A stretch of 64,000 nucleotides of DNA from Vulcanimicrobiota bacterium (GCA_027306785.1 DAHUZB010000024.1:62001-126000), one strand, 5' to 3'; shown: positions 1 to 64,000, counted from the first letter of the stretch. Numbers and translations are program-made. The notes: generated from the sequence alone by a model not told the origin.

Positions 1-204
1 TTTCGCGTCTACGAGTTCTGGCATCACGAGCTCGTGATGGCGAATATGCAGAAGGACCCGGTACGCGTCGAACGCTTGCTGCCGTACTTCACCGAGTACC
101 GCAAGACGTGGGCGCAGGCCGTCTCGCAATTCAAGGCGATGAAGAGCGCGCCGCAGCCCGCGCAGCCGGGCGCGAGCGGATCGTCGTTCGCCGCCGTTGG
201 CTGA
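1..204 (+). CDS. fliS: Flagellar export chaperone FliS, C-terminal part
   Basis: The gene begins before the window; 67 residues remain. The visible part is a helical stretch with the spacing of the FliS C-terminus (VYEFWHHELVMANMQKDP, then a helix ending in TWAQAV), followed by a short Ala/Pro/Ser-rich tail. FliS binds the C-terminus of flagellin in the cytoplasm and keeps it unpolymerised before export. The stop lies 8 bases inside the next gene, so the two are probably translationally coupled, as usual for fliS-fliT/flgN pairs. The identification rests on the C-terminal half only, so it is likely but not certain. Confidence 0.6.
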   Translation, partial: FRVYEFWHHELVMANMQKDPVRVERLLPYFTEYRKTWAQAVSQFKAMKSAPQPAQPGASGSSFAAVG

Positions 205-595
205 TTCGGCCCGCGCGGCGCTCGAGGCGGTCGCGCGCGAGATCAACGGCTTGGAATCGCTCTGCATCGAGATCGACGCGGCGGTGACGGCGCGTGATTG
301 GGGACGCTTGGAACGGGCGCTCGCCGATTCGGCCGCGACGATGCAGGCGCTCGAGGGCGCGATGGCCGCCGCCGTGCCCTATCGTGACGAGCAGTTCGAC
401 CGCGCGGCGTACGCGCGGCTGCAGCAGATCTACACCTATCGGCAAGAGCGCCTCGACGCGCTGCAGCAGTACCACGACGAGGTCGGCGAACGACTGCGCG
501 CGCTCTCCCGTTGGAAGAGCTATGCGCGCTCCCTCGGCACGCCGCGTGATTTCGTGTCACGCCAGCAGCCGGGCGCGATCGACGGCCTGCGTTAG
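197..595 (+). CDS. Putative FliT/FlgN-like flagellar chaperone
   Basis: A protein of 132 residues that is nearly all alpha-helical and rich in Ala, Arg, Glu and Gln, with no signal peptide or membrane segment. It starts at a TTG that overlaps the end of the fliS-like gene by 8 bases. Size, helical character and position directly after fliS fit the FliT or FlgN class of small export chaperones, which bind filament-cap or hook-junction proteins. Sequence motifs of these families are weak, so the call depends mainly on context. The gene converges on the next one, and the two stops overlap by 4 bases. Confidence 0.4.
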   Translation: MADSARAALEAVAREINGLESLCIEIDAAVTARDWGRLERALADSAATMQALEGAMAAAVPYRDEQFDRAAYARLQQIYTYRQERLDALQQYHDEVGERLRALSRWKSYARSLGTPRDFVSRQQPGAIDGLR

Positions 596-1359
596 CGCTC
601 GGGTCGAACGTAGGTGATCGAGGCGCGCTGATGCGTCTCGACCGCGGCGGGAAGCGGCGCATACGGGATCAGCGCGGGTCGTCCCTCGCGGAGCACGGCG
701 ATGCGCTCGCGATTCGTTTCATCGAGCGGTTCCCACTGCAGCGGGTGTATGATGCCGCTTGCACGATCGTAGTGTCCGCAGCGCACGCCCGCGTGCAGCA
801 CGACGCTCCATCCCGCCGCGCGTACCCGGCCGCAGAAGCGATAATCCTCATTGCAAATGCGCACCCGCGCGGGCTCGCGTTCGATGTAGACATCGGCGGG
901 AAAGTACGGTGCGTCGAGCGCGCGTAGCGCCGCGGTGCGCATCGCGACGCAGCCGAATCCGACACCGTCCACGTGCACCGGCTCGTTCGCGAAGGCCGGA
1001 ATGCTCGCGGTCGTCGTATTCTCGTCGTTCCAACGCGTGACGGCCATCGGCCGGAAGCCGTCGCGTGAATAGTAGAGCGCGCCCGCAACCGCGCAGCGTT
1101 CGTCCGCGGCGAGCAGCTCGAGTAGCGCGGAGAGGGCGTCCGGCGGCAGCACCATATCGTCGTCGCACATGACGAGCGCGTCCGCTCCGAGTTCGAGTGC
1201 ACGATCGGCGATAAGCTCGCGTTGCGCGGGAACGTAATTCCCGGTCACGAGGTAGCGATCGAACGCGGTCACGCGATCGGGAAGACGCAGGGTCGCCAGG
1301 CTCGTGAGAAACGGCTGCGCGGGCGCGCCGCCGGTGGGGATGCCGAGCAGCACGCGCAT
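592..1359 (-). CDS. GT-A type glycosyltransferase-like protein
   Basis: A protein of 255 residues that begins with a beta-strand (MRVLLGIPTGG) typical of a nucleotide-sugar binding fold. An acidic metal-binding motif, CDDDMVLPPDAL, lies at about residues 65-76, where family 2-type glycosyltransferases carry their DxD. A second conserved-looking patch, ICNEDYRFCGRVRAAGW, matches the acceptor or catalytic ED region of such enzymes. No membrane segment is visible, so it is presumably cytosolic. It is the last gene of a leftward unit with the 498-residue protein (11-base gap) and the ExeA-like ATPase. Next to flagellar genes, glycosylation of a surface appendage is possible but is inference. Confidence 0.6.
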   Translation of the reverse strand: MRVLLGIPTGGAPAQPFLTSLATLRLPDRVTAFDRYLVTGNYVPAQRELIADRALELGADALVMCDDDMVLPPDALSALLELLAADERCAVAGALYYSRDGFRPMAVTRWNDENTTTASIPAFANEPVHVDGVGFGCVAMRTAALRALDAPYFPADVYIEREPARVRICNEDYRFCGRVRAAGWSVVLHAGVRCGHYDRASGIIHPLQWEPLDETNRERIAVLREGRPALIPYAPLPAAVETHQRASITYVRPER

Positions 1360-1370
1360 CGTCGTGGTCG

Positions 1371-2867
1371 TTACGCGAAGGCCGCGCCGAGCGCCGCGAG
1401 CAGCGCTCGCGCCGCCGCGTCGAGCGACGGCTCGTTTTGAAAGAGCACGCCGGTCGTGCGATCGATGCGCAGGCGGACGAAGAGCTTCTGCAGCGTCGTC
1501 ATCGAGCTCTGCGCATAGACGCGCAGCGCGTTTTCGAGGGCGGCGCGTGCGGCATCGTTCGCCCGCGATGCAACCACCCGCTGCGCCTGGAGTGCGAGCG
1601 TGAGCTGGCGCGCTTTTACGAAATCCCAGCGCTCGCGCTCTTCGGCGATCTTCGCGAGCACCGCCCGCGTCGGCTCTTCGAGTTCGGTCGCGAGCAGCAG
1701 CGCATCCTCGATCGGGGCGGGTTCGAGGAACGGTGCGGGACCGATGCGGTCGAGTGCGGCGAGCAGCTCGCCCGCGTATTCGCCGATCGGCTCCTTTTTG
1801 CCGAGCCGCTCGTGAAGCTGCGCGCGGTGGAGAATTTGCGATTGGGCGGCCAGGTGTGCCTTGAGCGCGAGCGGATCGCCGCCGTCGGCCGGGGTCGCGC
1901 AGGCGAGTGCGCTTGCGAAGATGCAGTGGGAGAGTACCGTCGGCGCTTTGGAGCCGTTGAAGACGCGCTCGAAGAAGGCGAGCGTCGCCCGATCGAAACG
2001 CCCGTAGAGCACGACGGCCTCGCGCACCGGTTCGGGTTCGGGCTCGGGCTCGATCTCCGCCTCCGCCGCGAGCTCAGGCTCGCGCGCGGGCTCCGGTTCC
2101 ACGAGCGGGGGAACCGCCCGCTCCGCGCGCGGCGGAACGGCGGATGAGAGCGCGGCGTCGGCGGCTTCGAAGACCAGCTCTTCCTCGGCATCGAGCTCGT
2201 AGATCGGTCGATCGTCCTCGACCGGGAGCGCATCGACCGGGATTTCGACCGGAATCAGGGGCTTCGCCGCATAGAGCGCCGGATCGACGCGTTCAAGCTC
2301 GGCCGCGAAGGCGGCGAGCGGCGCATCTTTGCGCGCGACCGCAATCGCCCGCGCGCCGACCACCGCGGCGCCGCCGCTGCGGATCGCGGGGCTGATGAGC
2401 AGCGGGTGGGTTCCGAGGCGCACGCCGAGTTTCCAGACGAACGTTCGCCGCGCACCGGCCGGTATCTCGCCGAGCGCGAGGCCGGCGCCGAAGAAGCGCT
2501 CTGCAGCCTCTTCGCCGCCGTCTCTGCCGTCCATCAGGAACGTCCCCGGCCGATAGGTCGCGCCGCCCGGCACGGGCACTGCGGCAATCACGGCCGCGGC
2601 GGCGGCGGCTCCGTCGTTCGCGATGCTCAGGCTCAGCGTCACGACGGCGCCGGGGATCACCCCCGTCGCGGGTGCGGCGACGGTTTCCACGTTGAGGACC
2701 GCGCCGCGCGCTGCGGGTGCCGGTTCGGGGTCGTTCGTGATTCCCGCGTCGGTCACGCTGCGCGTCTGCCAGGCGGTCGGCGTCGGCGGGGCAAGGCCGA
2801 GCGCCGCGCGCTGCAGCTCCAGGAGCCGCATGTCCGCGCTGAGTTCGAAATCCGGATCCAGATTCAT
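1371..2867 (-). CDS. Unrecognised protein with DUF11-like domain and Pro/Glu linker
   Basis: A protein of 498 residues, not recognised as a whole. Residues about 55-185 look like a beta-sandwich of the DUF11/conserved-repeat kind (VVTLSLSIANDG, then an AAVPVPGGATYRPG-type segment). Residues about 245-285 are a low-complexity Pro/Glu linker (repeated EPEPEP). The last 210 residues are helical and Ala/Leu/Arg-rich. No signal peptide is visible at the N-terminus. It shares one base with the stop of the upstream ExeA-like ATPase, so the two are translationally coupled and probably act together. Function unknown. Confidence 0.6.
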   Translation of the reverse strand: MNLDPDFELSADMRLLELQRAALGLAPPTPTAWQTRSVTDAGITNDPEPAPAARGAVLNVETVAAPATGVIPGAVVTLSLSIANDGAAAAAAVIAAVPVPGGATYRPGTFLMDGRDGGEEAAERFFGAGLALGEIPAGARRTFVWKLGVRLGTHPLLISPAIRSGGAAVVGARAIAVARKDAPLAAFAAELERVDPALYAAKPLIPVEIPVDALPVEDDRPIYELDAEEELVFEAADAALSSAVPPRAERAVPPLVEPEPAREPELAAEAEIEPEPEPEPVREAVVLYGRFDRATLAFFERVFNGSKAPTVLSHCIFASALACATPADGGDPLALKAHLAAQSQILHRAQLHERLGKKEPIGEYAGELLAALDRIGPAPFLEPAPIEDALLLATELEEPTRAVLAKIAEERERWDFVKARQLTLALQAQRVVASRANDAARAALENALRVYAQSSMTTLQKLFVRLRIDRTTGVLFQNEPSLDAAARALLAALGAAFA

Positions 2868-3805
2868 CAGGCGCGGCGCGCGAAGAGGCGCGAGAGAAAA
2901 CCGCGCGGCCGCTCGGGTTCGGCGATCGGGGCCGCGGCGGCGGGCGTCGGCGCCACGCTCTCGATGACGGCCGGGCGCGGCTTGACGACGATGCCGCGCG
3001 CGAGCATGGCGCTGCGGATGTGATCCTCGTTGACGAGCGTGCTCGCACGATCGGCGGCCTCTTGCAGCGCATGGTGCGCGAGCATCGTGAGGCGCCGCGG
3101 CACGCCGCCCGAGGCGTCGGCGAGCAGCGCGCGCGCATCATTCGTGAAGAGCTGCGTGCCCGGCGCCAACCCGGCTTTGGTGAGCCGGTAGTCGAGAATC
3201 GCGAGCTGCGTCGGCCCGTCGAGCAGATCGAGGCGAATCCAGCCGTCGACGCGATCGGCGAGATTGCCGCGCGCGTTAATGCGCGCTTCGAGCTCGCTCT
3301 GTCCGAAGAGCAGGATGTTCAACAGCTTACGCTGCGGCACATGATAATTGAGCAGCAGGCGCAGCGCTTCGAGATTCTCGTCGCTGAGATTCTGCGCTTC
3401 GTCGATGATGAGCACCAGCGTGCGCTTTTCGAGCACGGCGGTCTCGAAGAAGAAGTTCTTCAGCGCGTTTTTGAGCGCGGCGCTCGAACGAGCGGGGAGC
3501 GCGAGTCCGAAGACGCGGCCGACCGCGATCAAAAACTCCACCTCGGTTGCGAAGGTGGGGTCGAGAATCTTGCCCATCACGATGCGGTCGTCGGCCAGCA
3601 GATCGGCCTCGAGCGCGCCGCTCAAGCTGGTCTTGCCGGTGCCCGGATCGCCGAGCACGACGGTCAGCCCGCGCGACGCGTCGACCGAATCGAAGAGCCG
3701 TTCCTTGGCTTTGCGGAGCGCGCCCAGCTCGCAATAGAAAAACGGATCCGCCGTATCGAGAAACGGATCGCGTTCGAGACCGAAGAAACGGTAATACCTC
3801 GCCAT
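2867..3805 (-). CDS. ExeA/GspA-like AAA ATPase
   Basis: A protein of 312 residues starting with the YYRFFGLERDPF signature typical of ExeA-type ATPases. The Walker A motif GDPGTGKTS is at residues 52-60 and the Walker B motif VLIIDEAQNL at about 131-140. A LLFGQSEL sensor segment follows. The C-terminal 45 residues are Pro/Ala-rich and end in a basic RLFARRA tail. ExeA-type proteins use ATP to help assemble secretion or pilus machinery at the cell wall, but the same fold also serves in transposition. No transposase or secretin is nearby. The coupled downstream gene suggests a dedicated partner. Confidence 0.75.
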   Translation of the reverse strand: MARYYRFFGLERDPFLDTADPFFYCELGALRKAKERLFDSVDASRGLTVVLGDPGTGKTSLSGALEADLLADDRIVMGKILDPTFATEVEFLIAVGRVFGLALPARSSAALKNALKNFFFETAVLEKRTLVLIIDEAQNLSDENLEALRLLLNYHVPQRKLLNILLFGQSELEARINARGNLADRVDGWIRLDLLDGPTQLAILDYRLTKAGLAPGTQLFTNDARALLADASGGVPRRLTMLAHHALQEAADRASTLVNEDHIRSAMLARGIVVKPRPAVIESVAPTPAAAAPIAEPERPRGFLSRLFARRA

Positions 3806-3840
3806 CTAGGTGCTTTGAGTTTGACTCGTGCGGTCAAAGC

Positions 3841-4653
3841 TCATTGTGCCGCACGTAAGGCAATCGCATCGAGCAGCCTCTGCACGTCGCCGTCCGGGAA
3901 CTCGACCCCGATTGGACGCTCCTCAACGGGCGCGTGAAAGTCGGTGCCGCCCGTGGTGAGAAGCCCGTGAACCGACGCAAGCGAGCGCAAATGCAACCGA
4001 TAGGCGGCGTCGGCGGTCGGGTGCTCGACCTCGATCCCGTCGACGCCGAGTGCGATCAGTTCGTGCAGGTGCTCCTGCGAACGCAGCCGCGCCGGATGTG
4101 CGACGATGCTAACGCCGCCGGAGGCCCGGATTGCGGCGATCGCCTCCGCCGCGGTGAGGCGCGCGAGCGCCACATACGAGCTGCCCTCGTCGGCGAGGTA
4201 CCGATCGAAGGCCTCTTGCACGCTCGCGACGACGCCTCGCGCAACGAGAGCTCGCGCGAGATGCGGGCGGCCCAGGCTCGCTCCCGGCGCCGCCTGCGCG
4301 CGGACGTCCCCCATGCTCACCGCCACGCCCTGCGCGCGCATGGCCCCGACCATTGCCTCCATGCGTGCGCCACGCGCTTCGCGCTGTGCGGCGAGCGCTC
4401 GCAACAGCGGTGTCTCCGTGTCGCAGATGCCGTAGGCCAGGAGGTGCACGGTGTGGCCGCCGTGGTGCGAATCGACCTCCAAGCCGGGGAGCACGCGCGT
4501 GCCGGGCAGCTCCGGGAGCGGATAGGCGGCGAGCGTGTCGTGATCGGAGATGCAAAAGAGATCGAGCGCGCGCGCGCGGACCTCGTCGAGCAGGCGCTCG
4601 ACGCTCCAGACGCCGTCGGAGCGATCGGTGTGCAGGTGGAGATCGATCAGCAC
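3841..4653 (-). CDS. PHP-domain phosphoesterase (YciV/RNase AM family)
   Basis: A protein of 270 residues with the metal-binding motifs of the PHP superfamily in order: LHLHTDRSDG at residues 5-14, ISDHDT near 36, GLEVDS near 58, IVAHPAR near 185 and GTDFH near 237. Family members of this length hydrolyse phosphate esters, for example 3',5'-nucleoside bisphosphates or RNA 5' ends, using two or three divalent metals in the cytosol. Hydrolysis of 3'-phosphoadenosine 5'-phosphate would fit the divergent sulfate-activation genes 43 bases away, but this link is inference. A separate 35-base gap follows before the ATPase gene. Confidence 0.8.
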   Translation of the reverse strand: MLIDLHLHTDRSDGVWSVERLLDEVRARALDLFCISDHDTLAAYPLPELPGTRVLPGLEVDSHHGGHTVHLLAYGICDTETPLLRALAAQREARGARMEAMVGAMRAQGVAVSMGDVRAQAAPGASLGRPHLARALVARGVVASVQEAFDRYLADEGSSYVALARLTAAEAIAAIRASGGVSIVAHPARLRSQEHLHELIALGVDGIEVEHPTADAAYRLHLRSLASVHGLLTTGGTDFHAPVEERPIGVEFPDGDVQRLLDAIALRAAQ

Positions 4654-4696
4654 GTTCTCTAAGCTATCGGATGATGATGCCGATTCATTAAACGGT

Positions 4697-5506
4697 ATGG
4701 AGCGCTCCGCGTCGGCTTACCTCGACGAACTCGAGTCGCGCACGATATTCATCCTGCGCGAGGCCTTTTCGTGCGTGACGCCGCTTGCGATGCTGTGGTC
4801 GATCGGCAAAGATTCCACGGCACTGCTCTGGATGGTGCGCAAAGCGTTTCTCGGCGAGGTGCCCTTTCCGGTCGTGCTGCTCGATACCGGAATGGAGTTT
4901 CCGGAGGTCTATGCCTTTCGCGACCGCCTCGTGCGCGAGTGGCACCTGCCGGTCGCAAACGAGCTTTGCCCGCCCGAGAGCAGCGTGGATCAAACCCTGC
5001 CCGCCGCCGCGCGCCACGCGGCGCGCAAAACCGCGGGGCTGCGCGCGCTGATCGAGCGCGAAGGCTATCGCGGGATCATTCTCGGTATCCGACGCGACGA
5101 GCAGGCGATCCGCGCCAAAGAGCGCGTCTTCAGTCCGCGCAACGCCGACGGATCGTGGGATCCGCGCTCGCAGCCGCCCGAGCTCTGGGACTATTTCCCG
5201 TATGAGGTGCCGGACGGCGCGCACGTGCGTATCCATCCGCTGCTGCATTGGACGGAACTCGACATCTGGCGCTATACGATGCGCGAGGGGATTCCGTACG
5301 TGCCGCTCTACCTCGCACGCAACGGCAAGCGTTACCGCTCGCTCGGCGAGAGTAATATCACCTTCCCGATTGCAAGCGCTGCCGAGACGCTCGAGCAGAT
5401 CGTCGCCGAGCTCGAATCGACGCGCGAACCCGAACGGGCGGGCCGCGCGATGGATCGCGAGACGGAAGACGCCTTCGAACGTCTGCGCACCTCGGGGTAC
5501 ATGTGA
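4697..5506 (+). CDS. cysD: Sulfate adenylyltransferase subunit 2
   Basis: A protein of 269 residues. CysD transfers AMP from ATP to sulfate, making adenosine 5'-phosphosulfate (APS), with the GTPase subunit CysN. The PP-loop is at residues 35-41 (SIGKDST; the usual form is SGGKDS), followed by the family's GMEFPEVYAFRD and GIRRDEQ segments. I chose the ATG at 4697 because it gives the normal N-terminus (a short helix and then the REAF segment); the open frame continues upstream across the divergent PHP gene and is not credible there. The stop overlaps the GTG of cysNC by 4 bases. Confidence 0.9.
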   Translation: MERSASAYLDELESRTIFILREAFSCVTPLAMLWSIGKDSTALLWMVRKAFLGEVPFPVVLLDTGMEFPEVYAFRDRLVREWHLPVANELCPPESSVDQTLPAAARHAARKTAGLRALIEREGYRGIILGIRRDEQAIRAKERVFSPRNADGSWDPRSQPPELWDYFPYEVPDGAHVRIHPLLHWTELDIWRYTMREGIPYVPLYLARNGKRYRSLGESNITFPIASAAETLEQIVAELESTREPERAGRAMDRETEDAFERLRTSGYM

Positions 5507-7350
5507 AGCAGCGTCGCATCGTGATGGTCGGCGACGTCGACGCGGGCAAGTCGACGATCCTCGGCCGCCTGCTCGTCGATATCGGTCAGGTGACGCCGGA
5601 TCGCCTCGCCGAGCTCGAAACCTCGAGCGCCAAGCGCGGCGTGCCGATCGAGTACTCGTTTTTGCTCGATGCGTTTCAGGTGGAGCGCGATCAGGCGATC
5701 ACGCTCGATATCTCGCGCGTGTGGGTGCGAACGCCCGATGCGGAGTTCGTCTTCGTCGATGCCCCGGGTCATCGCGAACTGATTCGCAATTTGCTCAGCG
5801 GCGCATCCGAGGTCGACGCGCCGGTGATGGTGGTGGCCGCCGACGAAGGGATCACGCTGCAGACGCGCCGCCAGGCGCTCTTTCTGCAGTGGTTCGGATT
5901 TCGCGAGATTCTGGTCGCGATCAACAAACTCGATCTCGCGCACGATCCGCGCGCCGCGTTCGAGCAGCGCGCGGCCGAGGTACGGGCGTTTCTCGCGCAG
6001 TTGGGAATCACGCCGCTCGATATCGTACCGGTCGCGGCCCGTAGCGGCGATAACGTGGTGCGGCGCGGTGCATTGACCGCCTGGTGGGATGGCCCCACGC
6101 TACTGCACGCCCTCGGCGGGATTTCGCGGCGAGAGGCTCGCGACGACGGCCCGCTGCGCTTTGTCGTGCAGGATGTCTATCGTCGCGAGAACGCGCGGTT
6201 GATCGTGGGGCGTGTGGAGAGCGGAACGCTTGCCTGCGGCGAGCCGATCGTCTTCTGGCCGCTCCAAACGGGTGCGCGCGTGACGCGTATCGTGGACTGG
6301 CCCGATGACATCGCGAGCGTGCCCGCGGGCCGCGCTGCGGCGATCGAACTCGACGCACGCGTTTTCGTCGATCGCGGCGCGGTCGCGAGCCGCGCATCCG
6401 ACGCGCCCGAGCTCGGCCACGTGGTACGAGCGCGAATCGTGTGGCTCGGCGCCGAGTCCGTGCGCGTGAGCGAGAGCCTGCGGCTGCGACTCGGAACGCG
6501 CGAGATTCCGGTGACGCTGCAGCGCATCGAAGAGATCGTGGATCCCGATACGCTCGAGCCGCGCGAGGGTGAGCGCCTCGCAAGCGGCGATGTCGCGGTC
6601 GTCACCCTCGTCGCTCGTGAAACGATCGCGGCCGATGTCGCGGTCGAAGGCTCGAGCCTCGCGCGCTTCGTGCTTGCGCGCGCGGGTGCGATCGTCGCGG
6701 GCGGCATGGTGGAAGCGGTCGTCGGTATCGCGCGCGGCGAGGGCGCGACGAACGTGGTGGCGATGACCTCGTCGGTCGATGCCGACGAACGCGCGCGCCG
6801 CAACGGTCACGGCGGCGGTGTTTTTTGGCTGACCGGATTGCCGAGCGCGGGTAAATCCACGGTCGCGATGGCGGTGCAGCGCATGCTCTTCGAGCGCGGA
6901 CGCCATGTCTACGTGCTCGACGGCGATACCCTGCGCACCACGTTGAACGTGGATCTCGGATTCAGCGACGAGGATCGCGCGGAGAACGTGCGCCGTACGG
7001 CCGCCGTCGCGGGCACCTTCGCCGACGCGGGCATGATCGTGGTCTGCGCGCTGATCTCACCGTTCGCGGCCGACCGCGCGCTCGCGCGCGCCGCCTATCC
7101 GCGCGGCTTTTACGAAATCCACGTCGCCTGCGATCTTGCGACCGCCGAGCGGCGCGATGTCAAAGGACACTACGAGCGTGCTCGCCGCGGTGAGCTCGCG
7201 CGGTTCACCGGCGTCTCATCGCCGTACGAAGTACCGGAGGCACCGGATCTGCGCATCGATACGGCGGCATCGGGCGTGGATGAGTGCGCAGCGGCGCTCT
7301 TGGAGTTTATCGAGGCGAAGGTGGTATCGGCGGCGACCGCCGCGCGATGA
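5503..7350 (+). CDS. cysNC: Bifunctional sulfate adenylyltransferase subunit 1 / APS kinase
   Basis: A fusion protein of 615 residues. The N-terminal GTPase (CysN, about 1-430) shows G1 GDVDAGKST near residue 10, DAPGHREL near 86 and INKLDL near 140, followed by two beta-barrel domains. The C-terminal APS kinase (CysC, about 435-615) has a P-loop TGLPSAGKST near 444 and the LDGDTLRTTLN motif. Together with CysD it makes APS and then 3'-phosphoadenylylsulfate. Fusion of cysN and cysC is known in several phyla. The product could feed assimilation or the sulfotransferase-like gene at 8123. The last stop overlaps the ATG of the transporter gene. Confidence 0.92.
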   Translation: MKQRRIVMVGDVDAGKSTILGRLLVDIGQVTPDRLAELETSSAKRGVPIEYSFLLDAFQVERDQAITLDISRVWVRTPDAEFVFVDAPGHRELIRNLLSGASEVDAPVMVVAADEGITLQTRRQALFLQWFGFREILVAINKLDLAHDPRAAFEQRAAEVRAFLAQLGITPLDIVPVAARSGDNVVRRGALTAWWDGPTLLHALGGISRREARDDGPLRFVVQDVYRRENARLIVGRVESGTLACGEPIVFWPLQTGARVTRIVDWPDDIASVPAGRAAAIELDARVFVDRGAVASRASDAPELGHVVRARIVWLGAESVRVSESLRLRLGTREIPVTLQRIEEIVDPDTLEPREGERLASGDVAVVTLVARETIAADVAVEGSSLARFVLARAGAIVAGGMVEAVVGIARGEGATNVVAMTSSVDADERARRNGHGGGVFWLTGLPSAGKSTVAMAVQRMLFERGRHVYVLDGDTLRTTLNVDLGFSDEDRAENVRRTAAVAGTFADAGMIVVCALISPFAADRALARAAYPRGFYEIHVACDLATAERRDVKGHYERARRGELARFTGVSSPYEVPEAPDLRIDTAASGVDECAAALLEFIEAKVVSAATAAR

Positions 7351-8105
7351 CGATCGTTCTCGTCGGCTTTGTCGTCGGCGTCTGCATCTCGTTCTCGGGC
7401 GTCGGCGCGGGTTCGCTCACGACGCCGTTGCTCGTGCTGGTGGGCGGATATGATGTCGGCACGGCAATCGGGACCGATCTGCTCTTCAGCCTCGGCACCA
7501 AGCTGACCGCGCTCGTCACGCACGCGCGGGCCAAGACGATCGACTACGCTGCGCTCGCTCGCCTCGCGCTCGGCGGCGTGCCGGGGGCGCTTGCGGGCTT
7601 GCTCGCGACCGGTTGGATGCATGCGCATCTGCCGATCACGAGCGTCGAACACGTGCTCCGCGTTGCCCTCGCGGCTGTGCTCTTCGTCGCGGCGTCGGCG
7701 ATCGCGTTCACCCGCACGCTCGTGCCTGACGGAAGCGTCGATTCATCGAGGATGCCGACCCTGCCGCTGGTCGCGACCGGATGCATCGTCGGGTCACTCG
7801 CGAGTCTCACCTCGATCGGCAGCGGCTCCCTCACGTTGCCGCTGTTGATGCTCGTGCTCTCGACCGCGCACGTGCGGCGCTTGGTCGGAACCGATGTGGC
7901 GTTTGCGGTCGTGCTGCTCGTTCCCGCGCTGCTCGGGCAGTGGCACTTCGGCAACGTGAACCCGCAGCTCGGCGGATTGTTGCTGGTCGGATCGGTTCCC
8001 GGCGTTTTGGTCGGAGCTCCGCTCGCCGCTCGGATACCCGAGCGCGCGTTTCGCGTGGTCCTTGCGCTCGTGCTCGCGGGGGTGGGCGTCGTTCTTCTGC
8101 GTTGA
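7347..8105 (+). CDS. TauE/SafE family sulfite/sulfate-type transporter
   Basis: A membrane protein of 252 residues with about eight hydrophobic segments and the twice-repeated Gly/Thr motif of the family (GVGAGSLTTPLL near 17 and SIGSGSLTLPLL in the second half; GTAIGTDLLFS and RLVGTDVAFA follow each). Family members carry sulfur-containing anions or other organic acids across the inner membrane. The ATG at 7347 overlaps the cysNC stop, so co-expression with sulfate activation is clear, and uptake of sulfate or export of sulfite is the natural reading. Substrate and direction cannot be settled from sequence. Confidence 0.82.
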   Translation: MTIVLVGFVVGVCISFSGVGAGSLTTPLLVLVGGYDVGTAIGTDLLFSLGTKLTALVTHARAKTIDYAALARLALGGVPGALAGLLATGWMHAHLPITSVEHVLRVALAAVLFVAASAIAFTRTLVPDGSVDSSRMPTLPLVATGCIVGSLASLTSIGSGSLTLPLLMLVLSTAHVRRLVGTDVAFAVVLLVPALLGQWHFGNVNPQLGGLLLVGSVPGVLVGAPLAARIPERAFRVVLALVLAGVGVVLLR

Positions 8106-8122
8106 CGCGAGTTTGCGCTCGG

Positions 8123-9130
8123 TCAGGCGCTCCACGCCGCGACACAGCGGTCGAACACCGCACGCTCGAAGCGCGCGCGTTCCCATCGTGGATCGTCGAT
8201 CGGTGCGAGTTCCTCCATACGTGTCCCCGCAATCCGTATGCCGTAACGCTCCTCGAGCGCGCGATTGTCGTCGGCAAAACGTTCGATGAAGCGCAGGTGT
8301 TCGTCGCGCGTCAGGAGCGCGTATCGTTCGTCGAGCAGGGAGCGCGGTACGTCGGGAACGTGTTCGGCAAAGAATTGCCCGGCATCGTCGGGGAGCCCGA
8401 TGTCGGGTCGCAGGTGCACGAACGTATACCCCAGCAGCGCGCCGAAGGTGAGGCTTTCGTTGATGCGCGGGTGCGCGAGCTCCAAGCCGAGCGACGAGGG
8501 ATCGAAGCCGGGGATGAGGCGCGCGAGCGCCGACATGAAGTCGTAGAAAATCACCATCGTATCGGCCGAGCGTGCGTATGGACGCACGACGATATCCTCG
8601 GGGCCGAACGCGCCGACGAAGGCTCGTTCGATCGCGCCGTACTCGACCGCGACATTGCTCTCCGGCAATCGATAGATACCGGTCCGGATGACTTCGTCGA
8701 TCAGCGCTCCGAGCGGCCGAACCGCCCCGTGTTTGATCTGTTCGACGAAAAGCGACTCCAAAAACTCCGCCTGCGCGCGTAGGTAGAGCAAGGCGCGGGG
8801 GCGTGCGCCGCTCGCGCGAATCCCTTCGGCAAGGATGGTCAGCGCTTCAGGCCGGTCGTGGAGGAGCGAAAATTCCTCCGAACTCAAGATCGACGATGTT
8901 TCGACGGCGCCGAGTTCGGCGAAGATGCCGCCGATGTTGGGTCCGCGCTCGCCGCGAACCAATTCCCATGCGACGTTGTGGTTGCCGGGCACGACGCCGT
9001 ACCAGCCGGTCTTGGCGAAGTGCAATCCGGCCCGGGCAAGCGCTGCATCGTTCGTTTGCAGAAAGTACTGAAGCGAGGTCGTACCCGTCTTATGGGTGCC
9101 GACGTGCACGACACAGATGCGTTCGCTCAT
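8123..9130 (-). CDS. Sulfotransferase-like protein
   Basis: A protein of 335 residues if it starts at the ATG giving MSERICVVHVGTHKTGTT; the open frame runs 23 codons further upstream, but this start puts the P-loop in the usual place. VGTHKTGTTSLQ at residues about 9-20 is the 5'-phosphosulfate binding loop of PAPS-dependent sulfotransferases. The rest is a divergent alpha/beta protein. Location next to the PAPS-producing cysD-cysNC unit and a glycosyltransferase suggests sulfation of a surface glycan. Some proteins with this loop have other or unknown functions, so the activity is inferred. Confidence 0.55.
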   Translation of the reverse strand: MSERICVVHVGTHKTGTTSLQYFLQTNDAALARAGLHFAKTGWYGVVPGNHNVAWELVRGERGPNIGGIFAELGAVETSSILSSEEFSLLHDRPEALTILAEGIRASGARPRALLYLRAQAEFLESLFVEQIKHGAVRPLGALIDEVIRTGIYRLPESNVAVEYGAIERAFVGAFGPEDIVVRPYARSADTMVIFYDFMSALARLIPGFDPSSLGLELAHPRINESLTFGALLGYTFVHLRPDIGLPDDAGQFFAEHVPDVPRSLLDERYALLTRDEHLRFIERFADDNRALEERYGIRIAGTRMEELAPIDDPRWERARFERAVFDRCVAAWSA

Positions 9131-9186
9131 TCCGGGGCGGCTTCGACCGGGGAGCGCGGCAACCATGCGCGGAAGTGCTTCGAACG

Positions 9187-10320
9187 ATGAGTGCAGCACC
9201 GTTCGGCGTCAACGTGGTCGGCTACGTCAGCGCTCGGCTCGGACTCGGCGTCGCGGCTCGAGCTTCGGTCGCCGCGCTTGCGGCGGCGGGCGTGCCGGTC
9301 GCGGTGGTCGATGTCGTGTTGCCCGACGGCCGTTCGAATGCCGATGTGACCTGGGCGCACCTCAACATCACCGATACGGCGAGCCTGCCGCATCCGGTGA
9401 ACCTGGTGCACCTGAATCCGTTCGAGGCGCGCAATATCCGGTCGCAGTTTCCGCAATGGTTTGCGGCCGCGACGAACATCGTGGTGCCGTTTTTCGAACT
9501 GATGGATATCCCGAACGACTGGCTCGCACCGATCTCCCGCTACGACGCGGTCTTCGCGCCGACGCAACACATCGCGGCAGCGGTGCTCGGATCGGTCGAC
9601 GTGCCGGTGCGCCACTATCCCATGGCGGCGGACGTGGGCGAGGTGCGTCCCGCGCCGCGCGAGGCCTACGGGATTCCTCGCGATCGCTTCGTCTTCGCGA
9701 CGACCTTCGATACCGACAGCGGACTGAAGCGCAAGAACGGGATCGGCCTGCTGCGCGCGTTCGCGGCCGCCTTCGAGGGGCGTACCGATGTTGCGCTCTT
9801 CGTGAAGGTGAACGGCATTCTGCGGCATCCCGAGCTCGAGCGTATCATCGCGACCATGTCACCGGGCAGCGTGATCCTGTTCGATCGCTATCTGCCCTAT
9901 GGGGAGCTGCTCGGCGTCTACGCCGCCTGCGACGCATTCGTCTCGCTGCATCGCGCCGAGGGCTTGGGGCTCGGCTTGATGGAGGCGATGCTGCTCGGGA
10001 GACCGGTCATCGCGACCGGGTGGTCGGGCAACATGGATTTCATGGACGATGCGAGCGCCGCGCTCGTGAACTACAGCTACACGCCCGTGTTCGACACGCA
10101 GCCCGCCTACGATCCGGGATCGTTCGCCCGCCGACAGCTCTGGGCCGAGCCCGACGTGCTGCATGCGATTCAGGTGCTGCGCCGAATCGCCGCGGATGCC
10201 GTTTACCGCGACAAGCTCGCGACGACCGGTAAGGCGCGCGCACTCGCCCGGCGCGAGGCATTTTTCGGCGGCGGCGCCGCGGATCGGATCAAGAGCTTTT
10301 GGGAGGCTCGAAAGGGATGA
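9187..10320 (+). CDS. GT4-like glycosyltransferase
   Basis: A protein of 377 residues with a GT-B fold. The N-terminal half begins GVNVVGYVSARLGLGVAAR, and the C-terminal half holds the donor-binding signature HRAEGLGLGLMEAMLLGRP, where two Glu residues about seven apart contact the nucleotide sugar in GT4 enzymes. I chose the ATG at 9187; the frame is open far upstream but lies antisense to the sulfotransferase-like gene. It probably adds a sugar in the cytosol during surface polysaccharide assembly. Its 3' end overlaps the convergent 601-residue glycosyltransferase gene by 32 bases. Confidence 0.75.
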   Translation: MSAAPFGVNVVGYVSARLGLGVAARASVAALAAAGVPVAVVDVVLPDGRSNADVTWAHLNITDTASLPHPVNLVHLNPFEARNIRSQFPQWFAAATNIVVPFFELMDIPNDWLAPISRYDAVFAPTQHIAAAVLGSVDVPVRHYPMAADVGEVRPAPREAYGIPRDRFVFATTFDTDSGLKRKNGIGLLRAFAAAFEGRTDVALFVKVNGILRHPELERIIATMSPGSVILFDRYLPYGELLGVYAACDAFVSLHRAEGLGLGLMEAMLLGRPVIATGWSGNMDFMDDASAALVNYSYTPVFDTQPAYDPGSFARRQLWAEPDVLHAIQVLRRIAADAVYRDKLATTGKARALARREAFFGGGAADRIKSFWEARKG

Positions 10321-12094
10321 TTCCCCGTTCGAGCACGTAGCGCCGATGGTACTCGAACCGTGACGAGCCATCGTCTACGTACGAATCGATCGCATTCAAA
10401 AAGCGCCCGATGACCGTCCACGCCAGCGGCTCTCCGATGAGCGCGACTCCTCCGCGGGTACTGCGTTGAAGGTCGTTCATCGCCGATTGGGCATCCGGCG
10501 AACGTGTGAGCGTGGGAATCCAGACAATGCCGATTTCGTCTTCTCGAAGATTTGCGTTACGGAGAAGTTCGACCGCGGAGGTCAAGGTCGTGCTAAGGAC
10601 GGCGTGAACATGTGTGGCACCCGAGAATGTGATCGGAGGAGAACTGCTCGTCGGCGGTATGCGATCGGCAAACGCATCGAACACCTCAATAATTTCGCGC
10701 GGGACGTCATGCTTGCAATCAAGTCGACCGTCGGAGTAACGAGCTATCGGCGTGCTTTCGTCCATCCATCGACGTGTCGCAAGGACGATGGCCTGAACGT
10801 TTTCGGGTGGCATAGCGAGCGTGCGGCCCCAAGGAACCGGATTTTCTACGCTTACGCCGAGCCGAAGGAGGTCGCCGAACTTCGCACAGATTTCTCCCAG
10901 CATATCGAGCCCGTCCTCGATCCCACCCGCTACGACGATCCGAACAGAAGCTTGTTCTCCGAATAGCCGGTTGGGAACCGGCTTTCCACTAAACACGTCT
11001 ATAAGCCACGGAATCAGCGCTTCAATACCATTTCTCCGTGACGCGGTCGTTTTCGCCACCTCGCCGAGGCGCTCGCGCAAACCTTGATCTTGAGCGAGGT
11101 AGAAGAGCGCTTCCTCAAAGCTCGTCGGCGGAACGAAATTCGTCCATTCAAGAAAGGCGTAGTCGAGGATATGGAAGCCGTACAGGCCGCGGCTGACGTT
11201 CGGGGTGCTCGGGTGCGAACTCGCGCAGGTTACGATCACGGGCTTTCCGGCCATCGCCGCCTCCAAAATCGTGGTGGCCTCCCCCGCGTAGATGTCGCAC
11301 GCGTGATAAAGGTCCGCTAGATCGTATCGCGATCCGAGGAAGAGCGTATTCGGGTGGCTCTTGGAGCGAGTTTCACTTGCCAGGGTACCGTCTCCGACGA
11401 CCACGAGGCGAATTCGGCGGTCGACTCGGCGTGATGCCGTGTCCGCCGCGAAGGAAAGCGGAGGGATAGCGGGCGCTTTATCGATATCAAGGCGACCGAC
11501 CGTTAACAGCATCAGTTCGTCCGGTTGTATGCCGAGTTCCGCGCGCACGGCAGCCGGACTGCGCTGAGGCAATGACGTTCGCTCATCAATCGGGAATGCC
11601 GAGTAGCGAACGGAACGCCAATCAAAGCCGAATGCGCTTGCATGAACCCGCGCCGTGTCGAAAGAGTAGGCGATGACCCGACCTTCATGTGCCGCCTTTT
11701 GAAGCGCCGCCTGATTCTCTCGCGTGTGCGGTACGAAATATGTATCGGAAAGAATCGGAACGAAAACCGGATATTTTTCGCCGAGGGCCGCATTGGCCAT
11801 CATAAACGGAAATTTCGCCGTCGCAAAGACGGCGTCGATCGAGTGCGTTTCTACGGCGCGTACGAGCCGTGCGGTGTCCGAGACGAGTTCCTCGTACTGC
11901 AGCGGGGCCACTTGACGGACCGAACCGATCTCGATGTGCGGAATTTCTCTGCCGTCGATTTCAGTCAATAGCGGACTGATCGGCGATGCAACAATGACAT
12001 GGTGACCGAGTGAGAGCAGAGAACGTGCCAGCATTAGCATGAAACGTCCCTGACCATCGACCTTCTCCATCTCCGTGAAGAGGAGAATATTCAT
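10289..12094 (-). CDS. Glycosyltransferase with long C-terminal extension
   Basis: A protein of 601 residues. The first 370 or so look like a GT-B glycosyltransferase: MNILLFTEMEKVDGQGRF at the acceptor-domain start, LLTVGRLDIDKAP at the linker, and a donor-site segment YAGEATTILEAAMAGKPVIV with the E-x7-E pattern. The remaining 230 residues (from about VRIVVAGGIEDG) form a second alpha/beta region that I do not recognise and which usual GT4 enzymes lack. Base composition is lower in GC than the flanking housekeeping genes. Its start overlaps the upstream methyltransferase stop by 4 bases; it is the last gene of the wecE operon. Confidence 0.65.
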   Translation of the reverse strand: MNILLFTEMEKVDGQGRFMLMLARSLLSLGHHVIVASPISPLLTEIDGREIPHIEIGSVRQVAPLQYEELVSDTARLVRAVETHSIDAVFATAKFPFMMANAALGEKYPVFVPILSDTYFVPHTRENQAALQKAAHEGRVIAYSFDTARVHASAFGFDWRSVRYSAFPIDERTSLPQRSPAAVRAELGIQPDELMLLTVGRLDIDKAPAIPPLSFAADTASRRVDRRIRLVVVGDGTLASETRSKSHPNTLFLGSRYDLADLYHACDIYAGEATTILEAAMAGKPVIVTCASSHPSTPNVSRGLYGFHILDYAFLEWTNFVPPTSFEEALFYLAQDQGLRERLGEVAKTTASRRNGIEALIPWLIDVFSGKPVPNRLFGEQASVRIVVAGGIEDGLDMLGEICAKFGDLLRLGVSVENPVPWGRTLAMPPENVQAIVLATRRWMDESTPIARYSDGRLDCKHDVPREIIEVFDAFADRIPPTSSSPPITFSGATHVHAVLSTTLTSAVELLRNANLREDEIGIVWIPTLTRSPDAQSAMNDLQRSTRGGVALIGEPLAWTVIGRFLNAIDSYVDDGSSRFEYHRRYVLERGIIPFEPPKSS

Positions 12095-12714
12095 GGTGCT
12101 ACCGGAGCATTGGAACAGACGACGGTGAATTCATACAGTCCATAATCAGCGAGCATCGCGATCCATCGTCCGAATCGTTTGCGGCAGTAACGTGTGATGA
12201 GCTCCGGATCCGCATAATACAGCGTCGATTTCATGCGGTCGGGGTCCGAAAACTTGGTCAGCATATTGAACGAGATACTGCGGCTCGCCAGCCGCATGAG
12301 TTCATCCAGAGTCTTGATTGCATAGCGTTCCCAAGCGTCGGTTTCCGTATCCAACTTGACATTGAAAATTCCGCTTGCGACAACGATGTCAAATCGATCA
12401 AGATCAGCCCTTTTTGAAGTGAATATCGCCTCGGGGTGCAGGGACCGGGCCGTTTCAATCATTGCTTCGGATATGTCGTACCCGACGTAGGTGGCCCGGG
12501 GATTCCATTCGAGAAGGAATTCGTAAAAGGCACCGTAACCGCACCCGTAGTCGAGGACGCTGGGCGAGCCGGATCGGGGAATAGCGCGCGAAAGGGCGCC
12601 AAACCGAGTGATCTGTGATTCCTCGGAGTTCCAGTCTACTCCGCGAGGCGAAGCGCCGAACTGCGCCAGGGCTCGATCGTAGTATTCCGCGACGCGTGCC
12701 TCAAGATCGCTCAT
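12091..12714 (-). CDS. Class I SAM-dependent methyltransferase
   Basis: A protein of 207 residues with the Rossmann-fold methyltransferase motif I VLDYGCGYGAF near residue 53, an acidic residue after strand 2 (YVGYDISEAMIETAR), and a motif IV-like FDIVVASGIFNV. It is probably cytosolic. Position between a WbqC-family gene and a glycosyltransferase, with start/stop overlaps on both sides, points to methylation of a sugar or a nucleotide-sugar intermediate. The acceptor cannot be told from sequence. GC content is lower than in the rest of the window, as for its neighbours. Confidence 0.75.
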   Translation of the reverse strand: MSDLEARVAEYYDRALAQFGASPRGVDWNSEESQITRFGALSRAIPRSGSPSVLDYGCGYGAFYEFLLEWNPRATYVGYDISEAMIETARSLHPEAIFTSKRADLDRFDIVVASGIFNVKLDTETDAWERYAIKTLDELMRLASRSISFNMLTKFSDPDRMKSTLYYADPELITRYCRKRFGRWIAMLADYGLYEFTVVCSNAPVAP

Positions 12715-13433
12715 TACGTCTCGATCGCCGGAACGGAGTGCAGATAATTTCGCGCTTCCGGTCCAAGGTGAAGGATCATATCGAGTATTGAAACTCCGTG
12801 TGAGAACGGCGGGTGCAACTGTTCGTATTCACGGTAGCCCTCATAGCTTTTAAATGACACGCTGATGCCCCGGCATTCGAAGCTCTCGGTGTCGAGGTAG
12901 GCTTTTGCCGCGGGGCCGGAAAGATACTCGGTTGCGCCACGGCTCACGCAAATCTCAACGAGTCTGAGATTCCGATCCGGCGGCGTCTCAAAGTTATCCG
13001 AACGTATGATCGGCGTTGAAATTCCCAGGAGCTCACAGAGGCCGCGTATTAGCAATTCGTTTACTCTCGTGAGCAATACTTCGCCGGCTACAAGCTGATA
13101 GAGCTCCTCTATTCTCGGAAAATATTGCTTGAAATGCGGTGCTTTCCCGTATGAGTGTCGTATGGCGGAAAGGTGTCTGTCGTGCCAGCAGGGGTCTGCA
13201 ATGGCCGTCTCATTAATGAGTTGCTCGTACTTGCCTTTTGCATCAATCGGGATTGTGAGCCAAAGAGCTCCGTTCGCGGATTTTATGATATTCCGGTTTC
13301 GCCAGTCGCGGCGTGTGTATTGAACGTCTTCAAGTAAGACGAATTCATCGCAGAGGGAGATGAAGTCGAAATAACCCTTCCATGGGATGTAGTTCGATTG
13401 AATTATCCCGAGGCGCTTGCGGGGGGGAGTCAT
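12714..13433 (-). CDS. WbqC family protein
   Basis: A protein of 239 residues. RLGIIQSNYIPWKGYFDFI at the N-terminus, FVLLEDVQYTRRDWRNRN and the later YLSGPAAKAYLD match the WbqC-like family closely. Members are common in O-antigen and other polysaccharide clusters; their biochemical role is not firmly established, and an aminotransferase- or acyltransferase-associated role in sugar modification has been suggested. The gene shares single bases with the genes on both sides. A run of seven C residues lies within codons 3-5, so a one-base slip would shift the frame almost from the start. Confidence 0.85.
   Translation of the reverse strand: MTPPRKRLGIIQSNYIPWKGYFDFISLCDEFVLLEDVQYTRRDWRNRNIIKSANGALWLTIPIDAKGKYEQLINETAIADPCWHDRHLSAIRHSYGKAPHFKQYFPRIEELYQLVAGEVLLTRVNELLIRGLCELLGISTPIIRSDNFETPPDRNLRLVEICVSRGATEYLSGPAAKAYLDTESFECRGISVSFKSYEGYREYEQLHPPFSHGVSILDMILHLGPEARNYLHSVPAIET
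13421..13427. repeat. Seven-base G/C homopolymer at the start of the WbqC gene
   Basis: Seven consecutive G on the plus strand (C on the coding strand), within the third to fifth codons of the WbqC-family gene. Mononucleotide tracts of this kind can slip during replication and switch glycan genes on and off. Two 8-base tracts occur in the neighbouring aminotransferase gene. The frame is intact in this sequence. Confidence 0.6.
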
Positions 13434-14095
13434 CAGAAATTGCGCAGTTGGCTGCTCGAGCGATCTTGCGAGAAAGTCTCGCTTCCCTTGTAAACGGAGC
13501 CATCCGGAGCGTCATGAAGAATTAGCGCTCCCGCCCCGATGACGCAATCCCCGCCGATCGATATTCCATCCCTAAGCGTCGCGTTAACGCCCAGAAAGGA
13601 ATTGTCTCCGATATGGCAGCTACCCGATATTACGGCGTGGCTTGCAATAAAGACATTGTTACCGATCGTGGAGTGATGGCCGATGTGGTTTCCGCTCCAG
13701 AGGACGCAGTTGTCTCCTATCGTGACGAACGGCTGAATGACGTTATTTTCGAAAATGAAGCAAGCCTGGCCGATCGTCTGGCTATTCCATCTCTGAACGG
13801 ACGAGTGCACGTATGATGGAAGGGTATACCCGAGATCGCGAAGACGTTCGACGGTCTTCCGCCGATTGGCATTCAATTTGCTGAAGCCTATGGCGCAGAA
13901 TACGCTGATATCCGCCGGCCGAAACTCCTTGGACAGGGCAAGCGTGTCGATTACCGGGATCCCGAGTAGAGATGTCGCCTCGTTAAAGCCCTCGTCGACA
14001 CAAAACGCTTCGATTGTGTAATCGGCATCCTCTTGGAGATAGACGGAGGCCACTTGCGCGAAAGCGCCCGTACCGAAAATGACTGCTCGTCTCAT
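13433..14095 (-). CDS. NeuD/PglD-like sugar N- or O-acetyltransferase
   Basis: A protein of 220 residues in two parts. The N-terminal part (1-80) is a small Rossmann-like domain (RRAVIFGTGAFAQVA). The C-terminal part is a left-handed beta-helix of hexapeptide repeats, for example QPFVTIGDNCVLW and SHAVISGSCHIGDNSF, with a His-rich turn GNHIGHHSTIGNN that resembles the catalytic His of PglD. Such enzymes use acetyl-CoA to acetylate UDP- or dTDP-amino sugars. The upstream gene encodes the WecE aminotransferase, so acetylation of its dTDP-4-amino-4,6-dideoxyhexose product is a reasonable prediction. The start overlaps the wecE stop by 4 bases. Confidence 0.8.
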   Translation of the reverse strand: MRRAVIFGTGAFAQVASVYLQEDADYTIEAFCVDEGFNEATSLLGIPVIDTLALSKEFRPADISVFCAIGFSKLNANRRKTVERLRDLGYTLPSYVHSSVQRWNSQTIGQACFIFENNVIQPFVTIGDNCVLWSGNHIGHHSTIGNNVFIASHAVISGSCHIGDNSFLGVNATLRDGISIGGDCVIGAGALILHDAPDGSVYKGSETFSQDRSSSQLRNF

Positions 14096-15279
14096 GCGGA
14101 AACCTCAAACGACGTGATGACATCGGTGACGTAGTTTTGCTGCTCGGCGGTCATTGACGTGAAGAACGGTAGACGGACGAGTCTATCGCTAATCCGTTCC
14201 GTAACGGGGCATTGGGCGGGGGGGGCTCCGAGGCGACGGGCCATTTCGGATTGATGCAGCGGAACGTAGTGAAAAGCAGTGTTGATGGAGCGCTCACGTA
14301 GGTATGCCATAAAGCGCTGTCGTTCGGTCAGGGATGGAAGGACGAGATAGAACATATGATACGACTGGGTCGCGTACGAGGGTATATGAGGCATTTGAAC
14401 GCCTTGAAGTCGGGCCCATTGAGCTAAGCGCTCAGAATACCTCTCCCAGAGAGCGGCTCGACGCCCTTGTATATGCTCCTTAGCTTCGAGTTGTCCGAGA
14501 AGATAGGCCGCCGGCAACTCGGCCGGAAGATAGCTCGAGCCCTTTCCTACCCATGAATATTTGTCGATTTGGCCGCGATAGAATCGGCTGCGATTCGTGC
14601 CCTTTTCCCGTACGATTTCAGCGGTCTCTATCAGCGAGGCGTCGTTTAGGACGAGAGCCCCCCCCTCCCCGCAAGTAAAATTTTTCGTTTCATGAAAACT
14701 TTGAGCCGCAATGGTTCCGATGCTGCCGAGCGGGCGCCCTTTGTAGAGCCCGAAGAGCCCGTGTGCGTTGTCTTCCAGCAGATGGATGCCGTGCCGGTGC
14801 GCGATTTCCGAGATCACATCCATATCGCAGGCGACACCCGCGTAGTGGACCACGACAATCGCCTTCGTTCGCTTCGTGATTGCCGCTTCGATCAAGCGCT
14901 CGTCGATATTCATGGTATCCGGGCGTATGTCTACGAATACCGGTTTCGCGCCTTGCAGAACAAACGCGTTTGCCGTCGATACGAACGTGAAAGAGGGCAT
15001 GATGACTTCGTCGCCGGCCCCGATATCGAGGATGAGCGGCATCATTTCGAGCGCATGCGTGCAGTTTGTCGTTAGCAGGACCTTGTTGACTCCCAACGCG
15101 CCCTCGAGCAGCGCCTGGCAAGCCTTCGTGTACGGGCCGTCGCCGGACAGGTGGGACCCGTCCAAGACCGCGTTCACGTACTCGCGCTCGGTGCCCACGC
15201 ACGTCGCGAGATTGAAGGGTACGCGTGGGGAGATGCCGTTGCCCATGTGCTCCACAAAGAATTCGGATAGTCGTTGCAT
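14092..15279 (-). CDS. wecE: dTDP-4-amino-4,6-dideoxygalactose transaminase
   Basis: A protein of 395 residues that resembles WecE (RffA) along its whole length: GDEVIMPSFTFVSTANAFVL, VDIRPDTMNIDERLIEAAIT, VVHYAGVACDMD and the PLP-lysine segment SFHETKNFTCGEGGA. The enzyme transfers an amino group from glutamate to C4 of dTDP-4-keto-6-deoxyglucose, giving dTDP-Fuc4N. The keto sugar would come from RfbA and RfbB, encoded 3-5 kb away. It is the first gene of a five-gene overlapping leftward operon. Two 8-base G/C tracts lie inside the coding sequence. The family is firm; the exact stereochemistry of the product is inferred from similarity. Confidence 0.88.
   Translation of the reverse strand: MQRLSEFFVEHMGNGISPRVPFNLATCVGTEREYVNAVLDGSHLSGDGPYTKACQALLEGALGVNKVLLTTNCTHALEMMPLILDIGAGDEVIMPSFTFVSTANAFVLQGAKPVFVDIRPDTMNIDERLIEAAITKRTKAIVVVHYAGVACDMDVISEIAHRHGIHLLEDNAHGLFGLYKGRPLGSIGTIAAQSFHETKNFTCGEGGALVLNDASLIETAEIVREKGTNRSRFYRGQIDKYSWVGKGSSYLPAELPAAYLLGQLEAKEHIQGRRAALWERYSERLAQWARLQGVQMPHIPSYATQSYHMFYLVLPSLTERQRFMAYLRERSINTAFHYVPLHQSEMARRLGAPPAQCPVTERISDRLVRLPFFTSMTAEQQNYVTDVITSFEVSA
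14218..14225. repeat. Eight-base G/C homopolymer inside wecE
   Basis: Eight consecutive G on the plus strand, which read as C on the coding strand in the RLGAPPAQCP region near the C-terminus of WecE. A possible slippage site; the frame is intact here. Confidence 0.55.
14658..14665. repeat. Second eight-base G/C homopolymer inside wecE
   Basis: Eight consecutive C on the plus strand (G on the coding strand), in the CGEGGALVL region just after the PLP-lysine of WecE, followed after one base by four more C. A possible slippage site; a one-base change would truncate the enzyme in its middle. Confidence 0.55.
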
Positions 15280-15334
15280 TTAGGTTATCGGTTTTCGAGG
15301 AAATGCCCCTTAGAGGTTCAAAAAACGTTATCGC

Positions 15335-16231
15335 GTGCGTTGGAAGAAATTTGGCCGCGTCTTCACTCCGTCCGGCGAGCAGCCGTGGATGCGTACTCAC
15401 GCTGCGCTGCCCTGGGCGGTTCCCGGCTCTACCGGCGGATTTCGCGTCTTCCTCGCGGGGCGCGACGAATTCGGCCGCTCGAATATCGGGACGATCGATC
15501 TTGACGACGGGATGCGGTATGTACCCGGATCCGAGCGGTGCGTTCTCGAACCCGGTGCTCTGGGCGCCTTCGATGATTGCGGAGTGATGAATGCGTGTCT
15601 GGTCGGTGAAGAGGGGGCACGCCGGCTTTACTATGTCGGCATGACGACCGGTTGCACGGTACCATTTCGCTCCTTCACGGGGCTGGCCGTAGAGCAGGGT
15701 GACGCTTCGTTTCTCCGGTTTTCTCGCTCCCCGATCCTGGAGCGGGATCCCGTCGATCCGTTTTTGACTGCGGCAAGTTTCGTTTTGCGAATCGATGAGC
15801 GCTGGATGATGTGGTATACGTCGGGAGTGCGTTGGACGGTCGAAAACGGTGCGCCGAAGCATTATTATCACATCAAATATGCGCATTCCGTCGACGGCAT
15901 CCATTGGCAGCGCGATGGGCTCGTCTGCATCGACTTTCGACCCGGCGAATATGCAATTGCGCGACCGTTCGTCTCCTATGATGGAACCCGGTTTAAAATG
16001 TGGTACTCCTTTCGGGGAGAGCGTTACCGAATCGGCTACGCAGAATCAGCTGATGGCCTGACGTGGGAACGGATGGACGAGCGAGCGGGCATTGAACCGA
16101 GTCCGGAGGGATGGGACTCCGAGATGATCTGCTATGCGAGTATTTTCGAAAGCGCGGGCGAGCAGTACATGCTGTACAATGGAAACGGATATGGGCGGAC
16201 CGGCTTCGGGATTGCGGTCCGTATCGATTAA
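15335..16231 (+). CDS. Beta-propeller glycosidase-like protein
   Basis: A protein of 298 residues starting at a GTG. Repeated blade-like patterns occur: RRLYYVGMTTG, RWMMWYTSGVRW, IKYAHSVDGIHWQRDG, FKMWYSFRGERYRIGYAESADGLTWER. This YAxSxDGxxW periodicity is typical of five-bladed propellers of glycoside hydrolase families 43, 32, 68 or 130. No signal peptide is visible, so it may be cytosolic. It is the only plus-strand gene in the low-GC glycan block, divergent from wecE (55-base gap) and convergent with the FkbM gene (4-base overlap). It may trim or remodel a glycan or act as a sugar phosphorylase; the catalytic residues were not assigned. Confidence 0.55.
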   Translation: MRWKKFGRVFTPSGEQPWMRTHAALPWAVPGSTGGFRVFLAGRDEFGRSNIGTIDLDDGMRYVPGSERCVLEPGALGAFDDCGVMNACLVGEEGARRLYYVGMTTGCTVPFRSFTGLAVEQGDASFLRFSRSPILERDPVDPFLTAASFVLRIDERWMMWYTSGVRWTVENGAPKHYYHIKYAHSVDGIHWQRDGLVCIDFRPGEYAIARPFVSYDGTRFKMWYSFRGERYRIGYAESADGLTWERMDERAGIEPSPEGWDSEMICYASIFESAGEQYMLYNGNGYGRTGFGIAVRID

Positions 16232-16920
16232 GCGCGAAGGTAGAGCGATTCGCCCCAAGCCGGGAACGTTCGGTCCCCCTCGTAAAGTTCGTGATTTATG
16301 CGCTCGATACACCGAAAGCCGCGACTTGCCAGAACTGAGTCGATTTCGTCTTCGAGGGCACAGCCTTCATACATTTCGATGATGTTCGTTTCGACCAGGA
16401 TAGCATCGAATTGATGTAGCGCCTGCTCTGCGCCGCGGAGCGCCTGCCGCTCGGCTCCCTGAATGTCGATGTTGAGAAAATTGCATCCGTCGAGCCGCCC
16501 GCCGAGCAACAGCGTATCGAGCATCATCCCGGGTGCCACGATTGATCGCTTCGTCTTCAGCGTCGGGACGATTTCACCTAATCGCTTGAGCTGCAATAGC
16601 GAAGATGACTCATCATTGCCGCTCCTGCTCTCGTTGAGGAAAAGAGTGACCGGCATGTCGGCATCGGTGATTGCCGCATGGATGACGTCTACGCCGGCGT
16701 TTTGCCCGTAGGTCGCTCGTAATGATTCGCAGTGCGCCGGATTCGCCTCGATAAGAACGATCTGACTGAGCGATCGTTCGAGGTAGAGCGGGCATTCCTG
16801 TCCGAGGTGAGCGCCGACATGAACCACGCCGCGCAATTCGATCCTACTTGCCAGGACATCAAGGAAAAACCGGGTTGTTGCTTCATGGTCGTCCGGTAAA
16901 ACTTGAACTCTCGGCTGCAT
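16228..16920 (-). CDS. FkbM family methyltransferase
   Basis: A protein of 230 residues with the FkbM signature: GVVHVGAHLGQECPLYLE at motif I, VLIEANPAHCESLR after it, and the later NFLNIDIQGAERQALRGAE. FkbM-type enzymes transfer a methyl group from SAM to a hydroxyl, often of a sugar in a polysaccharide or glycolipid. It is the last gene of a leftward chain that runs from rfbB through rfbA, a methyltransferase and a probable oxygenase, and it shares one base with the preceding gene. A glycan target is therefore likely. Confidence 0.82.
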   Translation of the reverse strand: MQPRVQVLPDDHEATTRFFLDVLASRIELRGVVHVGAHLGQECPLYLERSLSQIVLIEANPAHCESLRATYGQNAGVDVIHAAITDADMPVTLFLNESRSGNDESSSLLQLKRLGEIVPTLKTKRSIVAPGMMLDTLLLGGRLDGCNFLNIDIQGAERQALRGAEQALHQFDAILVETNIIEMYEGCALEDEIDSVLASRGFRCIERINHELYEGDRTFPAWGESLYLRA

Positions 16921-17681
16921 CAGGTTCCGACCTGCTTCGGTTTTGCATCCGGGTTCATGTTGTAATCGGATTCGAGGACGAGCGGGAGAATCATGAGGCG
17001 ACCATTGTCCAGATTCCAGTCGAGTTGCATGTCCGGATCGATCGGGGCGACACCGTGTCTGACCGCCGGCGTCAAGACGAACAAGTCGCCGATATCGCTG
17101 TATTCATCGAGGTGGAGTGCAGGGGAGTTCTCTCGCTCGCGCATGTAGAGGCCACCCGCGTTGAAATGCACCCCGGGCGTCGATGCTTGCACAATCGTTT
17201 GAATGAGGGCGAAATCGCTGTGAGGATCGATGTGCTCTTTCAAATATCCGCCGCCGCGAGGGTAATGCTGACTGACGACGCGGGAAATTCGCCCCGATGA
17301 GGGGAGCGCTTCGTAGTCGGCGTCTTGGTCGACACCGCGAAGGCGATTTTTGATGCGTAAAATATCGCGAAACGGCTCGCAAGCGCCCCCGTTAGAATTA
17401 AAAGGATGGAAATAAAAGCCGTGCATACGGGCTCGTACCCAAGAGCCTTCATATTCATCATTGATACGGTGATAATCAGGGACACCGTCGGTACAAGGAT
17501 GCCAGGACGGACGTTCTCTCTCCGATATTTCGATCAAACGTTCGCGAAATGCCAGTATTAAATCACGCGGGTAAAAGTTTTTGACGATGTAGACATTGTT
17601 GTCGGCGATCGACTTCATGAACGCATCCTGATTTCCGTTCACGAAATCGAGAAAATCGGGTCGTTCGACGATGTGAATCAT
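16920..17681 (-). CDS. Probable 2-oxoglutarate/Fe(II)-dependent oxygenase-like protein
   Basis: A protein of 253 residues without a signal peptide. A cupin-like metal site can be drawn as H-x-D in YLKEHIDPHSDFAL (about residues 146-159) with a distal His in LTPAVRHGVAP (about 205-215) and an Arg or Lys further on, which is the arrangement of double-stranded beta-helix dioxygenases. The N-terminal helix NNVYIVKNFYP is also common in phytanoyl-CoA dioxygenase-like proteins. The substrate may be a sugar of the glycan made by this cluster. Overall similarity is not strong enough to name a family. Confidence 0.45.
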   Translation of the reverse strand: MIHIVERPDFLDFVNGNQDAFMKSIADNNVYIVKNFYPRDLILAFRERLIEISERERPSWHPCTDGVPDYHRINDEYEGSWVRARMHGFYFHPFNSNGGACEPFRDILRIKNRLRGVDQDADYEALPSSGRISRVVSQHYPRGGGYLKEHIDPHSDFALIQTIVQASTPGVHFNAGGLYMRERENSPALHLDEYSDIGDLFVLTPAVRHGVAPIDPDMQLDWNLDNGRLMILPLVLESDYNMNPDAKPKQVGT

Positions 17682-18565
17682 CCGGACTGCGTCTCCGCGC
17701 GATCGTAAAATGATGTGCCTCCCCTTACGCCGAGAGTGCCTATTCTAATTGCGTACTGATGTTTGTAGGCCGAGGCTACGTCATCATAGAGCACCGGGAG
17801 CTTGGCTCGAAGGCCGTAATCGTTGCGAACGTTGTGGAGCTGATGCGCGAGGGCCATCGGCTCAATGCGCAATCGGTAGATTGGCCAATCAAACGCCGTG
17901 TCGGACTCGTCCTGAAAGATCATCCAAGGTTGTTCGTTGGGAAATTCCAGCCAATGGGATACGACGGGCGCGTAGGGCAAGGCGTCATCGGTATCGCTGC
18001 GTTGCAGGATGACCGCGTAGCCGTTCGGTTTTGCCGGATTGTCGCCCCACGCTTCGACTTCGATGACGTGGGTCCCGGGAAAGAGTGTCGCCAGACCCAT
18101 CGGGGTGAAGCGCCAGAAATCCCGATAGCGCGGTTCAAAATGCACGATTTGTGAGAATGGTGCGGCGACGTAAATATAGCCGCCCGGCTTGGTGATCCGG
18201 AGCATTTCTCGTGCCGCGCCCCACGGATCGGGCAGGTGCTCGAGCATTGCCGTGGACACGAGCCAGTCGTAGCGCGCATCCGGAATCATGTTCATGTCGT
18301 TAACGCTGCCGCGGTACGTTGCCGCGGTGGGGCAATCGGGCGTCTCAAGCGTGTGGTATTCGGCGGCGCCGAACATGGCTATTTGCGCGAACTCTTCACT
18401 TAGCGTTCCGCCGCCGATATTCAGCATGGCGCCCGAGACACGTGGACCGAGTATTTCTTGGTAATAGGCATTATTGATCGCGTCGCTTACGATCTGTTGC
18501 TTTCCGGCGCGTGTTACGCGAAGTTTGGTAAGCGCTCTGCGCACTCCGAATGGTGGTAGTAGCAA
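17678..18565 (-). CDS. Class I SAM-dependent methyltransferase, glycan cluster
   Basis: A protein of about 295 residues. The nucleotide-binding strand reads AMLNIGGGTLSEEF, a variant of motif I, followed by YDWLVSTAMLEHLPDPWGAAREML and ITKPGGYIYVAAPF, which are typical of Methyltransf_11 proteins. The open frame extends into rfbA; I take the TTG at 18565, three bases after the rfbA stop, as the start (a GTG 21 bases downstream is the alternative). The stop overlaps the oxygenase-like gene. Target unknown, but probably a sugar or a precursor in the same pathway. Confidence 0.7.
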   Translation of the reverse strand: MLLPPFGVRRALTKLRVTRAGKQQIVSDAINNAYYQEILGPRVSGAMLNIGGGTLSEEFAQIAMFGAAEYHTLETPDCPTAATYRGSVNDMNMIPDARYDWLVSTAMLEHLPDPWGAAREMLRITKPGGYIYVAAPFSQIVHFEPRYRDFWRFTPMGLATLFPGTHVIEVEAWGDNPAKPNGYAVILQRSDTDDALPYAPVVSHWLEFPNEQPWMIFQDESDTAFDWPIYRLRIEPMALAHQLHNVRNDYGLRAKLPVLYDDVASAYKHQYAIRIGTLGVRGGTSFYDRAETQSG

Positions 18566-18567
18566 GG

Positions 18568-19290
18568 TTAGACGCCTCGTTGCCGCGCGACGAGTTGCGC
18601 GGCGCGATAGAGCGATTCGAATTGTCCCGCGTCGGTCCACCAGCCGTCGAGGATATCGTAATAGAGGTCGCCTTCTTTGATATAGGCGTTATTGACGTCG
18701 GTGATTTCGAGCTCGCCGCGCGCCGAGGGCTTGAGGTTGCGGCAGAAATCGAAGACGCGGCGGTCGTACATGTAGATGCCCGTCACCGCGTAGTTGCTCT
18801 TGGGCTGCGCGGGCTTCTCTTCGATGCGGACGATGCGTTCGCCGTCGAGCTCCGGGCAGCCGAAACGCTCGGGATCCTCGACCTCTTTGAGCAGAATGCG
18901 CGCGCCCGAATCCTGCTCCTCGAATTTGCGCACGTAGGGCGAGATATCGTCCTGAATAATGTTGTCGCCCAGGATCACCGCGATGCGCGAGCCTTCGGCG
19001 AAATGTTCGCACAGCTTGAGCGCGTCGGCGATTCCGCCTTCGCCTTCTTGATAGGTGTAATAGATGTCTTTGAGCCCGAAATCGCGACCGTTGCCCAAGA
19101 GGCGCAGAAAGTCGCCCGCGGAGTTGCCGCCGGTGACGATCATGATGTCTTTGATCCCCGCGCGCACGAGCGTCTCGATCGGGTAGTAGATCATCGGCTT
19201 GTCGTAGATGGGCAGCAGGTGCTTGTTCGTCACCTTGGTCAGCGGCCGCAGCCGCGATCCGAGTCCACCCGCGAGAATAACGCCTTTCAT
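18568..19290 (-). CDS. rfbA: Glucose-1-phosphate thymidylyltransferase
   Basis: A protein of 240 residues with the signature motif GVILAGGLGSRLRPLTKVTN at the N-terminus, YQEGEGGIADAL in the middle and the sugar-binding WWTDAGQFESL near the end. It joins dTTP and glucose 1-phosphate to dTDP-glucose in the cytosol. The short form (about 240 residues; enterobacterial RmlA has about 290) is common in Gram-positive, archaeal and deep-branching bacteria. It lies 13 bases after rfbB. No rfbC or rfbD is in the window, so the pathway may branch to the 4-amino sugar through WecE and not to rhamnose. Confidence 0.9.
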   Translation of the reverse strand: MKGVILAGGLGSRLRPLTKVTNKHLLPIYDKPMIYYPIETLVRAGIKDIMIVTGGNSAGDFLRLLGNGRDFGLKDIYYTYQEGEGGIADALKLCEHFAEGSRIAVILGDNIIQDDISPYVRKFEEQDSGARILLKEVEDPERFGCPELDGERIVRIEEKPAQPKSNYAVTGIYMYDRRVFDFCRNLKPSARGELEITDVNNAYIKEGDLYYDILDGWWTDAGQFESLYRAAQLVARQRGV

Positions 19291-19303
19291 ATGCCCCTTC
19301 GCC

Positions 19304-20308
19304 TTAGCGGTGCGCGTACTGCCGTTTGTAATAGTCCAGGAATTCGCCGGACTTCAGCGGTCTCCACCACGCTTCGTTCGCGCGGTACCAGGCGATCGTC
19401 TCGCGTAGGCCCGTCGCGAACTCCACGCGCGGCACCCAACCGATGGCGCGCGCTTTCGCGGTATCGATCGCGTAGCGGCGATCGTGCCCGGCGCGGTCGG
19501 CGACGTGGCGTACATGCGTGTCGAACGAGCGTCCGCAATCTTCGAGCAGCAGCCGCGTGATCTCGATATTCGTGCGCGGATTGCCGCCGCCGATGTTGTA
19601 GATCTCGCCGAGCTCGCCGTGCTCGAGCACGTGCATGATACCGCGCGCATGGTCCTCGACGTGCATCCAATCGCGAATTTGCAGGCCGTCGCCGTAGACC
19701 GGCACGCTCTGGTCGTCGAGCAGATTGGTGACGAAGAGCGGAATCAGCTTCTCCGGGTATTGGTACGGCCCGTAGGTGTTGCTCCCGCGCGTCACGAGCA
19801 CCGGCGTGCCGTAGGTGGTGCGGTAGGCGAGCACCTGGAGGTCGCCGCCGGCCTTACTCGCCGAGTAGGGGCTACGCGGGCGTAGCGGGTCGCTCTCGAC
19901 CGACTCGCCCTCGCTCACGTCGCCGTAGACCTCGTCGGTCGAGACCTGAAGGTATCGCGCGATGCCCCGTTCGCGAACCGCTTCCAGCAGCACGTGGGTG
20001 CCCAGGATGTCGGTCCGCAGAAATTGCTCGGGATCGAGGATCGAGCGGTCCACGTGCGTCTCGGCGGCAAAATTGACGATCGCATCCACCCCGTCGCCGA
20101 TCGCGGCGGCCACGGCGTCGGGGTCGCAGATGTCGCCGTGCACGAAGCGGTAGCGCGGATCAGCTTCGACGTCGCGCAGGTTCGCGGGGTTCCCCGCAGA
20201 GGTCATCGCATCCAGGTTCACAACCCGGAGATCCGGGCGTTCGCGCAACGCCAGGCGTACGAAGTTCGAGCCGATGAAACCGAGCCCGCCGGTGACTAAC
20301 CAACGCAT
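19304..20308 (-). CDS. rfbB: dTDP-glucose 4,6-dehydratase
   Basis: A protein of 334 residues of the extended short-chain dehydrogenase family. The NAD-binding motif is VTGGLGFIGSNFV near residue 5, the catalytic segment is STDEVYG near 125, and the YSASKAGGD motif near 152 supplies Tyr and Lys. The enzyme turns dTDP-glucose into dTDP-4-keto-6-deoxyglucose, the substrate expected for WecE. It is the first gene of the leftward chain that continues with rfbA. The 86 bases upstream, shared with the divergent coiled-coil gene, hold no promoter that I could assign with confidence. Confidence 0.92.
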   Translation of the reverse strand: MRWLVTGGLGFIGSNFVRLALRERPDLRVVNLDAMTSAGNPANLRDVEADPRYRFVHGDICDPDAVAAAIGDGVDAIVNFAAETHVDRSILDPEQFLRTDILGTHVLLEAVRERGIARYLQVSTDEVYGDVSEGESVESDPLRPRSPYSASKAGGDLQVLAYRTTYGTPVLVTRGSNTYGPYQYPEKLIPLFVTNLLDDQSVPVYGDGLQIRDWMHVEDHARGIMHVLEHGELGEIYNIGGGNPRTNIEITRLLLEDCGRSFDTHVRHVADRAGHDRRYAIDTAKARAIGWVPRVEFATGLRETIAWYRANEAWWRPLKSGEFLDYYKRQYAHR

Positions 20309-20394
20309 CGTTTATCTCATCGGCCCGGGCGAGCACGAGCATTAAGAGCCGGCGCGAAGGCGGCAACACCCGGGCAACGAAGCGAGGCTATCCT

Positions 20395-20691
20395 GTGCCG
20401 ATGAACGAGAACGATAAGCACGAGATCCTCCATGCGATCGTCGATTTGGCCCATGCGACGAACCAAGGCTTTGCCAGCCTCGAAGGTCGCATGAGCGGCC
20501 TCGAAGGCCGCATGAGCGGCCTCGAAGGTCGTATGACCGGGCTCGAAGGCCGCATGGACCGCTTGGACGGGCGTATGGACCGTCTCGAGGTCCGCGTGAC
20601 CGGCCTTGAATCCGAGGTGCGAGCCGGGTTCACCCGCGTCGACGAGCGTCTCACCCGCGTCGAGCAGCGGGGCCGCCGCCGCCCATCGTAG
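20395..20691 (+). CDS. Small coiled-coil protein of heptad repeats
   Basis: A protein of 98 residues with an acidic N-terminal helix (NENDKHEILHAIVDLAHATN) followed by seven consecutive heptads of the form xxLEGRM or LDGRM, and then a helix ending in a basic QRGRRRPS tail. The pattern predicts a parallel trimeric or dimeric coiled coil, like the stalks of DUF1640 or tail-fibre-like proteins. No signal peptide. I chose the GTG at 20395, 8 bases after a GAGG; an ATG six bases later is possible. Its stop codon lies in the putative -35 of rpsB. Function unknown. Confidence 0.6.
   Translation: MPMNENDKHEILHAIVDLAHATNQGFASLEGRMSGLEGRMSGLEGRMTGLEGRMDRLDGRMDRLEVRVTGLESEVRAGFTRVDERLTRVEQRGRRRPS
20473..20619 (+). 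repeat. Seven tandem 21-bp units encoding heptads
   Basis: Seven direct units of exactly 21 bp each; the first four are close copies (core CTCGAAGGYCGYATG) and the last three are degenerate. One unit encodes one coiled-coil heptad, so gain or loss of units would change coil length without shifting the frame. Confidence 0.85.
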
Positions 20692-20718
20692 ACCGCGCCT
20701 CCGCGCCCGTGCTATACT
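20689..20718 (+). promoter_or_regulatory. Probable rpsB promoter with extended -10
   Basis: An extended -10 element TGCTATACT (20710-20718) lies 18 bases downstream of TAGACC (20689-20694), a 4-of-6 match to the sigma-70-type -35. It would start transcription near 20725 and leave a leader of about 105 bases before rpsB. Such a leader could hold S2 autoregulation, but I could not draw a clear S2-like fold. Confidence 0.5.
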
Positions 20719-20829
20719 CGCACGGTTGTTCACTACGCCCCGCACGGATGGGGGGCGATCGATGGCCTCACGACCGGGCCCGCACCGCCACGACGGCACG
20801 CGGACCGAGGCCAGCAGAAGGAGATACCT

Positions 20830-21600
20830 GTGTCCGTCATTACCATGCGCGAACTCCTCGAGGCCGGCGTCCACTTCGGGCATCAGACCCGTCGCTGGAA
20901 CCCCAAGATGAAGCCGTTCATCTTCCAGGAGCGCAACGGCATCTACATCATCGACCTCTCGATGACCGTGCAGAAGCTGCGTGAGACCTACGAGGCCGTC
21001 AAACAGATGGCGCGCGAAAAGAAAGTCATCCTCTTCGTCGGCACCAAGAAGCAGGCGCAAGACGTGCTTCGTGAAGAGGCCGAGCGTGCCGGCACCTACT
21101 TCATCAACCAGCGTTGGCTGGGTGGCACCCTGACCAACTTCTCGACGATCCAGAAGCGCATCGCGCGCCTCCGCGAGCTCGAGAACATGAAGGCTCAGGG
21201 CGATTTCGACCGCCTGCCCAAGAAAGAAGTCGCGCTGCTTCAGGACGAGATGAATAAGCTCGAGCGCTTCCTCGGCGGCATCAAAGACATGCACCGCCTG
21301 CCGGATGCGGTCTTCATCGTCGATCCGAAGAAGGAGCGCATTGCGGTCCTCGAAGCGCGCAAGCTGAAGATTCCGATCATCGCCGTCATCGACACGAACT
21401 GCGACCCGGACGAAATCGACTACCCGATCCCGGGCAACGACGATGCGATCCGCGCGGTCAAGCTGATGGTCAGCAAGATCGCCGACGCGATCATCGAGGG
21501 CAAGACCGAGTCCGAGAGCTCGTACGATGCCGAGACCTCGTATGCGGAATACGCCGAGGAGGCGCCCCCGACGATGGCCGAAGCCGAGGCCGCGGTCTAG
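20830..21600 (+). CDS. rpsB: 30S ribosomal protein S2
   Basis: A protein of 256 residues. [27 protein letters not shown] near the start and the later [25 protein letters not shown] and [10 protein letters not shown] are diagnostic of bacterial S2, which binds 16S rRNA near the subunit neck and carries S1. An AAGGAG ribosome binding site (20818-20823) sits 6 bases before the GTG start. The C-terminal tail is acidic ([17 protein letters not shown]). It is followed by a hairpin and then tsf, the classic order. Confidence 0.97.
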
Positions 21601-21625
21601 CGCCGCTCCCCGGACGAACGCTCCC

Positions 21626-21656
21626 GAGAGAGGCCCCCAACCGGCCTCTCTTTTTC
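21626..21656 (+). terminator. Hairpin with U-tract between rpsB and tsf
   Basis: A 10-bp stem (21626-21635 with 21643-21652, the outermost pair G-T) and a 7-base loop, followed by a T-run. It has the form of an intrinsic terminator. As tsf-pyrH-frr lie downstream with no clear promoter of their own, it more likely reduces readthrough, setting the S2 to EF-Ts ratio, than ends transcription fully. Confidence 0.75.
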
Positions 21657-21687
21657 AAGAATGTAACTGCGTAATTGGAGAGAACTG

Positions 21688-23056
<1,369 letters not shown>

Positions 23057-23057
<1 letters not shown>

Positions 23058-23611
23058 TGTCTGACTTCTTCAAAGACGCCGAGTCGAAGATGAGCAAGTG
23101 CGTCGATGCGACGCGCGCCGATTTCGCGTCGATTCGCACCGGCCGTGCGACGCCCGCGCTGCTCGATCGTCTGCACGTCGAGGCGTACGGCTCCGCGGTG
23201 CCGCTCAAGCAGGTCGCGAGCGTCTCCACGCCCGACGCGCGCACGCTCGTCATCAGCGCGTTCGACAAGAACACGGTCGGCGATATCCGCAAAGCGATCG
23301 AGAAGAGCGATCTCGGTCTCACCCCCAACATCGACGGCACGACGATCCGTCTGATCGTTCCGCCGCTCAACGAAGAGCGTCGCAAAGACCTGGTCAAGGT
23401 CGTCAAAAAGAAGGCCGAAGACGGCAAGGTCGCGGTGCGTAACGTGCGTCACAAGGCGCACGACGATCTCAAGGTGCAGTTGAAGAACCACGACATCACC
23501 GAAGACGATAACAAGCGTATGCAGGATCAGCTCCAGAAGCTGACCGATCGCTTCGTCAAAGAGATCGACACGCTCGTCGCGGCCAAAGAAAAAGACATCA
23601 TGGAAGTCTGA
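23057..23611 (+). CDS. frr: Ribosome recycling factor
   Basis: A protein of 184 residues, the usual length. The segments FASIRTGRATPALLDRLHVEAYG, LVISAFDKNTVGDIRKAIEKSDLG and IRLIVPPLNEERRKDLVK cover the family signatures. With EF-G it splits the post-termination ribosome. It starts at a GTG overlapping the pyrH stop, so its expression is coupled to it. Confidence 0.97.
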
Positions 23612-23629
23612 GGCGCACGGCCGTACGCG

Positions 23630-23839
23630 ATGTCCTCGGATCCGACGATCGATCTCACGCTGGTTCCCGAAGTGCAAGCACGGGCGGCCCTCAAGGGCCG
23701 CCGCGTGCGCTTTGTGATGCTCGCACCGGTGGGCGGCTGGCTCGGCGTCGGCACCTTGCGCGTGGTGCGCGCGACCGAGCGCGACGACGCGATCGAGCTC
23801 GTCTGCGGATACGAGCGCTACGAACGGAGCGCCGCGTGA
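23630..23839 (+). CDS. Small hypothetical protein
   Basis: A protein of 69 residues that I do not recognise. The sequence contains two or three predicted beta-strands (RVRFVMLAPVGGWLGVGTLRVVRA and AIELVCGYERYE) and could be a small SH3-like or OB-like barrel. It lies between frr and uppS, and its stop overlaps the uppS GTG by 4 bases, which supports that it is a real gene. No signal peptide or membrane segment. Confidence 0.55.
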   Translation: MSSDPTIDLTLVPEVQARAALKGRRVRFVMLAPVGGWLGVGTLRVVRATERDDAIELVCGYERYERSAA

Positions 23840-24546
23840 TCGCCGACGTCATCACCCCGCGCCACGTGGCGATCATCATGGACGGTAACCGTCGCTGGGC
23901 GCGCGAACGCGGCCTCCCTTCCGTCGAGGGGCATCGCCGCGGCATCATCGCGCTGCGCGAAGTGACGCGCGCGGCGAGCGATCTCGGCGTCGAGGTCGTC
24001 ACCGTCTACGGATTCTCCACGGAAAATTGGCGCCGCGACGCCAAAGAGATCGCGTTTCTCTTCGATCTCTGCGTCTACTTCGCGAAGAACGAACTGATCG
24101 AACTGCAGCGCAACAACGTCCGCGTACGCGTGATCGGCGATTGGGAAGCGCTCCCGGCACGTTCGCGCGACGCGCTCGCCGATCTGCAGCGCGATACCGC
24201 CGCGAACTCGGGCTTGGTCCTCAATCTCGCGGTGAACTACAGCTCGCGCAGCGAGCTCGAGCGCGCGGTGCGCTCGATCGCGCGCGACGTCGCCGCGGGC
24301 ACGATCGATCCGAACGCGATCGACGACGCGATGATCGCGCAGCGCCTCTACACCGCGGGCGTACCCGATCCCGATCTGCTGATTCGGCCCGGCGGCGAGC
24401 ATCGGCTCTCCAACTTTCTGCTCTACCAGGCCGCCTACACCGAGCTTGTGATGAGCGACGTGTACTGGCCCGATTTCTCGCGCGAGCATCTCGAACGCGC
24501 GCTCGCGGAATTCTCGCAGCGGCAGCGCCGCTTCGGAGGAACGTGA
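23836..24546 (+). CDS. uppS: Isoprenyl transferase (undecaprenyl diphosphate synthase)
   Basis: A protein of 236 residues with the catalytic signature HVAIIMDGNRRWARERG near residue 10 (Asp of MDGN) and the later LIRPGGEHRLSNFLLYQAAYTE. It condenses farnesyl diphosphate with isopentenyl diphosphate to give the C55 carrier used for peptidoglycan and surface glycans, in the cytosol at the membrane. The start GTG overlaps the small upstream gene, and the stop overlaps cdsA. The substrate chain length is assumed from the family. Confidence 0.95.
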   Translation: MIADVITPRHVAIIMDGNRRWARERGLPSVEGHRRGIIALREVTRAASDLGVEVVTVYGFSTENWRRDAKEIAFLFDLCVYFAKNELIELQRNNVRVRVIGDWEALPARSRDALADLQRDTAANSGLVLNLAVNYSSRSELERAVRSIARDVAAGTIDPNAIDDAMIAQRLYTAGVPDPDLLIRPGGEHRLSNFLLYQAAYTELVMSDVYWPDFSREHLERALAEFSQRQRRFGGT

Positions 24547-25349
24547 CCGTTCGCCGCGTGCTGGTCGGGCTGCTGGTGGCCGCGATCGGACTCTCGACGA
24601 TCGTCTATTCCTGGACGTTCTTCATTCTGCTGCTCTGCATCGGCTTCGCTTCGCTCTACGAGCTCAACGGGCTCTGCGAGATCAAGGGGCAGCCGCTTGA
24701 GTATCCGGTCGCGGTCTTCGGCGTCTTCGGCTACATCGTGCTCGCGATCACGGGGCACATCCACTCGTGGGAGGGCGTGCTGCTGGCCGCGGTAACGATC
24801 GCGAGCTTCGCGATCGGGATGTACGGCGAACAGCAGGGCTACTTCGCCCGTACCGCCTACACGCTGCTCGCGGTGCTCTACATCGGCAAGCTGCTCACGT
24901 ACTTCGTCTTCATCCGTCAGGTGCCCGAGACCGGGATGTGGTGGTCGTTCTACGTGGTGGTGCTGATCGCGCTGACCGATATCTTCGGCATGGTGGTCGG
25001 CACGGCGATCGGGCGACATCAACTCACCAAGATCTCCCCGAAGAAGACCGTCGAGGGCTCGCTCGGCGCGCTCGTGATCGTGGCGGCCGTGGCCGCGGGC
25101 GCGGCATCGATTCCGCAATTGCACATCACCTGGTGGCAGGGCGCGGTGCTCGGTGTCGTGACGAGCGTCGCCGCGCAGGCGGGCGACTTGGCCGAATCGG
25201 CCCTCAAACGCGACGCGGGCGTGAAGGACGCCGGAACGATGATCCAAGGCCACGGCGGCGTGCTCGACCGCTTCGATTCCTACCTCTTCGGGGGCATGGC
25301 GTTCTTCGGCGCGCTGCATCTCCTCGGCATCCTGGCGTTGCAGCGATGA
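24543..25349 (+). CDS. cdsA: Phosphatidate cytidylyltransferase
   Basis: A membrane protein of 268 residues with about seven hydrophobic segments and the CdsA signature near the C-terminus (SALKRDAGVKDAGTMIQGHGGVLDRFDS), where the Asp residues bind metal. It makes CDP-diacylglycerol from CTP and phosphatidic acid. The GTG at 24543 overlaps the uppS stop by 4 bases; the frame is open far upstream, but only as an antisense-like shadow of uppS. The stop overlaps the dxr start. Confidence 0.93.
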   Translation: MTVRRVLVGLLVAAIGLSTIVYSWTFFILLLCIGFASLYELNGLCEIKGQPLEYPVAVFGVFGYIVLAITGHIHSWEGVLLAAVTIASFAIGMYGEQQGYFARTAYTLLAVLYIGKLLTYFVFIRQVPETGMWWSFYVVVLIALTDIFGMVVGTAIGRHQLTKISPKKTVEGSLGALVIVAAVAAGAASIPQLHITWWQGAVLGVVTSVAAQAGDLAESALKRDAGVKDAGTMIQGHGGVLDRFDSYLFGGMAFFGALHLLGILALQR

Positions 25350-26623
25350 GACGCAAGGTCGCGATTCTCGGGAGTACCGGGTCGATCGGCACGCAGGCGC
25401 TCGACGTCATCGCGCGCCATCCCGACCGTTTCGAGGTGACGGCGCTCGCCGCGGGGCGCAATGTCGCGCTGCTGCGCGAGCAGGCCGAGCGGTTCGGAGT
25501 TCGTATCGCGACGACCGCTGCCGACGGCCGCGCGGGACTGCACCGCGTCGCGTGCGAGAGCGGGGCGGATATCGTCCTCGCCGCGACCGACGGCGCGGTC
25601 GCGTTCGAGGCGGTCTTCGCCGCGGTCGAGCGCGGCATCGATATCGCGGTTGCCAACAAAGAACTGATCGTCGCCGCGGGCGAGCTCTTCATGGAGGCCG
25701 CCGCGCGGAGCGGTTCGCGGATTCTCCCGGTCGACAGCGAGCATTCGGCGATCTTCCAGTGTCTGGTCGGCGAGGATCCGGCGAGCATCGCCGCGGTGAT
25801 CCTTACCGCCTCGGGCGGACCGTTCCGACGGGCGAGCGCAGAAGAGCTCAAGCGCGTCACCGTCGCGCAGGCGCTCGCGCATCCGACCTGGAGCATGGGC
25901 ACCAAGAACACGATCGACTCCGCGACGCTGATGAACAAGGGCCTCGAGATCATCGAGGCGAGCCGCCTCTTCGGCATCCCCGGCGAGCGCCTGCACATCG
26001 TGGTGCACCCGCAGTCCATCGCCCACGGCTTCGTCGTCTTCACCGACGGCAGCGTGAAGGGCCAACTCTGCGCCCCCGACATGCGCGTACCCATCGGCTA
26101 TGCGCTGAGTTACCCCAATCGACTGCCGTCGATTGGGGGCCCCGTTCGTTTAACCGGCGCTCCGCCTGCGGCTACGCGCCCCCCGGCGGCCGAGCCGCCG
26201 GGGCCCCCCGGGCGCGACAACCATGTCGGCGGGGGCTCCCACGGTGTCATTCTGAGCTTGTCGAAGGACGAGAGCTTGTCGAAGAACGTGCTTGGGATGC
26301 TTGGGGGTAAACCTCAGGATGAGGAATTACGTTATGGGTTCGAGAGGCCCGATTCGGTGCGCTTCCCGTGCGTGCGGCTTGCCTATGAGGCGCTTGCTCG
26401 CGGAGGGGTGACACCGGCGGTGCTCTCGGCGGCCAACGAGATCGCCGTTGCCGCCTTCGTCGAAGGCCGGATCGGGTTCACCCGGATTCCGGAGATCATC
26501 GAAGGCGTGATGGAACGAGTTGCGCCGCGCCCGGCCACCCTCCAGAATATACGTGAGGCCGACCGCGAGGCACGCGCCGTCGCCGCCGGTCTCGTAAAGG
26601 ACATCGAACGCACGTGTTGTTAG
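25346..26623 (+). CDS. dxr: 1-deoxy-D-xylulose 5-phosphate reductoisomerase with in-frame insert
   Basis: A protein of 425 residues; the family is usually 380-400. The NADPH motif VAILGSTGSIGTQALDVI is at the N-terminus, then PVDSEHSAIFQCL, GPFRR and the metal/substrate loop NTIDSATLMNKGLEIIEA. It makes 2-C-methylerythritol 4-phosphate in the MEP pathway. Between the LSYPNRLPS segment and the resuming YGFERPDSVRFPC segment, about residues 262-328, lies Gly/Pro/Ser-rich sequence of a different style, in place of the normal linker of about 20 residues. This DNA consists of palindromes. The reading frame is preserved, so the enzyme is probably active with an enlarged loop between the catalytic and C-terminal domains. 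Confidence 0.93.
   Translation: MRRKVAILGSTGSIGTQALDVIARHPDRFEVTALAAGRNVALLREQAERFGVRIATTAADGRAGLHRVACESGADIVLAATDGAVAFEAVFAAVERGIDIAVANKELIVAAGELFMEAAARSGSRILPVDSEHSAIFQCLVGEDPASIAAVILTASGGPFRRASAEELKRVTVAQALAHPTWSMGTKNTIDSATLMNKGLEIIEASRLFGIPGERLHIVVHPQSIAHGFVVFTDGSVKGQLCAPDMRVPIGYALSYPNRLPSIGGPVRLTGAPPAATRPPAAEPPGPPGRDNHVGGGSHGVILSLSKDESLSKNVLGMLGGKPQDEELRYGFERPDSVRFPCVRLAYEALARGGVTPAVLSAANEIAVAAFVEGRIGFTRIPEIIEGVMERVAPRPATLQNIREADREARAVAAGLVKDIERTCC
26113..26323. repeat. Composite palindromic repeat inserted in dxr
   Basis: Three palindromic parts follow each other. (1) A perfect 10-bp inverted repeat 26113-26122 / 26129-26138. (2) A very GC-rich perfect 10-bp inverted repeat 26181-26190 / 26194-26203 with a 3-base loop. 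(3) A unit 26247-26322 with near-perfect 10-bp terminal inverted repeats (TCATTCTGAG and CTCAGGATGA) and two internal copies of GAGCTTGTCGAAG (26254-26266 and 26272-26284) spaced 18 bases apart. The whole has no stop in the dxr frame. From memory, strings like the last one are dispersed in many bacterial genomes; I could not check this here. Confidence 0.8.
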
Positions 26624-27765
26624 CCGTCATCACCCTCGCCTCGCTCGGCAAGGTCGTCACGTTCCTCGTGATGCTCTCGATCTTGATCGTGCTGCACGAG
26701 TACGGACACTTCATCGTCGCGCGCCGCAACGGCGTGCAGGTGAACGAGTTCGCCGTCGGCATGGGGCCGAAGATCGTCGGCTGGACCAGCTCGCGTTCGG
26801 GCACCCTCTACTCGCTGCGTGCGCTACCGATCGGCGGCTACTGCGCGATGGAAGGCGAGGACGGCAAGACCTCGCAAGCCGAGCAGCAGCGCGAATTCCG
26901 CGAAGCCGAAGCTCTCGTTGCGGATTCCGCCACGGCAAACCGTAACTTCCAAGCCAAACATCCGCTGCGGCGCCTCGCGATCGTGCTCGCCGGGCCCGCG
27001 ATGAACTTTCTCCTCGCCTATATCATCCTGCTCGTCGGGGCGCTCGCTTTCGGCGTTGCGAGCGATAAGATCGATCGCGCGATCGTCACGCAGGTGATGC
27101 CGGGAACGCCCGCCGCGCAGAACGGCATGCAGCCGGGCGATCGGATCGTCGCGCTCAATATCGACGGCGTCGCGGTCGACAACGCGTCGCAATTGATCGA
27201 TCGCATTCACGCCTCGCTCGGCAAGAAAATCGACGTCACCTTCGATCGTAACGGGGTGCGCCATCTCATCACCGTCACGCCGCAGCCGTGTCCCCTCAAC
27301 GCAAAGCAAGGCTGTATCGGCTTCGTACCGGCGCCCGCCTACGAACGCGTCGGCATCGGCGAGGCGATCGCGGCGAGCGGTTACAGCTTCGTCAACATCG
27401 CATCGGGTACGCTCTCGAGCATCGGCATGCTGGTCACGCATTTCACCAAGTACGCAAGCCAAGTCTCGGGTCCGATCGGGATGGGGCAAGCGGCGACCGT
27501 GATCCAGGATTTCGGCTGGGGTCCGTACTTCGCGTTCGCGGCCACGCTCTCGTTCGCGCTCGGATTCTTCAATCTGCTGCCCCTGCCGGCGCTCGACGGC
27601 GGCCGGGCCGCCTTCATTATCGCGGAGCTCGTACGCGGCAAGCCCGTCGATCCCGAAAAAGAGGCGCTCGTGCATATCGCCGGTTTTGCGGCGTTGATGG
27701 CGCTGATGCTGCTCGTCGCATATCACGATATCGCCCGCATCGTGTCGGGCAAAGGAGTGCTCTGA
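26614..27765 (+). CDS. rseP: RIP metalloprotease RseP (site-2 protease)
   Basis: A membrane protein of 383 residues of peptidase family M50B. The first membrane segment carries the zinc motif LHEYGHF (HExxH) at about residue 28; a PDZ domain follows (VMPGTPAAQNGMQPGDRIVAL), and the third zinc ligand is in LPLPALDGGRA near the C-terminus. It cleaves membrane-embedded proteins such as anti-sigma factors. Only one PDZ domain is evident. The GTG start overlaps the dxr stop, and the stop lies 3 bases before ispG, the usual dxr-rseP-ispG order. Confidence 0.94.
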   Translation: MLLAVITLASLGKVVTFLVMLSILIVLHEYGHFIVARRNGVQVNEFAVGMGPKIVGWTSSRSGTLYSLRALPIGGYCAMEGEDGKTSQAEQQREFREAEALVADSATANRNFQAKHPLRRLAIVLAGPAMNFLLAYIILLVGALAFGVASDKIDRAIVTQVMPGTPAAQNGMQPGDRIVALNIDGVAVDNASQLIDRIHASLGKKIDVTFDRNGVRHLITVTPQPCPLNAKQGCIGFVPAPAYERVGIGEAIAASGYSFVNIASGTLSSIGMLVTHFTKYASQVSGPIGMGQAATVIQDFGWGPYFAFAATLSFALGFFNLLPLPALDGGRAAFIIAELVRGKPVDPEKEALVHIAGFAALMALMLLVAYHDIARIVSGKGVL

Positions 27766-27768
27766 TCC

Positions 27769-28914
27769 ATGCTCCGCTTGCGGCGCAAATCCAAGGCGAT
27801 CTTTCTGCAGAATAAGACCGGGAAGCCGGATGCGAAGAGCGTCTGGATCGGCGGCGATCATCCGATCGTCGTGCAGTCGATGACGACGACCGATACCGCC
27901 GACGCCGAGAAGACGCTCGAACAGATCTACGCGCTCGCGATGGAGGGCTGCGAGGTCGTCCGCGTGACGGTGAAAGATCCGCCCGACGCCGCGGGGCTGC
28001 CCGCGATCGTGCATCGTTCGCCGGTGCCGATCGTCGCCGACATTCACTTCGATCATCGCATGGCGCTCGCCGCGATCGAGGCGGGCGTGGCGAAGCTGCG
28101 CCTGAACCCGGGGAACATCCGCGATCCGAAGAAGGTCGCCGAGGTCGTGCTCGCGGCCAAAGAACGCGGCATTCCGATTCGCGTCGGCGTCAACATGGGC
28201 TCGCTCGCGCCCGATCTCGAAAAATCGCTCGGCCTCACGCCCGAAGCGATGGTCGAATCCGCGCTGCGCCACGTCGCGATCCTGGAAGAGCACGGTCACA
28301 CCGATATCGCGATCTCGCTCAAAGCGCACGATGTGCTCACGACCGTCGCGGCCTATCGCTTGATGGACGCGCGCCTGCGCGAGCGCGAGACGCCCTATCC
28401 GCTGCATCTCGGCATCACCGAGGCCGGACTGCTGCGCGACGGCACGATCAAATCCTCGATCGGCCTCGGCATCCTGCTCTTCGAAGGCATCGGCGATACG
28501 ATCCGCGTCTCGCTCGCCGCCGATCCGATCGAAGAAGTGCCGGTCTGCTGGTCGATCCTCAAATCGCTCGGACTGCGCGAGAAAGGGTTCGAGATCACCG
28601 CGTGTCCGTCGTGTGGTCGCGCGGAGATCTCCGTGCTCGAACTCGGGCGCGCGGTCGAGGCGATCGCGCGCGAATACACCGCGCCCGTCAAGGTGGCGGT
28701 CATGGGCTGTGTCGTCAACGGGCCGGGCGAATCGAAGATGGCCGATGTCGGCGTCGCGGGCGGCAAGGGCAAAGGCGCAATCTATCGCGCGGGCGAGTTG
28801 GTCGGCACCTATCCCGAAGAGCAGTTGCTCGGTATGCTGCGTCTCGAGATCGAGAAGGTGATCGCCGAGAAGTATCCCGCCTACGCGCACGAGATCACCT
28901 CGGCCGCCGTCTGA
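27769..28914 (+). CDS. ispG: 4-hydroxy-3-methylbut-2-enyl diphosphate synthase
   Basis: A protein of 381 residues that makes HMBPP from MEcPP in the MEP pathway. VWIGGDHPIVVQSMTTTDT and the TIM-barrel segment VADIHFDHRMAL mark the N-terminal domain. The three cysteines and the Glu that bind the [4Fe-4S] cluster lie in TACPSCGRAEI and GCVVNGPGES. The length fits the two-domain bacterial form. The ATG follows the rseP stop closely, and the TGA overlaps the start of the stalk-domain gene. Confidence 0.96.
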   Translation: MLRLRRKSKAIFLQNKTGKPDAKSVWIGGDHPIVVQSMTTTDTADAEKTLEQIYALAMEGCEVVRVTVKDPPDAAGLPAIVHRSPVPIVADIHFDHRMALAAIEAGVAKLRLNPGNIRDPKKVAEVVLAAKERGIPIRVGVNMGSLAPDLEKSLGLTPEAMVESALRHVAILEEHGHTDIAISLKAHDVLTTVAAYRLMDARLRERETPYPLHLGITEAGLLRDGTIKSSIGLGILLFEGIGDTIRVSLAADPIEEVPVCWSILKSLGLREKGFEITACPSCGRAEISVLELGRAVEAIAREYTAPVKVAVMGCVVNGPGESKMADVGVAGGKGKGAIYRAGELVGTYPEEQLLGMLRLEIEKVIAEKYPAYAHEITSAAV

Positions 28915-29387
28915 TGACCTATCGAGCGCCGCGGCTGCAGACGTTGGTGCTGACCGTCGTCGTTGCCGGAATGGCATCGGCGCTCTTTGCCGTCTCGCGT
29001 CCCATCCAAATCATGGTTGACGGGCAGCACGTCGCAAGCGACGTGCCGCCCGTGCAGGGTCTCTCGGATAAGATCTACGTGCCGCTACGCACCGTCGCCG
29101 ACGCGCTCGGCGCGCTCACGCTCGTGCAGGGCGATCGCATCGTCGTGGTGCGCGGACACGAATCGCTGCGTTTACGCGTCGGCGATGTGCATGCGCGCTT
29201 CAACGGCATGCCGCTCACGCTGAAACACGCGCCGTTTCGCGTGCGCGGACGCGTGATGATCGGCCTGAAGGCGATGGCGAATGCGTTCGGCATGCGAGCG
29301 ACGTATAACGCCCGGACGGCTCGCGTCGATATCGTCACGCCCGGAATCGGCGCGGCGCAGAGCCGGCCGATCCCGCCGCCCGAATAG
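28914..29387 (+). CDS. Secreted stalk-domain protein (copper amine oxidase N-terminal type)
   Basis: A protein of 157 residues. An N-terminal hydrophobic segment (LVLTVVVAGMASALFAV) is probably a signal peptide or anchor. The remainder shows the two-repeat pattern of the copper amine oxidase N-terminal domain: IQIMVDGQHV, DKIYVPLRTVADALGA, VVVRGHESLRLRVGD and VMIGLKAMANAFGM. Such stalk domains are often found on cell-surface proteins of Firmicutes and related lineages and probably bind wall or other proteins; no enzyme domain follows here. The ATG overlaps the ispG stop. Confidence 0.75.
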   Translation: MTYRAPRLQTLVLTVVVAGMASALFAVSRPIQIMVDGQHVASDVPPVQGLSDKIYVPLRTVADALGALTLVQGDRIVVVRGHESLRLRVGDVHARFNGMPLTLKHAPFRVRGRVMIGLKAMANAFGMRATYNARTARVDIVTPGIGAAQSRPIPPPE

Positions 29388-29389
29388 GG

Positions 29390-30046
29390 CTAGTTCGCAC
29401 TCAGCGCCGCAATGCGCGCGCGCAGCCGCTCGTTCTCGTGCATCTCCGCAGCAATCGCGTCGGCGGTGACCTTTGCGGTCGTGTCGATTAACTCGTCGAC
29501 GCGTCCGAAGAGTCGTGCGATCGTGCGGGTTGCCCAGAAGAGCACGCTGCATTCGGCGAGCACGCAGATGGCGTGCAGCGCGACGCGCGCGAGGCCTTCC
29601 TCGGGAAAGACCGCGGTGGGATCGATGAGATCGAGCAGCAGGTGATGTCCCGCCGTGAGCGCCGCAGCGACCGCGATCGGGCGCCAATCCACATAGCCGA
29701 TGAGCATCGCGTAGACGGCGAAGAAGTACATATGGTAGTCGATCTGCCAACTGTCGACGCCGCCCCGGCTCGCGTAGACGAATGCGATCGGAGCCGCGGT
29801 GAGGACGATTGCGGCGAAACTACGCAGTGCGAGCCCGTCACGCAGGGTGAGCGCGGCGACGTTGAGCGCGAGCGCGCAGAGCGCGAGTGCTACGGTCGGA
29901 CCGGCCCAGCCGTTGTGCGATGAGATCGCGACGAGTGCCGCCGCGGGGACGTGCAGCCAGGCGATCAGCACGTAGAGCCGCGTCGCGGAGGCGCGCACGG
30001 AGTTGAGGGTCAGCGGACCGGCCGCTCGACCGAGCATCGCTTGCAT
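29390..30046 (-). CDS. Membrane sensor module without an output domain
   Basis: A protein of 218 residues with six probable membrane segments and a C-terminal helix that looks like the start of a coiled coil (VDELIDTTAKVTADAIAAEMHENERLRARIA). The segments YHMYFFAVYAMLIGYVDWRPIAVAAALTAGHHLLLD and the following FPEEGLARVALHAICVL resemble the membrane sensor part of certain chemoreceptors and diguanylate cyclases. No HAMP, methyl-accepting or GGDEF domain follows. It may be a free-standing sensor, a partner of another protein, or a truncated receptor. Confidence 0.5.
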   Translation of the reverse strand: MQAMLGRAAGPLTLNSVRASATRLYVLIAWLHVPAAALVAISSHNGWAGPTVALALCALALNVAALTLRDGLALRSFAAIVLTAAPIAFVYASRGGVDSWQIDYHMYFFAVYAMLIGYVDWRPIAVAAALTAGHHLLLDLIDPTAVFPEEGLARVALHAICVLAECSVLFWATRTIARLFGRVDELIDTTAKVTADAIAAEMHENERLRARIAALSAN

Positions 30047-30162
30047 CGGTAGTGAACTCTCCCTTGGTCGTTGCGTGTGTTCGCGTGGCGAACCGGGAAG
30101 AGCAACGGGCGAGCGGTCGGCGCGGATGGGGAGCCGGCGCGTTCTTTACACGCGCCGCACGT

Positions 30163-31689
30163 TTAGATGCTTTCGGCGATGCCTTCGGGGTCCTCGACCG
30201 GTTCGATCTCCGCGGGTTTCGACGTGCGGAAGCCGTACGAGAAGAAGAAGATCAATCCGACCACGAGCGCACCCGCGAACCACGTCCACGTCGTACGCGA
30301 GAGTCCGAAGACCGCGAGAAACAGCGAGCAGACGATACCGAGGATCGGGAAGAGCGGCACGAACGGCACCTTGAAGCTGCGCGGCAGATCCGGTTTGCGC
30401 TTGCGCAGATAGATCACGCCCGCGCAGACGACGGTAAACGCGATCAGCGTGCCGATGTTCACGAGGTTCAGCAGTTCGTTGAGCGGTACGATGAGCGTGA
30501 GCAGCGCCACCGCGACGCCGGTCACCATCGTGGTGCGCACCGGTGTTTTGAAACGCGGGTTGATGACGGCGACCGCGGGCGGCAGCATCTTATCGCGCGC
30601 CATGACGTAGAAAATGCGCGTCTGACCGAGCAGCGAGCTCAGCGCCACGCTCGTGGTACCGGCGAGCACGCCCATCGTGATGATCCAGCTGAGCCACGGC
30701 TGATGCAGCGGGTTGAGCGCGTAGACGAGCGGATCTTTCACCGGGACCTGATTCCACGGAACCGCGCCGATCAGCACGATCGCCGTCGCGCAGTAGATCA
30801 GCGTGCCGATCGCGAGGGCACCGATTACGCCCATCGGCACGTCGCGCTGCGGGTTCTTGCACTCTTCGGCGGTCGTCGTCGCCGTGTCGAATCCGATGTA
30901 GCTGAAGAAGACGTACGCACCGATTGCCACGATGCCGTAGGGCTGCGCCGACGACGAGTAGTCGGCCATTCCGCCGAACGGCTGGAGCGCGCCCCATCCG
31001 TACGGCGCGAAGTTCGCGAAGTGCTCGGGATGAAAGAGCCAGATGCCCGCGATCACGAAGACGACGAGCGCCGAGATCTTCAGCACGACGAAGACGTTGT
31101 TGGTGGTCGCCGATTCGCGAATGCCGATCGAGAGAATCACCGAGAGGCCGATCACGAAGAGCGCGCCGACCACGTCGTACTGCGAGTGGATGAAGTCCCA
31201 GTTCCAGATCTGCCACCACGCGCCGTGCATCACGAGGTTCGACTGCTGCGCCCAGGCGGGGAGCACGATGCCGATCGATTTCAGCACGTCCTGCAGCGCC
31301 GCCGAGAACTGCTGTGCCACGGGTGCCGCGCTGATGCCGTATTCGAAGATCAGCGCAAAGCCGATGATCCAGGCGAAGAGTTTGCCCATCGTCGCGTACG
31401 CATACGTGTACGCGCTGCCCGCGACCGGTACCATCGCGCCGAGCTCCGCATAGCAGAGCGCCGCGAAGAACGAGGTGACGCCGGCGAGCAGATACGAAAC
31501 GATCACCGCCGGACCCGCGCCTTTGACGCCGGTGCCGATGGTGGTGAAGATGCCGCCGCCGATCATCGTGCCCAGGCCGATTGCGACGAGGTCTTTCGCG
31601 GTCAACGCCCGCTTGAGGATGCGCTGCTGCGCGAGCGCGCGAAGCTTGTCGACGTTGGTCGTCGCAAAGAGCTCGGAGACAAAGGACAT
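30163..31689 (-). CDS. APC family amino acid permease (CAT type)
   Basis: A membrane protein of 508 residues with about 12 to 14 hydrophobic segments. The unwound first helix reads IGLGTMIGGGIFTTIGTG, followed by AGPAVIVSYLLAG and the YAELGAMVPVAGSAYTYAY signature, which are typical of the cationic amino acid transporter branch (YfnA-like). It probably imports amino acids with protons. I chose the ATG giving MSFVSELF; a frame extends 15 codons further without support. It is divergent from the Nudix gene (58-base gap). Confidence 0.85.
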   Translation of the reverse strand: MSFVSELFATTNVDKLRALAQQRILKRALTAKDLVAIGLGTMIGGGIFTTIGTGVKGAGPAVIVSYLLAGVTSFFAALCYAELGAMVPVAGSAYTYAYATMGKLFAWIIGFALIFEYGISAAPVAQQFSAALQDVLKSIGIVLPAWAQQSNLVMHGAWWQIWNWDFIHSQYDVVGALFVIGLSVILSIGIRESATTNNVFVVLKISALVVFVIAGIWLFHPEHFANFAPYGWGALQPFGGMADYSSSAQPYGIVAIGAYVFFSYIGFDTATTTAEECKNPQRDVPMGVIGALAIGTLIYCATAIVLIGAVPWNQVPVKDPLVYALNPLHQPWLSWIITMGVLAGTTSVALSSLLGQTRIFYVMARDKMLPPAVAVINPRFKTPVRTTMVTGVAVALLTLIVPLNELLNLVNIGTLIAFTVVCAGVIYLRKRKPDLPRSFKVPFVPLFPILGIVCSLFLAVFGLSRTTWTWFAGALVVGLIFFFSYGFRTSKPAEIEPVEDPEGIAESI

Positions 31690-31747
31690 TTCGCGCAGGT
31701 TCGCAGAGAGGGGTCGCTCGTCCCTCCGACACAAGGCACAGGCAGCG

Positions 31748-32278
31748 ATGGATCCCTACGAGCGCCGCGCGCGCAGCGAACTCTACCGCAATCCGTGGCT
31801 CGCGTTCGAAGTGCACGAGATCGTGCATCCGACCGGCGTTGCGGGCGAACACGCGCTCGTCGTCACGCCGCCCGCATCGGGCGTGCTCGTGCGTGAAGGG
31901 GATGCCTTCATTTTCGCGCGGCAACCGCGTTTCGCGGCGCGCGGCCCCATGATCGAGATCGTGAAGGGCGGCGCCGATCCGGGCGAGAGCGCGCTCGCCT
32001 GCGCGGCGCGCGAGCTGCGCGAGGAATTGGGGCTCGAGGCCGAGCGTTGGGAATCGCTCGGCCTCTGCTGGGAGATCCCGTCGATCGTTGCGCATCCGGT
32101 TGCGATCTTTCTCGCATCGGAGCTGCGCGCGGTGGCCGACGATCAGGAGGCGGTGGAGCGCGTCGATCCGCTGCGCATCGCGATCGACGACGCCTACGTC
32201 GCCGCCTGCGACGGGCGCATCGACGACGCGGTCACGCTCGCGGCGCTCCTGCGCTATCGGCTGCGCGAAACGCGTTGA
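31748..32278 (+). CDS. Nudix hydrolase (ADP-ribose pyrophosphatase type)
   Basis: A protein of 176 residues with a full Nudix box GGADPGESALACAARELREELGL at about residues 77-99 (G-x5-E-x7-RE-x2-EE-x-G-hydrophobic). Length and the position of the box fit the ADP-sugar pyrophosphatase branch, which hydrolyses ADP-ribose or related nucleotides with magnesium. Substrate not determinable. The ATG at 31748 gives the usual N-terminus with the first beta-strands; the frame upstream is antisense to the permease. It is convergent with the adenosyltransferase gene. Confidence 0.85.
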   Translation: MDPYERRARSELYRNPWLAFEVHEIVHPTGVAGEHALVVTPPASGVLVREGDAFIFARQPRFAARGPMIEIVKGGADPGESALACAARELREELGLEAERWESLGLCWEIPSIVAHPVAIFLASELRAVADDQEAVERVDPLRIAIDDAYVAACDGRIDDAVTLAALLRYRLRETR

Positions 32279-32284
32279 CGCGCG

Positions 32285-32884
32285 TTATTCGGGCGGCTGT
32301 GTCTTCGCGTTCCAGAGGTATTCGGGCTCGTTCAACTCCGCATTGATCCAGCGCGACCACACGAAGAGCGCGTCGGAGAGCCGGTTGAGATAGTGCTGCG
32401 TTTCGAGCGAGACGCCGTCGTCCTCTTCGCGCAGCGTGACGAGCAGCCGTTCGGCGCGACGGCAGATCGTACGTGCCAGGTGCAGATACGCGCCCGAATA
32501 CGAGCCGCCGGGATGGATGAAATTGTTCAGCGGTTCGAGATCGCGCTGCGCTTCGTCGATCGCGCGTTCGAGCGCGGCCACGTCGGGCGCGGTCACGAGC
32601 GGCATGCCTTCCCACCGGTCGCCCGGGAGGGTGGCGAGGTCGCTGCCCAAGTTGAAGAGCGCGTCCTGGGTCCAGGCAAGCCAGTGATCCAGGCGCTGCG
32701 CACGGCGGTGCGTGGCGAGCAATGGGCGCAGCGTCGTGCGGGCGATTCCGATCGCGCTCGAAAGTTCGTCGACGGTGCCGTAGGTCTCGATGCGCAGCGC
32801 GTTCTTCATGACGCGCTGACCGCCGACCAGGCCCGTCGTGCCGTTGTCGCCGGTACGCGTGTAGATGCGGGTCAATTTGGGCAT
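32285..32884 (-). CDS. Cob(I)alamin adenosyltransferase, PduO type
   Basis: A protein of 199 residues. The N-terminal ATP-binding motif IYTRTGDNGTTGLVGGQR, then TYGTVDELSSAIGIAR and the later ARTICRRAERLL and YLNRLSDALFVWSRW, match the PduO-type enzyme, which transfers adenosyl from ATP to cob(I)alamin. The residue pattern forming the trimer interface site is intact. The start is the ATG giving MPKLTRIYTR; upstream codons are Arg-rich and not convincing. No cobalamin-dependent enzyme is nearby. Confidence 0.92.
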   Translation of the reverse strand: MPKLTRIYTRTGDNGTTGLVGGQRVMKNALRIETYGTVDELSSAIGIARTTLRPLLATHRRAQRLDHWLAWTQDALFNLGSDLATLPGDRWEGMPLVTAPDVAALERAIDEAQRDLEPLNNFIHPGGSYSGAYLHLARTICRRAERLLVTLREEDDGVSLETQHYLNRLSDALFVWSRWINAELNEPEYLWNAKTQPPE

Positions 32885-32972
32885 AGCGGTGCGTCTTCGC
32901 CGTCGGCGTCGCCCTCGCTTCCGCGCGCTAACGGAAGGCGGGCGCCGCACCGCGCGCGAACCGAGGCGGGTC

Positions 32973-34433
32973 ATGTCTGACCCCGCCCTCCAACCCGTCG
33001 TCAAGGAGATCCCTCCGAAGGCGGCCGATCTCTCCGCGTGGTACACGGCCGTCTGCCTGAAGGCCGAACTCGCATCGTACTCGCCCGTGCGCGGCTGCGT
33101 GGTCCTGCGTCCGTACGGCTACGGCCTCTGGGAGAATCTCCAGAAGCACCTCGATCGCGCGTTCAAAGAGACGGGGCACGAGAATGCGTACTTCCCGCTC
33201 CTGATTCCCGAAAGCTTGCTGCTTAAAGAGGCCGAGCACGTGGAGGGCTTCGCGCCCGAGGTCGCGTGGGTGACGCACGGCGGACAGGAGGAGCTCACCG
33301 AGCGCCTCGCCATTCGCCCCACCTCCGAAGTGATCATCGGCGTCATGTACGCGCAGTGGGTCGAGTCGTATCGCGATCTGCCGATTCTCATCAACCAGTG
33401 GGCGAACGTGCTGCGTTGGGAAAAAGCGACGCGCCCGTTCCTGCGCACGATGGAATTTCTTTGGCAAGAGGGCCACACCGCGCATGCATCGGCGGCCGAA
33501 GCGCGCGAAGAGACGGAAAAGATGCTCGGCGTCTACCGCGAGTTCGCGGAGAACGTGGCGGCGGTTCCGGTGTATGCGGGAGTCAAGAGCGCGAGCGAAC
33601 GCTTTCCGGGCGCCGTCGAGACGTTCTCGATCGAGGCGTTGATGCCCGACGGCAAAGCGCTGCAGTCGGCGACCTCGCACGATCTCGGTCAGAACTTCGC
33701 CAAGGCCTACGACATCACGTTTCTCGACGCCGATCAGCAGATCAAACACGCCTATACGACGTCGTGGGGCATGTCGTGGCGCATGCTCGGCGCGATGATC
33801 ATGGTGCACGGCGACGATCGGGGACTGCGCATCCCGCCGAAGATGGCGCCGATCGAGGCGGTCTTCGTTCCGATCCTGCGCAAAGGCGACGAGCGTTCGG
33901 TTGCCGCCTGTCACGATGCGGCGAAGGCGCTGCGCGAAGCGGGCTTCCGCGTGAAGGTGGACGATCGCGATCAGCAGCCGGGTTGGAAGTACGCCGAATG
34001 GGACGTGCGCGGCGTGCCGCTGCGCATCGAGATCGGCCCGCGCGATGTCGACGCCGGGACCGCCGTGCTCGTGCGCCGCGACCGCGCCAAGGGCGATCCC
34101 GAGCAGAAGATCACCGTGCCGCTCGATCGGCTCGCGCAGAGCATACGCGAACTGCTCGATCTGATTCAGCGTTCGCTCTACGATGAGGCGAAGGCGTTTT
34201 TGGAGAGCCACACCGTGCGCGAAACCGAACGCGGCGCATTCCTGCGCGCGTGCAAAGAACGCGCCGGAATGATCGATATTCCTTGGTGCGGAAGCGCCGC
34301 GTGCGAGGCGCACGTGAAAGCCTCGACCGGCGCGACGACACGGAACACCCGTCCGCTCGAGGGCGCGGAGAGCCTCTGCGTCGCCTGCGGCGAACCTGCG
34401 ACCGTGAGGGCCTATTTTGCGCAGAGTTACTAG
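32973..34433 (+). CDS. proS: Proline--tRNA ligase, archaeal-type
   Basis: A protein of 486 residues, a class II aminoacyl-tRNA synthetase. IRPTSEVIIGVMYAQWV is motif 2-like, and the HGDDRGLRIPPKMAPIEAVFVPI segment leads into the anticodon-binding domain. It lacks the roughly 180-residue editing insertion of E. coli-type ProRS and has a C-terminal zinc-like domain with Cys in PWCGSAAC and LCVACG, ending in the typical QSY. This is the shorter archaeal/eukaryal type, also found in many bacteria. The start at ATG 32973 gives a short leader before the conserved LSAWYTAVC. Confidence 0.94.
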   Translation: MSDPALQPVVKEIPPKAADLSAWYTAVCLKAELASYSPVRGCVVLRPYGYGLWENLQKHLDRAFKETGHENAYFPLLIPESLLLKEAEHVEGFAPEVAWVTHGGQEELTERLAIRPTSEVIIGVMYAQWVESYRDLPILINQWANVLRWEKATRPFLRTMEFLWQEGHTAHASAAEAREETEKMLGVYREFAENVAAVPVYAGVKSASERFPGAVETFSIEALMPDGKALQSATSHDLGQNFAKAYDITFLDADQQIKHAYTTSWGMSWRMLGAMIMVHGDDRGLRIPPKMAPIEAVFVPILRKGDERSVAACHDAAKALREAGFRVKVDDRDQQPGWKYAEWDVRGVPLRIEIGPRDVDAGTAVLVRRDRAKGDPEQKITVPLDRLAQSIRELLDLIQRSLYDEAKAFLESHTVRETERGAFLRACKERAGMIDIPWCGSAACEAHVKASTGATTRNTRPLEGAESLCVACGEPATVRAYFAQSY

Positions 34434-34434
34434 A

Positions 34435-34971
34435 GTGCGCTCGCTGGTGCTTGCGGCCTGCGCGGCCGTCTTCTGCGTCGGCACCGCATCGGCGATGCCC
34501 GCGACGGTCGCGAATCTCGATGCGCATGCGCGCGCCGGCGGCAATCGCAAGGATCTTGCGCTTGCGATCGGCGAGCGCGTCTTCGCCGAGGAATGGCCCG
34601 CGCAGGTCTTCCAGGTGCTGGTCAATCAGGTCGGCACGCACGTGGTCGTCGGTATGCGCGTGAGCGGCACGCACTTTCACGAGCCGATCTCGCGCGCGCA
34701 GTTCGATGCGGAGATCGAGCAGCTCGCGAGCGACACGTTTGCGGCGGTTCCGCAGGCGGAAGAGCTCGACATCTGGACGACGGTTCCGATCCCCGTCTAC
34801 AAGGGGGAGATCGTGAGCGGTGACCTCGCCAAACCGGCCTGGCGTAACGTCTTCACGATCTCGGTCATGCGCCACGAATCCACCGCGGCGGTGGCCGCGC
34901 GCCTGCATGCGGGCACCAACGTCTTCATCGATCCCACGTGGGCGCGTACGGCGTTCGTGAAGGCGCCGTAG
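34435..34971 (+). CDS. Secreted hypothetical protein
   Basis: A protein of 178 residues, not recognised. A clear signal peptide (VRSLVLAACAAVFCVGTASA, cleavage after ASA) is followed by an alpha/beta domain of about 155 residues without Cys pairs. The GTG start lies right after the proS stop; a TTG 18 bases upstream inside proS is an alternative. It is followed directly by the M16 peptidase ATG, so it may be co-expressed with it. A role in the envelope is likely, nothing more. Confidence 0.65.
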   Translation: MRSLVLAACAAVFCVGTASAMPATVANLDAHARAGGNRKDLALAIGERVFAEEWPAQVFQVLVNQVGTHVVVGMRVSGTHFHEPISRAQFDAEIEQLASDTFAAVPQAEELDIWTTVPIPVYKGEIVSGDLAKPAWRNVFTISVMRHESTAAVAARLHAGTNVFIDPTWARTAFVKAP

Positions 34972-36228
34972 ATGTACCGCAAGACGACGCTGCCGAACGG
35001 CCTTCGCGTGCTGACCGAGACGATGTCTTCGGTGCGCTCGGCGAGTATCGGTATCTGGGCCGACGTCGGCTCATCGCTCGAAACGCCGCAGACGCGCGGC
35101 ATCTCGCACCTCGTGGAGCACATGCTCTTCAAGGGCACGCAGCGCCGCAGCGCGCGCGAGATCGCCGAGGCGATGGACGGTGTCGGCGGCAACCTGAACG
35201 CGTTCACCGATAAAGAGACGACCTGCTACTACGCGAAGGTGATCGACACGCACGTGCCGCTCGCGCTCGACGTACTCTCGGATATGTTCCTGCACTCGAC
35301 CTTCGACGCGGGCGAGCTTGCCAAAGAGCAAAAGGTCGTCCTCGAAGAGATCAAGATGTACGAAGACTCGCCGGACGAACTGATCCACGATCTCTTCCTG
35401 CAGACGATGTGGCGCGGTTCGCATCTCGGCGATCCGACCATCGGTTTCGTCGACACCGTCACCGCGCTTACGCCGAACGATCTGCGCGCGCACATGGCGC
35501 GTCATTACGCCCCGAACTCGGTCGTCGTTTCGGCCGCGGGCAACGTGGATCACGATCGCTTCGTCGAACTGGTCGCCGAATATTTCGCCGATTTCCGCGG
35601 GACGAGCGACGCGTTCACGCCGGACCGGCCGATCGCGACGCCCGCCACGCTGATCCGCCAGAAGGAGAGCGAGCAGGCCTACGTGGTCGTCGGCTCGCGC
35701 GGGCTCTCCGCGCGCGACGACCGCCGCTTTGCGCTCTCCGTGCTCGATACGCTGCTCGGCGGCGGTATGTCGAGTCGGCTCTTTCAAGAGATCCGCGAAA
35801 AGCGCGGGCTCGTCTACACCGTCTACTCGTTCCAGGCCGCCTACCGAGAGGCGGGGCTCTTCGGCGTGTACGCGGGCACCTCGGCGGAGAACGTCCAGGC
35901 CTGTATCGACGTGGTCGCGGAGCAGCTCGGCGCGCTGCGCGCGATGCCGGTCGCGGATGCCGAGTTGCGCCTCGCCAAGGAGCACATCAAGGGCAGCCTC
36001 ACGCTTGCGCTCGAATCCACGTCGAGCCGCATGATCCGCCTCGGTCGCAACGAGTTCACGCTCGGGCGCGAAATGACGCCCGAGGAGATCGAAGCGCGCG
36101 TCGATGAGGTGAGCGCCGAGCAGATTACGGAGCTCGCGCAGGAGCTCTTTGCGCCCGAGCAGTTGGGCCTTTGCATCCTCGGGCCGGTGGACGCAGGCGC
36201 CATCGCGTGGAATCGTGACGCCGCTTAG
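34972..36228 (+). CDS. M16 family (pitrilysin-like) zinc peptidase
   Basis: A protein of 418 residues. The inverted zinc motif HLVEHMLFKG (HxxEH) is at residues 44-48 with the distal Glu about 75 residues later (EEIKMYEDSP region). The second half carries the RGLVYTVYSFQAAY pattern typical of the paired non-catalytic M16 domain. The length fits the YmxG/PqqL-type small peptidases. No signal peptide is visible, so it is probably cytosolic. The start follows the secreted protein gene with no gap, and its end overlaps the flippase gene by 14 bases. Confidence 0.9.
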   Translation: MYRKTTLPNGLRVLTETMSSVRSASIGIWADVGSSLETPQTRGISHLVEHMLFKGTQRRSAREIAEAMDGVGGNLNAFTDKETTCYYAKVIDTHVPLALDVLSDMFLHSTFDAGELAKEQKVVLEEIKMYEDSPDELIHDLFLQTMWRGSHLGDPTIGFVDTVTALTPNDLRAHMARHYAPNSVVVSAAGNVDHDRFVELVAEYFADFRGTSDAFTPDRPIATPATLIRQKESEQAYVVVGSRGLSARDDRRFALSVLDTLLGGGMSSRLFQEIREKRGLVYTVYSFQAAYREAGLFGVYAGTSAENVQACIDVVAEQLGALRAMPVADAELRLAKEHIKGSLTLALESTSSRMIRLGRNEFTLGREMTPEEIEARVDEVSAEQITELAQELFAPEQLGLCILGPVDAGAIAWNRDAA

Positions 36229-37144
36229 CAGCGACCACTACATCACGATCAGCAAGACCGTCAGGACGGTCGTCGACGTAACCCCGCACCTGTGGTCCGG
36301 GCGTCTGGTCGGCGCGATGGTCATCACGTTCATCACCCAGGGCGTGACGATCGGCGCCTACGCGGCGCGTTTGGCGGGCGTGCAGACCCATCGCATCGCG
36401 ACCTCGATCTCGCTCTACAATCTCTTCATGACCGTCGGACGGCTGGCGACGCTCTTCTCGGTCTTTTTCATCGCGCCGCTCTCCGACGCGGCCGGAAACG
36501 CCGCCGGGCAGCTGCAGTCCAACCCGGCCGATCTCGCGGTCTGGCAGCACGTCTTCGAATGGCAGCTGCGTCTGATCGTGCTGGCGGGAACGATCGGCAT
36601 GCTCGTCTTCGCGGCGCTGCTCCCGATGTTCACGTATCTCTTTCGCCGCGGGGTGCGCTCGTTCGAGCAGCGCGGCTCGGTACCCCACGCGGTCGCGCAG
36701 CTGGCGAAAGTGCGCAACGTGATCGACGTGCTGCGCGCGGAGCACCTGCCGTCGTGGACGCAGCTGCGCTCCTTCAACTGGCGCACCGTGCCCAAGCGCC
36801 TGATGATCTCGAACATTCTGGTGACCGGGGTCTACTCCATCGGCGTGCAGGCGGCGTTTCTCGCCTCGGTGCTCGACCCGCACGTCGCCCGTACGGCGAC
36901 CAGCCTCTCCGGCGTCATCAACGGCGTCGGGACGATCCTTTTCACGCTCTTCGTCGATCCCACGTCGTCGATGATCACCGATCAGGCGATCCACGGCACG
37001 CGCAGCGTCGAGGAGGTTCGCACGATGGTGTTCTACTTGAGTCTCACGGCGATCGTCGGATCGCTGCTCTCGCAGGTGATCTTCGTCCAAGCCGCATCGG
37101 TGATCGAGTATGTCGCACGTTTCGCAAACCACCTTCACTTCTAA
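36215..37144 (+). CDS. Amj-family lipid II flippase-like protein
   Basis: A membrane protein of 309 residues with about seven hydrophobic segments. The stretch YAARLAGVQTHRIATSISLYN with the following VGRLATLFSVFF matches the hallmark of Amj (the alternate to MurJ of Bacillus subtilis), which flips lipid II across the cytoplasmic membrane. The remaining segments, such as RLMISNILVTGVYSIGVQAAFLASVLDP, are also consistent. I took the GTG at 36215, overlapping the peptidase gene by 14 bases; other starts are possible. The gene end overlaps the TPR lipoprotein gene. Confidence 0.75.
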   Translation: MTPLSSDHYITISKTVRTVVDVTPHLWSGRLVGAMVITFITQGVTIGAYAARLAGVQTHRIATSISLYNLFMTVGRLATLFSVFFIAPLSDAAGNAAGQLQSNPADLAVWQHVFEWQLRLIVLAGTIGMLVFAALLPMFTYLFRRGVRSFEQRGSVPHAVAQLAKVRNVIDVLRAEHLPSWTQLRSFNWRTVPKRLMISNILVTGVYSIGVQAAFLASVLDPHVARTATSLSGVINGVGTILFTLFVDPTSSMITDQAIHGTRSVEEVRTMVFYLSLTAIVGSLLSQVIFVQAASVIEYVARFANHLHF

Positions 37145-37805
37145 GCTCCGCGCGTTCGGCGTGCTCGCGGCCGCCGCGGCGACGCTGCTCTCGACGAGCG
37201 GCTGCGCCGGATCGGTCGAGCATTGGATCGTCAACACGCGCGTCCATCAGGGCGACGTGGCGCTCGAACGCGGCAACGTCGCCGACGCCGAGCTCTCCTA
37301 TCGGCTCGCGCTGCGGATCGATCCCAAGAACGTGCGCGCGCGCGGCGGATTCGTACTCGCCTCGGCGGATCTCGCGCAGAAGCAGTACACGCTCGGCGAT
37401 TTCGACGCGGCGCTCGGGACGATCGAACAGGGACTCAAGGTCGATCCGACGAGCGTGCGCCTCGCCGCGCTCAAGACCACGCTCGAAGACGCGAAGCTCA
37501 AGCGCGAGATCGTCATCTCCAACTATCCCACCTATCACGAGGCGGGGATCGCGATCCAGCATGCCTACGAGCAGTTGGATCTCACCAACAAGACCCTGCT
37601 CAAATCGCTCAAACGCTTCTCGTACAGTTACGACACGGAAGATCTCACCAAGGCGATCAAGCAGAGCTACGAATTAGAGCTCGACGTCGCCCGCAATACG
37701 AACCGCTTGATCGCCTATCGCCAACTGGTCAGCTCGGGTGTGCCCGAGAGCACGCGCGGCACGGTCTCACCGGCGAGCGGCGCGTCGATCCTGCCGCTCC
37801 CGTAG
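37110..37805 (+). CDS. TPR-containing lipoprotein
   Basis: A protein of 231 residues. The signal peptide ends in a lipobox STSGC, giving Cys32 as the probable lipidation site. Residues about 45-125 form two or three tetratricopeptide-like repeats (GDVALERGNVADAELSYRLALRIDPKNV and ADLAQKQYTLGDFDAALGTIEQGLKVDPTSV). The rest is helical. It probably acts as a protein-binding scaffold anchored on the outer face of a membrane. It overlaps the flippase gene by 35 bases in another frame and the convergent transferase gene by 39. Confidence 0.7.
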   Translation: MSHVSQTTFTSKLRAFGVLAAAAATLLSTSGCAGSVEHWIVNTRVHQGDVALERGNVADAELSYRLALRIDPKNVRARGGFVLASADLAQKQYTLGDFDAALGTIEQGLKVDPTSVRLAALKTTLEDAKLKREIVISNYPTYHEAGIAIQHAYEQLDLTNKTLLKSLKRFSYSYDTEDLTKAIKQSYELELDVARNTNRLIAYRQLVSSGVPESTRGTVSPASGASILPLP

Positions 37806-39407
37806 CGCGCCCGTCAGACAGCGTCCCCGCGCGTCGAGAAAGGCGCGCCCCCGTCCGCGTCGCGCGGCGTCGCGATAGGCGTTCCAGAAGGCATTCGCGT
37901 GCGGAAGCTCGCGCGCCGGATCGGTCACGTAGACCGGCCACCGGGCGTGCGGATCGAGCAGCGGAAAGCGCTGCAGCCACGCGCAGAGATCGGCGTTTGC
38001 GTGCATGCGGTCATCCTCGATCGAGACGAAGTAGCGCGCACCCTTCCTGATCGCGCTCTCTTCGTCGAAGGGCGTCCACACCGCGGGGTCCTCTTCCCAT
38101 CCGTATCGATCGATGTAGTAGAGCACGTCGGGCCCGTAGTGACCGACGACCACGAGTGCGTGCGGAGCGAGCTGCTCGGAGAGCGCGACCGCATCGCGAT
38201 ACGTCGCCTTGCTGTAGGCGTAGTAGGGGCGCACCGCGGCCTGCGACTGCACGAAGCAGAGTAGCGCGATCACCGGCGCGAGCGCGACGACCGCGTAGCG
38301 AGCGGGCGGCTCCGCCGTGCCCGCGAGAACCCGCCCGATCGCGTGCGCGAGCGCGCCGCCGATCGCGAGCGCGGCGAGCGGCAGCAGAAGGTACATGTAG
38401 TAGTCGACGCGTTCGACCGTGACCACGGCATAGGTGTAGAGCAAGCCGCCGACGAGCCATCCCCAAAGCACGGCGCGGCTGCGTACGTGGACCCACGGAA
38501 GCAGCACGAAGCTCCCGATCGTGAGCGCAAACGCGAGGGAACCGAGCATCGTCTCGCGGAGCATGCCGATCACGGTCGAGAATTGCGAGAGCTTCAGCAA
38601 AAAGCCGCTCTTGGTGGTGAAGGCGGCTTTGAGCGCGGGGATGACGTGCAGCGTGGTGATGCCGCTCGCCCACTGCCACTCCGCGTGCGCGCGCACGCGC
38701 TCGTCGTACAGTCCGAGGATGATCAGTGGCACGACGAGCAGCACCAGGATCGCGGTCGGCCGCATCGTGCGGCCCGCGCGCAGACGCTCGCCGAGCGCCC
38801 CGATCACGGGTACGATGCCCGCGACGGAGACGGGTTTGGCCAGGTAGGCGAAGGTGAGCAGCGCCGTCGCGCGAGCGAGCGAACGCTGGGTGAAGACCTC
38901 ATCCTCGACGATCAAGCGCGTGGTGACGTAGAGTGCGGCGCTGAGGAAGAAGACCATCGCCGTATCCGGCGTGAAGGTGCGTCCGTAGTAGACCGAGCCG
39001 GGAAAGATCGCGAAGAAGAACGCGGCCACGACGCCCGCGAGCGCGCTACTGAAGAGCCAGCGCGCGAAGAGTCCGATCACCGCGACGGTGCCGACCGAAA
39101 ACGCAAGCGTGATCAGGCGCCCGAAGATTTCGTGCACGCCGAAGAATTTGTAGAGCGTGGCCGCGAGGAACGGCACGATCTGCAGTTCGAGCTCCACGTA
39201 GTTGGGCGGCGGCCCGTCGTAGTTGGTCTGCGGGTAGAGCAGGTTGTACTTCAGGTGCGCGAAGTTGCGCGCGATGCTCGCGGTATCGCCCTGGCGCCAC
39301 GCCGGATGGTCGAGAATCGGATTGTGGATGCCTTTGAGGCGAAGCAGCGCGGCGAACGCGACGATGAGGAGCAGCCAAAGGTTGAACGAGCGCAGCAGTT
39401 TGGTCAC
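37767..39407 (-). CDS. GT39/ArnT-like membrane glycosyltransferase
   Basis: A protein of 546 residues with a dozen hydrophobic segments in the first 400 and a soluble C-terminal part. The first extracytoplasmic loop carries HPAWRQGDTASIARNF, an acidic motif in the position of the catalytic Asp of GT39/GT83 enzymes, and FFFAIFPGSVYYGRTFTPDTAMV is typical of this class. Such enzymes move sugars from polyprenyl-phosphate donors to lipid A, protein or glycans on the outer side. The GTG start overlaps the GtrA stop by 4 bases. It belongs to a trio with GtrA and a PIG-V-like transferase. Confidence 0.7.
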   Translation of the reverse strand: MTKLLRSFNLWLLLIVAFAALLRLKGIHNPILDHPAWRQGDTASIARNFAHLKYNLLYPQTNYDGPPPNYVELELQIVPFLAATLYKFFGVHEIFGRLITLAFSVGTVAVIGLFARWLFSSALAGVVAAFFFAIFPGSVYYGRTFTPDTAMVFFLSAALYVTTRLIVEDEVFTQRSLARATALLTFAYLAKPVSVAGIVPVIGALGERLRAGRTMRPTAILVLLVVPLIILGLYDERVRAHAEWQWASGITTLHVIPALKAAFTTKSGFLLKLSQFSTVIGMLRETMLGSLAFALTIGSFVLLPWVHVRSRAVLWGWLVGGLLYTYAVVTVERVDYYMYLLLPLAALAIGGALAHAIGRVLAGTAEPPARYAVVALAPVIALLCFVQSQAAVRPYYAYSKATYRDAVALSEQLAPHALVVVGHYGPDVLYYIDRYGWEEDPAVWTPFDEESAIRKGARYFVSIEDDRMHANADLCAWLQRFPLLDPHARWPVYVTDPARELPHANAFWNAYRDAARRGRGRAFLDARGRCLTGALRERQDRRAARR

Positions 39408-39832
39408 GCGTCGATGTGCCGAAACGTCCAGTACTTGTTCACGAAGAAATTGACGAAGATGCCCGCCACGTTCGCGATGAACCAGGTCTTGTGGCCGTGT
39501 CCGAACCACGGCGCCGCGATCGCCGAGGCGAGGAAGCCGACGAGCATCGCGATGAACGAGACGGTGAGGAACTGCGTGCCCTCGCGCACCGCGTGACCGG
39601 TGGAGCGGAACGTCCAGACGCGGTTGAGCCAGTAGTTGGAGACGCCGCCGCTCAAGAACGCCACGCCGAAGAGCACGTAGTAGTGCGCCGCTTGCGCGTG
39701 ATCCGGATCGACGCGTTGGAGCAGCGTGAAGACGATCAGATTGACGATGAAGCCGGATGCGCCGACGAGTCCGAATTTCAAGAACTGACGCACGCCGCGG
39801 CGTCCGGCGAGCGAAGCGAGCGAGTTATGCAA
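39404..39832 (-). CDS. GtrA family membrane protein
   Basis: A protein of 142 residues with four membrane segments. The motif FLKFGLVGASGFIVNLIVFTLL at the first segment, NYWLNRVWTF and the mirrored NFFVNKYWTFRH are diagnostic for GtrA. These proteins are thought to flip or support transport of polyprenyl-phosphate sugars. The two flanking genes encode membrane glycosyltransferases that would need such lipid-linked donors, and both overlap it by 4 to 8 bases. No dolichyl-phosphate-sugar synthase is present nearby. Confidence 0.9.
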   Translation of the reverse strand: MHNSLASLAGRRGVRQFLKFGLVGASGFIVNLIVFTLLQRVDPDHAQAAHYYVLFGVAFLSGGVSNYWLNRVWTFRSTGHAVREGTQFLTVSFIAMLVGFLASAIAAPWFGHGHKTWFIANVAGIFVNFFVNKYWTFRHIDA

Positions 39833-41342
39833 CCCAGTACCAATCTGCGAAGAGGACGGTGAAGAGGCCGAGCAGCGGCAGCGAGAAGGCGAGGATCAAA
39901 TTGTTGACCCACGGTTTGTCGCCCCACCGCGCGAGGATGCCGTACATCGGAAAGAGCACGAGCGCGAAGCGCGGCATGCTCATCAGGCTCGAAGTGGACA
40001 TCGGAATCAAAATCGAGAGCGCCATGTAAGCGATGAAGGACGGACGCAGCAGTTTCCAGCCGCCGATCAACACCCCGATCATCAGCGCGGTGAACGCGAC
40101 TTCGAGCGATTGATTGGCGACGGTCTGTCCTTGCGTTGCGTGCGCGATCTTCGCGAAGGCGTTGATCACGCTCACCCACGGCGGCGCGAGGTGCCGGTCC
40201 CAGTGGATCTGCACGTGCGAGAAGTAGAGCGGATCGGCGCGCAGCACCCACAGGTAGGCCATGTAGACGACGAGACCGGCGGGGATCAGTCCGCCCGCGA
40301 GCAGCGAGATCGGGTTGCGCTTGAAGGCGCCACGCTGCGAGAGCCACTCGATCAGGAACGGCACCGCGAGCAGCACGCCTTCGACGCGCGTCATCGCGGC
40401 GAAGAAGCCGATTGCGCCCGCCATCCACCACCGGTGCGCGCGCATGTAGTAGAACGACGCGACCGTGAGCATGAAGAAGAGCGACTCGGTGTAGACCGCC
40501 GAGAAAAAGACCGCCGACGGAAAGATCGAGACGTAGAAGATCGCGCGCCGCGCGACCGCGCGATCGTACTCGTGTTCGAGCAGTTTGTAGAGAAAGAGCA
40601 ATCCGAAAAAGAACGACGCGTTCGAGATCAGCAGTCCCGCGATCAGGTGATTGCCGACCAGGCGGCCCAGCAGGCGAATCATCATCGGAAAGAGCGGGAA
40701 GAACGCCATGTCCGTGCCCTGATAACCGTGCGTGGCGATGTCGAGGTAATGCACGGCGTCCCACCGGCCCCAGACGTTGAGCAGCAGGTGCGAGGACTCT
40801 TGAACGTGCGTGCCCGCGCGCTGCCCGATGATCACGGCGGCGAGTTCCGCGATCACGATGATCGCGGTACGCGTGGCGACGAAATCGAGCAGCACCTCGC
40901 GCACGGTCTGGTTGAAACGCGCGGCGATCAGCACCTTGCCGACACAGAAGAGCGTGGCGCAGACCACGAAGATGCGCGAGCCGCCGTGCGTGCTCGCCAC
41001 CGGCAGCACGTAGGCGAGCCACAGAAAGATGAACGGTACCCAGGTGGCGGCATCGTAGCGCATCGAGCGCGCGAACGTCGCTCCGGCGCGCCGCGAGAAG
41101 TACCGGGCATAGCCGAGCCAGATGCCGAGCGCGACGGCCGCGCCCCCGAGGGTGCCGACGAGCAGGCCGAGCTCCGAGAGCAGCGCGTCGTGCAGCGGCA
41201 CGACGAGCGAGATCCAGGCGAAGAAGCCGAGGCTGAAACCGGCGAGCGCGACCAGTGCGAACGGCACGGGACCTGCCGCGAGGAGATCGCCGAGCAGCGA
41301 GCCGCGCGCGGGCGCGCTCGAAGAATGAACGTGGGCGGACAC
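39825..41342 (-). CDS. PIG-V/Gpi18-like membrane mannosyltransferase
   Basis: A protein of 505 residues with 11 to 13 membrane segments. The extracytoplasmic loop WGRWDAVHYLDIATHGYQGTDMAFFPLFP is the key feature: a WDAxHYL-type motif followed by FFPLFP is typical of the PIG-V family of GT-C transferases, which use lipid-linked mannose. The eukaryotic protein adds the second mannose of GPI anchors; bacterial members act on glycolipids or glycans not well defined. It is the first gene of the membrane trio and is divergent from glpX (51-base gap). Confidence 0.75.
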   Translation of the reverse strand: MSAHVHSSSAPARGSLLGDLLAAGPVPFALVALAGFSLGFFAWISLVVPLHDALLSELGLLVGTLGGAAVALGIWLGYARYFSRRAGATFARSMRYDAATWVPFIFLWLAYVLPVASTHGGSRIFVVCATLFCVGKVLIAARFNQTVREVLLDFVATRTAIIVIAELAAVIIGQRAGTHVQESSHLLLNVWGRWDAVHYLDIATHGYQGTDMAFFPLFPMMIRLLGRLVGNHLIAGLLISNASFFFGLLFLYKLLEHEYDRAVARRAIFYVSIFPSAVFFSAVYTESLFFMLTVASFYYMRAHRWWMAGAIGFFAAMTRVEGVLLAVPFLIEWLSQRGAFKRNPISLLAGGLIPAGLVVYMAYLWVLRADPLYFSHVQIHWDRHLAPPWVSVINAFAKIAHATQGQTVANQSLEVAFTALMIGVLIGGWKLLRPSFIAYMALSILIPMSTSSLMSMPRFALVLFPMYGILARWGDKPWVNNLILAFSLPLLGLFTVLFADWYWVA

Positions 41343-41393
41343 GGCGCAACTTCTTAAAGGAATCGTGAAGCTTCCCTTGTAGAGGCGGTGTCC

Positions 41394-42338
<945 letters not shown>

Positions 42339-42388
42339 CGCCCGCGCGATTCAACCGTTTTCGCGCCGAGCGCGTTGTAGGGAGTGAC

Positions 42389-43825
42389 ATGAAGACGTTC
42401 GACTACGATCTCGTCATCGTCGGCGCGGGCTCCGGCGGCTATGCGGCAGCGCGAACGGCGCGCGATCTCGGAGCGTCGGTGGCGCTCGTGGATCACGGCC
42501 CGCTCGGCGGACTCTGCATTCTGCGCGGTTGTATGCCGAGCAAGGCCTACATCGCTTCGAGCGATGCGATCGCGGACGCGCGCGGCGCGGGTGCGCTCGG
42601 CATCCGTATCGCGGGTGAGATCGCGCCGGACATGGCCTTCATCCAGCAGCGCAAACGCGCGCTGATCAAGGAGTTCGCGGACTACCGGATCGAGGGGATC
42701 GAGACCTTTCCGCTCTACACGGGACACGCACGCTTCGCCTCGGATGGCGAGCTGCTCGTCGGCGACGAGACCACGCTGCGCGCGCGGTCGTTCATCGTCG
42801 CGACCGGCAGCGTGGCGGCGACGCCGATGCTGCCGGGCCTCGCGGAGGCGGGGTACCTCGATACCGATGCCGTCCTGGAACTCGAATCGGTGCCGAGTTC
42901 GATCGTCGTGCTCGGCGGCGGCTATACCGCCTGCGAGCTCGGCCAATTTCTCTCGCGCATGGGCGCGCGCACCACGATGGTGATCCGCAGCGGCCATCTG
43001 CTCACCGAGCAGGACGACGACATCGGCGATGCGCTCACGCACTACTATCGTGAAGATGGGATCGAGGTCGTTACCCGCGCGACGCTGCACCGCGTCGAGG
43101 TGCGCGACGGCAAGAAAGTGGTGCACGTCACCGTCGAGGGAGAGCCGCGCGAGATCGTCGCGGACGAGATCTTCAATGCGCTCGGCCGCGTGCCCAACCT
43201 CGAAGGCTTGGATCTCGATAAAGCGGGCGTCAACGGCCATGCGATCAAAGGCATCGACGTCGATGCGACGATGCGGACGAACAATCCGCGCATCTTCGCC
43301 GTGGGTGACGTGACCGGCGAGTATCCGCTCGTGCACGTCGCGATCTATCAGGGTGAAATCGCCGCGCGTAATGCGATCAACGACGCGTACGAAGAGGCGG
43401 ACTACCGCATCTATCCGGCGCACACGATCTTCTCCGACCCGCAGATCGCGGTCGTCGGGCGCACCGAGAAGCAATTGCGGCGCGACGGGGCGGATTACGT
43501 GAGCGGCAGATACGACTTCTCGGAGCACGGTAAGGCGATGTGTCTGAACAAGACGCACGGCTTCGTGAAGATGATGGCCGATCGCGCGACCGGCGAGATC
43601 CTGGGCGCCTCGATCATCGGGCCGCAGGCATCGGAGCTGATCCACGAGGTCATCGTCGCGATGCACTATCGCGCGACGGTCGATGAGTTCATGCGTATTC
43701 CGCATCTGCATCCGACGCTCGCGGAGATTTGGACCTATCCCGCCGAAGAGTGCGCCGCGGCGTGCGGCACGCGCGGGGCCGCCGATCAGATGATCGAGGT
43801 CGCGACGAGTGCAGCCGCGCAGTAG
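42389..43825 (+). CDS. Dihydrolipoamide dehydrogenase-like flavoprotein
   Basis: A protein of 478 residues, of the pyridine nucleotide-disulfide oxidoreductase class I. The FAD motif VIVGAGSGGYAAARTA is at the N-terminus, the redox disulfide is C-x4-C in GGLCILRGCMPSK (usually GGTCLNVGC), an NAD motif VVLGGGYTACELGQ is in the middle, and the C-terminal base pair is HPTLAEIW. It could be a lipoamide dehydrogenase or a mercuric reductase-like/SthA-like enzyme; no lipoyl-enzyme genes are adjacent. GGAG precedes the ATG closely. Its end overlaps the nitrilase-family gene by 17 bases. Confidence 0.82.
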   Translation: MKTFDYDLVIVGAGSGGYAAARTARDLGASVALVDHGPLGGLCILRGCMPSKAYIASSDAIADARGAGALGIRIAGEIAPDMAFIQQRKRALIKEFADYRIEGIETFPLYTGHARFASDGELLVGDETTLRARSFIVATGSVAATPMLPGLAEAGYLDTDAVLELESVPSSIVVLGGGYTACELGQFLSRMGARTTMVIRSGHLLTEQDDDIGDALTHYYREDGIEVVTRATLHRVEVRDGKKVVHVTVEGEPREIVADEIFNALGRVPNLEGLDLDKAGVNGHAIKGIDVDATMRTNNPRIFAVGDVTGEYPLVHVAIYQGEIAARNAINDAYEEADYRIYPAHTIFSDPQIAVVGRTEKQLRRDGADYVSGRYDFSEHGKAMCLNKTHGFVKMMADRATGEILGASIIGPQASELIHEVIVAMHYRATVDEFMRIPHLHPTLAEIWTYPAEECAAACGTRGAADQMIEVATSAAAQ

Positions 43826-44723
43826 CGCGACCGCGGCGTTCGACGTCGCGATCCTCCAGGTCAAGCCCGCCAAAGGACGCTACCCCGAGAATCTCGCGCA
43901 GATCGGCGAGGCCTTCGCGCAGATGACGGCCGACGGTCCGGCGCCCGCGCTCGTGCTCCTGCCCGAAGCGGCGACCACCGGGTATTTTCTCGAAGGCGCC
44001 GTGTATGAACTCGCGCTCTCCGCCGAGCGCTTCGCCGCCGATCTCGCCCGCACGTGGTGCGAGGCGTGCGGTGACCGCCAGGTCGAGTTATGCTGCGGCT
44101 TCTACGAGAACGACGACGGCACGTATTACAACAGTGCGCTCTATCTGCGCGTCGGCGGCGGTTCGCACGAGATCGTCCACGTGCATCGCAAGATGTTTCT
44201 CCCGACGTACGGCGTCTTCGATGAGGAGCGCTTTCTCTCGCGCGGGCGCCGGCTGCAGACCTTCGAGAGCGTGCTCGGACGTGCCGCGGTGCTGATCTGC
44301 GAAGATATGTGGCACGCGATCATGCCCACAATCGCCGCGATCAAAGGCGCGCGCGTGATCCTCGTGCCATCGGCCGCACCGGGACGCGGCATCGACGGCG
44401 AGCGCGAGATGCGATCGGTCGCGCATTGGCGCGAGATCTTGAGCGCCTGCGCCGCGGAGCACGGCATCTACGTGCTCTATGCGGGGCTCACCGGATTCGA
44501 AGGCGGCAAAGGCATGACCGGCTCGTCGTGCATCGTGAACCCGAACGGATCGGTGCAGGTGCAGGCGCCCGAACTCGATGCGTGCATCGTGCGCGGACGC
44601 GTCGATCTGCGCGAGGCCGATCTCGCGCGCGCGTCGCTGCCGCTGCTCGGCGATCTGCACGCGGTGCTCCCCGATCTGCTCCTCGACGACGAACTTCCGC
44701 TTCCGAAGGGACGCCCGCAGTGA
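43809..44723 (+). CDS. Nitrilase-family amidase, probable glutaminase subunit for NAD synthetase
   Basis: A protein of 304 residues of the carbon-nitrogen hydrolase fold. The catalytic triad can be placed at Glu53 (LLPEAATTGYF), Lys128 (HVHRKMFLPTYGVFDEERF) and Cys164 (VLICEDMW). In fused glutamine-dependent NAD synthetases an N-terminal domain of this fold frees ammonia from glutamine; here the stop overlaps the nadE start by 1 base, so the pair looks like a split version of that enzyme. A free-standing amidase or deaminated-glutathione amidase is the alternative. GTG start, overlapping the flavoprotein gene. Confidence 0.78.
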   Translation: MQPRSSATAAFDVAILQVKPAKGRYPENLAQIGEAFAQMTADGPAPALVLLPEAATTGYFLEGAVYELALSAERFAADLARTWCEACGDRQVELCCGFYENDDGTYYNSALYLRVGGGSHEIVHVHRKMFLPTYGVFDEERFLSRGRRLQTFESVLGRAAVLICEDMWHAIMPTIAAIKGARVILVPSAAPGRGIDGEREMRSVAHWREILSACAAEHGIYVLYAGLTGFEGGKGMTGSSCIVNPNGSVQVQAPELDACIVRGRVDLREADLARASLPLLGDLHAVLPDLLLDDELPLPKGRPQ

Positions 44724-45574
44724 TGCTTGCCGAGGTTCGTCCCACGCACGCGGCCGCGCTGCGTGGCCCGTCGATCAATCCGGAGCTCGCGGCGCGCTGG
44801 CTGGTCGCATTTCTGCGCGACGAACTGATCGTACGGCGCGGCATCCGCCGAGCGGTGGTGGGTCTCTCCGGCGGGGTCGATTCCGCCGTCACCGCCTATC
44901 TGTGCGCGCGCGCGCTCGGCGCGGAGAACGTGTACGCATTCCGCATGCCGTACGCGACCTCGAGTGCGGCGAGTCTGAGCGACGCGCAGTTGGTGGTCGA
45001 CGATCTGGGCATCAACTGCCGCACGATCGAGATCACCGCGGCGGTCGACGGCTATCTTCAGTTCGAACCCGAGGCCGATGCGCGCCGTCGCGGCAACGTG
45101 ATGGCGCGCACGCGCATGCTCGTGCTCTTCGATCAATCCGCCAAGCTCGACGCGCTGCCGGTCGGAACGGGAAACAAGACCGAACGCCTCCTCGGCTACT
45201 TCACCTGGCATGCCGACGATACGCCGCCGGTCAATCCACTCGGCGATCTGTTCAAGACGCAGGTGTGGGCGCTCGCGCGCCATCTGGGCGTTCCGGCGCC
45301 GCTCGTCGACAAGGCGCCGAGCGCCGACCTCGAAGCGAATCAGACCGACGAAGGCGATCTCGGCATCACCTATGCCCGCGCCGACGCGATCCTGGATCAA
45401 CTGCTGCTCGGGTATTCCGATGCGCAACTGGTCGAACGCGGCTTCGATGCGGCCGACGTGGCGCTCGTGCGCCGACGCGTCGAGTCTACGCACTGGAAGC
45501 GGCATCTGCCGACGACCGCGATGCTGACCAATACCGCGATCAACGAATTCTATCTGCGCCCGGTGGATTTTTAG
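44723..45574 (+). CDS. nadE: NAD(+) synthetase, ammonia-using subunit
   Basis: A protein of 283 residues. The ATP pyrophosphatase loop VVGLSGGVDSAVTAYL is near residue 50, and PVGTGNKTERLLGYFTWH, DLFKTQVWALARHLG and KAPSADLEANQTDEGDLG are family signatures. It adenylates nicotinate adenine dinucleotide and replaces AMP with ammonia to give NAD. It lacks its own glutaminase domain; the preceding amidase gene probably supplies ammonia. The ATG overlaps that gene's stop. The next gene's ATG follows the stop with no gap. Confidence 0.93.
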   Translation: MLAEVRPTHAAALRGPSINPELAARWLVAFLRDELIVRRGIRRAVVGLSGGVDSAVTAYLCARALGAENVYAFRMPYATSSAASLSDAQLVVDDLGINCRTIEITAAVDGYLQFEPEADARRRGNVMARTRMLVLFDQSAKLDALPVGTGNKTERLLGYFTWHADDTPPVNPLGDLFKTQVWALARHLGVPAPLVDKAPSADLEANQTDEGDLGITYARADAILDQLLLGYSDAQLVERGFDAADVALVRRRVESTHWKRHLPTTAMLTNTAINEFYLRPVDF

Positions 45575-46192
45575 ATGCCCACGCTCGATCAAGCACCTTT
45601 CTATCCGGTGAGTCTCAACCTGATGGGGCGGCGCTGCGTCGTGATCGGCGAGCGCGACGATCGCGAGGCGATCGAGAAGGCGGCGGCGCTCGCCGAGTCG
45701 GGCGCGGACCTGCTGTGGATCGACGACCCCTCGAAACTGCGCGACGAAGACGTGATCGACGCGTTCTTCGTCATTTCCACGCCGCAGGACGCCGTGCTCT
45801 CGGCGCGGCTACGCGCGCTCGCCGACGAACATCGCTTTTTGCTCTGCTGCATCGATCAGCCCGCCTTCGGGTTCGTCGCGATGACCGCGATCGCGAAGTC
45901 GGGCCCGGTGAGCATCGCGATCTCGACGACCGGGCTTGCACCGCGCGTCGGCAAGCGCCTCAAGGAGCGCCTGCAGACGGCGATGGATGCGACCTTCGCG
46001 CGCTTCGTGCAGTGTCTGGCCAACCAAAAGACGCGCATCAAACGCAGCCATCCGGGCCCCGAACACGGCGCGATGCGTCGCAAAAAGATGATCGAAGCGG
46101 CCGACGAGTTCGACGTGCAGATCGCGTTTACGTATCCGCGGTGGTTCGAAGACGAGCTGCGCGAGTTCGGCCCGCGCATCGTGCGGAAGTGA
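45575..46192 (+). CDS. Precorrin-2 dehydrogenase-like protein (siroheme synthase N-terminal type)
   Basis: A protein of 205 residues. FYPVSLNLMGRRCVVIGERDDREAIEKAAAL at the start replaces the usual GGG in the NAD motif (normally VVVGGG), followed by DAFFVISTPQD and the GPVSIAISTTGLAPRVGKRLKERLQ segment typical of the CysG/Met8 domain. Such proteins oxidise precorrin-2 to sirohydrochlorin and may insert iron. Siroheme is the cofactor of sulfite reductase, which would complement the sulfate-activation genes upstream. The altered Gly motif makes the NAD-dependent step uncertain. Confidence 0.7.
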   Translation: MPTLDQAPFYPVSLNLMGRRCVVIGERDDREAIEKAAALAESGADLLWIDDPSKLRDEDVIDAFFVISTPQDAVLSARLRALADEHRFLLCCIDQPAFGFVAMTAIAKSGPVSIAISTTGLAPRVGKRLKERLQTAMDATFARFVQCLANQKTRIKRSHPGPEHGAMRRKKMIEAADEFDVQIAFTYPRWFEDELREFGPRIVRK

Positions 46193-46196
46193 TCGC

Positions 46197-47447
46197 ATGA
46201 GCGTGCGCGTCGAGCTGGTCGCGGTGGGCACCGAGCTGTTGCTCGGGCAACTCACCGATACCAATACGGTCTACGTCGCGCAGCAGCTGGCCGCGAGCGG
46301 CATCGATGTACTCGGCACGCACGCGGTCGGCGATAATCGCGCGCGCATCGCCGCGACGATTCGCGCCGCGTTGGAGCGCGTGGACGGCGTCATTACGACG
46401 GGCGGTCTGGGGCCGACCGTCGACGATCTCACCAAGGAGGCCGTCTGCGACGCGCTCGGACTCGAGACCGAACTGCACGAGCCGTCACTGCGGCAGATGC
46501 AGGAGTTCTTCGCCGCGATGGGCCGCGAGATGCGCGAAAACAACCGCAAACAGGCGGAGATCCCGCGCGGCGCGCGCGTGCTCGAGAATCCGCGCGGCAC
46601 CGCGCCGGGCTTCATCGCCTTCGATGCGGCGGGCAAATTCGTCGCATCGATGCCGGGCGTGCCGCGCGAGATGAAACCGATGCTCGCCGAACTCGTAATT
46701 CCGTACCTGCGCGAACGCTTCGCGATACGCGAAGCGATCTACACGCGCTTTCTGCACACGATCAACATCGGCGAATCCGAGATCGATCACCGGATCGACG
46801 ATCTGTTTCGCGCGAGCGAAAACCCCAAGATCGCGGTGCTCGCGCACGAAGGTCAGTGCGACGTGAAGATCATGGCGAAAGCCGCGTCGCGCGAGGAAGC
46901 CGAAGCGATGATCGCGCCGCTCGAACGCGAGATCGCGGCACGCCTCGACGGCTTCGTCTATGCGCGCGACGATGAATCGATTGCGGCCGCGATCGTTCGC
47001 CTACTGGGCGAGCGCGGGAAGACGCTCGGCACGGTGGAGTCGTGCACGGGCGGGCGCCTCGCCTCCGCGCTCACCGCGGTGCCGGGCGCGTCGGCCGTCT
47101 TCATGGGCGGCGTGGTGGCCTACGACAACGCGGTGAAGATTCACGAGCTCGGTGTCGCCGAAGGCACGCTCGCGGAGCACGGTGCCGTGAGCGAGGCGAC
47201 CGCGCGCGCGATGGCGCGCGGCGTGCGCGAACGGCTCGGTGTGGGCGTCGGGATCGCGACGACCGGGATCGCCGGACCGAGCGGCGGCTCGCCCGAAAAG
47301 CCGGTCGGACTCGTCTGGTTCGCGATCGACGACGGCGAGCAGGTGCAAGCTCGCTCGTTTCAGTTTCGCGGCGATCGCGATGCGGTGCAGCGGCGAGCGA
47401 CCGTGATGGCGCTCGGGTTGCTCTGGCGAGCGCTCGCGCCGCGGTGA
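46197..47447 (+). CDS. cinA: CinA family protein (NMN amidohydrolase / ADP-ribose pyrophosphatase)
   Basis: A protein of 416 residues in two domains. The N-terminal MoCF-like domain (about 1-170) shows VAVGTELLLGQLTDTN and TTGGLGPTVDDLTKEA. The C-terminal PncC domain shows TVESCTGGRLASALTAVPGAS and the ATTGIAGPSGGSPEKPVG signature. In other bacteria the protein deamidates NMN to NaMN and hydrolyses ADP-ribose, recycling pyridine nucleotides. Location two genes after nadE fits that role. The ATG lies 4 bases after the preceding stop. Confidence 0.92.
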   Translation: MSVRVELVAVGTELLLGQLTDTNTVYVAQQLAASGIDVLGTHAVGDNRARIAATIRAALERVDGVITTGGLGPTVDDLTKEAVCDALGLETELHEPSLRQMQEFFAAMGREMRENNRKQAEIPRGARVLENPRGTAPGFIAFDAAGKFVASMPGVPREMKPMLAELVIPYLRERFAIREAIYTRFLHTINIGESEIDHRIDDLFRASENPKIAVLAHEGQCDVKIMAKAASREEAEAMIAPLEREIAARLDGFVYARDDESIAAAIVRLLGERGKTLGTVESCTGGRLASALTAVPGASAVFMGGVVAYDNAVKIHELGVAEGTLAEHGAVSEATARAMARGVRERLGVGVGIATTGIAGPSGGSPEKPVGLVWFAIDDGEQVQARSFQFRGDRDAVQRRATVMALGLLWRALAPR

Positions 47448-47466
47448 GGATCGGTCGAACCTTTCC

Positions 47467-47495
47467 TGGACGGATTACGTTTTCCGGGGTACGCT
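47467..47495 (+). promoter_or_regulatory. Candidate promoter for the S8 peptidase gene
   Basis: TGGACG (47467-47472) and TACGCT (47490-47495) are spaced by 17 bases, and the S8 gene starts 27 bases further on, with a purine-rich AAGGGGG between. Both boxes are only 3-4 of 6 matches, so this is a weak call. It is the only paired candidate in the 74-base gap after cinA. Confidence 0.25.
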
Positions 47496-47521
47496 GCGCA
47501 GCAGACAAGGGGGCTCATTTC

Positions 47522-49255
47522 ATGCATCGTCGTTTCCATCGCGCCATCATCTCGGTTACCGCGCTAGCCTTCGTGCTGGCCGGGTGCGGAGGCGGCGGTG
47601 GAAGCGGAAGCGGCGGTTCGGGCGGCATCATTCCGACGCCGGTTCCGATCGCGACCCCGACCCCCGGCACGAATGCCGCCGCATTCACCTGCCCATCGTC
47701 GGCGACAACCTTTGCCGCGATGTCGAGCTCGTCTGCGACGCCGTCGCGCCGTGCTCTCGTACGCCCGAGCGGCCCGATGGTCGATCGACGGCTGCTGGTC
47801 GTGACCTACGATCCGGCACGCGTCGGCGGGGAGACGATCGGTATGCGTGCGGCGACGCTCGGCGCGCACCTCGGCTCGCGGTTGCAGTTCGCGGGCGTCA
47901 GCCGGGCGGCTCGCGTGGTACAGGTGGATGCCGTGAACGCGGACGCCGTTGCGCAGCAGTTGCGGGCGCTTCCCGGCGTCGTGAGCGTGGCGCCCTCGCT
48001 GCGCGCGCGCGCGCTGACCGTCAACGGCCCCTACCTTACGAACGATCCGTACTTCCAGGGTGAGCCCGGCAGCGTCGCTCCGCTCTATCAGACCGATGCC
48101 ACGGGCGGGCAGTGGGATATGCACATCGAGCGGCTGGGGTACGCGTTTGCGTACTCGCAGCCGAACAACGGCAGCCTGCGCACCAACCCGAACGCGCTCG
48201 GCTCGCAGACGGTGCGTCTTGCCATCATCGATACCGGCGAGGACGTGACGCAGCCCGATCTCGCGCAAGCACACGTGGTGCTCGCGCGCTGCTTCATCAC
48301 GAACACCGCCGGCGTGCAGAGCACCGGCTCGTTCGTCACCGACCCCGACGGTCACGGCACCGACGTCGCCGGCATCGCGGGCAACGGTACGAACGACGGC
48401 TACGGCTTTGCAGGCGCGGCCGGTAACGTCTCGCTGATGCTCTATCGCGTCTTCCCCACGCCGGACGACAACTGCACGAGCGATACGACGACCGATCCGC
48501 AGTGCGGCGCCGCCGACGTGGACATCGCCTCGGCGATCGACGACGCGGTGCAGAACGGCGCGAACGTGATCAACCTGAGCCTCGGTGTCGCCTCCGGGTG
48601 CACGGGTGGCCAAGATCCCTCGACCATCGAAGGCGCGGCGATCGCGAACGCGATCGCGCACAACGTCATCGTGGTCGCGGCCTCCGGCAATGCGGGGAGC
48701 GCCCAAGTCGGGGCTCCGGCGTGCGATCCCGGCGTGATCGCCGCGGGCGCATCCGCGTATAACGACGGCAACCCCAACGGATCGAACTATACGGGCGCGA
48801 ACAGCGAGTACGTCGCGAGCTACAGCCAATACGGTGCGACCAACGTTCCGCGCAGCGCGAGCTCGTGGGGAATCGTGGCACCGGGCGGCGATCCGGCCCC
48901 AAGCGAGACGACGTCGACCGGCACGGTGTATACGCTGCACTGGATCGAGAATATCTGGACCTCGACGCCGTTCGACAAAAACTTCGCCGGAGATTGCGTT
49001 ACCGACATTTTCGGCGAAACGAATAACTGCCGAACCCTGATCGCCGGGACATCGATGGCCACGCCGCACGTCGCGGGCGCGGCCGCGCTCGTGCTCTCGG
49101 TGAGCGGCGTCGGCGGGCCGTACGACTCGCCTACCGCGATGAAGCAGCTGCTCTGCTCGACCGCCGACGATATCGGCGATCCGCACGAAGGCTGCGGCCG
49201 CCTCGATGTCTATCGCGCCGTCGCAACCGCCATCGGCGACCCGACGCTGCCCTAA
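47522..49255 (+). CDS. S8 subtilase family lipoprotein
   Basis: A protein of 577 residues. The signal peptide ends in a lipobox FVLAGC, followed by a Gly/Ser-rich linker and a Pro/Thr stretch. A propeptide-like inhibitor region occupies about residues 75-165. The catalytic triad of the subtilisin fold is at Asp237 (LAIIDTGED), His278 (DGHGTDVAGI) and Ser511 (AGTSMATPHVAGAAA). It should be exported, lipid-anchored and activated by self-cleavage. The start ATG gives a normal lipoprotein signal. It is convergent with the oxidoreductase gene, 12 bases away. Confidence 0.88.
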   Translation: MHRRFHRAIISVTALAFVLAGCGGGGGSGSGGSGGIIPTPVPIATPTPGTNAAAFTCPSSATTFAAMSSSSATPSRRALVRPSGPMVDRRLLVVTYDPARVGGETIGMRAATLGAHLGSRLQFAGVSRAARVVQVDAVNADAVAQQLRALPGVVSVAPSLRARALTVNGPYLTNDPYFQGEPGSVAPLYQTDATGGQWDMHIERLGYAFAYSQPNNGSLRTNPNALGSQTVRLAIIDTGEDVTQPDLAQAHVVLARCFITNTAGVQSTGSFVTDPDGHGTDVAGIAGNGTNDGYGFAGAAGNVSLMLYRVFPTPDDNCTSDTTTDPQCGAADVDIASAIDDAVQNGANVINLSLGVASGCTGGQDPSTIEGAAIANAIAHNVIVVAASGNAGSAQVGAPACDPGVIAAGASAYNDGNPNGSNYTGANSEYVASYSQYGATNVPRSASSWGIVAPGGDPAPSETTSTGTVYTLHWIENIWTSTPFDKNFAGDCVTDIFGETNNCRTLIAGTSMATPHVAGAAALVLSVSGVGGPYDSPTAMKQLLCSTADDIGDPHEGCGRLDVYRAVATAIGDPTLP

Positions 49256-49267
49256 CGGGCCCGCACG

Positions 49268-50302
49268 TTAGCTTGCGGTCGTGAAGCCGAGGGCGGCGAG
49301 GACGCGTTGCGTTTCGAGCGCTTCGGCGAAGGTCGGCAGCGCGCTCGTTCCGGTCTCGATCTGCGCGATCCAGGCGTCGTAGAGCTCCATCAGCAGCGGC
49401 ACGTTGCCGTTGATGCTTGCGAACTTGGCGTACGGTGAGGGCGCGCATTGCAGTTCGTTCGTCTCCTCGTCGTCGACGGAGAAGAGCGTCATCTCGTCGA
49501 TCGAACGACCGCTCGCGACCGCGGTGCGATTCTCCGCGTGCACGGCGATCGTGAACGACTCCACCGCGGTCGTCGCATCGACCGTAAGACGCGCGATCAG
49601 TCCGTCGCCGTAGTCGAGCAGCGCGAAGCACCCGTCGTCCACGGTGCTCGTAAAGGCCCCCTGCGCGTCGTCGCGCTGCGGGTTCGCGGTGCGCAGGAAG
49701 CCCTGCACGCGTTTCGGGCTGCGGCCGAGCGTCCAGTTGGCGCTGTCGATCACGTGCGACATCAGCGCGCCCGCGATCCCGCCGCCGCGTTCGCGTTCGA
49801 ACCACCAGCCGCGCGGGCGCGTGCCCTCGCGTCGCAGCCACGTGCCGAGCTGCGTGATCTCGAGTTCGCGCAGTGGTGCGAGGTGACCGTTCGCGACCAG
49901 CTCGCGGATCGCCGCGCGTTGCGGCACGAAGCGGAACTCGTGCGCGATGCCGCACGCGGTTTCGGCCGTGCGCGCGGCCGCGACGAGCTCTTCGGCCTCC
50001 TCGATGTTGAGCGTGAAGGGTTTTTCGCAGATGACGTGCTTGCCCGCATCGAGCGCCGCGAGCACGTCGTCGCGATGCGCGAAGGGCGGCGACGCGACGA
50101 TCACGCCGTCGAGTTCGCAGCCCGCGATCATCTCGCGGGCGGAGGCGAAGGCGTGCGGAATCGAGCGCTCCTTCGCGATCGCCGCGGCGCGCGACGGCGA
50201 CGCCAGCGCGACGACCTCGAAGCGCGGGTGTGCAAGAAGCGCCGGAAGGTGCGCGTTGACGCCGAAGCCGGCGCCGCTGATGCCGATGCGATACGTGTTC
50301 AT
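49268..50302 (-). CDS. Gfo/Idh/MocA family oxidoreductase
   Basis: A protein of 344 residues. The NAD(P)-binding start is RIGISGAGFGVNAHLPAL, and the EKP motif (HVICEKPFTLNIEEAEEL) is at residues 93-95, where Lys takes part in catalysis. Members oxidise or reduce sugars, inositols or other alcohols. It is the last gene of a five-gene operon with LuxE- and LuxC-like proteins and an aminotransferase; its ATG overlaps the aminotransferase stop by 4 bases. Its substrate may be a sugar or an imine/aldehyde made by that pathway; this is inference. Confidence 0.85.
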   Translation of the reverse strand: MNTYRIGISGAGFGVNAHLPALLAHPRFEVVALASPSRAAAIAKERSIPHAFASAREMIAGCELDGVIVASPPFAHRDDVLAALDAGKHVICEKPFTLNIEEAEELVAAARTAETACGIAHEFRFVPQRAAIRELVANGHLAPLRELEITQLGTWLRREGTRPRGWWFERERGGGIAGALMSHVIDSANWTLGRSPKRVQGFLRTANPQRDDAQGAFTSTVDDGCFALLDYGDGLIARLTVDATTAVESFTIAVHAENRTAVASGRSIDEMTLFSVDDEETNELQCAPSPYAKFASINGNVPLLMELYDAWIAQIETGTSALPTFAEALETQRVLAALGFTTAS

Positions 50303-51603
50303 GATTCCTTCGCTGCGATGGAGACGGCGCGTTCGAGCAGATCGATCGCGCGGGAGAGTTGCGCTTGGGTGATGACGAGCGGCGGCGTGATCGAGAGCAC
50401 ATCGCCCGCCGGGCCCGCCTGGAGCATGACGAGGCCTTCGGCGAGCGCGCGTTTGACGATGCGGTCGGCGAAGCGCGCGTCGCGCACTTGTACGCCCCAC
50501 ATCAAGCCGCGCCCGCGTACGTCGAGCACGCCGTCGTGTGCGCGCAGCGTCTGCAGGCGCGCGCCGAGTGTTTCTCCGAGCGTGCGGGCGCGCTCGGGCA
50601 GCGCGTTGCGCTCGAGTTCGTCGATGGTCGCGAGCGCGGCGGCGCACCCCATCGGGTTGCCGAGATAGGTCGAGGTGTGCAGCGCCTCGCCCGCGGAGAC
50701 GGGCCAAGCATCCATGATCTCGGGACGCGCGACCGCCGCGCTGATCGGAAAGCCGGAACCCATCGCCTTACCGATGCAGATGATGTCGGGCACCACTTCT
50801 TCGTGCTGCGCCGCGAACCACGAGCCGGTGCGTCCGAAGCCGGTGTAGATCTCATCGAAGATCAGCACGATCCCGCGCTCGTTGCACAGCTCGCGTAGCC
50901 CGCGCAGGTAGCCGGGAGGGGGAACGATGCAGCCGCCGCGGCCTTGGATCGGTTCGATGATGAGCGCCGCGAGATCGTCGCGAGCGCCGATGCGGTCGCG
51001 CGCGCTTGCGAGCGCAGCTTCGGCCGTGTCGCGGCCGTCCATGGGATAGTCGAGCAGCGTCGTCACGTCGGGAACGAGCGCGGCGAACGGCTCGCGAAAC
51101 TTCGGAATGCCCGAGACCGCGAGCGCACCGAGCGAGAGGCCGTGATAGGCGCCGTGATACGCGACGAAACGATGTTTGCCGGTCGCGAGCATCGCGGTTT
51201 TGAGGGCGGCTTCGACCGCCTCCGAGCCCGCGGTCGCGAGAAACGTTTTGCTCAATCCCGCGGGCAGCACGTGCGTGAGCCGCTCGAGGAGGCGCGTGCG
51301 CACCTCGGTCGGGTGCACGTCGCCCATGCCGTGCATCATGCGTGTCGCCTGATCGTGCACCGCCGCCACCACGTAGGCGTTGGCGTGTCCGACGTTCGCG
51401 ACGCCGAAGGCGGAGGTGAGATCCAGGTAGCGATTGCCGTCGACGTCGCTCACCGTGGCGCCGCTCGCCGATTCCCAAAAGACCGGGAATTCGTCGCTGA
51501 GATAGGTCACGTTGCGCGATTCGTACAGCCGCAGGACCGCGGCGAGTTCCGCCGTGTGCGGGCCGGGCACCGCGCCGTGCAGCGCTTCGAACTCGTCGCT
51601 CAT
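50299..51603 (-). CDS. Class III PLP-dependent aminotransferase
   Basis: A protein of 434 residues. LDLTSAFGVANVGHAN, then FLATAGSEAVEAALKTAM, the IEPIQGRGG motif, LIFDEIYTGFGRTG (Asp250) and the PLP-lysine in IICIGKAMGSGFPISA (Lys279) are all typical of class III (omega) aminotransferases. These often use a terminal aldehyde or ketone as amino acceptor. The LuxC-like reductase just upstream would produce an aldehyde, which makes an aldehyde-to-amine step plausible. The ATG overlaps the reductase stop by 4 bases. Confidence 0.88.
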   Translation of the reverse strand: MSDEFEALHGAVPGPHTAELAAVLRLYESRNVTYLSDEFPVFWESASGATVSDVDGNRYLDLTSAFGVANVGHANAYVVAAVHDQATRMMHGMGDVHPTEVRTRLLERLTHVLPAGLSKTFLATAGSEAVEAALKTAMLATGKHRFVAYHGAYHGLSLGALAVSGIPKFREPFAALVPDVTTLLDYPMDGRDTAEAALASARDRIGARDDLAALIIEPIQGRGGCIVPPPGYLRGLRELCNERGIVLIFDEIYTGFGRTGSWFAAQHEEVVPDIICIGKAMGSGFPISAAVARPEIMDAWPVSAGEALHTSTYLGNPMGCAAALATIDELERNALPERARTLGETLGARLQTLRAHDGVLDVRGRGLMWGVQVRDARFADRIVKRALAEGLVMLQAGPAGDVLSITPPLVITQAQLSRAIDLLERAVSIAAKES

Positions 51604-52823
51604 CGATCGCGTGTGATCCAACGAACGAACTCGGCGACGCGCGGGCGCCCGCCGTGCGCGTTCGCGAGCGGCGGACGCTGCAAGCGCCCCAAGGTGGTAA
51701 AGCGGTGGACTCCCATGCGCAGCCCCATATTCACGATCTCGTCGCGCGATCCGGCAATCGCCATCGCTTCGACCGGCAGCGCGTGGCGTTCCAGGTAGGC
51801 GGCGGCCTCGTCGGGTCCGGCGATGGTGCGGATCGCGAGGGCGCGCGGCAGAAAGGCGGGCGGCTCGCTCGCGGGCGGATCGAGCACGGCGAGATACGAG
51901 GCGCGTTCGTCGGAGAAAACGCCGCCGCTGCCCGTCGCGGCGCGAAACGCGGCCAGGTTGCGCGCGCTCGCCAGCCGCGCGTTCGCGCGCGCATCGCGCT
52001 CGCCGGGCGGAAATTCGACCGCCGCGCGCTCGATTGCCGTGGCGAAGAGTTCGGCAAAGCGCGTCGGGGCGACCGCGCCGCCGCGTTCGACGAAGAGCGC
52101 GTGCAGCGAGAGGCACCCTTCGGTTTCGTAGAGCACCAGGTCGCGCGCCGCGTCCGCCGCGAGCAGGCGGGCCTGCGTCTCATCGTCGAGCGCCTCGCGC
52201 CCGATGTAGCCCACGCTCGCCTTCGAGCCGAAGGCGATGAACGGCGCGTGCGCCGCGGTGCGTTCGCGCACGCGCGCGAGCCCCGCATCGCTGCCGAATC
52301 CCACCACCGCATCGAAGTCGCGCAGATCGACCGCGTCGCTCTCGCCGACCCACGTCTCGGCGCGTGCGGCGGTAGCCATCGGTTCGAGCTCTTCGGCGAG
52401 CGCGGAGAAGAAGGCGCGAACCAAGCCGTCTTCGCGATCTTTCACGAGGACGTCGCATTTCGCGCAGAGCGCGAAGATCGCGGGCACGATCGCGACGCCG
52501 ATCGTCGTGCGGCTGGAGATCACGGCCACGCGTCCGATCGGGCGCGCATGGCCTTGCGTCGTCTCGGTGCGATCCACGAATCGATCCAGCGCCGCGAGCG
52601 AGCCGAGCTCGGCGGCGATCGTCTCTTCGAGTGCGCTCGCGGTGATCGAGAAGAAGAGCTGGTCGAGCGCGTACTCGACGACGGGCAGCGTGTAGCCGGT
52701 GCGCTCGACGATGCGATCGAGCAGGCGAACCCGCGGCGGAAAGTCCGCGTCGGCGAAGCGTTCGGCGGCGTCGGCGATCGCGCGCACGATGCGCGCCGCG
52801 GGAACGGCCGAGAGCGCCGTCAT
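51600..52823 (-). CDS. LuxC-like acyl-CoA/acyl-enzyme reductase
   Basis: A protein of 407 residues. The segment LVLYETEGCLSLHALFVERGG places the probable acyl-accepting Cys at residue 237, in the position of the catalytic Cys of LuxC, and the earlier ISSRTTIGVAIVPAIFALC and DAVVGFGSDAG belong to the same aldehyde-dehydrogenase-like fold. LuxC reduces an activated acyl group with NADPH to an aldehyde. No luciferase genes are near, so light production is not implied. The ATG at 52823 overlaps the stop of the LuxE-like gene by 4 bases. Confidence 0.82.
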   Translation of the reverse strand: MTALSAVPAARIVRAIADAAERFADADFPPRVRLLDRIVERTGYTLPVVEYALDQLFFSITASALEETIAAELGSLAALDRFVDRTETTQGHARPIGRVAVISSRTTIGVAIVPAIFALCAKCDVLVKDREDGLVRAFFSALAEELEPMATAARAETWVGESDAVDLRDFDAVVGFGSDAGLARVRERTAAHAPFIAFGSKASVGYIGREALDDETQARLLAADAARDLVLYETEGCLSLHALFVERGGAVAPTRFAELFATAIERAAVEFPPGERDARANARLASARNLAAFRAATGSGGVFSDERASYLAVLDPPASEPPAFLPRALAIRTIAGPDEAAAYLERHALPVEAMAIAGSRDEIVNMGLRMGVHRFTTLGRLQRPPLANAHGGRPRVAEFVRWITRDR

Positions 52824-53929
52824 CGGCGGATCAGATCCTCGGCATCGAGCGAACAGCCGCGCAGCTCGGCGCCCGCCTCGCGCCCGATCAGCACCAGGCC
52901 GCGATCGAATTGCACGCCGAGATCCTCGGTTTGGATCGCGAGGCACGACGAGCGATTGGCGAGATCGACGTGCACGAGCGCGCCGACCGTACCGTTCGGC
53001 AGCGTCCGGCCGTCGGGACCGACGACCCGGGCGCGCAGCCACGGCGGCGCGACTTTGTAGCGTACGCCGTGCCCCGGTTCGCGCGCGATGCGCACGTCGT
53101 CGTAGTACTGCGAGGTGAGCTCGGTCATGCCGTACTCGGCGACGATCGCATCGTGCGTCATCCCGAAACGTTCGCACAGTTCGTCGTAGAGGTCGTCGCG
53201 CTCGACCACGCGCGAACGGCCTTTGAATCCGCCGGTCTCCATGATCCGCGATCCCGACGGCAACGCGACGAAGAGATCGCGCTCGCGTAGCGCGTCGAGC
53301 AGATGTACGAGTGCAAATGCGGTCGCCGCGATGCAGATCGGTGCGCCGCGTTCGATCTCGACGGAGAGATCGGCGAGGAAGGGTTCGATCAGTAACTCGT
53401 CTCCGCGCAGATACCAGCCCGCGGCACGCGCGCGCGCCGCGCAGACCTGCGCCATCATGTAGCCGAGCGAGGACTGCTTGCGCTCGGTGGGGTTCGGTAC
53501 GAGATTGAAATAGCGCAGATGCGGATGATCGGGCAGCATGAAGCGATCGAAGCCCGCGAGCAGCGCCGCATCGTAGAGCGCGGCGCGCTCCATGTAGTGA
53601 CGCCCGCCCACGCCCTGCGTCGTACCGCTCGTTTCGAAGGCGAGCTCCGCGTGCGCGGGATCGAACGTGGCGATCGCGGCTTCCTTGAACGCGCCGTTCG
53701 GCAGCGGCGGAATCGCGTGCCACGAACCCGGCAGGCGATCGGGGGTGATGCCCAGACTCGCGCAGTAGCGTGCGTAGGGCGCGTTGTAGCGCAGCTGATA
53801 GGTGAAGATGCGCAGCGCGAGCGACTCGAACTCGGCGTCATCCATCGGTTCGCCGCTGCGGTGCCAGCGCTCGACGATCGCGAAGAGCGACTCGTCGAGG
53901 CGCGCGGATTCCTCACGATAGGAGCGCAC
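52820..53929 (-). CDS. LuxE-like acyl-protein synthetase
   Basis: A protein of 369 residues of the LuxE/ANL type. The adenylation loop FETSGTTQG is at residues 98-106, EYGMTEL at 265-271 serves as the core motif, and the conserved C-terminal RGCSLDAEDLI places Cys359 at the site that accepts the acyl group in LuxE (Cys364 in Vibrio harveyi). It should activate a carboxylic acid with ATP and pass it to the partner reductase encoded just downstream. Substrate chain length is unknown. Its start overlaps the CoA-binding gene by 17 bases. Confidence 0.82.
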   Translation of the reverse strand: MRSYREESARLDESLFAIVERWHRSGEPMDDAEFESLALRIFTYQLRYNAPYARYCASLGITPDRLPGSWHAIPPLPNGAFKEAAIATFDPAHAELAFETSGTTQGVGGRHYMERAALYDAALLAGFDRFMLPDHPHLRYFNLVPNPTERKQSSLGYMMAQVCAARARAAGWYLRGDELLIEPFLADLSVEIERGAPICIAATAFALVHLLDALRERDLFVALPSGSRIMETGGFKGRSRVVERDDLYDELCERFGMTHDAIVAEYGMTELTSQYYDDVRIAREPGHGVRYKVAPPWLRARVVGPDGRTLPNGTVGALVHVDLANRSSCLAIQTEDLGVQFDRGLVLIGREAGAELRGCSLDAEDLIRR

Positions 53930-54332
53930 GATGCTCCGTCTTCATGCAGAGATCGACGACCACGTCGAGCCCGGCCGCATCGGCCTTGGCGATCGCCTCG
54001 GGGTTGACGACGCCGAGTTGGAACCAGATCGCGCGGGCTCCCGCCGCGATCGCGTCGTCGACGACCGGCAGCAGATCCTCCGGTTTGCGAAAGACGTCGA
54101 CGATGTCGGGCGCACCGTGCGCGGCGGCGTAGGCGGCGATCGTCGGATAGGCGGCGACGTGCTCCACCTCCGCCACCGCGGGATTGATCGGCACGGCGTC
54201 GTAGCCGCGGGCACGCAGGTAGGTGAAGACGTCGTAGCTCGGTCGCTCCGCTTTGGGCGAGGCGCCGACGACGGCGATGCTCCTGCTGCGTTCCAAGAGC
54301 GCCTTGCGCTCGTCCGGTGTCGTCAAGATCAT
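53913..54332 (-). CDS. CoA-binding domain protein (YccU type)
   Basis: A protein of 139 residues with a Rossmann-like CoA-binding domain. SIAVVGASPKAERPSYDVFTYLRARGYDAVPINP near residue 17, the VDVFRKPED motif and IWFQLGVVNPEA are typical of the YccU group. It lacks the ligase domains of succinyl-CoA synthetase-like enzymes. It is the first gene of the LuxE-LuxC-aminotransferase operon and could deliver or sense CoA. The ATG at 54332 is 41 bases from the divergent leuC start. Members are common and not specific to any pathway. Confidence 0.8.
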   Translation of the reverse strand: MILTTPDERKALLERSRSIAVVGASPKAERPSYDVFTYLRARGYDAVPINPAVAEVEHVAAYPTIAAYAAAHGAPDIVDVFRKPEDLLPVVDDAIAAGARAIWFQLGVVNPEAIAKADAAGLDVVVDLCMKTEHRALLS

Positions 54333-54373
54333 GCGGCGGGGATTCTCCAAACCTCGAGCGGAACCACCTCGGT

Positions 54374-55657
54374 ATGGGGATGACACTGACCGAGAAGATT
54401 CTCGCCCGTCACGCCGGCCTCGATCGCGTCGAGCCCGGCCAAATCATCAATGCGAACGTCGATCTGGTGCTCGCGAACGAACTCTCCGCCGCGGTCGCCA
54501 TCGGCGTCATGCGTGGCATCAAAGGCGCCGACAAGGTCTTCGACCGCGACAAGATCGCCCTCGTCGAGGATCACTTCGTTCCGGCCAAGGACGCGCAGTC
54601 GGCGAAGCTCGCGAAGCTGATGAAAGATTTCGCCGCCGAGCAGCAGATCACGCACTTTTTCGACGTGGGCCGCGGCGGCATCGAGCACGTGGTGCTACCC
54701 GAGGAGGGCCTGGTCGCGCCGGGCGAGCTGATCGTCGGCGGCGACTCGCATACCTGCACCTACGGCGCGCTCGGCGCGTTCGCGACCGGCATGGGATCGA
54801 CCGACATCGCGGCGGCCTTCGTGCTCGGCGAAGTGTGGCTCAAAGTTCCGGCGACGATCAAGGTGGTCTATGACGGCGAACTGCAGCCGATGGTCTTCGC
54901 GAAGGATCTGATGCTGCGTACCGTCGGCGAGCTCGGTATCGACGGCGCGACCTATCGCGCGATCGAGTATCACGGCTCCACGGTCGACAATCTCTCGATC
55001 ACCGGGCGCTTCACGATGGCGAACATGGCGATCGAGGCGGGCGCGAAGAACGGCATCTTCCACGCCGACGAAAAAGCGATCGCCTTCGTCAAGGAACGCA
55101 CGAATCGTCCGTTCGTCGCCGAACGCGCCGATGCAGACGCCGTCTACGAGCGCGTCATCGCGATCGATGCAAGCGCCCTCGAACCGCAGGTCGCCTGCCC
55201 GCACACGCCCGATAACGTGCACCCGATCTCGCAGGTCACGCGCGAGGACGTGCACGTGGATCAAGTCTTCATCGGCTCGTGCACCAACGGATACATCGAA
55301 GATCTACGCATCGTCGCGAAGATTCTCGCGGGCAAGAAAATCTCGCCGAGCGTGCGCGTGATCGTGAATCCCGGTTCGCAGAAGGTCTGGATGCAGGCCG
55401 CGACCGAGGGGATTCTCACCACGCTCGCCGCGGCGGGCTGCGCGGTGAACACGCCGGGATGCGGCGCCTGTTTCGGCGGCCACATGGGCACGCTCGGCGA
55501 CGGCGAGCGCGCGATTTCGACGACCAACCGCAACTACGTCGGACGCATGGGATCGCCCAAGGCCGAGGTCTACCTCGCCTCGCCCGCCACCTGCGCGGCC
55601 TCCGCGCTCACCGGCAAGATTACCGATCCGCGCGTTCTCGAACTGGCAGGAGTGTAA
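54374..55657 (+). CDS. leuC: 3-isopropylmalate dehydratase large subunit
   Basis: A protein of 427 residues, the shorter LeuC2/HacA-like form (E. coli LeuC has 466). VEDHFVPAKD, FDVGRGGIEHVVLPEEGL, GGDSHTCTYGALGAFATGMGSTD and the cluster cysteines in FIGSCTNGYIEDL and TPGCGACFGGHMG are present. With LeuD it isomerises 2- and 3-isopropylmalate using a [4Fe-4S] cluster; this subfamily may also act on homoaconitate or methylmalate. The ATG at 54374 or 54380 may start it. The leuD ATG follows after 2 bases. Confidence 0.92.
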   Translation: MGMTLTEKILARHAGLDRVEPGQIINANVDLVLANELSAAVAIGVMRGIKGADKVFDRDKIALVEDHFVPAKDAQSAKLAKLMKDFAAEQQITHFFDVGRGGIEHVVLPEEGLVAPGELIVGGDSHTCTYGALGAFATGMGSTDIAAAFVLGEVWLKVPATIKVVYDGELQPMVFAKDLMLRTVGELGIDGATYRAIEYHGSTVDNLSITGRFTMANMAIEAGAKNGIFHADEKAIAFVKERTNRPFVAERADADAVYERVIAIDASALEPQVACPHTPDNVHPISQVTREDVHVDQVFIGSCTNGYIEDLRIVAKILAGKKISPSVRVIVNPGSQKVWMQAATEGILTTLAAAGCAVNTPGCGACFGGHMGTLGDGERAISTTNRNYVGRMGSPKAEVYLASPATCAASALTGKITDPRVLELAGV

Positions 55658-55659
55658 CG

Positions 55660-56166
55660 ATGGAAACGACGCTACGCGGCTTCGTCCACAAATACGGCAA
55701 AAACGTCGACACCGACGTCATCATCCCGGGCAAATACTGCAACATCATCGATCCGGTCGAGCTCGGCAAACACGCGCTCGAAGGGCTCGATCCCGACTAC
55801 ACCGCGAAGATGAAGAAGGGCGACGTGATCGTCGCCGACACGAACTTCGGCTGCGGCTCCAGCCGCGAAGTCGCGCCGATCGCGATCAAGGGCTCCGGCA
55901 CGTCGGCGGTGATCGCGAAGAGCTTCGCGCGGATCTTCTATCGCAACGCGCTCAACATCGGCTTGCCGATCTTCGAATCACCCGAGGCGGTCGACGGCAT
56001 CGAGAGCGGCGATGAGATCGAGCTCGATCCGGCGACCGGGGTCATCAAGAATATGACTAAGGGCACCAGTTTCAAGGCGGCGGAGTTCCCGCCGTTCATG
56101 CGGCAACTGATCGAGGCGGGCGGTCTCGTGCCGTACGTCGAGCAGCGACTGGCAAAACGCATATAG
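55660..56166 (+). CDS. leuD: 3-isopropylmalate dehydratase small subunit
   Basis: A protein of 168 residues, the short LeuD type that pairs with LeuC2. [17 protein letters not shown] near the start and [22 protein letters not shown] in the middle are the swivel-domain signatures. It supplies part of the active site to LeuC. The gene lies 2 bases after leuC and ends before a strong intrinsic terminator, so leuC-leuD form a closed two-gene unit here. No leuA or leuB is in the window. Confidence 0.94.
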
Positions 56167-56198
56167 CTGCACGCTACATCTAGGCATTTTTGCCCACG

Positions 56199-56237
56199 AA
56201 ACGGCATCGCTGCGCGCAGGGATGCCGTTTCTTTTTC
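56199..56237 (+). terminator. Rho-independent terminator after leuD
   Basis: A perfect 10-bp stem (56199-56208 with 56221-56230), a 12-base loop and then CTTTTTCT. Classic intrinsic terminator 33 bases after the leuD stop. Confidence 0.9.
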
Positions 56238-56280
56238 TGAAAACCAACCATGCCGTTTCTTTACGATCTTTGGAAACGGT
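56199..56280 (+). promoter_or_regulatory. Leader with mutually exclusive hairpins before the 56305 gene
   Basis: The terminator's right arm is copied downstream: ATGCCGTTTCTT occurs at 56222-56233 and again at 56250-56261. The left arm (AAACGGCAT, 56199-56207) could pair with either copy, and the second copy (CCGTTTC, 56253-56259) can also pair with GAAACGG at 56273-56279. The three foldings exclude one another, as in attenuators. No promoter could be placed with confidence in the gap. The lipoprotein gene has a good AAGGAG (56295-56300) four bases before its ATG. Confidence 0.4.
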
Positions 56281-56304
56281 TGTAGTTGCATTTCAAGGAG
56301 TTTT

Positions 56305-58170
56305 ATGAACGCGCGCTTTGCATTTTTAGGCGCCGTCGTGTGCGCAGCGGCACTCGCCGCATGCGGTGGCGGAGGAGGGGGCGGCGGCAGCGTCGTGCCG
56401 ACCAGCCCGTCAACGCCAGGCACGACGCCGGCGCCGCCGGCAGCCTCCCCTTCACCGAATACGCTGCAGACGTCGGCACCGCTCTCCGTTTCGACGACGA
56501 CGCCGGTCCAGTTCGCAGCGTTGAACAACGGCGTCGCCGCCTCGGTGACCTTTCCGCTCGTGAGCACCGCCGCAACGGCGAGCTTTACCTACAGCTCGGT
56601 ACTGCCGCAGGGGATCGCATATCCGCAGCAGGCGCGTTCTTCACGCCTCCCGGCCATCATCGGCGGCTCGAACATCACTCCGCTCGCGTACCTTGCGGTT
56701 CAAACGAGCGCTACGACCACGCTGACCGCGTTGCCCGCGTTCACGTTTACGCTTCCCGGCGTTCCGCTCGGCAGCGCGTACATCGCGTATTATGACGAAT
56801 CCACGCCGACAAAAGGCTGGAACGTGCTCGCGGGTCCCGGCTCCGAAACGACGACGACGATCAGCTTCCCGGCACAGTCCGTCATCCCGCCGTTGACCCT
56901 GCAGACCGGTGACACGTATCTGTTTGCTCTCGTGATCTCTTCGACGAGCGTCACGCAGGCGCCGACGACGTTCCAAGGCACCAAGTCCGTGAACTATACG
57001 TACGGCTTCGCCTTCGACTACCCGCAGCCGACATCGACGGCTCCGCCGACGACGCTCAACTACGCGGTGACGGAAAACGTCAGCGTCGGATCGTCGCCGT
57101 TCCCGGGCACCGCAAACGTCTCCACGATGGACGAACACGTCGCAGAGACGGATACGCAGGATCTCTCGAATGCGACCTATGCCACCGATCAGTGGGTAGG
57201 CGTCTCGCCGAACAGCGGGTCCGTCGATGCCGCGCTGTACGCCTCGCAGCAGTCCGAGACCAGTTCGGCAAACATGCCGACGTTCACGACGCTGTATTCG
57301 ACGCCGCAAGTGCTCGATGAGTATCCGGAGACGGTCGGCGCATCGTGGACGAACTCGCCCGCGGCAAAGACGTCGTACAGCTACGCAAACGGCGACTCGG
57401 GCACGCGCACGACCAACGCCGACGGCACGTACAATGATGTCGAAACCCTGCTCGGTTTCGCACCGGTCACGATCAGCGACAATGCCGACGGATCGGCCTC
57501 GATCGTCGGGCCGTTCTTCAGCGGTCAGGTCGCCTCGCTGACCTTCTCGGCGCCGTCGCCGGGGCCGTCGGGTTCGGTCGTCAACATCGCGATCAACTTC
57601 CCGCCCGCCTCGCCGCAGCCCGCGCCGATCACCTTCAGCGATCAGCTCTGGTATCCTACGCCGCCCGCGTTCTATCAGGAGAAAGATGGGGTTCTCGCTG
57701 CCGCGAGCTTCCCGACCGGCTGCACGAATGCGCTCGGAACTTCGGGTAACGACGTCCAGCGCTCCGTCACGACGCTCGATACCGCGATCGGTTTCATGGA
57801 GACGACGACTTTCGACACGTATACGGTCGGAGGCGTTCCGGTCTGCATGGTGACCAACGATACGCTGAGCTACGCCTATGACATGCAGGGCAACACGCCG
57901 TTCTTCATTCTCTACGGACCGCTCGGCGTCGAAACCGTTACGACGACCGAGACGCTTGCATTGCAGGCATCCGCGGGTACGACGACGGCTGCGATGACTC
58001 GCGCTCACGCCGGCGGTTCGTCGTCGTATGCACCGGTCATTGCGGCGATCCAGGCGCATCAGCTCAATACGTTCGCGCGTACTCGTCTCTCGCGCGAGCA
58101 TACGGTTATGCAACAACTCCGCGCGCATGGTATCAGTGCGCTCAAAGCCTTTGAGGGAGGCCACCGATAA
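56305..58170 (+). CDS. Large poly-Gly lipoprotein of unknown function
   Basis: A protein of 621 residues, not recognised. The signal peptide ends in a lipobox LAAC followed by eight Gly and a Pro/Thr/Ser linker to about residue 55. The rest is rich in Thr, Ser and Ala and looks like beta-sandwich repeats (FTFTLPGVPLGSAYIAYYDE, TYNDVETLLGFAPVTISDNADGS), with only two Cys in the folded part, CTNALG and VCMV, which could pair. The final 60 residues are helical and basic. The stop shares a base with the S53 peptidase start, so the two are made together; substrate, inhibitor or partner roles are all possible. Confidence 0.65.
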   Translation: MNARFAFLGAVVCAAALAACGGGGGGGGSVVPTSPSTPGTTPAPPAASPSPNTLQTSAPLSVSTTTPVQFAALNNGVAASVTFPLVSTAATASFTYSSVLPQGIAYPQQARSSRLPAIIGGSNITPLAYLAVQTSATTTLTALPAFTFTLPGVPLGSAYIAYYDESTPTKGWNVLAGPGSETTTTISFPAQSVIPPLTLQTGDTYLFALVISSTSVTQAPTTFQGTKSVNYTYGFAFDYPQPTSTAPPTTLNYAVTENVSVGSSPFPGTANVSTMDEHVAETDTQDLSNATYATDQWVGVSPNSGSVDAALYASQQSETSSANMPTFTTLYSTPQVLDEYPETVGASWTNSPAAKTSYSYANGDSGTRTTNADGTYNDVETLLGFAPVTISDNADGSASIVGPFFSGQVASLTFSAPSPGPSGSVVNIAINFPPASPQPAPITFSDQLWYPTPPAFYQEKDGVLAAASFPTGCTNALGTSGNDVQRSVTTLDTAIGFMETTTFDTYTVGGVPVCMVTNDTLSYAYDMQGNTPFFILYGPLGVETVTTTETLALQASAGTTTAAMTRAHAGGSSSYAPVIAAIQAHQLNTFARTRLSREHTVMQQLRAHGISALKAFEGGHR

Positions 58171-60272
58171 TGCGTTTGTCTATTCGCGCCGCCGGTGCGG
58201 TGCTGGCGGGTGCGCTGGCGCTTAGCGCGTGCGGCGGTGGGGGACACGGCTCTCCCACCGGCGGCGGAGGTGCCTCCGTCATTCCACAGCCTCCGATCTC
58301 GGCGGGTGGGGCGACGCCCTTCGCGTGGGGTCAGGACGTCGTCTCGCAACTGCCGTACCTCGGGCCCGCCAAAGGCGGTGGGCTCTCCCTCGCCGTGTAC
58401 GTGCGTATGCGCGACCCGCGCGGTCTCGTCGAGTACGCGCGCAGCGCGAGCGATCCGTCGTCGCCCGACTACCGGCACTGGCTCACGCCGCAGCAGATCG
58501 CGGATACCTACGGTGCGTCGCAAGCCGATTATCAGGCAGCGGCAAACTACTTCGCGGGCTACGGCCTGAAGGTCCAGGCCTGGCCGCAGCGTGAGGCGCT
58601 GGCGGTGAGCGGCTCGCTCGATCAATTCAGCCGCGCCTTCGGAACGGCGTTCGGTATTTACCGATTCCGCGGTAAAGAGATCGTCGCGCCGACCGGCTCG
58701 CCGCATTTCTCCGCGTCCGTTCCCGTCGTGGGAGCCGTCGGCATGATGTCGGCTTCGGTCGCGCGTACGTACTTCATCAAGAACAACAACGCGCAGTTCT
58801 TCGGCTACTCGCCGCAGCAGATCTCGACCGGTCTCGATTACTCCGGTGCGGCGAATGCGGGCCTGAACGGCACCGGCATCAACGTCGGCATCATCGGCAC
58901 GGGCCCGATCCTCAATGCGCAGGGCGGCGACGACGATACGACGGCGCTCTCGCAGTACTGGCATGCAGCGGTCGGCAAGGTCGTTCAGGTCAACGCCTCG
59001 CCACAGCCCGCCTCGACGCCGAACGGCGGCACCGGCACCGGTGCGGCGGACTACAACCCGTCGGGCCTGGCGGCCCCGCCGCCGGTCACGGCGCCCTGCC
59101 AGCAGACCAATCCGATGCTTCCCGACTACACGACCTGCAATCCCGAGGACGGTGAAGCGCAGCTCGACACGGAGTCGGTGGCCTCGCTCGCGCCCGGAGC
59201 GACGACGCTCTTCTATCTCGCCTTCAATCCGGTCGAAGAGTGCTTCGATCCGACGGCCGGCTTCGTGCCCCCCACCAAGGGTGCGTGCACGAGCAGCCAG
59301 CAGCCGGTTCAGGCTGAGGGTCTCAACATCGCGGACGACGAGATTCAGCAAGCGATTGCAGACAATGCCGCGGATACGCTCTCGCTCAGTTACGGATTGC
59401 CTGAAAATCTCGGCGGTTCGTACATCGGCACCCAGTCGCAACCTGGTCTCGGACCCATCGAGTTCGCCTCCTTGGCGGCCGAAGGCATCGCGGTCTTCGT
59501 CTCCTCGGGCGACAACGGCGCGTGGGAGTGCTTCGATCCCGTCACGGGGGCGCCGCTCGGCATCGCATGTCCGAGTTACCCGGCAACGGATCCGTCCGTC
59601 GTCGCGGTCGGCGGCATCAATCTCCCGGTCGACGAGAGCGGCAACCTGATCGGTGAGATCGCCGCGTGGGCGGACAACACGACCAACGGCGGCAACGGTT
59701 CCTTCGGGAACAACGTGGGCTCCGGCGGCGGCGTGTCGACGATCTTCACGGCGCCGTCCTGGCAGGCGAAGACGATCGGCGCAACGATGCGCGAGATTCC
59801 CGATATCGCTCTCGACGCTGATCCCAACACCGGCCCGAGTATCTTCCAGAATGCCGCGTACGGCTTTGCACCGTACGCGTCGGGCGGTACGAGCGCCGCG
59901 GCGCCGGAAGCTGCCGCGCAGTGGGCGGTCGTGCTGCAAGCGTGTAAGGCGAGCGCGACGTGCAATACCGGCGGTCCGACGGGATACCGTCTCGGCGATC
60001 CGGCTCCGCTGTTCTACGCGATCTACGCGACGTCGTCGCTCGCGCAAGGAAAGTATGCACCGAGCGGATTTACGCCGCACCTGACCTACTCGCAGGTCTT
60101 CGACGACGTGATCTACGGCGGCAACCAAGCGGTACCGTCGGGTCAGACGCCGGCGCCGGCGTCGACGCCGAGCGGCTATGAATCGGGCCCCGGCTACGAT
60201 CAGGTCACAGGTCTCGGCGCACCGTTCACCGGGCACCTCGTGCAGGCGGTGACGGGCACGAAGGTTCCGTAA
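58170..60272 (+). CDS. S53 family (sedolisin) lipoprotein peptidase with pro-domain
   Basis: A protein of 700 residues. The signal peptide ends in LSAC followed by Gly/Ser/Thr linker. A pro-kumamolisin-type activation domain covers about residues 45-205 (SSPDYRHWLTPQQIADTYG is its hallmark). The catalytic residues are Glu329 and Asp333 (GEAQLDTES), the oxyanion Asp in VSSGDNGAWE, and Ser575 in SGGTSAAAPEAAA. GPGYDQVTGLGAP closes the calcium-binding end. Such enzymes are exported, self-activating and work at low pH. An acidic habitat is thus suggested. It is coupled to the preceding gene and followed by a terminator. Confidence 0.92.
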   Translation: MRLSIRAAGAVLAGALALSACGGGGHGSPTGGGGASVIPQPPISAGGATPFAWGQDVVSQLPYLGPAKGGGLSLAVYVRMRDPRGLVEYARSASDPSSPDYRHWLTPQQIADTYGASQADYQAAANYFAGYGLKVQAWPQREALAVSGSLDQFSRAFGTAFGIYRFRGKEIVAPTGSPHFSASVPVVGAVGMMSASVARTYFIKNNNAQFFGYSPQQISTGLDYSGAANAGLNGTGINVGIIGTGPILNAQGGDDDTTALSQYWHAAVGKVVQVNASPQPASTPNGGTGTGAADYNPSGLAAPPPVTAPCQQTNPMLPDYTTCNPEDGEAQLDTESVASLAPGATTLFYLAFNPVEECFDPTAGFVPPTKGACTSSQQPVQAEGLNIADDEIQQAIADNAADTLSLSYGLPENLGGSYIGTQSQPGLGPIEFASLAAEGIAVFVSSGDNGAWECFDPVTGAPLGIACPSYPATDPSVVAVGGINLPVDESGNLIGEIAAWADNTTNGGNGSFGNNVGSGGGVSTIFTAPSWQAKTIGATMREIPDIALDADPNTGPSIFQNAAYGFAPYASGGTSAAAPEAAAQWAVVLQACKASATCNTGGPTGYRLGDPAPLFYAIYATSSLAQGKYAPSGFTPHLTYSQVFDDVIYGGNQAVPSGQTPAPASTPSGYESGPGYDQVTGLGAPFTGHLVQAVTGTKVP

Positions 60273-60298
60273 CTCGAGCGCAGGTTCGCTCACCAAAA

Positions 60299-60332
60299 GA
60301 AAACGGGCTCCGCTTCGGCGGGGCCCGTTTTC
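60299..60332 (+). terminator. Rho-independent terminator after the S53 gene
   Basis: A 15-bp stem (60299-60313 with 60318-60332; one T-G pair) closed by a TTCG tetraloop, with an A-run on the left arm and a T-run on the right. The A and T runs make it able to act in both directions, so it may also end transcripts from the convergent gene at 60369. Confidence 0.92.
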
Positions 60333-60368
60333 ATACGTAGCGCGCGTGGTGAACGCGAGATGCGTTCG

Positions 60369-60974
60369 TTACCGCGGTCCGCCCGATCCCAGACCCGGGT
60401 TGGGATTGACGTTATCGAACCACTTTTCTTTCGGGCGATACGCTGCCGTGAACGGAACGCGCTCTTTCGAGTCCGTGAGCATGCCGAGCATATCGGTCGT
60501 ACCGTCGATCCGTCCTTCGAAGAGCATCGTCGATCCGTCGTTCAGCGAGACGATCAGGCGAATGTTCGTGCCGTCGAGCGATCCCGCGACCGGGTAACGC
60601 TTGTTGTTCTTGGTGAGATAGATGCCGGTGAGCGTCGTGCCGACCTGTTTGAGCTTGAAGTGCTCGTAGTCGGTGTTCGCGCCGCGCTGAATCTGGATCT
60701 CCCACACGCCGTCGAGGCCTTCTCGGGCGTCGGGGGGTGGCGTCGCCATGCGATTCGCAGGCTTCGCCGACTTGGCGCTCGGGGCGCCTTTCGGACCGCC
60801 GGGGCCGAACAGTTTATCGAGCGCGTTCGGCGTTGCCGATGCGGCGGGCGTGGGAGCGGCGGCGCTCGCGGTCGGCGGCGGCGTCGCGGGCGGAAGGGTC
60901 GGGGGCGGAGGCGGCGGGGTCGGCGCGGCTGCGATCAGCGCGACTGCCGCAAGAGCGAGACTCGGATATTTCAC
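60369..60974 (-). CDS. Secreted Pro/Ala-rich hypothetical protein
   Basis: A protein of 201 residues, not recognised. An N-terminal hydrophobic segment (LALAAVALIAAAP) is followed by about 50 residues of Pro/Ala/Thr low-complexity sequence and then a basic KSAKPANR stretch. The remaining 115 residues form a small beta domain (GVWEIQIQRGANTDYEHFKLKQVGTTLTG), like a lipocalin-type or avidin-like barrel strand pattern. It starts at a GTG overlapping the upstream gene's stop by 4 bases. It is probably periplasmic or anchored. Confidence 0.6.
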   Translation of the reverse strand: MKYPSLALAAVALIAAAPTPPPPPPTLPPATPPPTASAAAPTPAASATPNALDKLFGPGGPKGAPSAKSAKPANRMATPPPDAREGLDGVWEIQIQRGANTDYEHFKLKQVGTTLTGIYLTKNNKRYPVAGSLDGTNIRLIVSLNDGSTMLFEGRIDGTTDMLGMLTDSKERVPFTAAYRPKEKWFDNVNPNPGLGSGGPR

Positions 60975-61465
60975 GTCGGCTGCACTTCTGGGGTCGCCGT
61001 CGGAATCTTGCGTATATCGTGCGGAAGCGGGATCCGACGGATGCGCGTGTCAATCGAAGCGCTCGCTTGCACGGCCGCTACGTCGGCCGCCAACTGCGAG
61101 ACGGCGGGCGAGAGCGGCGCGCATTGCAGATCGACCGAGAGATAGTCGTGCCAGAGCACGGTCGTGCGCGTCCCGAACGACGCGCTTTTCATGCAGGCGC
61201 GCGGCGTGCCGGGTTCGGCGCGCGCGGCGACCACGTCGCGAAAGAAGCGCTCCGCCGTCTCGGGGGCGACGCGAAAGTAGCGTTGCTGACGGCCTTGTTC
61301 GATCAGCATGGCGGAGCCGTCGGACCAGAGTTTGATCTCGTAGGCGGCGGTGTTGGTCGAGCCGGAGTTGCGGATGATCCCGCCGTCACGGATCGGGGAG
61401 GCGGACGCCGCCGCCGTCAGGGCGGCGAGCGCGAGCAGCGGAAGGGCGGTTCGGATGGTCATCAT
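60971..61465 (-). CDS. Secreted hypothetical protein
   Basis: A protein of 164 residues, not recognised. A signal peptide (MMTIRTALPLLALAALTAAASA) leads a domain with two Cys (RACMKS and DLQCAP) that could form a disulfide. The segment AYEIKLWSDGSAMLIEQG looks like paired beta-strands. I chose the ATG at 61465; the next codon is also ATG, and AGGAG lies directly in front with very short spacing. The frame continues to a TTG 33 bases upstream. It forms a two-gene unit with the 201-residue protein. Confidence 0.6.
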   Translation of the reverse strand: MMTIRTALPLLALAALTAAASASPIRDGGIIRNSGSTNTAAYEIKLWSDGSAMLIEQGRQQRYFRVAPETAERFFRDVVAARAEPGTPRACMKSASFGTRTTVLWHDYLSVDLQCAPLSPAVSQLAADVAAVQASASIDTRIRRIPLPHDIRKIPTATPEVQPT

Positions 61466-61570
61466 CTCCTCGGATGGCTTGCTACCGAAGGAACGCAACT
61501 CCTGGGGCCGCGGTTCGCCTCTGTCGGGAAAGTCGCAGGTCGGCGCACGCCCCGGGGGGCTTTGACAGCC

Positions 61571-61580
61571 CTGCTATAAT
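61571..61580 (+). promoter_or_regulatory. Extended -10 promoter close to the rpmE start
   Basis: TGCTATAAT (61572-61580) is a perfect extended -10 element. A TTGACA lies upstream at 61562-61567, but with only 7 bases between, too close to serve as its -35. Transcription from this -10 would begin near 61587, within three bases of the rpmE GTG (61590), giving a nearly leaderless mRNA. Confidence 0.5.
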
Positions 61581-61589
61581 CGAGGGGCT

Positions 61590-61862
61590 GTGAAACAGAA
61601 TATCCACCCGACTTGGCATCCGGAAGCGCGCGTTCACTGCGCGTGCGGCAACGTTTTTTCGACCGGCTCGACGATGAAAGATATCTCCGTCGAGATCTGT
61701 TCGGCGTGTCACCCGCTCTTCACCGGCCAGCAGAAGCTGGTCGACACCGCGGGTCGCGTCGATAAGTTCAACCAGCGTGCCGCCGCCGCCGAGAAGAAGA
61801 AGGCCGAAGCCGCCGCCCGTAAGGCCGCCAAGGAAGCGAAAGCGACCGCCGTCGAGGCGTAG
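61590..61862 (+). CDS. rpmE: 50S ribosomal protein L31
   Basis: A protein of 90 residues. [28 protein letters not shown] and the [25 protein letters not shown] segment identify L31; four Cys in CAC and CSAC form the zinc-binding (C+) type. The C-terminal 25 residues are an Ala/Lys-rich helical tail that is longer than the E. coli protein (70 residues). The gene starts with GTG; GAGGGG just before it lies inside the promoter. Followed by a terminator-like hairpin and then prfA, a common order. Confidence 0.95.
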
Positions 61863-61881
61863 CTTCGTAGACTCGATTCCG

Positions 61882-61910
61882 AGACGGGCCGCTCTGCGGC
61901 TCGTCTTTTT
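61882..61910 (+). terminator. Rho-independent terminator after rpmE
   Basis: An 11-bp stem (61882-61892 with 61896-61906; one G-T pair), TCT loop and a T-run that ends 7 bases before the prfA ATG. It could terminate most rpmE transcripts and leave some readthrough into prfA. It also lies where the prfA ribosome binding site would be expected, and no good site is visible there. Confidence 0.85.
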
Positions 61911-61916
61911 ATTGCA

Positions 61917-63017
61917 ATGTCCGATTTGAACGCAAGCGTCCTCACGCGACTCGACACGATGGTCCGACGTTTCGACGAGATCGAAGCGGAATTGGCCAAT
62001 CCCGTCGGCGGTTTCGATCAAGCGCGTTTCACCGCGCTCGTGAAAGAACGCGCGCAGATGGAAGAGACCGTCGCCGCGTATCGCGTCTACCGCAAAACGC
62101 TCGACGATCTCGTTGCGAACGATGCGCTGCTGCGCGAGACGAGCGATCCCGAACTGCGCGAACTCGCCGAAGACGAAGGCAAGGAGCTGCGCGCACGGCG
62201 CGAGGAGTTGCAGGATCGTCTGCAGCTGCTCATGATCCCGAAGGATCCGAACGACGGAAAAGACGTCTTCATCGAGGTTCGCGCGGGCGCGGGCGGCGAT
62301 GAGGCGGCGATCTTCGCGGGCGATCTCGCGCGCATGTACATGCGTTTTGCCGAGTCGCGCGGGATGCGCGTCGAGCTCGTCTCGGAGAACGAGAGCGAGG
62401 CGGGCGGCTACAAGGAGATCGTCTTCGGCGTCAAGGGCGAATCGCCGTACCGCACCTTCAAACACGAATCGGGCGTGCATCGCGTGCAGCGCGTGCCCGC
62501 GACCGAAGCGCAAGGTCGCATCCACACCTCGACCGCGACGGTCGCCGTGCTGCCCGAGGTCGACGAAGACGTCGATATCGAGATCAAGGCCGCCGACCTG
62601 CACATCGACACCTACAAAGCCTCCGGCGCGGGCGGTCAGTACGTCAACAAGACCGAATCCGCGATCCGCATCACGCACATCCCGTCGGGCATCATCGTGG
62701 CCTCGCAGCAGGAGCGTTCGCAGACGCAAAACCGCGAGAAGGCGATGCAGATGCTGCGGGCCATGCTCTACGAGCGCCAACAGCGCGAAAAAGAAGAAGC
62801 GATGGGCTCGCTGCGCCGCAGTCAGGTCGGCACGGGCGATCGTTCGGAGAAGATCCGCACCTATAACTTTCCGCAAGATCGCGTGACGGATCATCGCATC
62901 AATCGCAGCTACGGCAACATTCGCGGCATCATGGACGGCGACATCGGCTCGATCGTCGACGATCTGCTCGCCGACGAACAGGCGAAGCTGCTCGCGGGAG
63001 AGACGGTCGCCGGCTGA
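61917..63017 (+). CDS. prfA: Peptide chain release factor 1
   Basis: A protein of 366 residues. The GGQ motif sits in [20 protein letters not shown]-like context (residue about 240), and the stop-codon reading PAT tripeptide is in [17 protein letters not shown], which marks RF1 (RF2 has SPF). It releases the peptide at UAA and UAG. Length and domain order are normal. Its ATG lies directly after the rpmE hairpin, and prmC, whose product methylates the GGQ glutamine, follows after one base. Confidence 0.96.
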
Positions 63018-63018
63018 G

Positions 63019-63849
63019 ATGCGCGCGGACGAGCTGCTGCAGGCGCTGCTCCGCGATGAACGCCTCGATGCGGGGGAAGCCGAGATGCTGCTCGCGCACG
63101 TGTGCGGCCGCGCGCGCTCCTGGGTGCGTGCGCACGATGATGCCGAGCTCGCTCCCGAAATCTGCATGGCAATGCGCGCGCTCGCCGCGCGTCGCGCCGC
63201 GGGTGAACCGTTTGCATACGTCGTCGGGAGTGCGGGCTTTTACGGTCGGGAGTTTCTCGTCGATGCGCGCGTGCTCGTGCCGCGTCCCGAGACCGAGCAT
63301 CTGATCGACGACGCGCGCGCGTTCCTACGCGAACGTGCCGCTCCCCGTATCGCCGACATCGGCACCGGCAGCGGCGCGATCGCCTGCACGCTCGCCGCCG
63401 AGATTGCGCAGGCGCAGGTGGACGCGGTCGATCTTTCCGGCGATGCACTCGACGTGGCCCGGGAGAACGCCGCGCGCCTCGGCGTCGCCGATCGCGTGCA
63501 CCTCTTCCGCGGCGATCTGCTGCAGCCGCTCGCCGGTCGCCGCTACGACGCGATCCTCGCGAATCTCCCCTACGTGCCGACCGCCGCCATCTCCGCGGCC
63601 CCCGATCCGGTCAGCTTCGAGCCGCGGCTCGCCTTGGACGGCGGACCCGACGGTCTCGCGTGTTACCGCCGCCTCCTGGTCGCGGCGCCGGATGCGCTCG
63701 CTCCGCACGGGGCGCTCTACCTCGAGGCGGCGCCGCCGCTCATGGAGGGGCTGCGCGCGCTCGTCGCGGAGCGGATGCCGGGTGCCGAGGTGCGCGTCGA
63801 GCACGATTACGGCGGCCGCGAGCGTTTCGTTCGAATCGTACCGAGGTAG
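63019..63849 (+). CDS. prmC: Release factor glutamine methyltransferase
   Basis: A protein of 276 residues. The N-terminal helical domain binds the release factor; the SAM-binding motif I reads [16 protein letters not shown] near residue 112. The catalytic NPPY motif appears here as NLPY ([10 protein letters not shown]) near 175. It methylates the glutamine of the GGQ motif in RF1 and RF2. The replacement of the first Pro by Leu is seen in other family members to my knowledge and need not abolish activity. Located one base after prfA, as usual. Confidence 0.92.
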
Positions 63850-63883
63850 GCGCGCCGCGCGGCGCGAAAAGACACATCCCGAG

Positions 63884-64000
63884 ATGGCGAAGTATATTTT
63901 CTTTACCGGCGGTGTCGTGAGTTCGCTCGGTAAAGGCATCACGGCGGCCTCGCTCGGGCGGCTGCTCAAAGCTCGCGGCATCACCTCCTCGATCCAAAAG
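63884..64000 (+). CDS. pyrG: CTP synthase, N-terminal part
   Basis: Only the first 39 residues lie in the window. [20 protein letters not shown] with the following [11 protein letters not shown] is the conserved start of the synthetase domain with its P-loop-like [10 protein letters not shown] motif. The enzyme makes CTP from UTP with glutamine and ATP. The 34-base gap before it contains the short palindrome GCGCGCCGCGCGGCGCG-like sequence and no clear promoter. Confidence 0.95.

What the first reader, a model, noticed from the sequence alone, without database searches (positions are those of the whole stretch)
49268..54332. LuxE-LuxC-aminotransferase-oxidoreductase operon without luciferase
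Five leftward genes overlap one another at every junction (17, 4, 4 and 4 bases): CoA-binding protein, LuxE-like acyl-protein synthetase, LuxC-like reductase, class III aminotransferase, Gfo/Idh oxidoreductase. Both acyl-carrying cysteines are kept (Cys359 of the LuxE-like, Cys237 of the LuxC-like protein), as are the PLP lysine (Lys279) and the EKP motif of the oxidoreductase. The simplest reading is a carboxylic acid activated and reduced to an aldehyde, then transaminated to a primary amine. The oxidoreductase may act on a second substrate or the product. I know of no described system with this exact set; this could be a new lipid-amine or amino-sugar pathway.
Basis: partly seen in the sequence, partly recalled or inferred. 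Interest (0 to 1): 0.78.

Follow-up and report, generated by a model that had tools for sequence, protein, structure and literature searches.

The report
Conserved acid-to-amine enzyme trio
A three-gene set whose enzymes should turn a carboxylic acid into an aldehyde and then into an amine is kept across almost all bacteria of one little-known class and in much of the Myxococcota; no description of it was found, and its substrate is unknown.

Summary
The five overlapping leftward genes are real: CoA_binding_2, LuxE-like, LuxC-like, class III aminotransferase and Gfo/Idh, in a Candidatus Eremiobacterota (Vulcanimicrobiota) genome. The five are not one unit. The conserved core is three genes. 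The same trio in another order, AT3-LuxE-LuxC, occurs in Myxococcota and UBP4. Gfo/Idh is confined to part of the class. The CoA-binding gene travels with a metB-like gene when LuxE moves away. AT3 forms its own subfamily. Every member read has Arg where other class III enzymes have the switch Glu. Ser/Ala/Thr and a few other residues, never Arg, replace the carboxylate-binding Arg, and Leu/Val/Met (Ile in one) replaces the distal-carboxylate Arg/Lys. The best reading is acid + ATP to LuxE thioester, reduction by LuxC to aldehyde, then transamination to a primary amine. This works like TamA/TamH and PigE but is built from LuxE/LuxC. The trio's chemistry is inferred, and the substrate is open: a hydrophobic acid fits best, while glutamate and malonate were considered and not supported. 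'Lipid amine' and 'amino sugar' remain guesses.

The parts
52820..53929 (-). LuxE-like acyl-protein synthetase (369 aa, GTG start); core gene 1; acyl-carrying Cys359
   Evidence: PF04443; only PDB sequence relative is LuxE of 7XC6; model pLDDT 88, ANL/PaaK adenylating fold; invariant RGCS
51600..52823 (-). LuxC-like acyl-thioester reductase (407 aa); core gene 2; Cys237
   Evidence: PF05893 4.8e-33; aligns with LuxC of 7XC6 at the active Cys
50299..51603 (-). class III aminotransferase AT3 (434 aa); core gene 3; Lys279, Arg222, Ser404, Leu156
   Evidence: PF00202; own subfamily in tree and residue signature; model pLDDT 91, class III fold
49268..50302 (-). Gfo/Idh/MocA oxidoreductase (344 aa); lineage-specific accessory gene
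   Evidence: PF01408; next to AT3 in 29 of 32 Eremiobacteria loci, absent from order f3 and Myxococcota loci
53913..54332 (-). CoA_binding_2 protein (139 aa); probably belongs to a neighbouring met cluster, not to the pathway
   Evidence: PF13380; stays with metB-like gene when LuxE relocates

Best explanation
A three-enzyme module makes a primary amine from a carboxylic acid. LuxE adenylates the acid with ATP and holds it as a thioester on Cys359. LuxC takes the acyl group onto Cys237 and reduces it with NAD(P)H to an aldehyde. AT3, a PLP enzyme, converts the aldehyde to a primary amine with an amino-acid donor. Its single Arg222, at the position of the switch Glu, probably binds the donor carboxylate, and Leu156 makes the other substrate pocket neutral or hydrophobic, so the aldehyde probably carries no nearby carboxylate. 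In the window's lineage Gfo/Idh acts before or after this, and the CoA-binding protein is probably unrelated. Shown by computation: families, catalytic residues, conserved linkage, AT3 signature. Inferred: reaction order, donor, substrate class.
For: Families and catalytic cysteines. LuxE model has an ANL adenylating fold. Linkage LuxE-LuxC-AT3 through the class and AT3-LuxE-LuxC in Myxococcota: 29 of 30 top loci and 8 of 20 lower-scoring ones, with AT3 alone beside LuxE in 4 more, with few shared neighbours. AT3 split from PatA/GabT/ArgD/BioA/HemL at 100/99. Arg in place of Glu in 70 of 70, no Arg at the second site, Leu/Val/Met at the distal site. Those positions are Glu243, Arg426 and Lys183 in E. 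coli YgjG (PMC4244111). Same chemistry proven for TamA/TamH (PMC9594044) and PigE (PMC8341465).
Against: No enzyme of the trio has been assayed. Gemmatimonadota loci have LuxE-LuxC with no AT3 beside them and Sumerlaeota loci have LuxE without a neighbouring LuxC, so LuxE/LuxC can serve other ends. In genus g5 LuxE is separate from the rest. LuxC of the two phyla is only distantly alike. Class III folds also include racemases.
Confidence: 0.62

Rival explanations
1. The acid is a small amino-acid-pathway metabolite, for example glutamate (LuxE-LuxC give glutamate 5-semialdehyde, AT3 gives ornithine) or malonate (giving beta-alanine).
For: ProA is missing as equivalog from nearly all triad-bearing Eremiobacteria but present in 19 genomes of triad-lacking classes. 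PanD is absent from V. alpinus and the window genome. Amino-acid genes (leuCD, metB-like) lie next door.
Against: The carboxylate-binding Arg180/Arg413 of OAT are replaced by Leu and Ser. PanD is missing from the whole phylum, also without the triad. Ornithine cyclodeaminase is present in many triad genomes including V. alpinus. A Myxococcota genome has triad, ProA and PanD. ProA loss is one class-level event.
Confidence: 0.12
2. LuxE-LuxC make an aldehyde (or, after a further step, an alcohol) for another purpose, and AT3 acts on a different substrate in the same wider pathway.
For: LuxE-LuxC without AT3 in Gemmatimonadota and some Myxococcota; LuxE relocated in g5.
Against: AT3 and LuxE are neighbours in two phyla and UBP4 in different order, with a shared AT3 subfamily.
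Confidence: 0.15
3. AT3 is a racemase or epimerase of the class III fold, not a transaminase.
For: Isoleucine epimerase, caprolactam racemase and Ala/Ser racemase are among the top fold matches.
Against: GABA transaminases match equally well; a racemase would have no clear role beside acid reduction.
Confidence: 0.05
4. Amino-sugar or surface-glycan pathway, with Gfo/Idh acting on a nucleotide sugar.
For: LuxE/LuxC occur in flagellin glycosylation islands of Enterobacteriaceae (PMC4875605); Gfo/Idh relatives act on sugars.
Against: No sugar gene seen beside the trio in the neighbourhoods listed. Gfo/Idh is not part of the core.
Confidence: 0.06

Closest known systems
TamA/TamH of tambjamine YP1 (Pseudoalteromonas tunicata)
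   Same: ATP-dependent acid activation to a thioester, thioester reduction to aldehyde, class III transamination to a primary amine; demonstrated in vitro (PMC9594044).
   Different: Activation on an ACP fused to an adenylation domain; [quoted passage not shown] part of a natural-product cluster.
PigE of prodigiosin biosynthesis
   Same: Thioester reduction plus class III transamination (PMC8341465); AT3 matches the PigE model at 1e-84, far below its equivalog cut-off.
   Different: Single fused protein, AAR-type reductase, no LuxE.
LuxC-LuxE fatty acid reductase of bacterial luminescence (7XC6)
   Same: Only PDB sequence relatives of both proteins found; catalytic cysteines kept.
   Different: Far below the LuxC/LuxE equivalog cut-offs (22.8 of 750 and 45.7 of 550 bits); LuxC-like shorter; no luciferase subunits or LuxD among the neighbouring genes read; AT3 present instead.
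E. coli putrescine aminotransferase YgjG/PatA
   Same: Best PDB sequence match of AT3, class III fold.
   Different: Glu243-Arg426 ion pair replaced by Arg and Ser; about 36% identity.

Membership tests
Luminescence fatty acid reductase (LuxC/LuxE) | LuxE and LuxC domains with acyl-carrying Cys | tested here: met
Luminescence fatty acid reductase (LuxC/LuxE) | NCBIfam equivalog score for LuxC and LuxE | tested here: not met
   22.8 vs 750 and 45.7 vs 550 bits
Luminescence fatty acid reductase (LuxC/LuxE) | luciferase gene linked to the operon | tested here: not met
   none among the genes read around the operon; the genome's single bacterial-luciferase-family match lies on another contig
Class III aminotransferase (PF00202) | family score and PLP lysine | tested here: met
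   Lys conserved in cluster members
Class III aminotransferase (PF00202) | Glu-Arg ion pair for the 2-oxoglutarate carboxylate (typical, not universal, in the class) | tested here: not met
   Arg and Ser/Ala/Thr instead (PMC4244111)
TamH/PigE acid-to-amine systems | reductase fused to transaminase, AAR-type reductase | tested here: not met
   separate genes; reductase is PF05893 LuxC
TamH/PigE acid-to-amine systems | acid turned into amine | not testable with these tools
   needs enzyme assay

The most novel reading that the evidence does not exclude
Eremiobacteria and most Myxococcota share an undescribed, nearly universal primary-amine metabolite or amine-bearing lipid, made by a LuxE-LuxC-AT3 core pathway with a rearranged aminotransferase active site.
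Probability: 0.35. Interest if true: 0.8.

Novelty: new variant of a known kind. Interest (0 to 1): 0.62.

Why it matters
LuxE and LuxC are known mainly from light production, where their aldehyde feeds luciferase. Here relatives of both are held with an unusual aminotransferase as near-universal, single-copy genes in a bacterial class and widely in Myxococcota, which suggests a basic function that has no name. One host is cultured, so the product can be sought directly.

Tried and rejected
Sigma-70 promoter and terminator scans and Rfam gave nothing useful. Literature searches for LuxE+LuxC+aminotransferase, LuxE with alkylamine, and Myxococcus acyl-protein synthetase found no description of the trio; the library lacks most subscription papers. 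The myxobacterial ether-lipid genes elbA-E are not this system (PMC9131029). Beta-alanine supply: PanD absence does not track the trio. Glutamate semialdehyde supply: ProA absence tracks at class level, but ornithine cyclodeaminase offers another route in many genomes. In the AT3 tree two own-genome paralogs (L113, L116) were extracted by me in a wrong frame and their rows are to be ignored.

Full report
What is there. The window lies in a 3.1-Mb Candidatus Eremiobacterota genome (G000). On the minus strand five genes overlap by 17, 4, 4 and 4 bases: CoA_binding_2 (53913-54332), LuxE-like (52820-53929), LuxC-like (51600-52823), class III aminotransferase AT3 (50299-51603) and Gfo/Idh (49268-50302). 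LeuC and LeuD are divergent upstream; CinA and a subtilase-like gene read towards the cluster from downstream.

Conservation in the class. A LuxE-like gene is in 111 of 149 genomes of the phylum, confined to the window's class, usually single copy. Of 32 Eremiobacteria loci with enough flank, my script finds LuxC next to LuxE in 28, AT3 in 30, Gfo in 29 and CoA_binding_2 upstream in 27; at least one miss (L034) is a detection artefact, since its LuxC lies 11 bases past LuxE. In the order called f3 the set is LuxE-LuxC-AT3 with no CoA_binding_2, metB-like or Gfo gene. In genus g5 LuxE sits beside rpsK-rpsD-rpoA-rplQ, LuxC and AT3 (usually with Gfo) remain together near cinA, and CoA_binding_2 remains with a metB-like gene. 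So the core is LuxE, LuxC and AT3; CoA_binding_2 most likely belongs with the metB-like gene. G118 is one contig of 3,508,363 bp, the exact length published for Vulcanimicrobium alpinus WC8-2; it carries the whole set (L140). The identity rests on length only.

Conservation outside the phylum. In Myxococcota and Deltaproteobacteria records and in UBP4 the order is AT3-LuxE-LuxC. Of 141 Myxococcota genomes 120 have a LuxE-like gene at E <= 1e-30. AT3 and LuxC flank it in 29 of the 30 best loci; among 20 lower-scoring loci 8 have both, 4 have AT3 only, 2 LuxC only and 6 neither. The 20 lower loci were chosen by hand, not at random. In one group the trio lies between folK/cysH and the suf genes; elsewhere few neighbours are shared. 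Gemmatimonadota loci have LuxE-LuxC without AT3, and Sumerlaeota loci have LuxE without a neighbouring LuxC.

The aminotransferase. A tree of 88 class III proteins separates AT3 of both phyla from E. coli PatA, GabT, ArgD, BioA and HemL and from the window genome's own paralogs (support 100/99; two rows mis-extracted by me are to be ignored, several long branches). In YgjG, Glu243 and Arg426 form the strictly conserved pair thought to handle 2-oxoglutarate, and Lys183 replaces the Arg that binds the substrate carboxylate in OAT, AcOAT and GABA-AT (PMC4244111). In AT3 these positions are Arg222, Ser404 and Leu156 (434-aa numbering, one less than printed). All 70 aligned cluster AT3s have Arg at the first; none has Arg at the second; the third is Leu in 67, Val in 2 and Met in 1. 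The 41 further Myxococcota AT3s agree wherever the motif could be read, with more variety (Val, Gln, Cys, Gly) at the second site and one Ile at the third; one truncated sequence was not readable. I infer that Arg222 takes over donor-carboxylate binding and that the aldehyde has no nearby carboxylate. The genome has separate ArgD-, GabT-, PatA-, BioA- and HemL-like paralogs, so AT3 is not needed for those jobs.

LuxE and LuxC. Their only PDB sequence relatives are LuxE and LuxC of 7XC6. The LuxE model (pLDDT 88) has an ANL fold, nearest PaaK with ATP. The C-terminal tail with Cys359 is modelled with low confidence, so its position says nothing.

Mechanism. The most economical reading is acid, acyl-LuxE, acyl-LuxC, aldehyde, amine. 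TamA/TamH turns C12 acid into C12 amine in vitro (PMC9594044) and PigE reduces a thioester and transaminates the aldehyde (PMC8341465); both use reductases of another family. The substrate is not known.

Tests of substrate ideas. PanD is absent from 148 of 149 genomes of the phylum irrespective of the trio, so it gives no support to a beta-alanine role. ProA is present in 19 genomes outside the class and in two (7-8% contamination) inside it. Ornithine cyclodeaminase-family genes occur in many trio-bearing genomes but not in the window genome. This is compatible with a glutamate-semialdehyde role but is one class-level contrast with another available explanation, and it conflicts with the AT3 residues.

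Limits. All function is inferred from sequence. Absence from literature means absence from the open-access library searched. MAGs may be incomplete.

Noticed in passing
G091, G092 and classes f6-f16 versus Eremiobacteria: ProA is missing from nearly all Eremiobacteria but present in other classes of the phylum; the window genome also lacks an ornithine cyclodeaminase-family match, leaving its proline route unclear.
   Followed up: partly
whole phylum: PanD is absent from 148 of 149 genomes, so the beta-alanine source of this phylum is unclear.
   Followed up: no
L141 (G000:C30:74139-75404): The window genome's best match to the metB-like gene that precedes this operon in relatives lies on another contig, at 52% identity, with one in-frame TAA inside the match.
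   Followed up: no
L122, L124, L039: In genus g5 the LuxE gene lies at or near the rpsK-rpsD-rpoA-rplQ gene block.
   Followed up: partly
window 10000-18500: A stretch of about 55-56% GC in a 65% GC window, flanked at 18568-20308 by genes that read like rfbA and rfbB and holding a DegT-like reading frame; a glycan cluster by eye, not searched.
   Followed up: no
L131, L132 and Myxococcota loci: Suf iron-sulphur genes lie within a few kilobases of the trio in two distant groups; cysH is nearby in one. May be chance.
   Followed up: no
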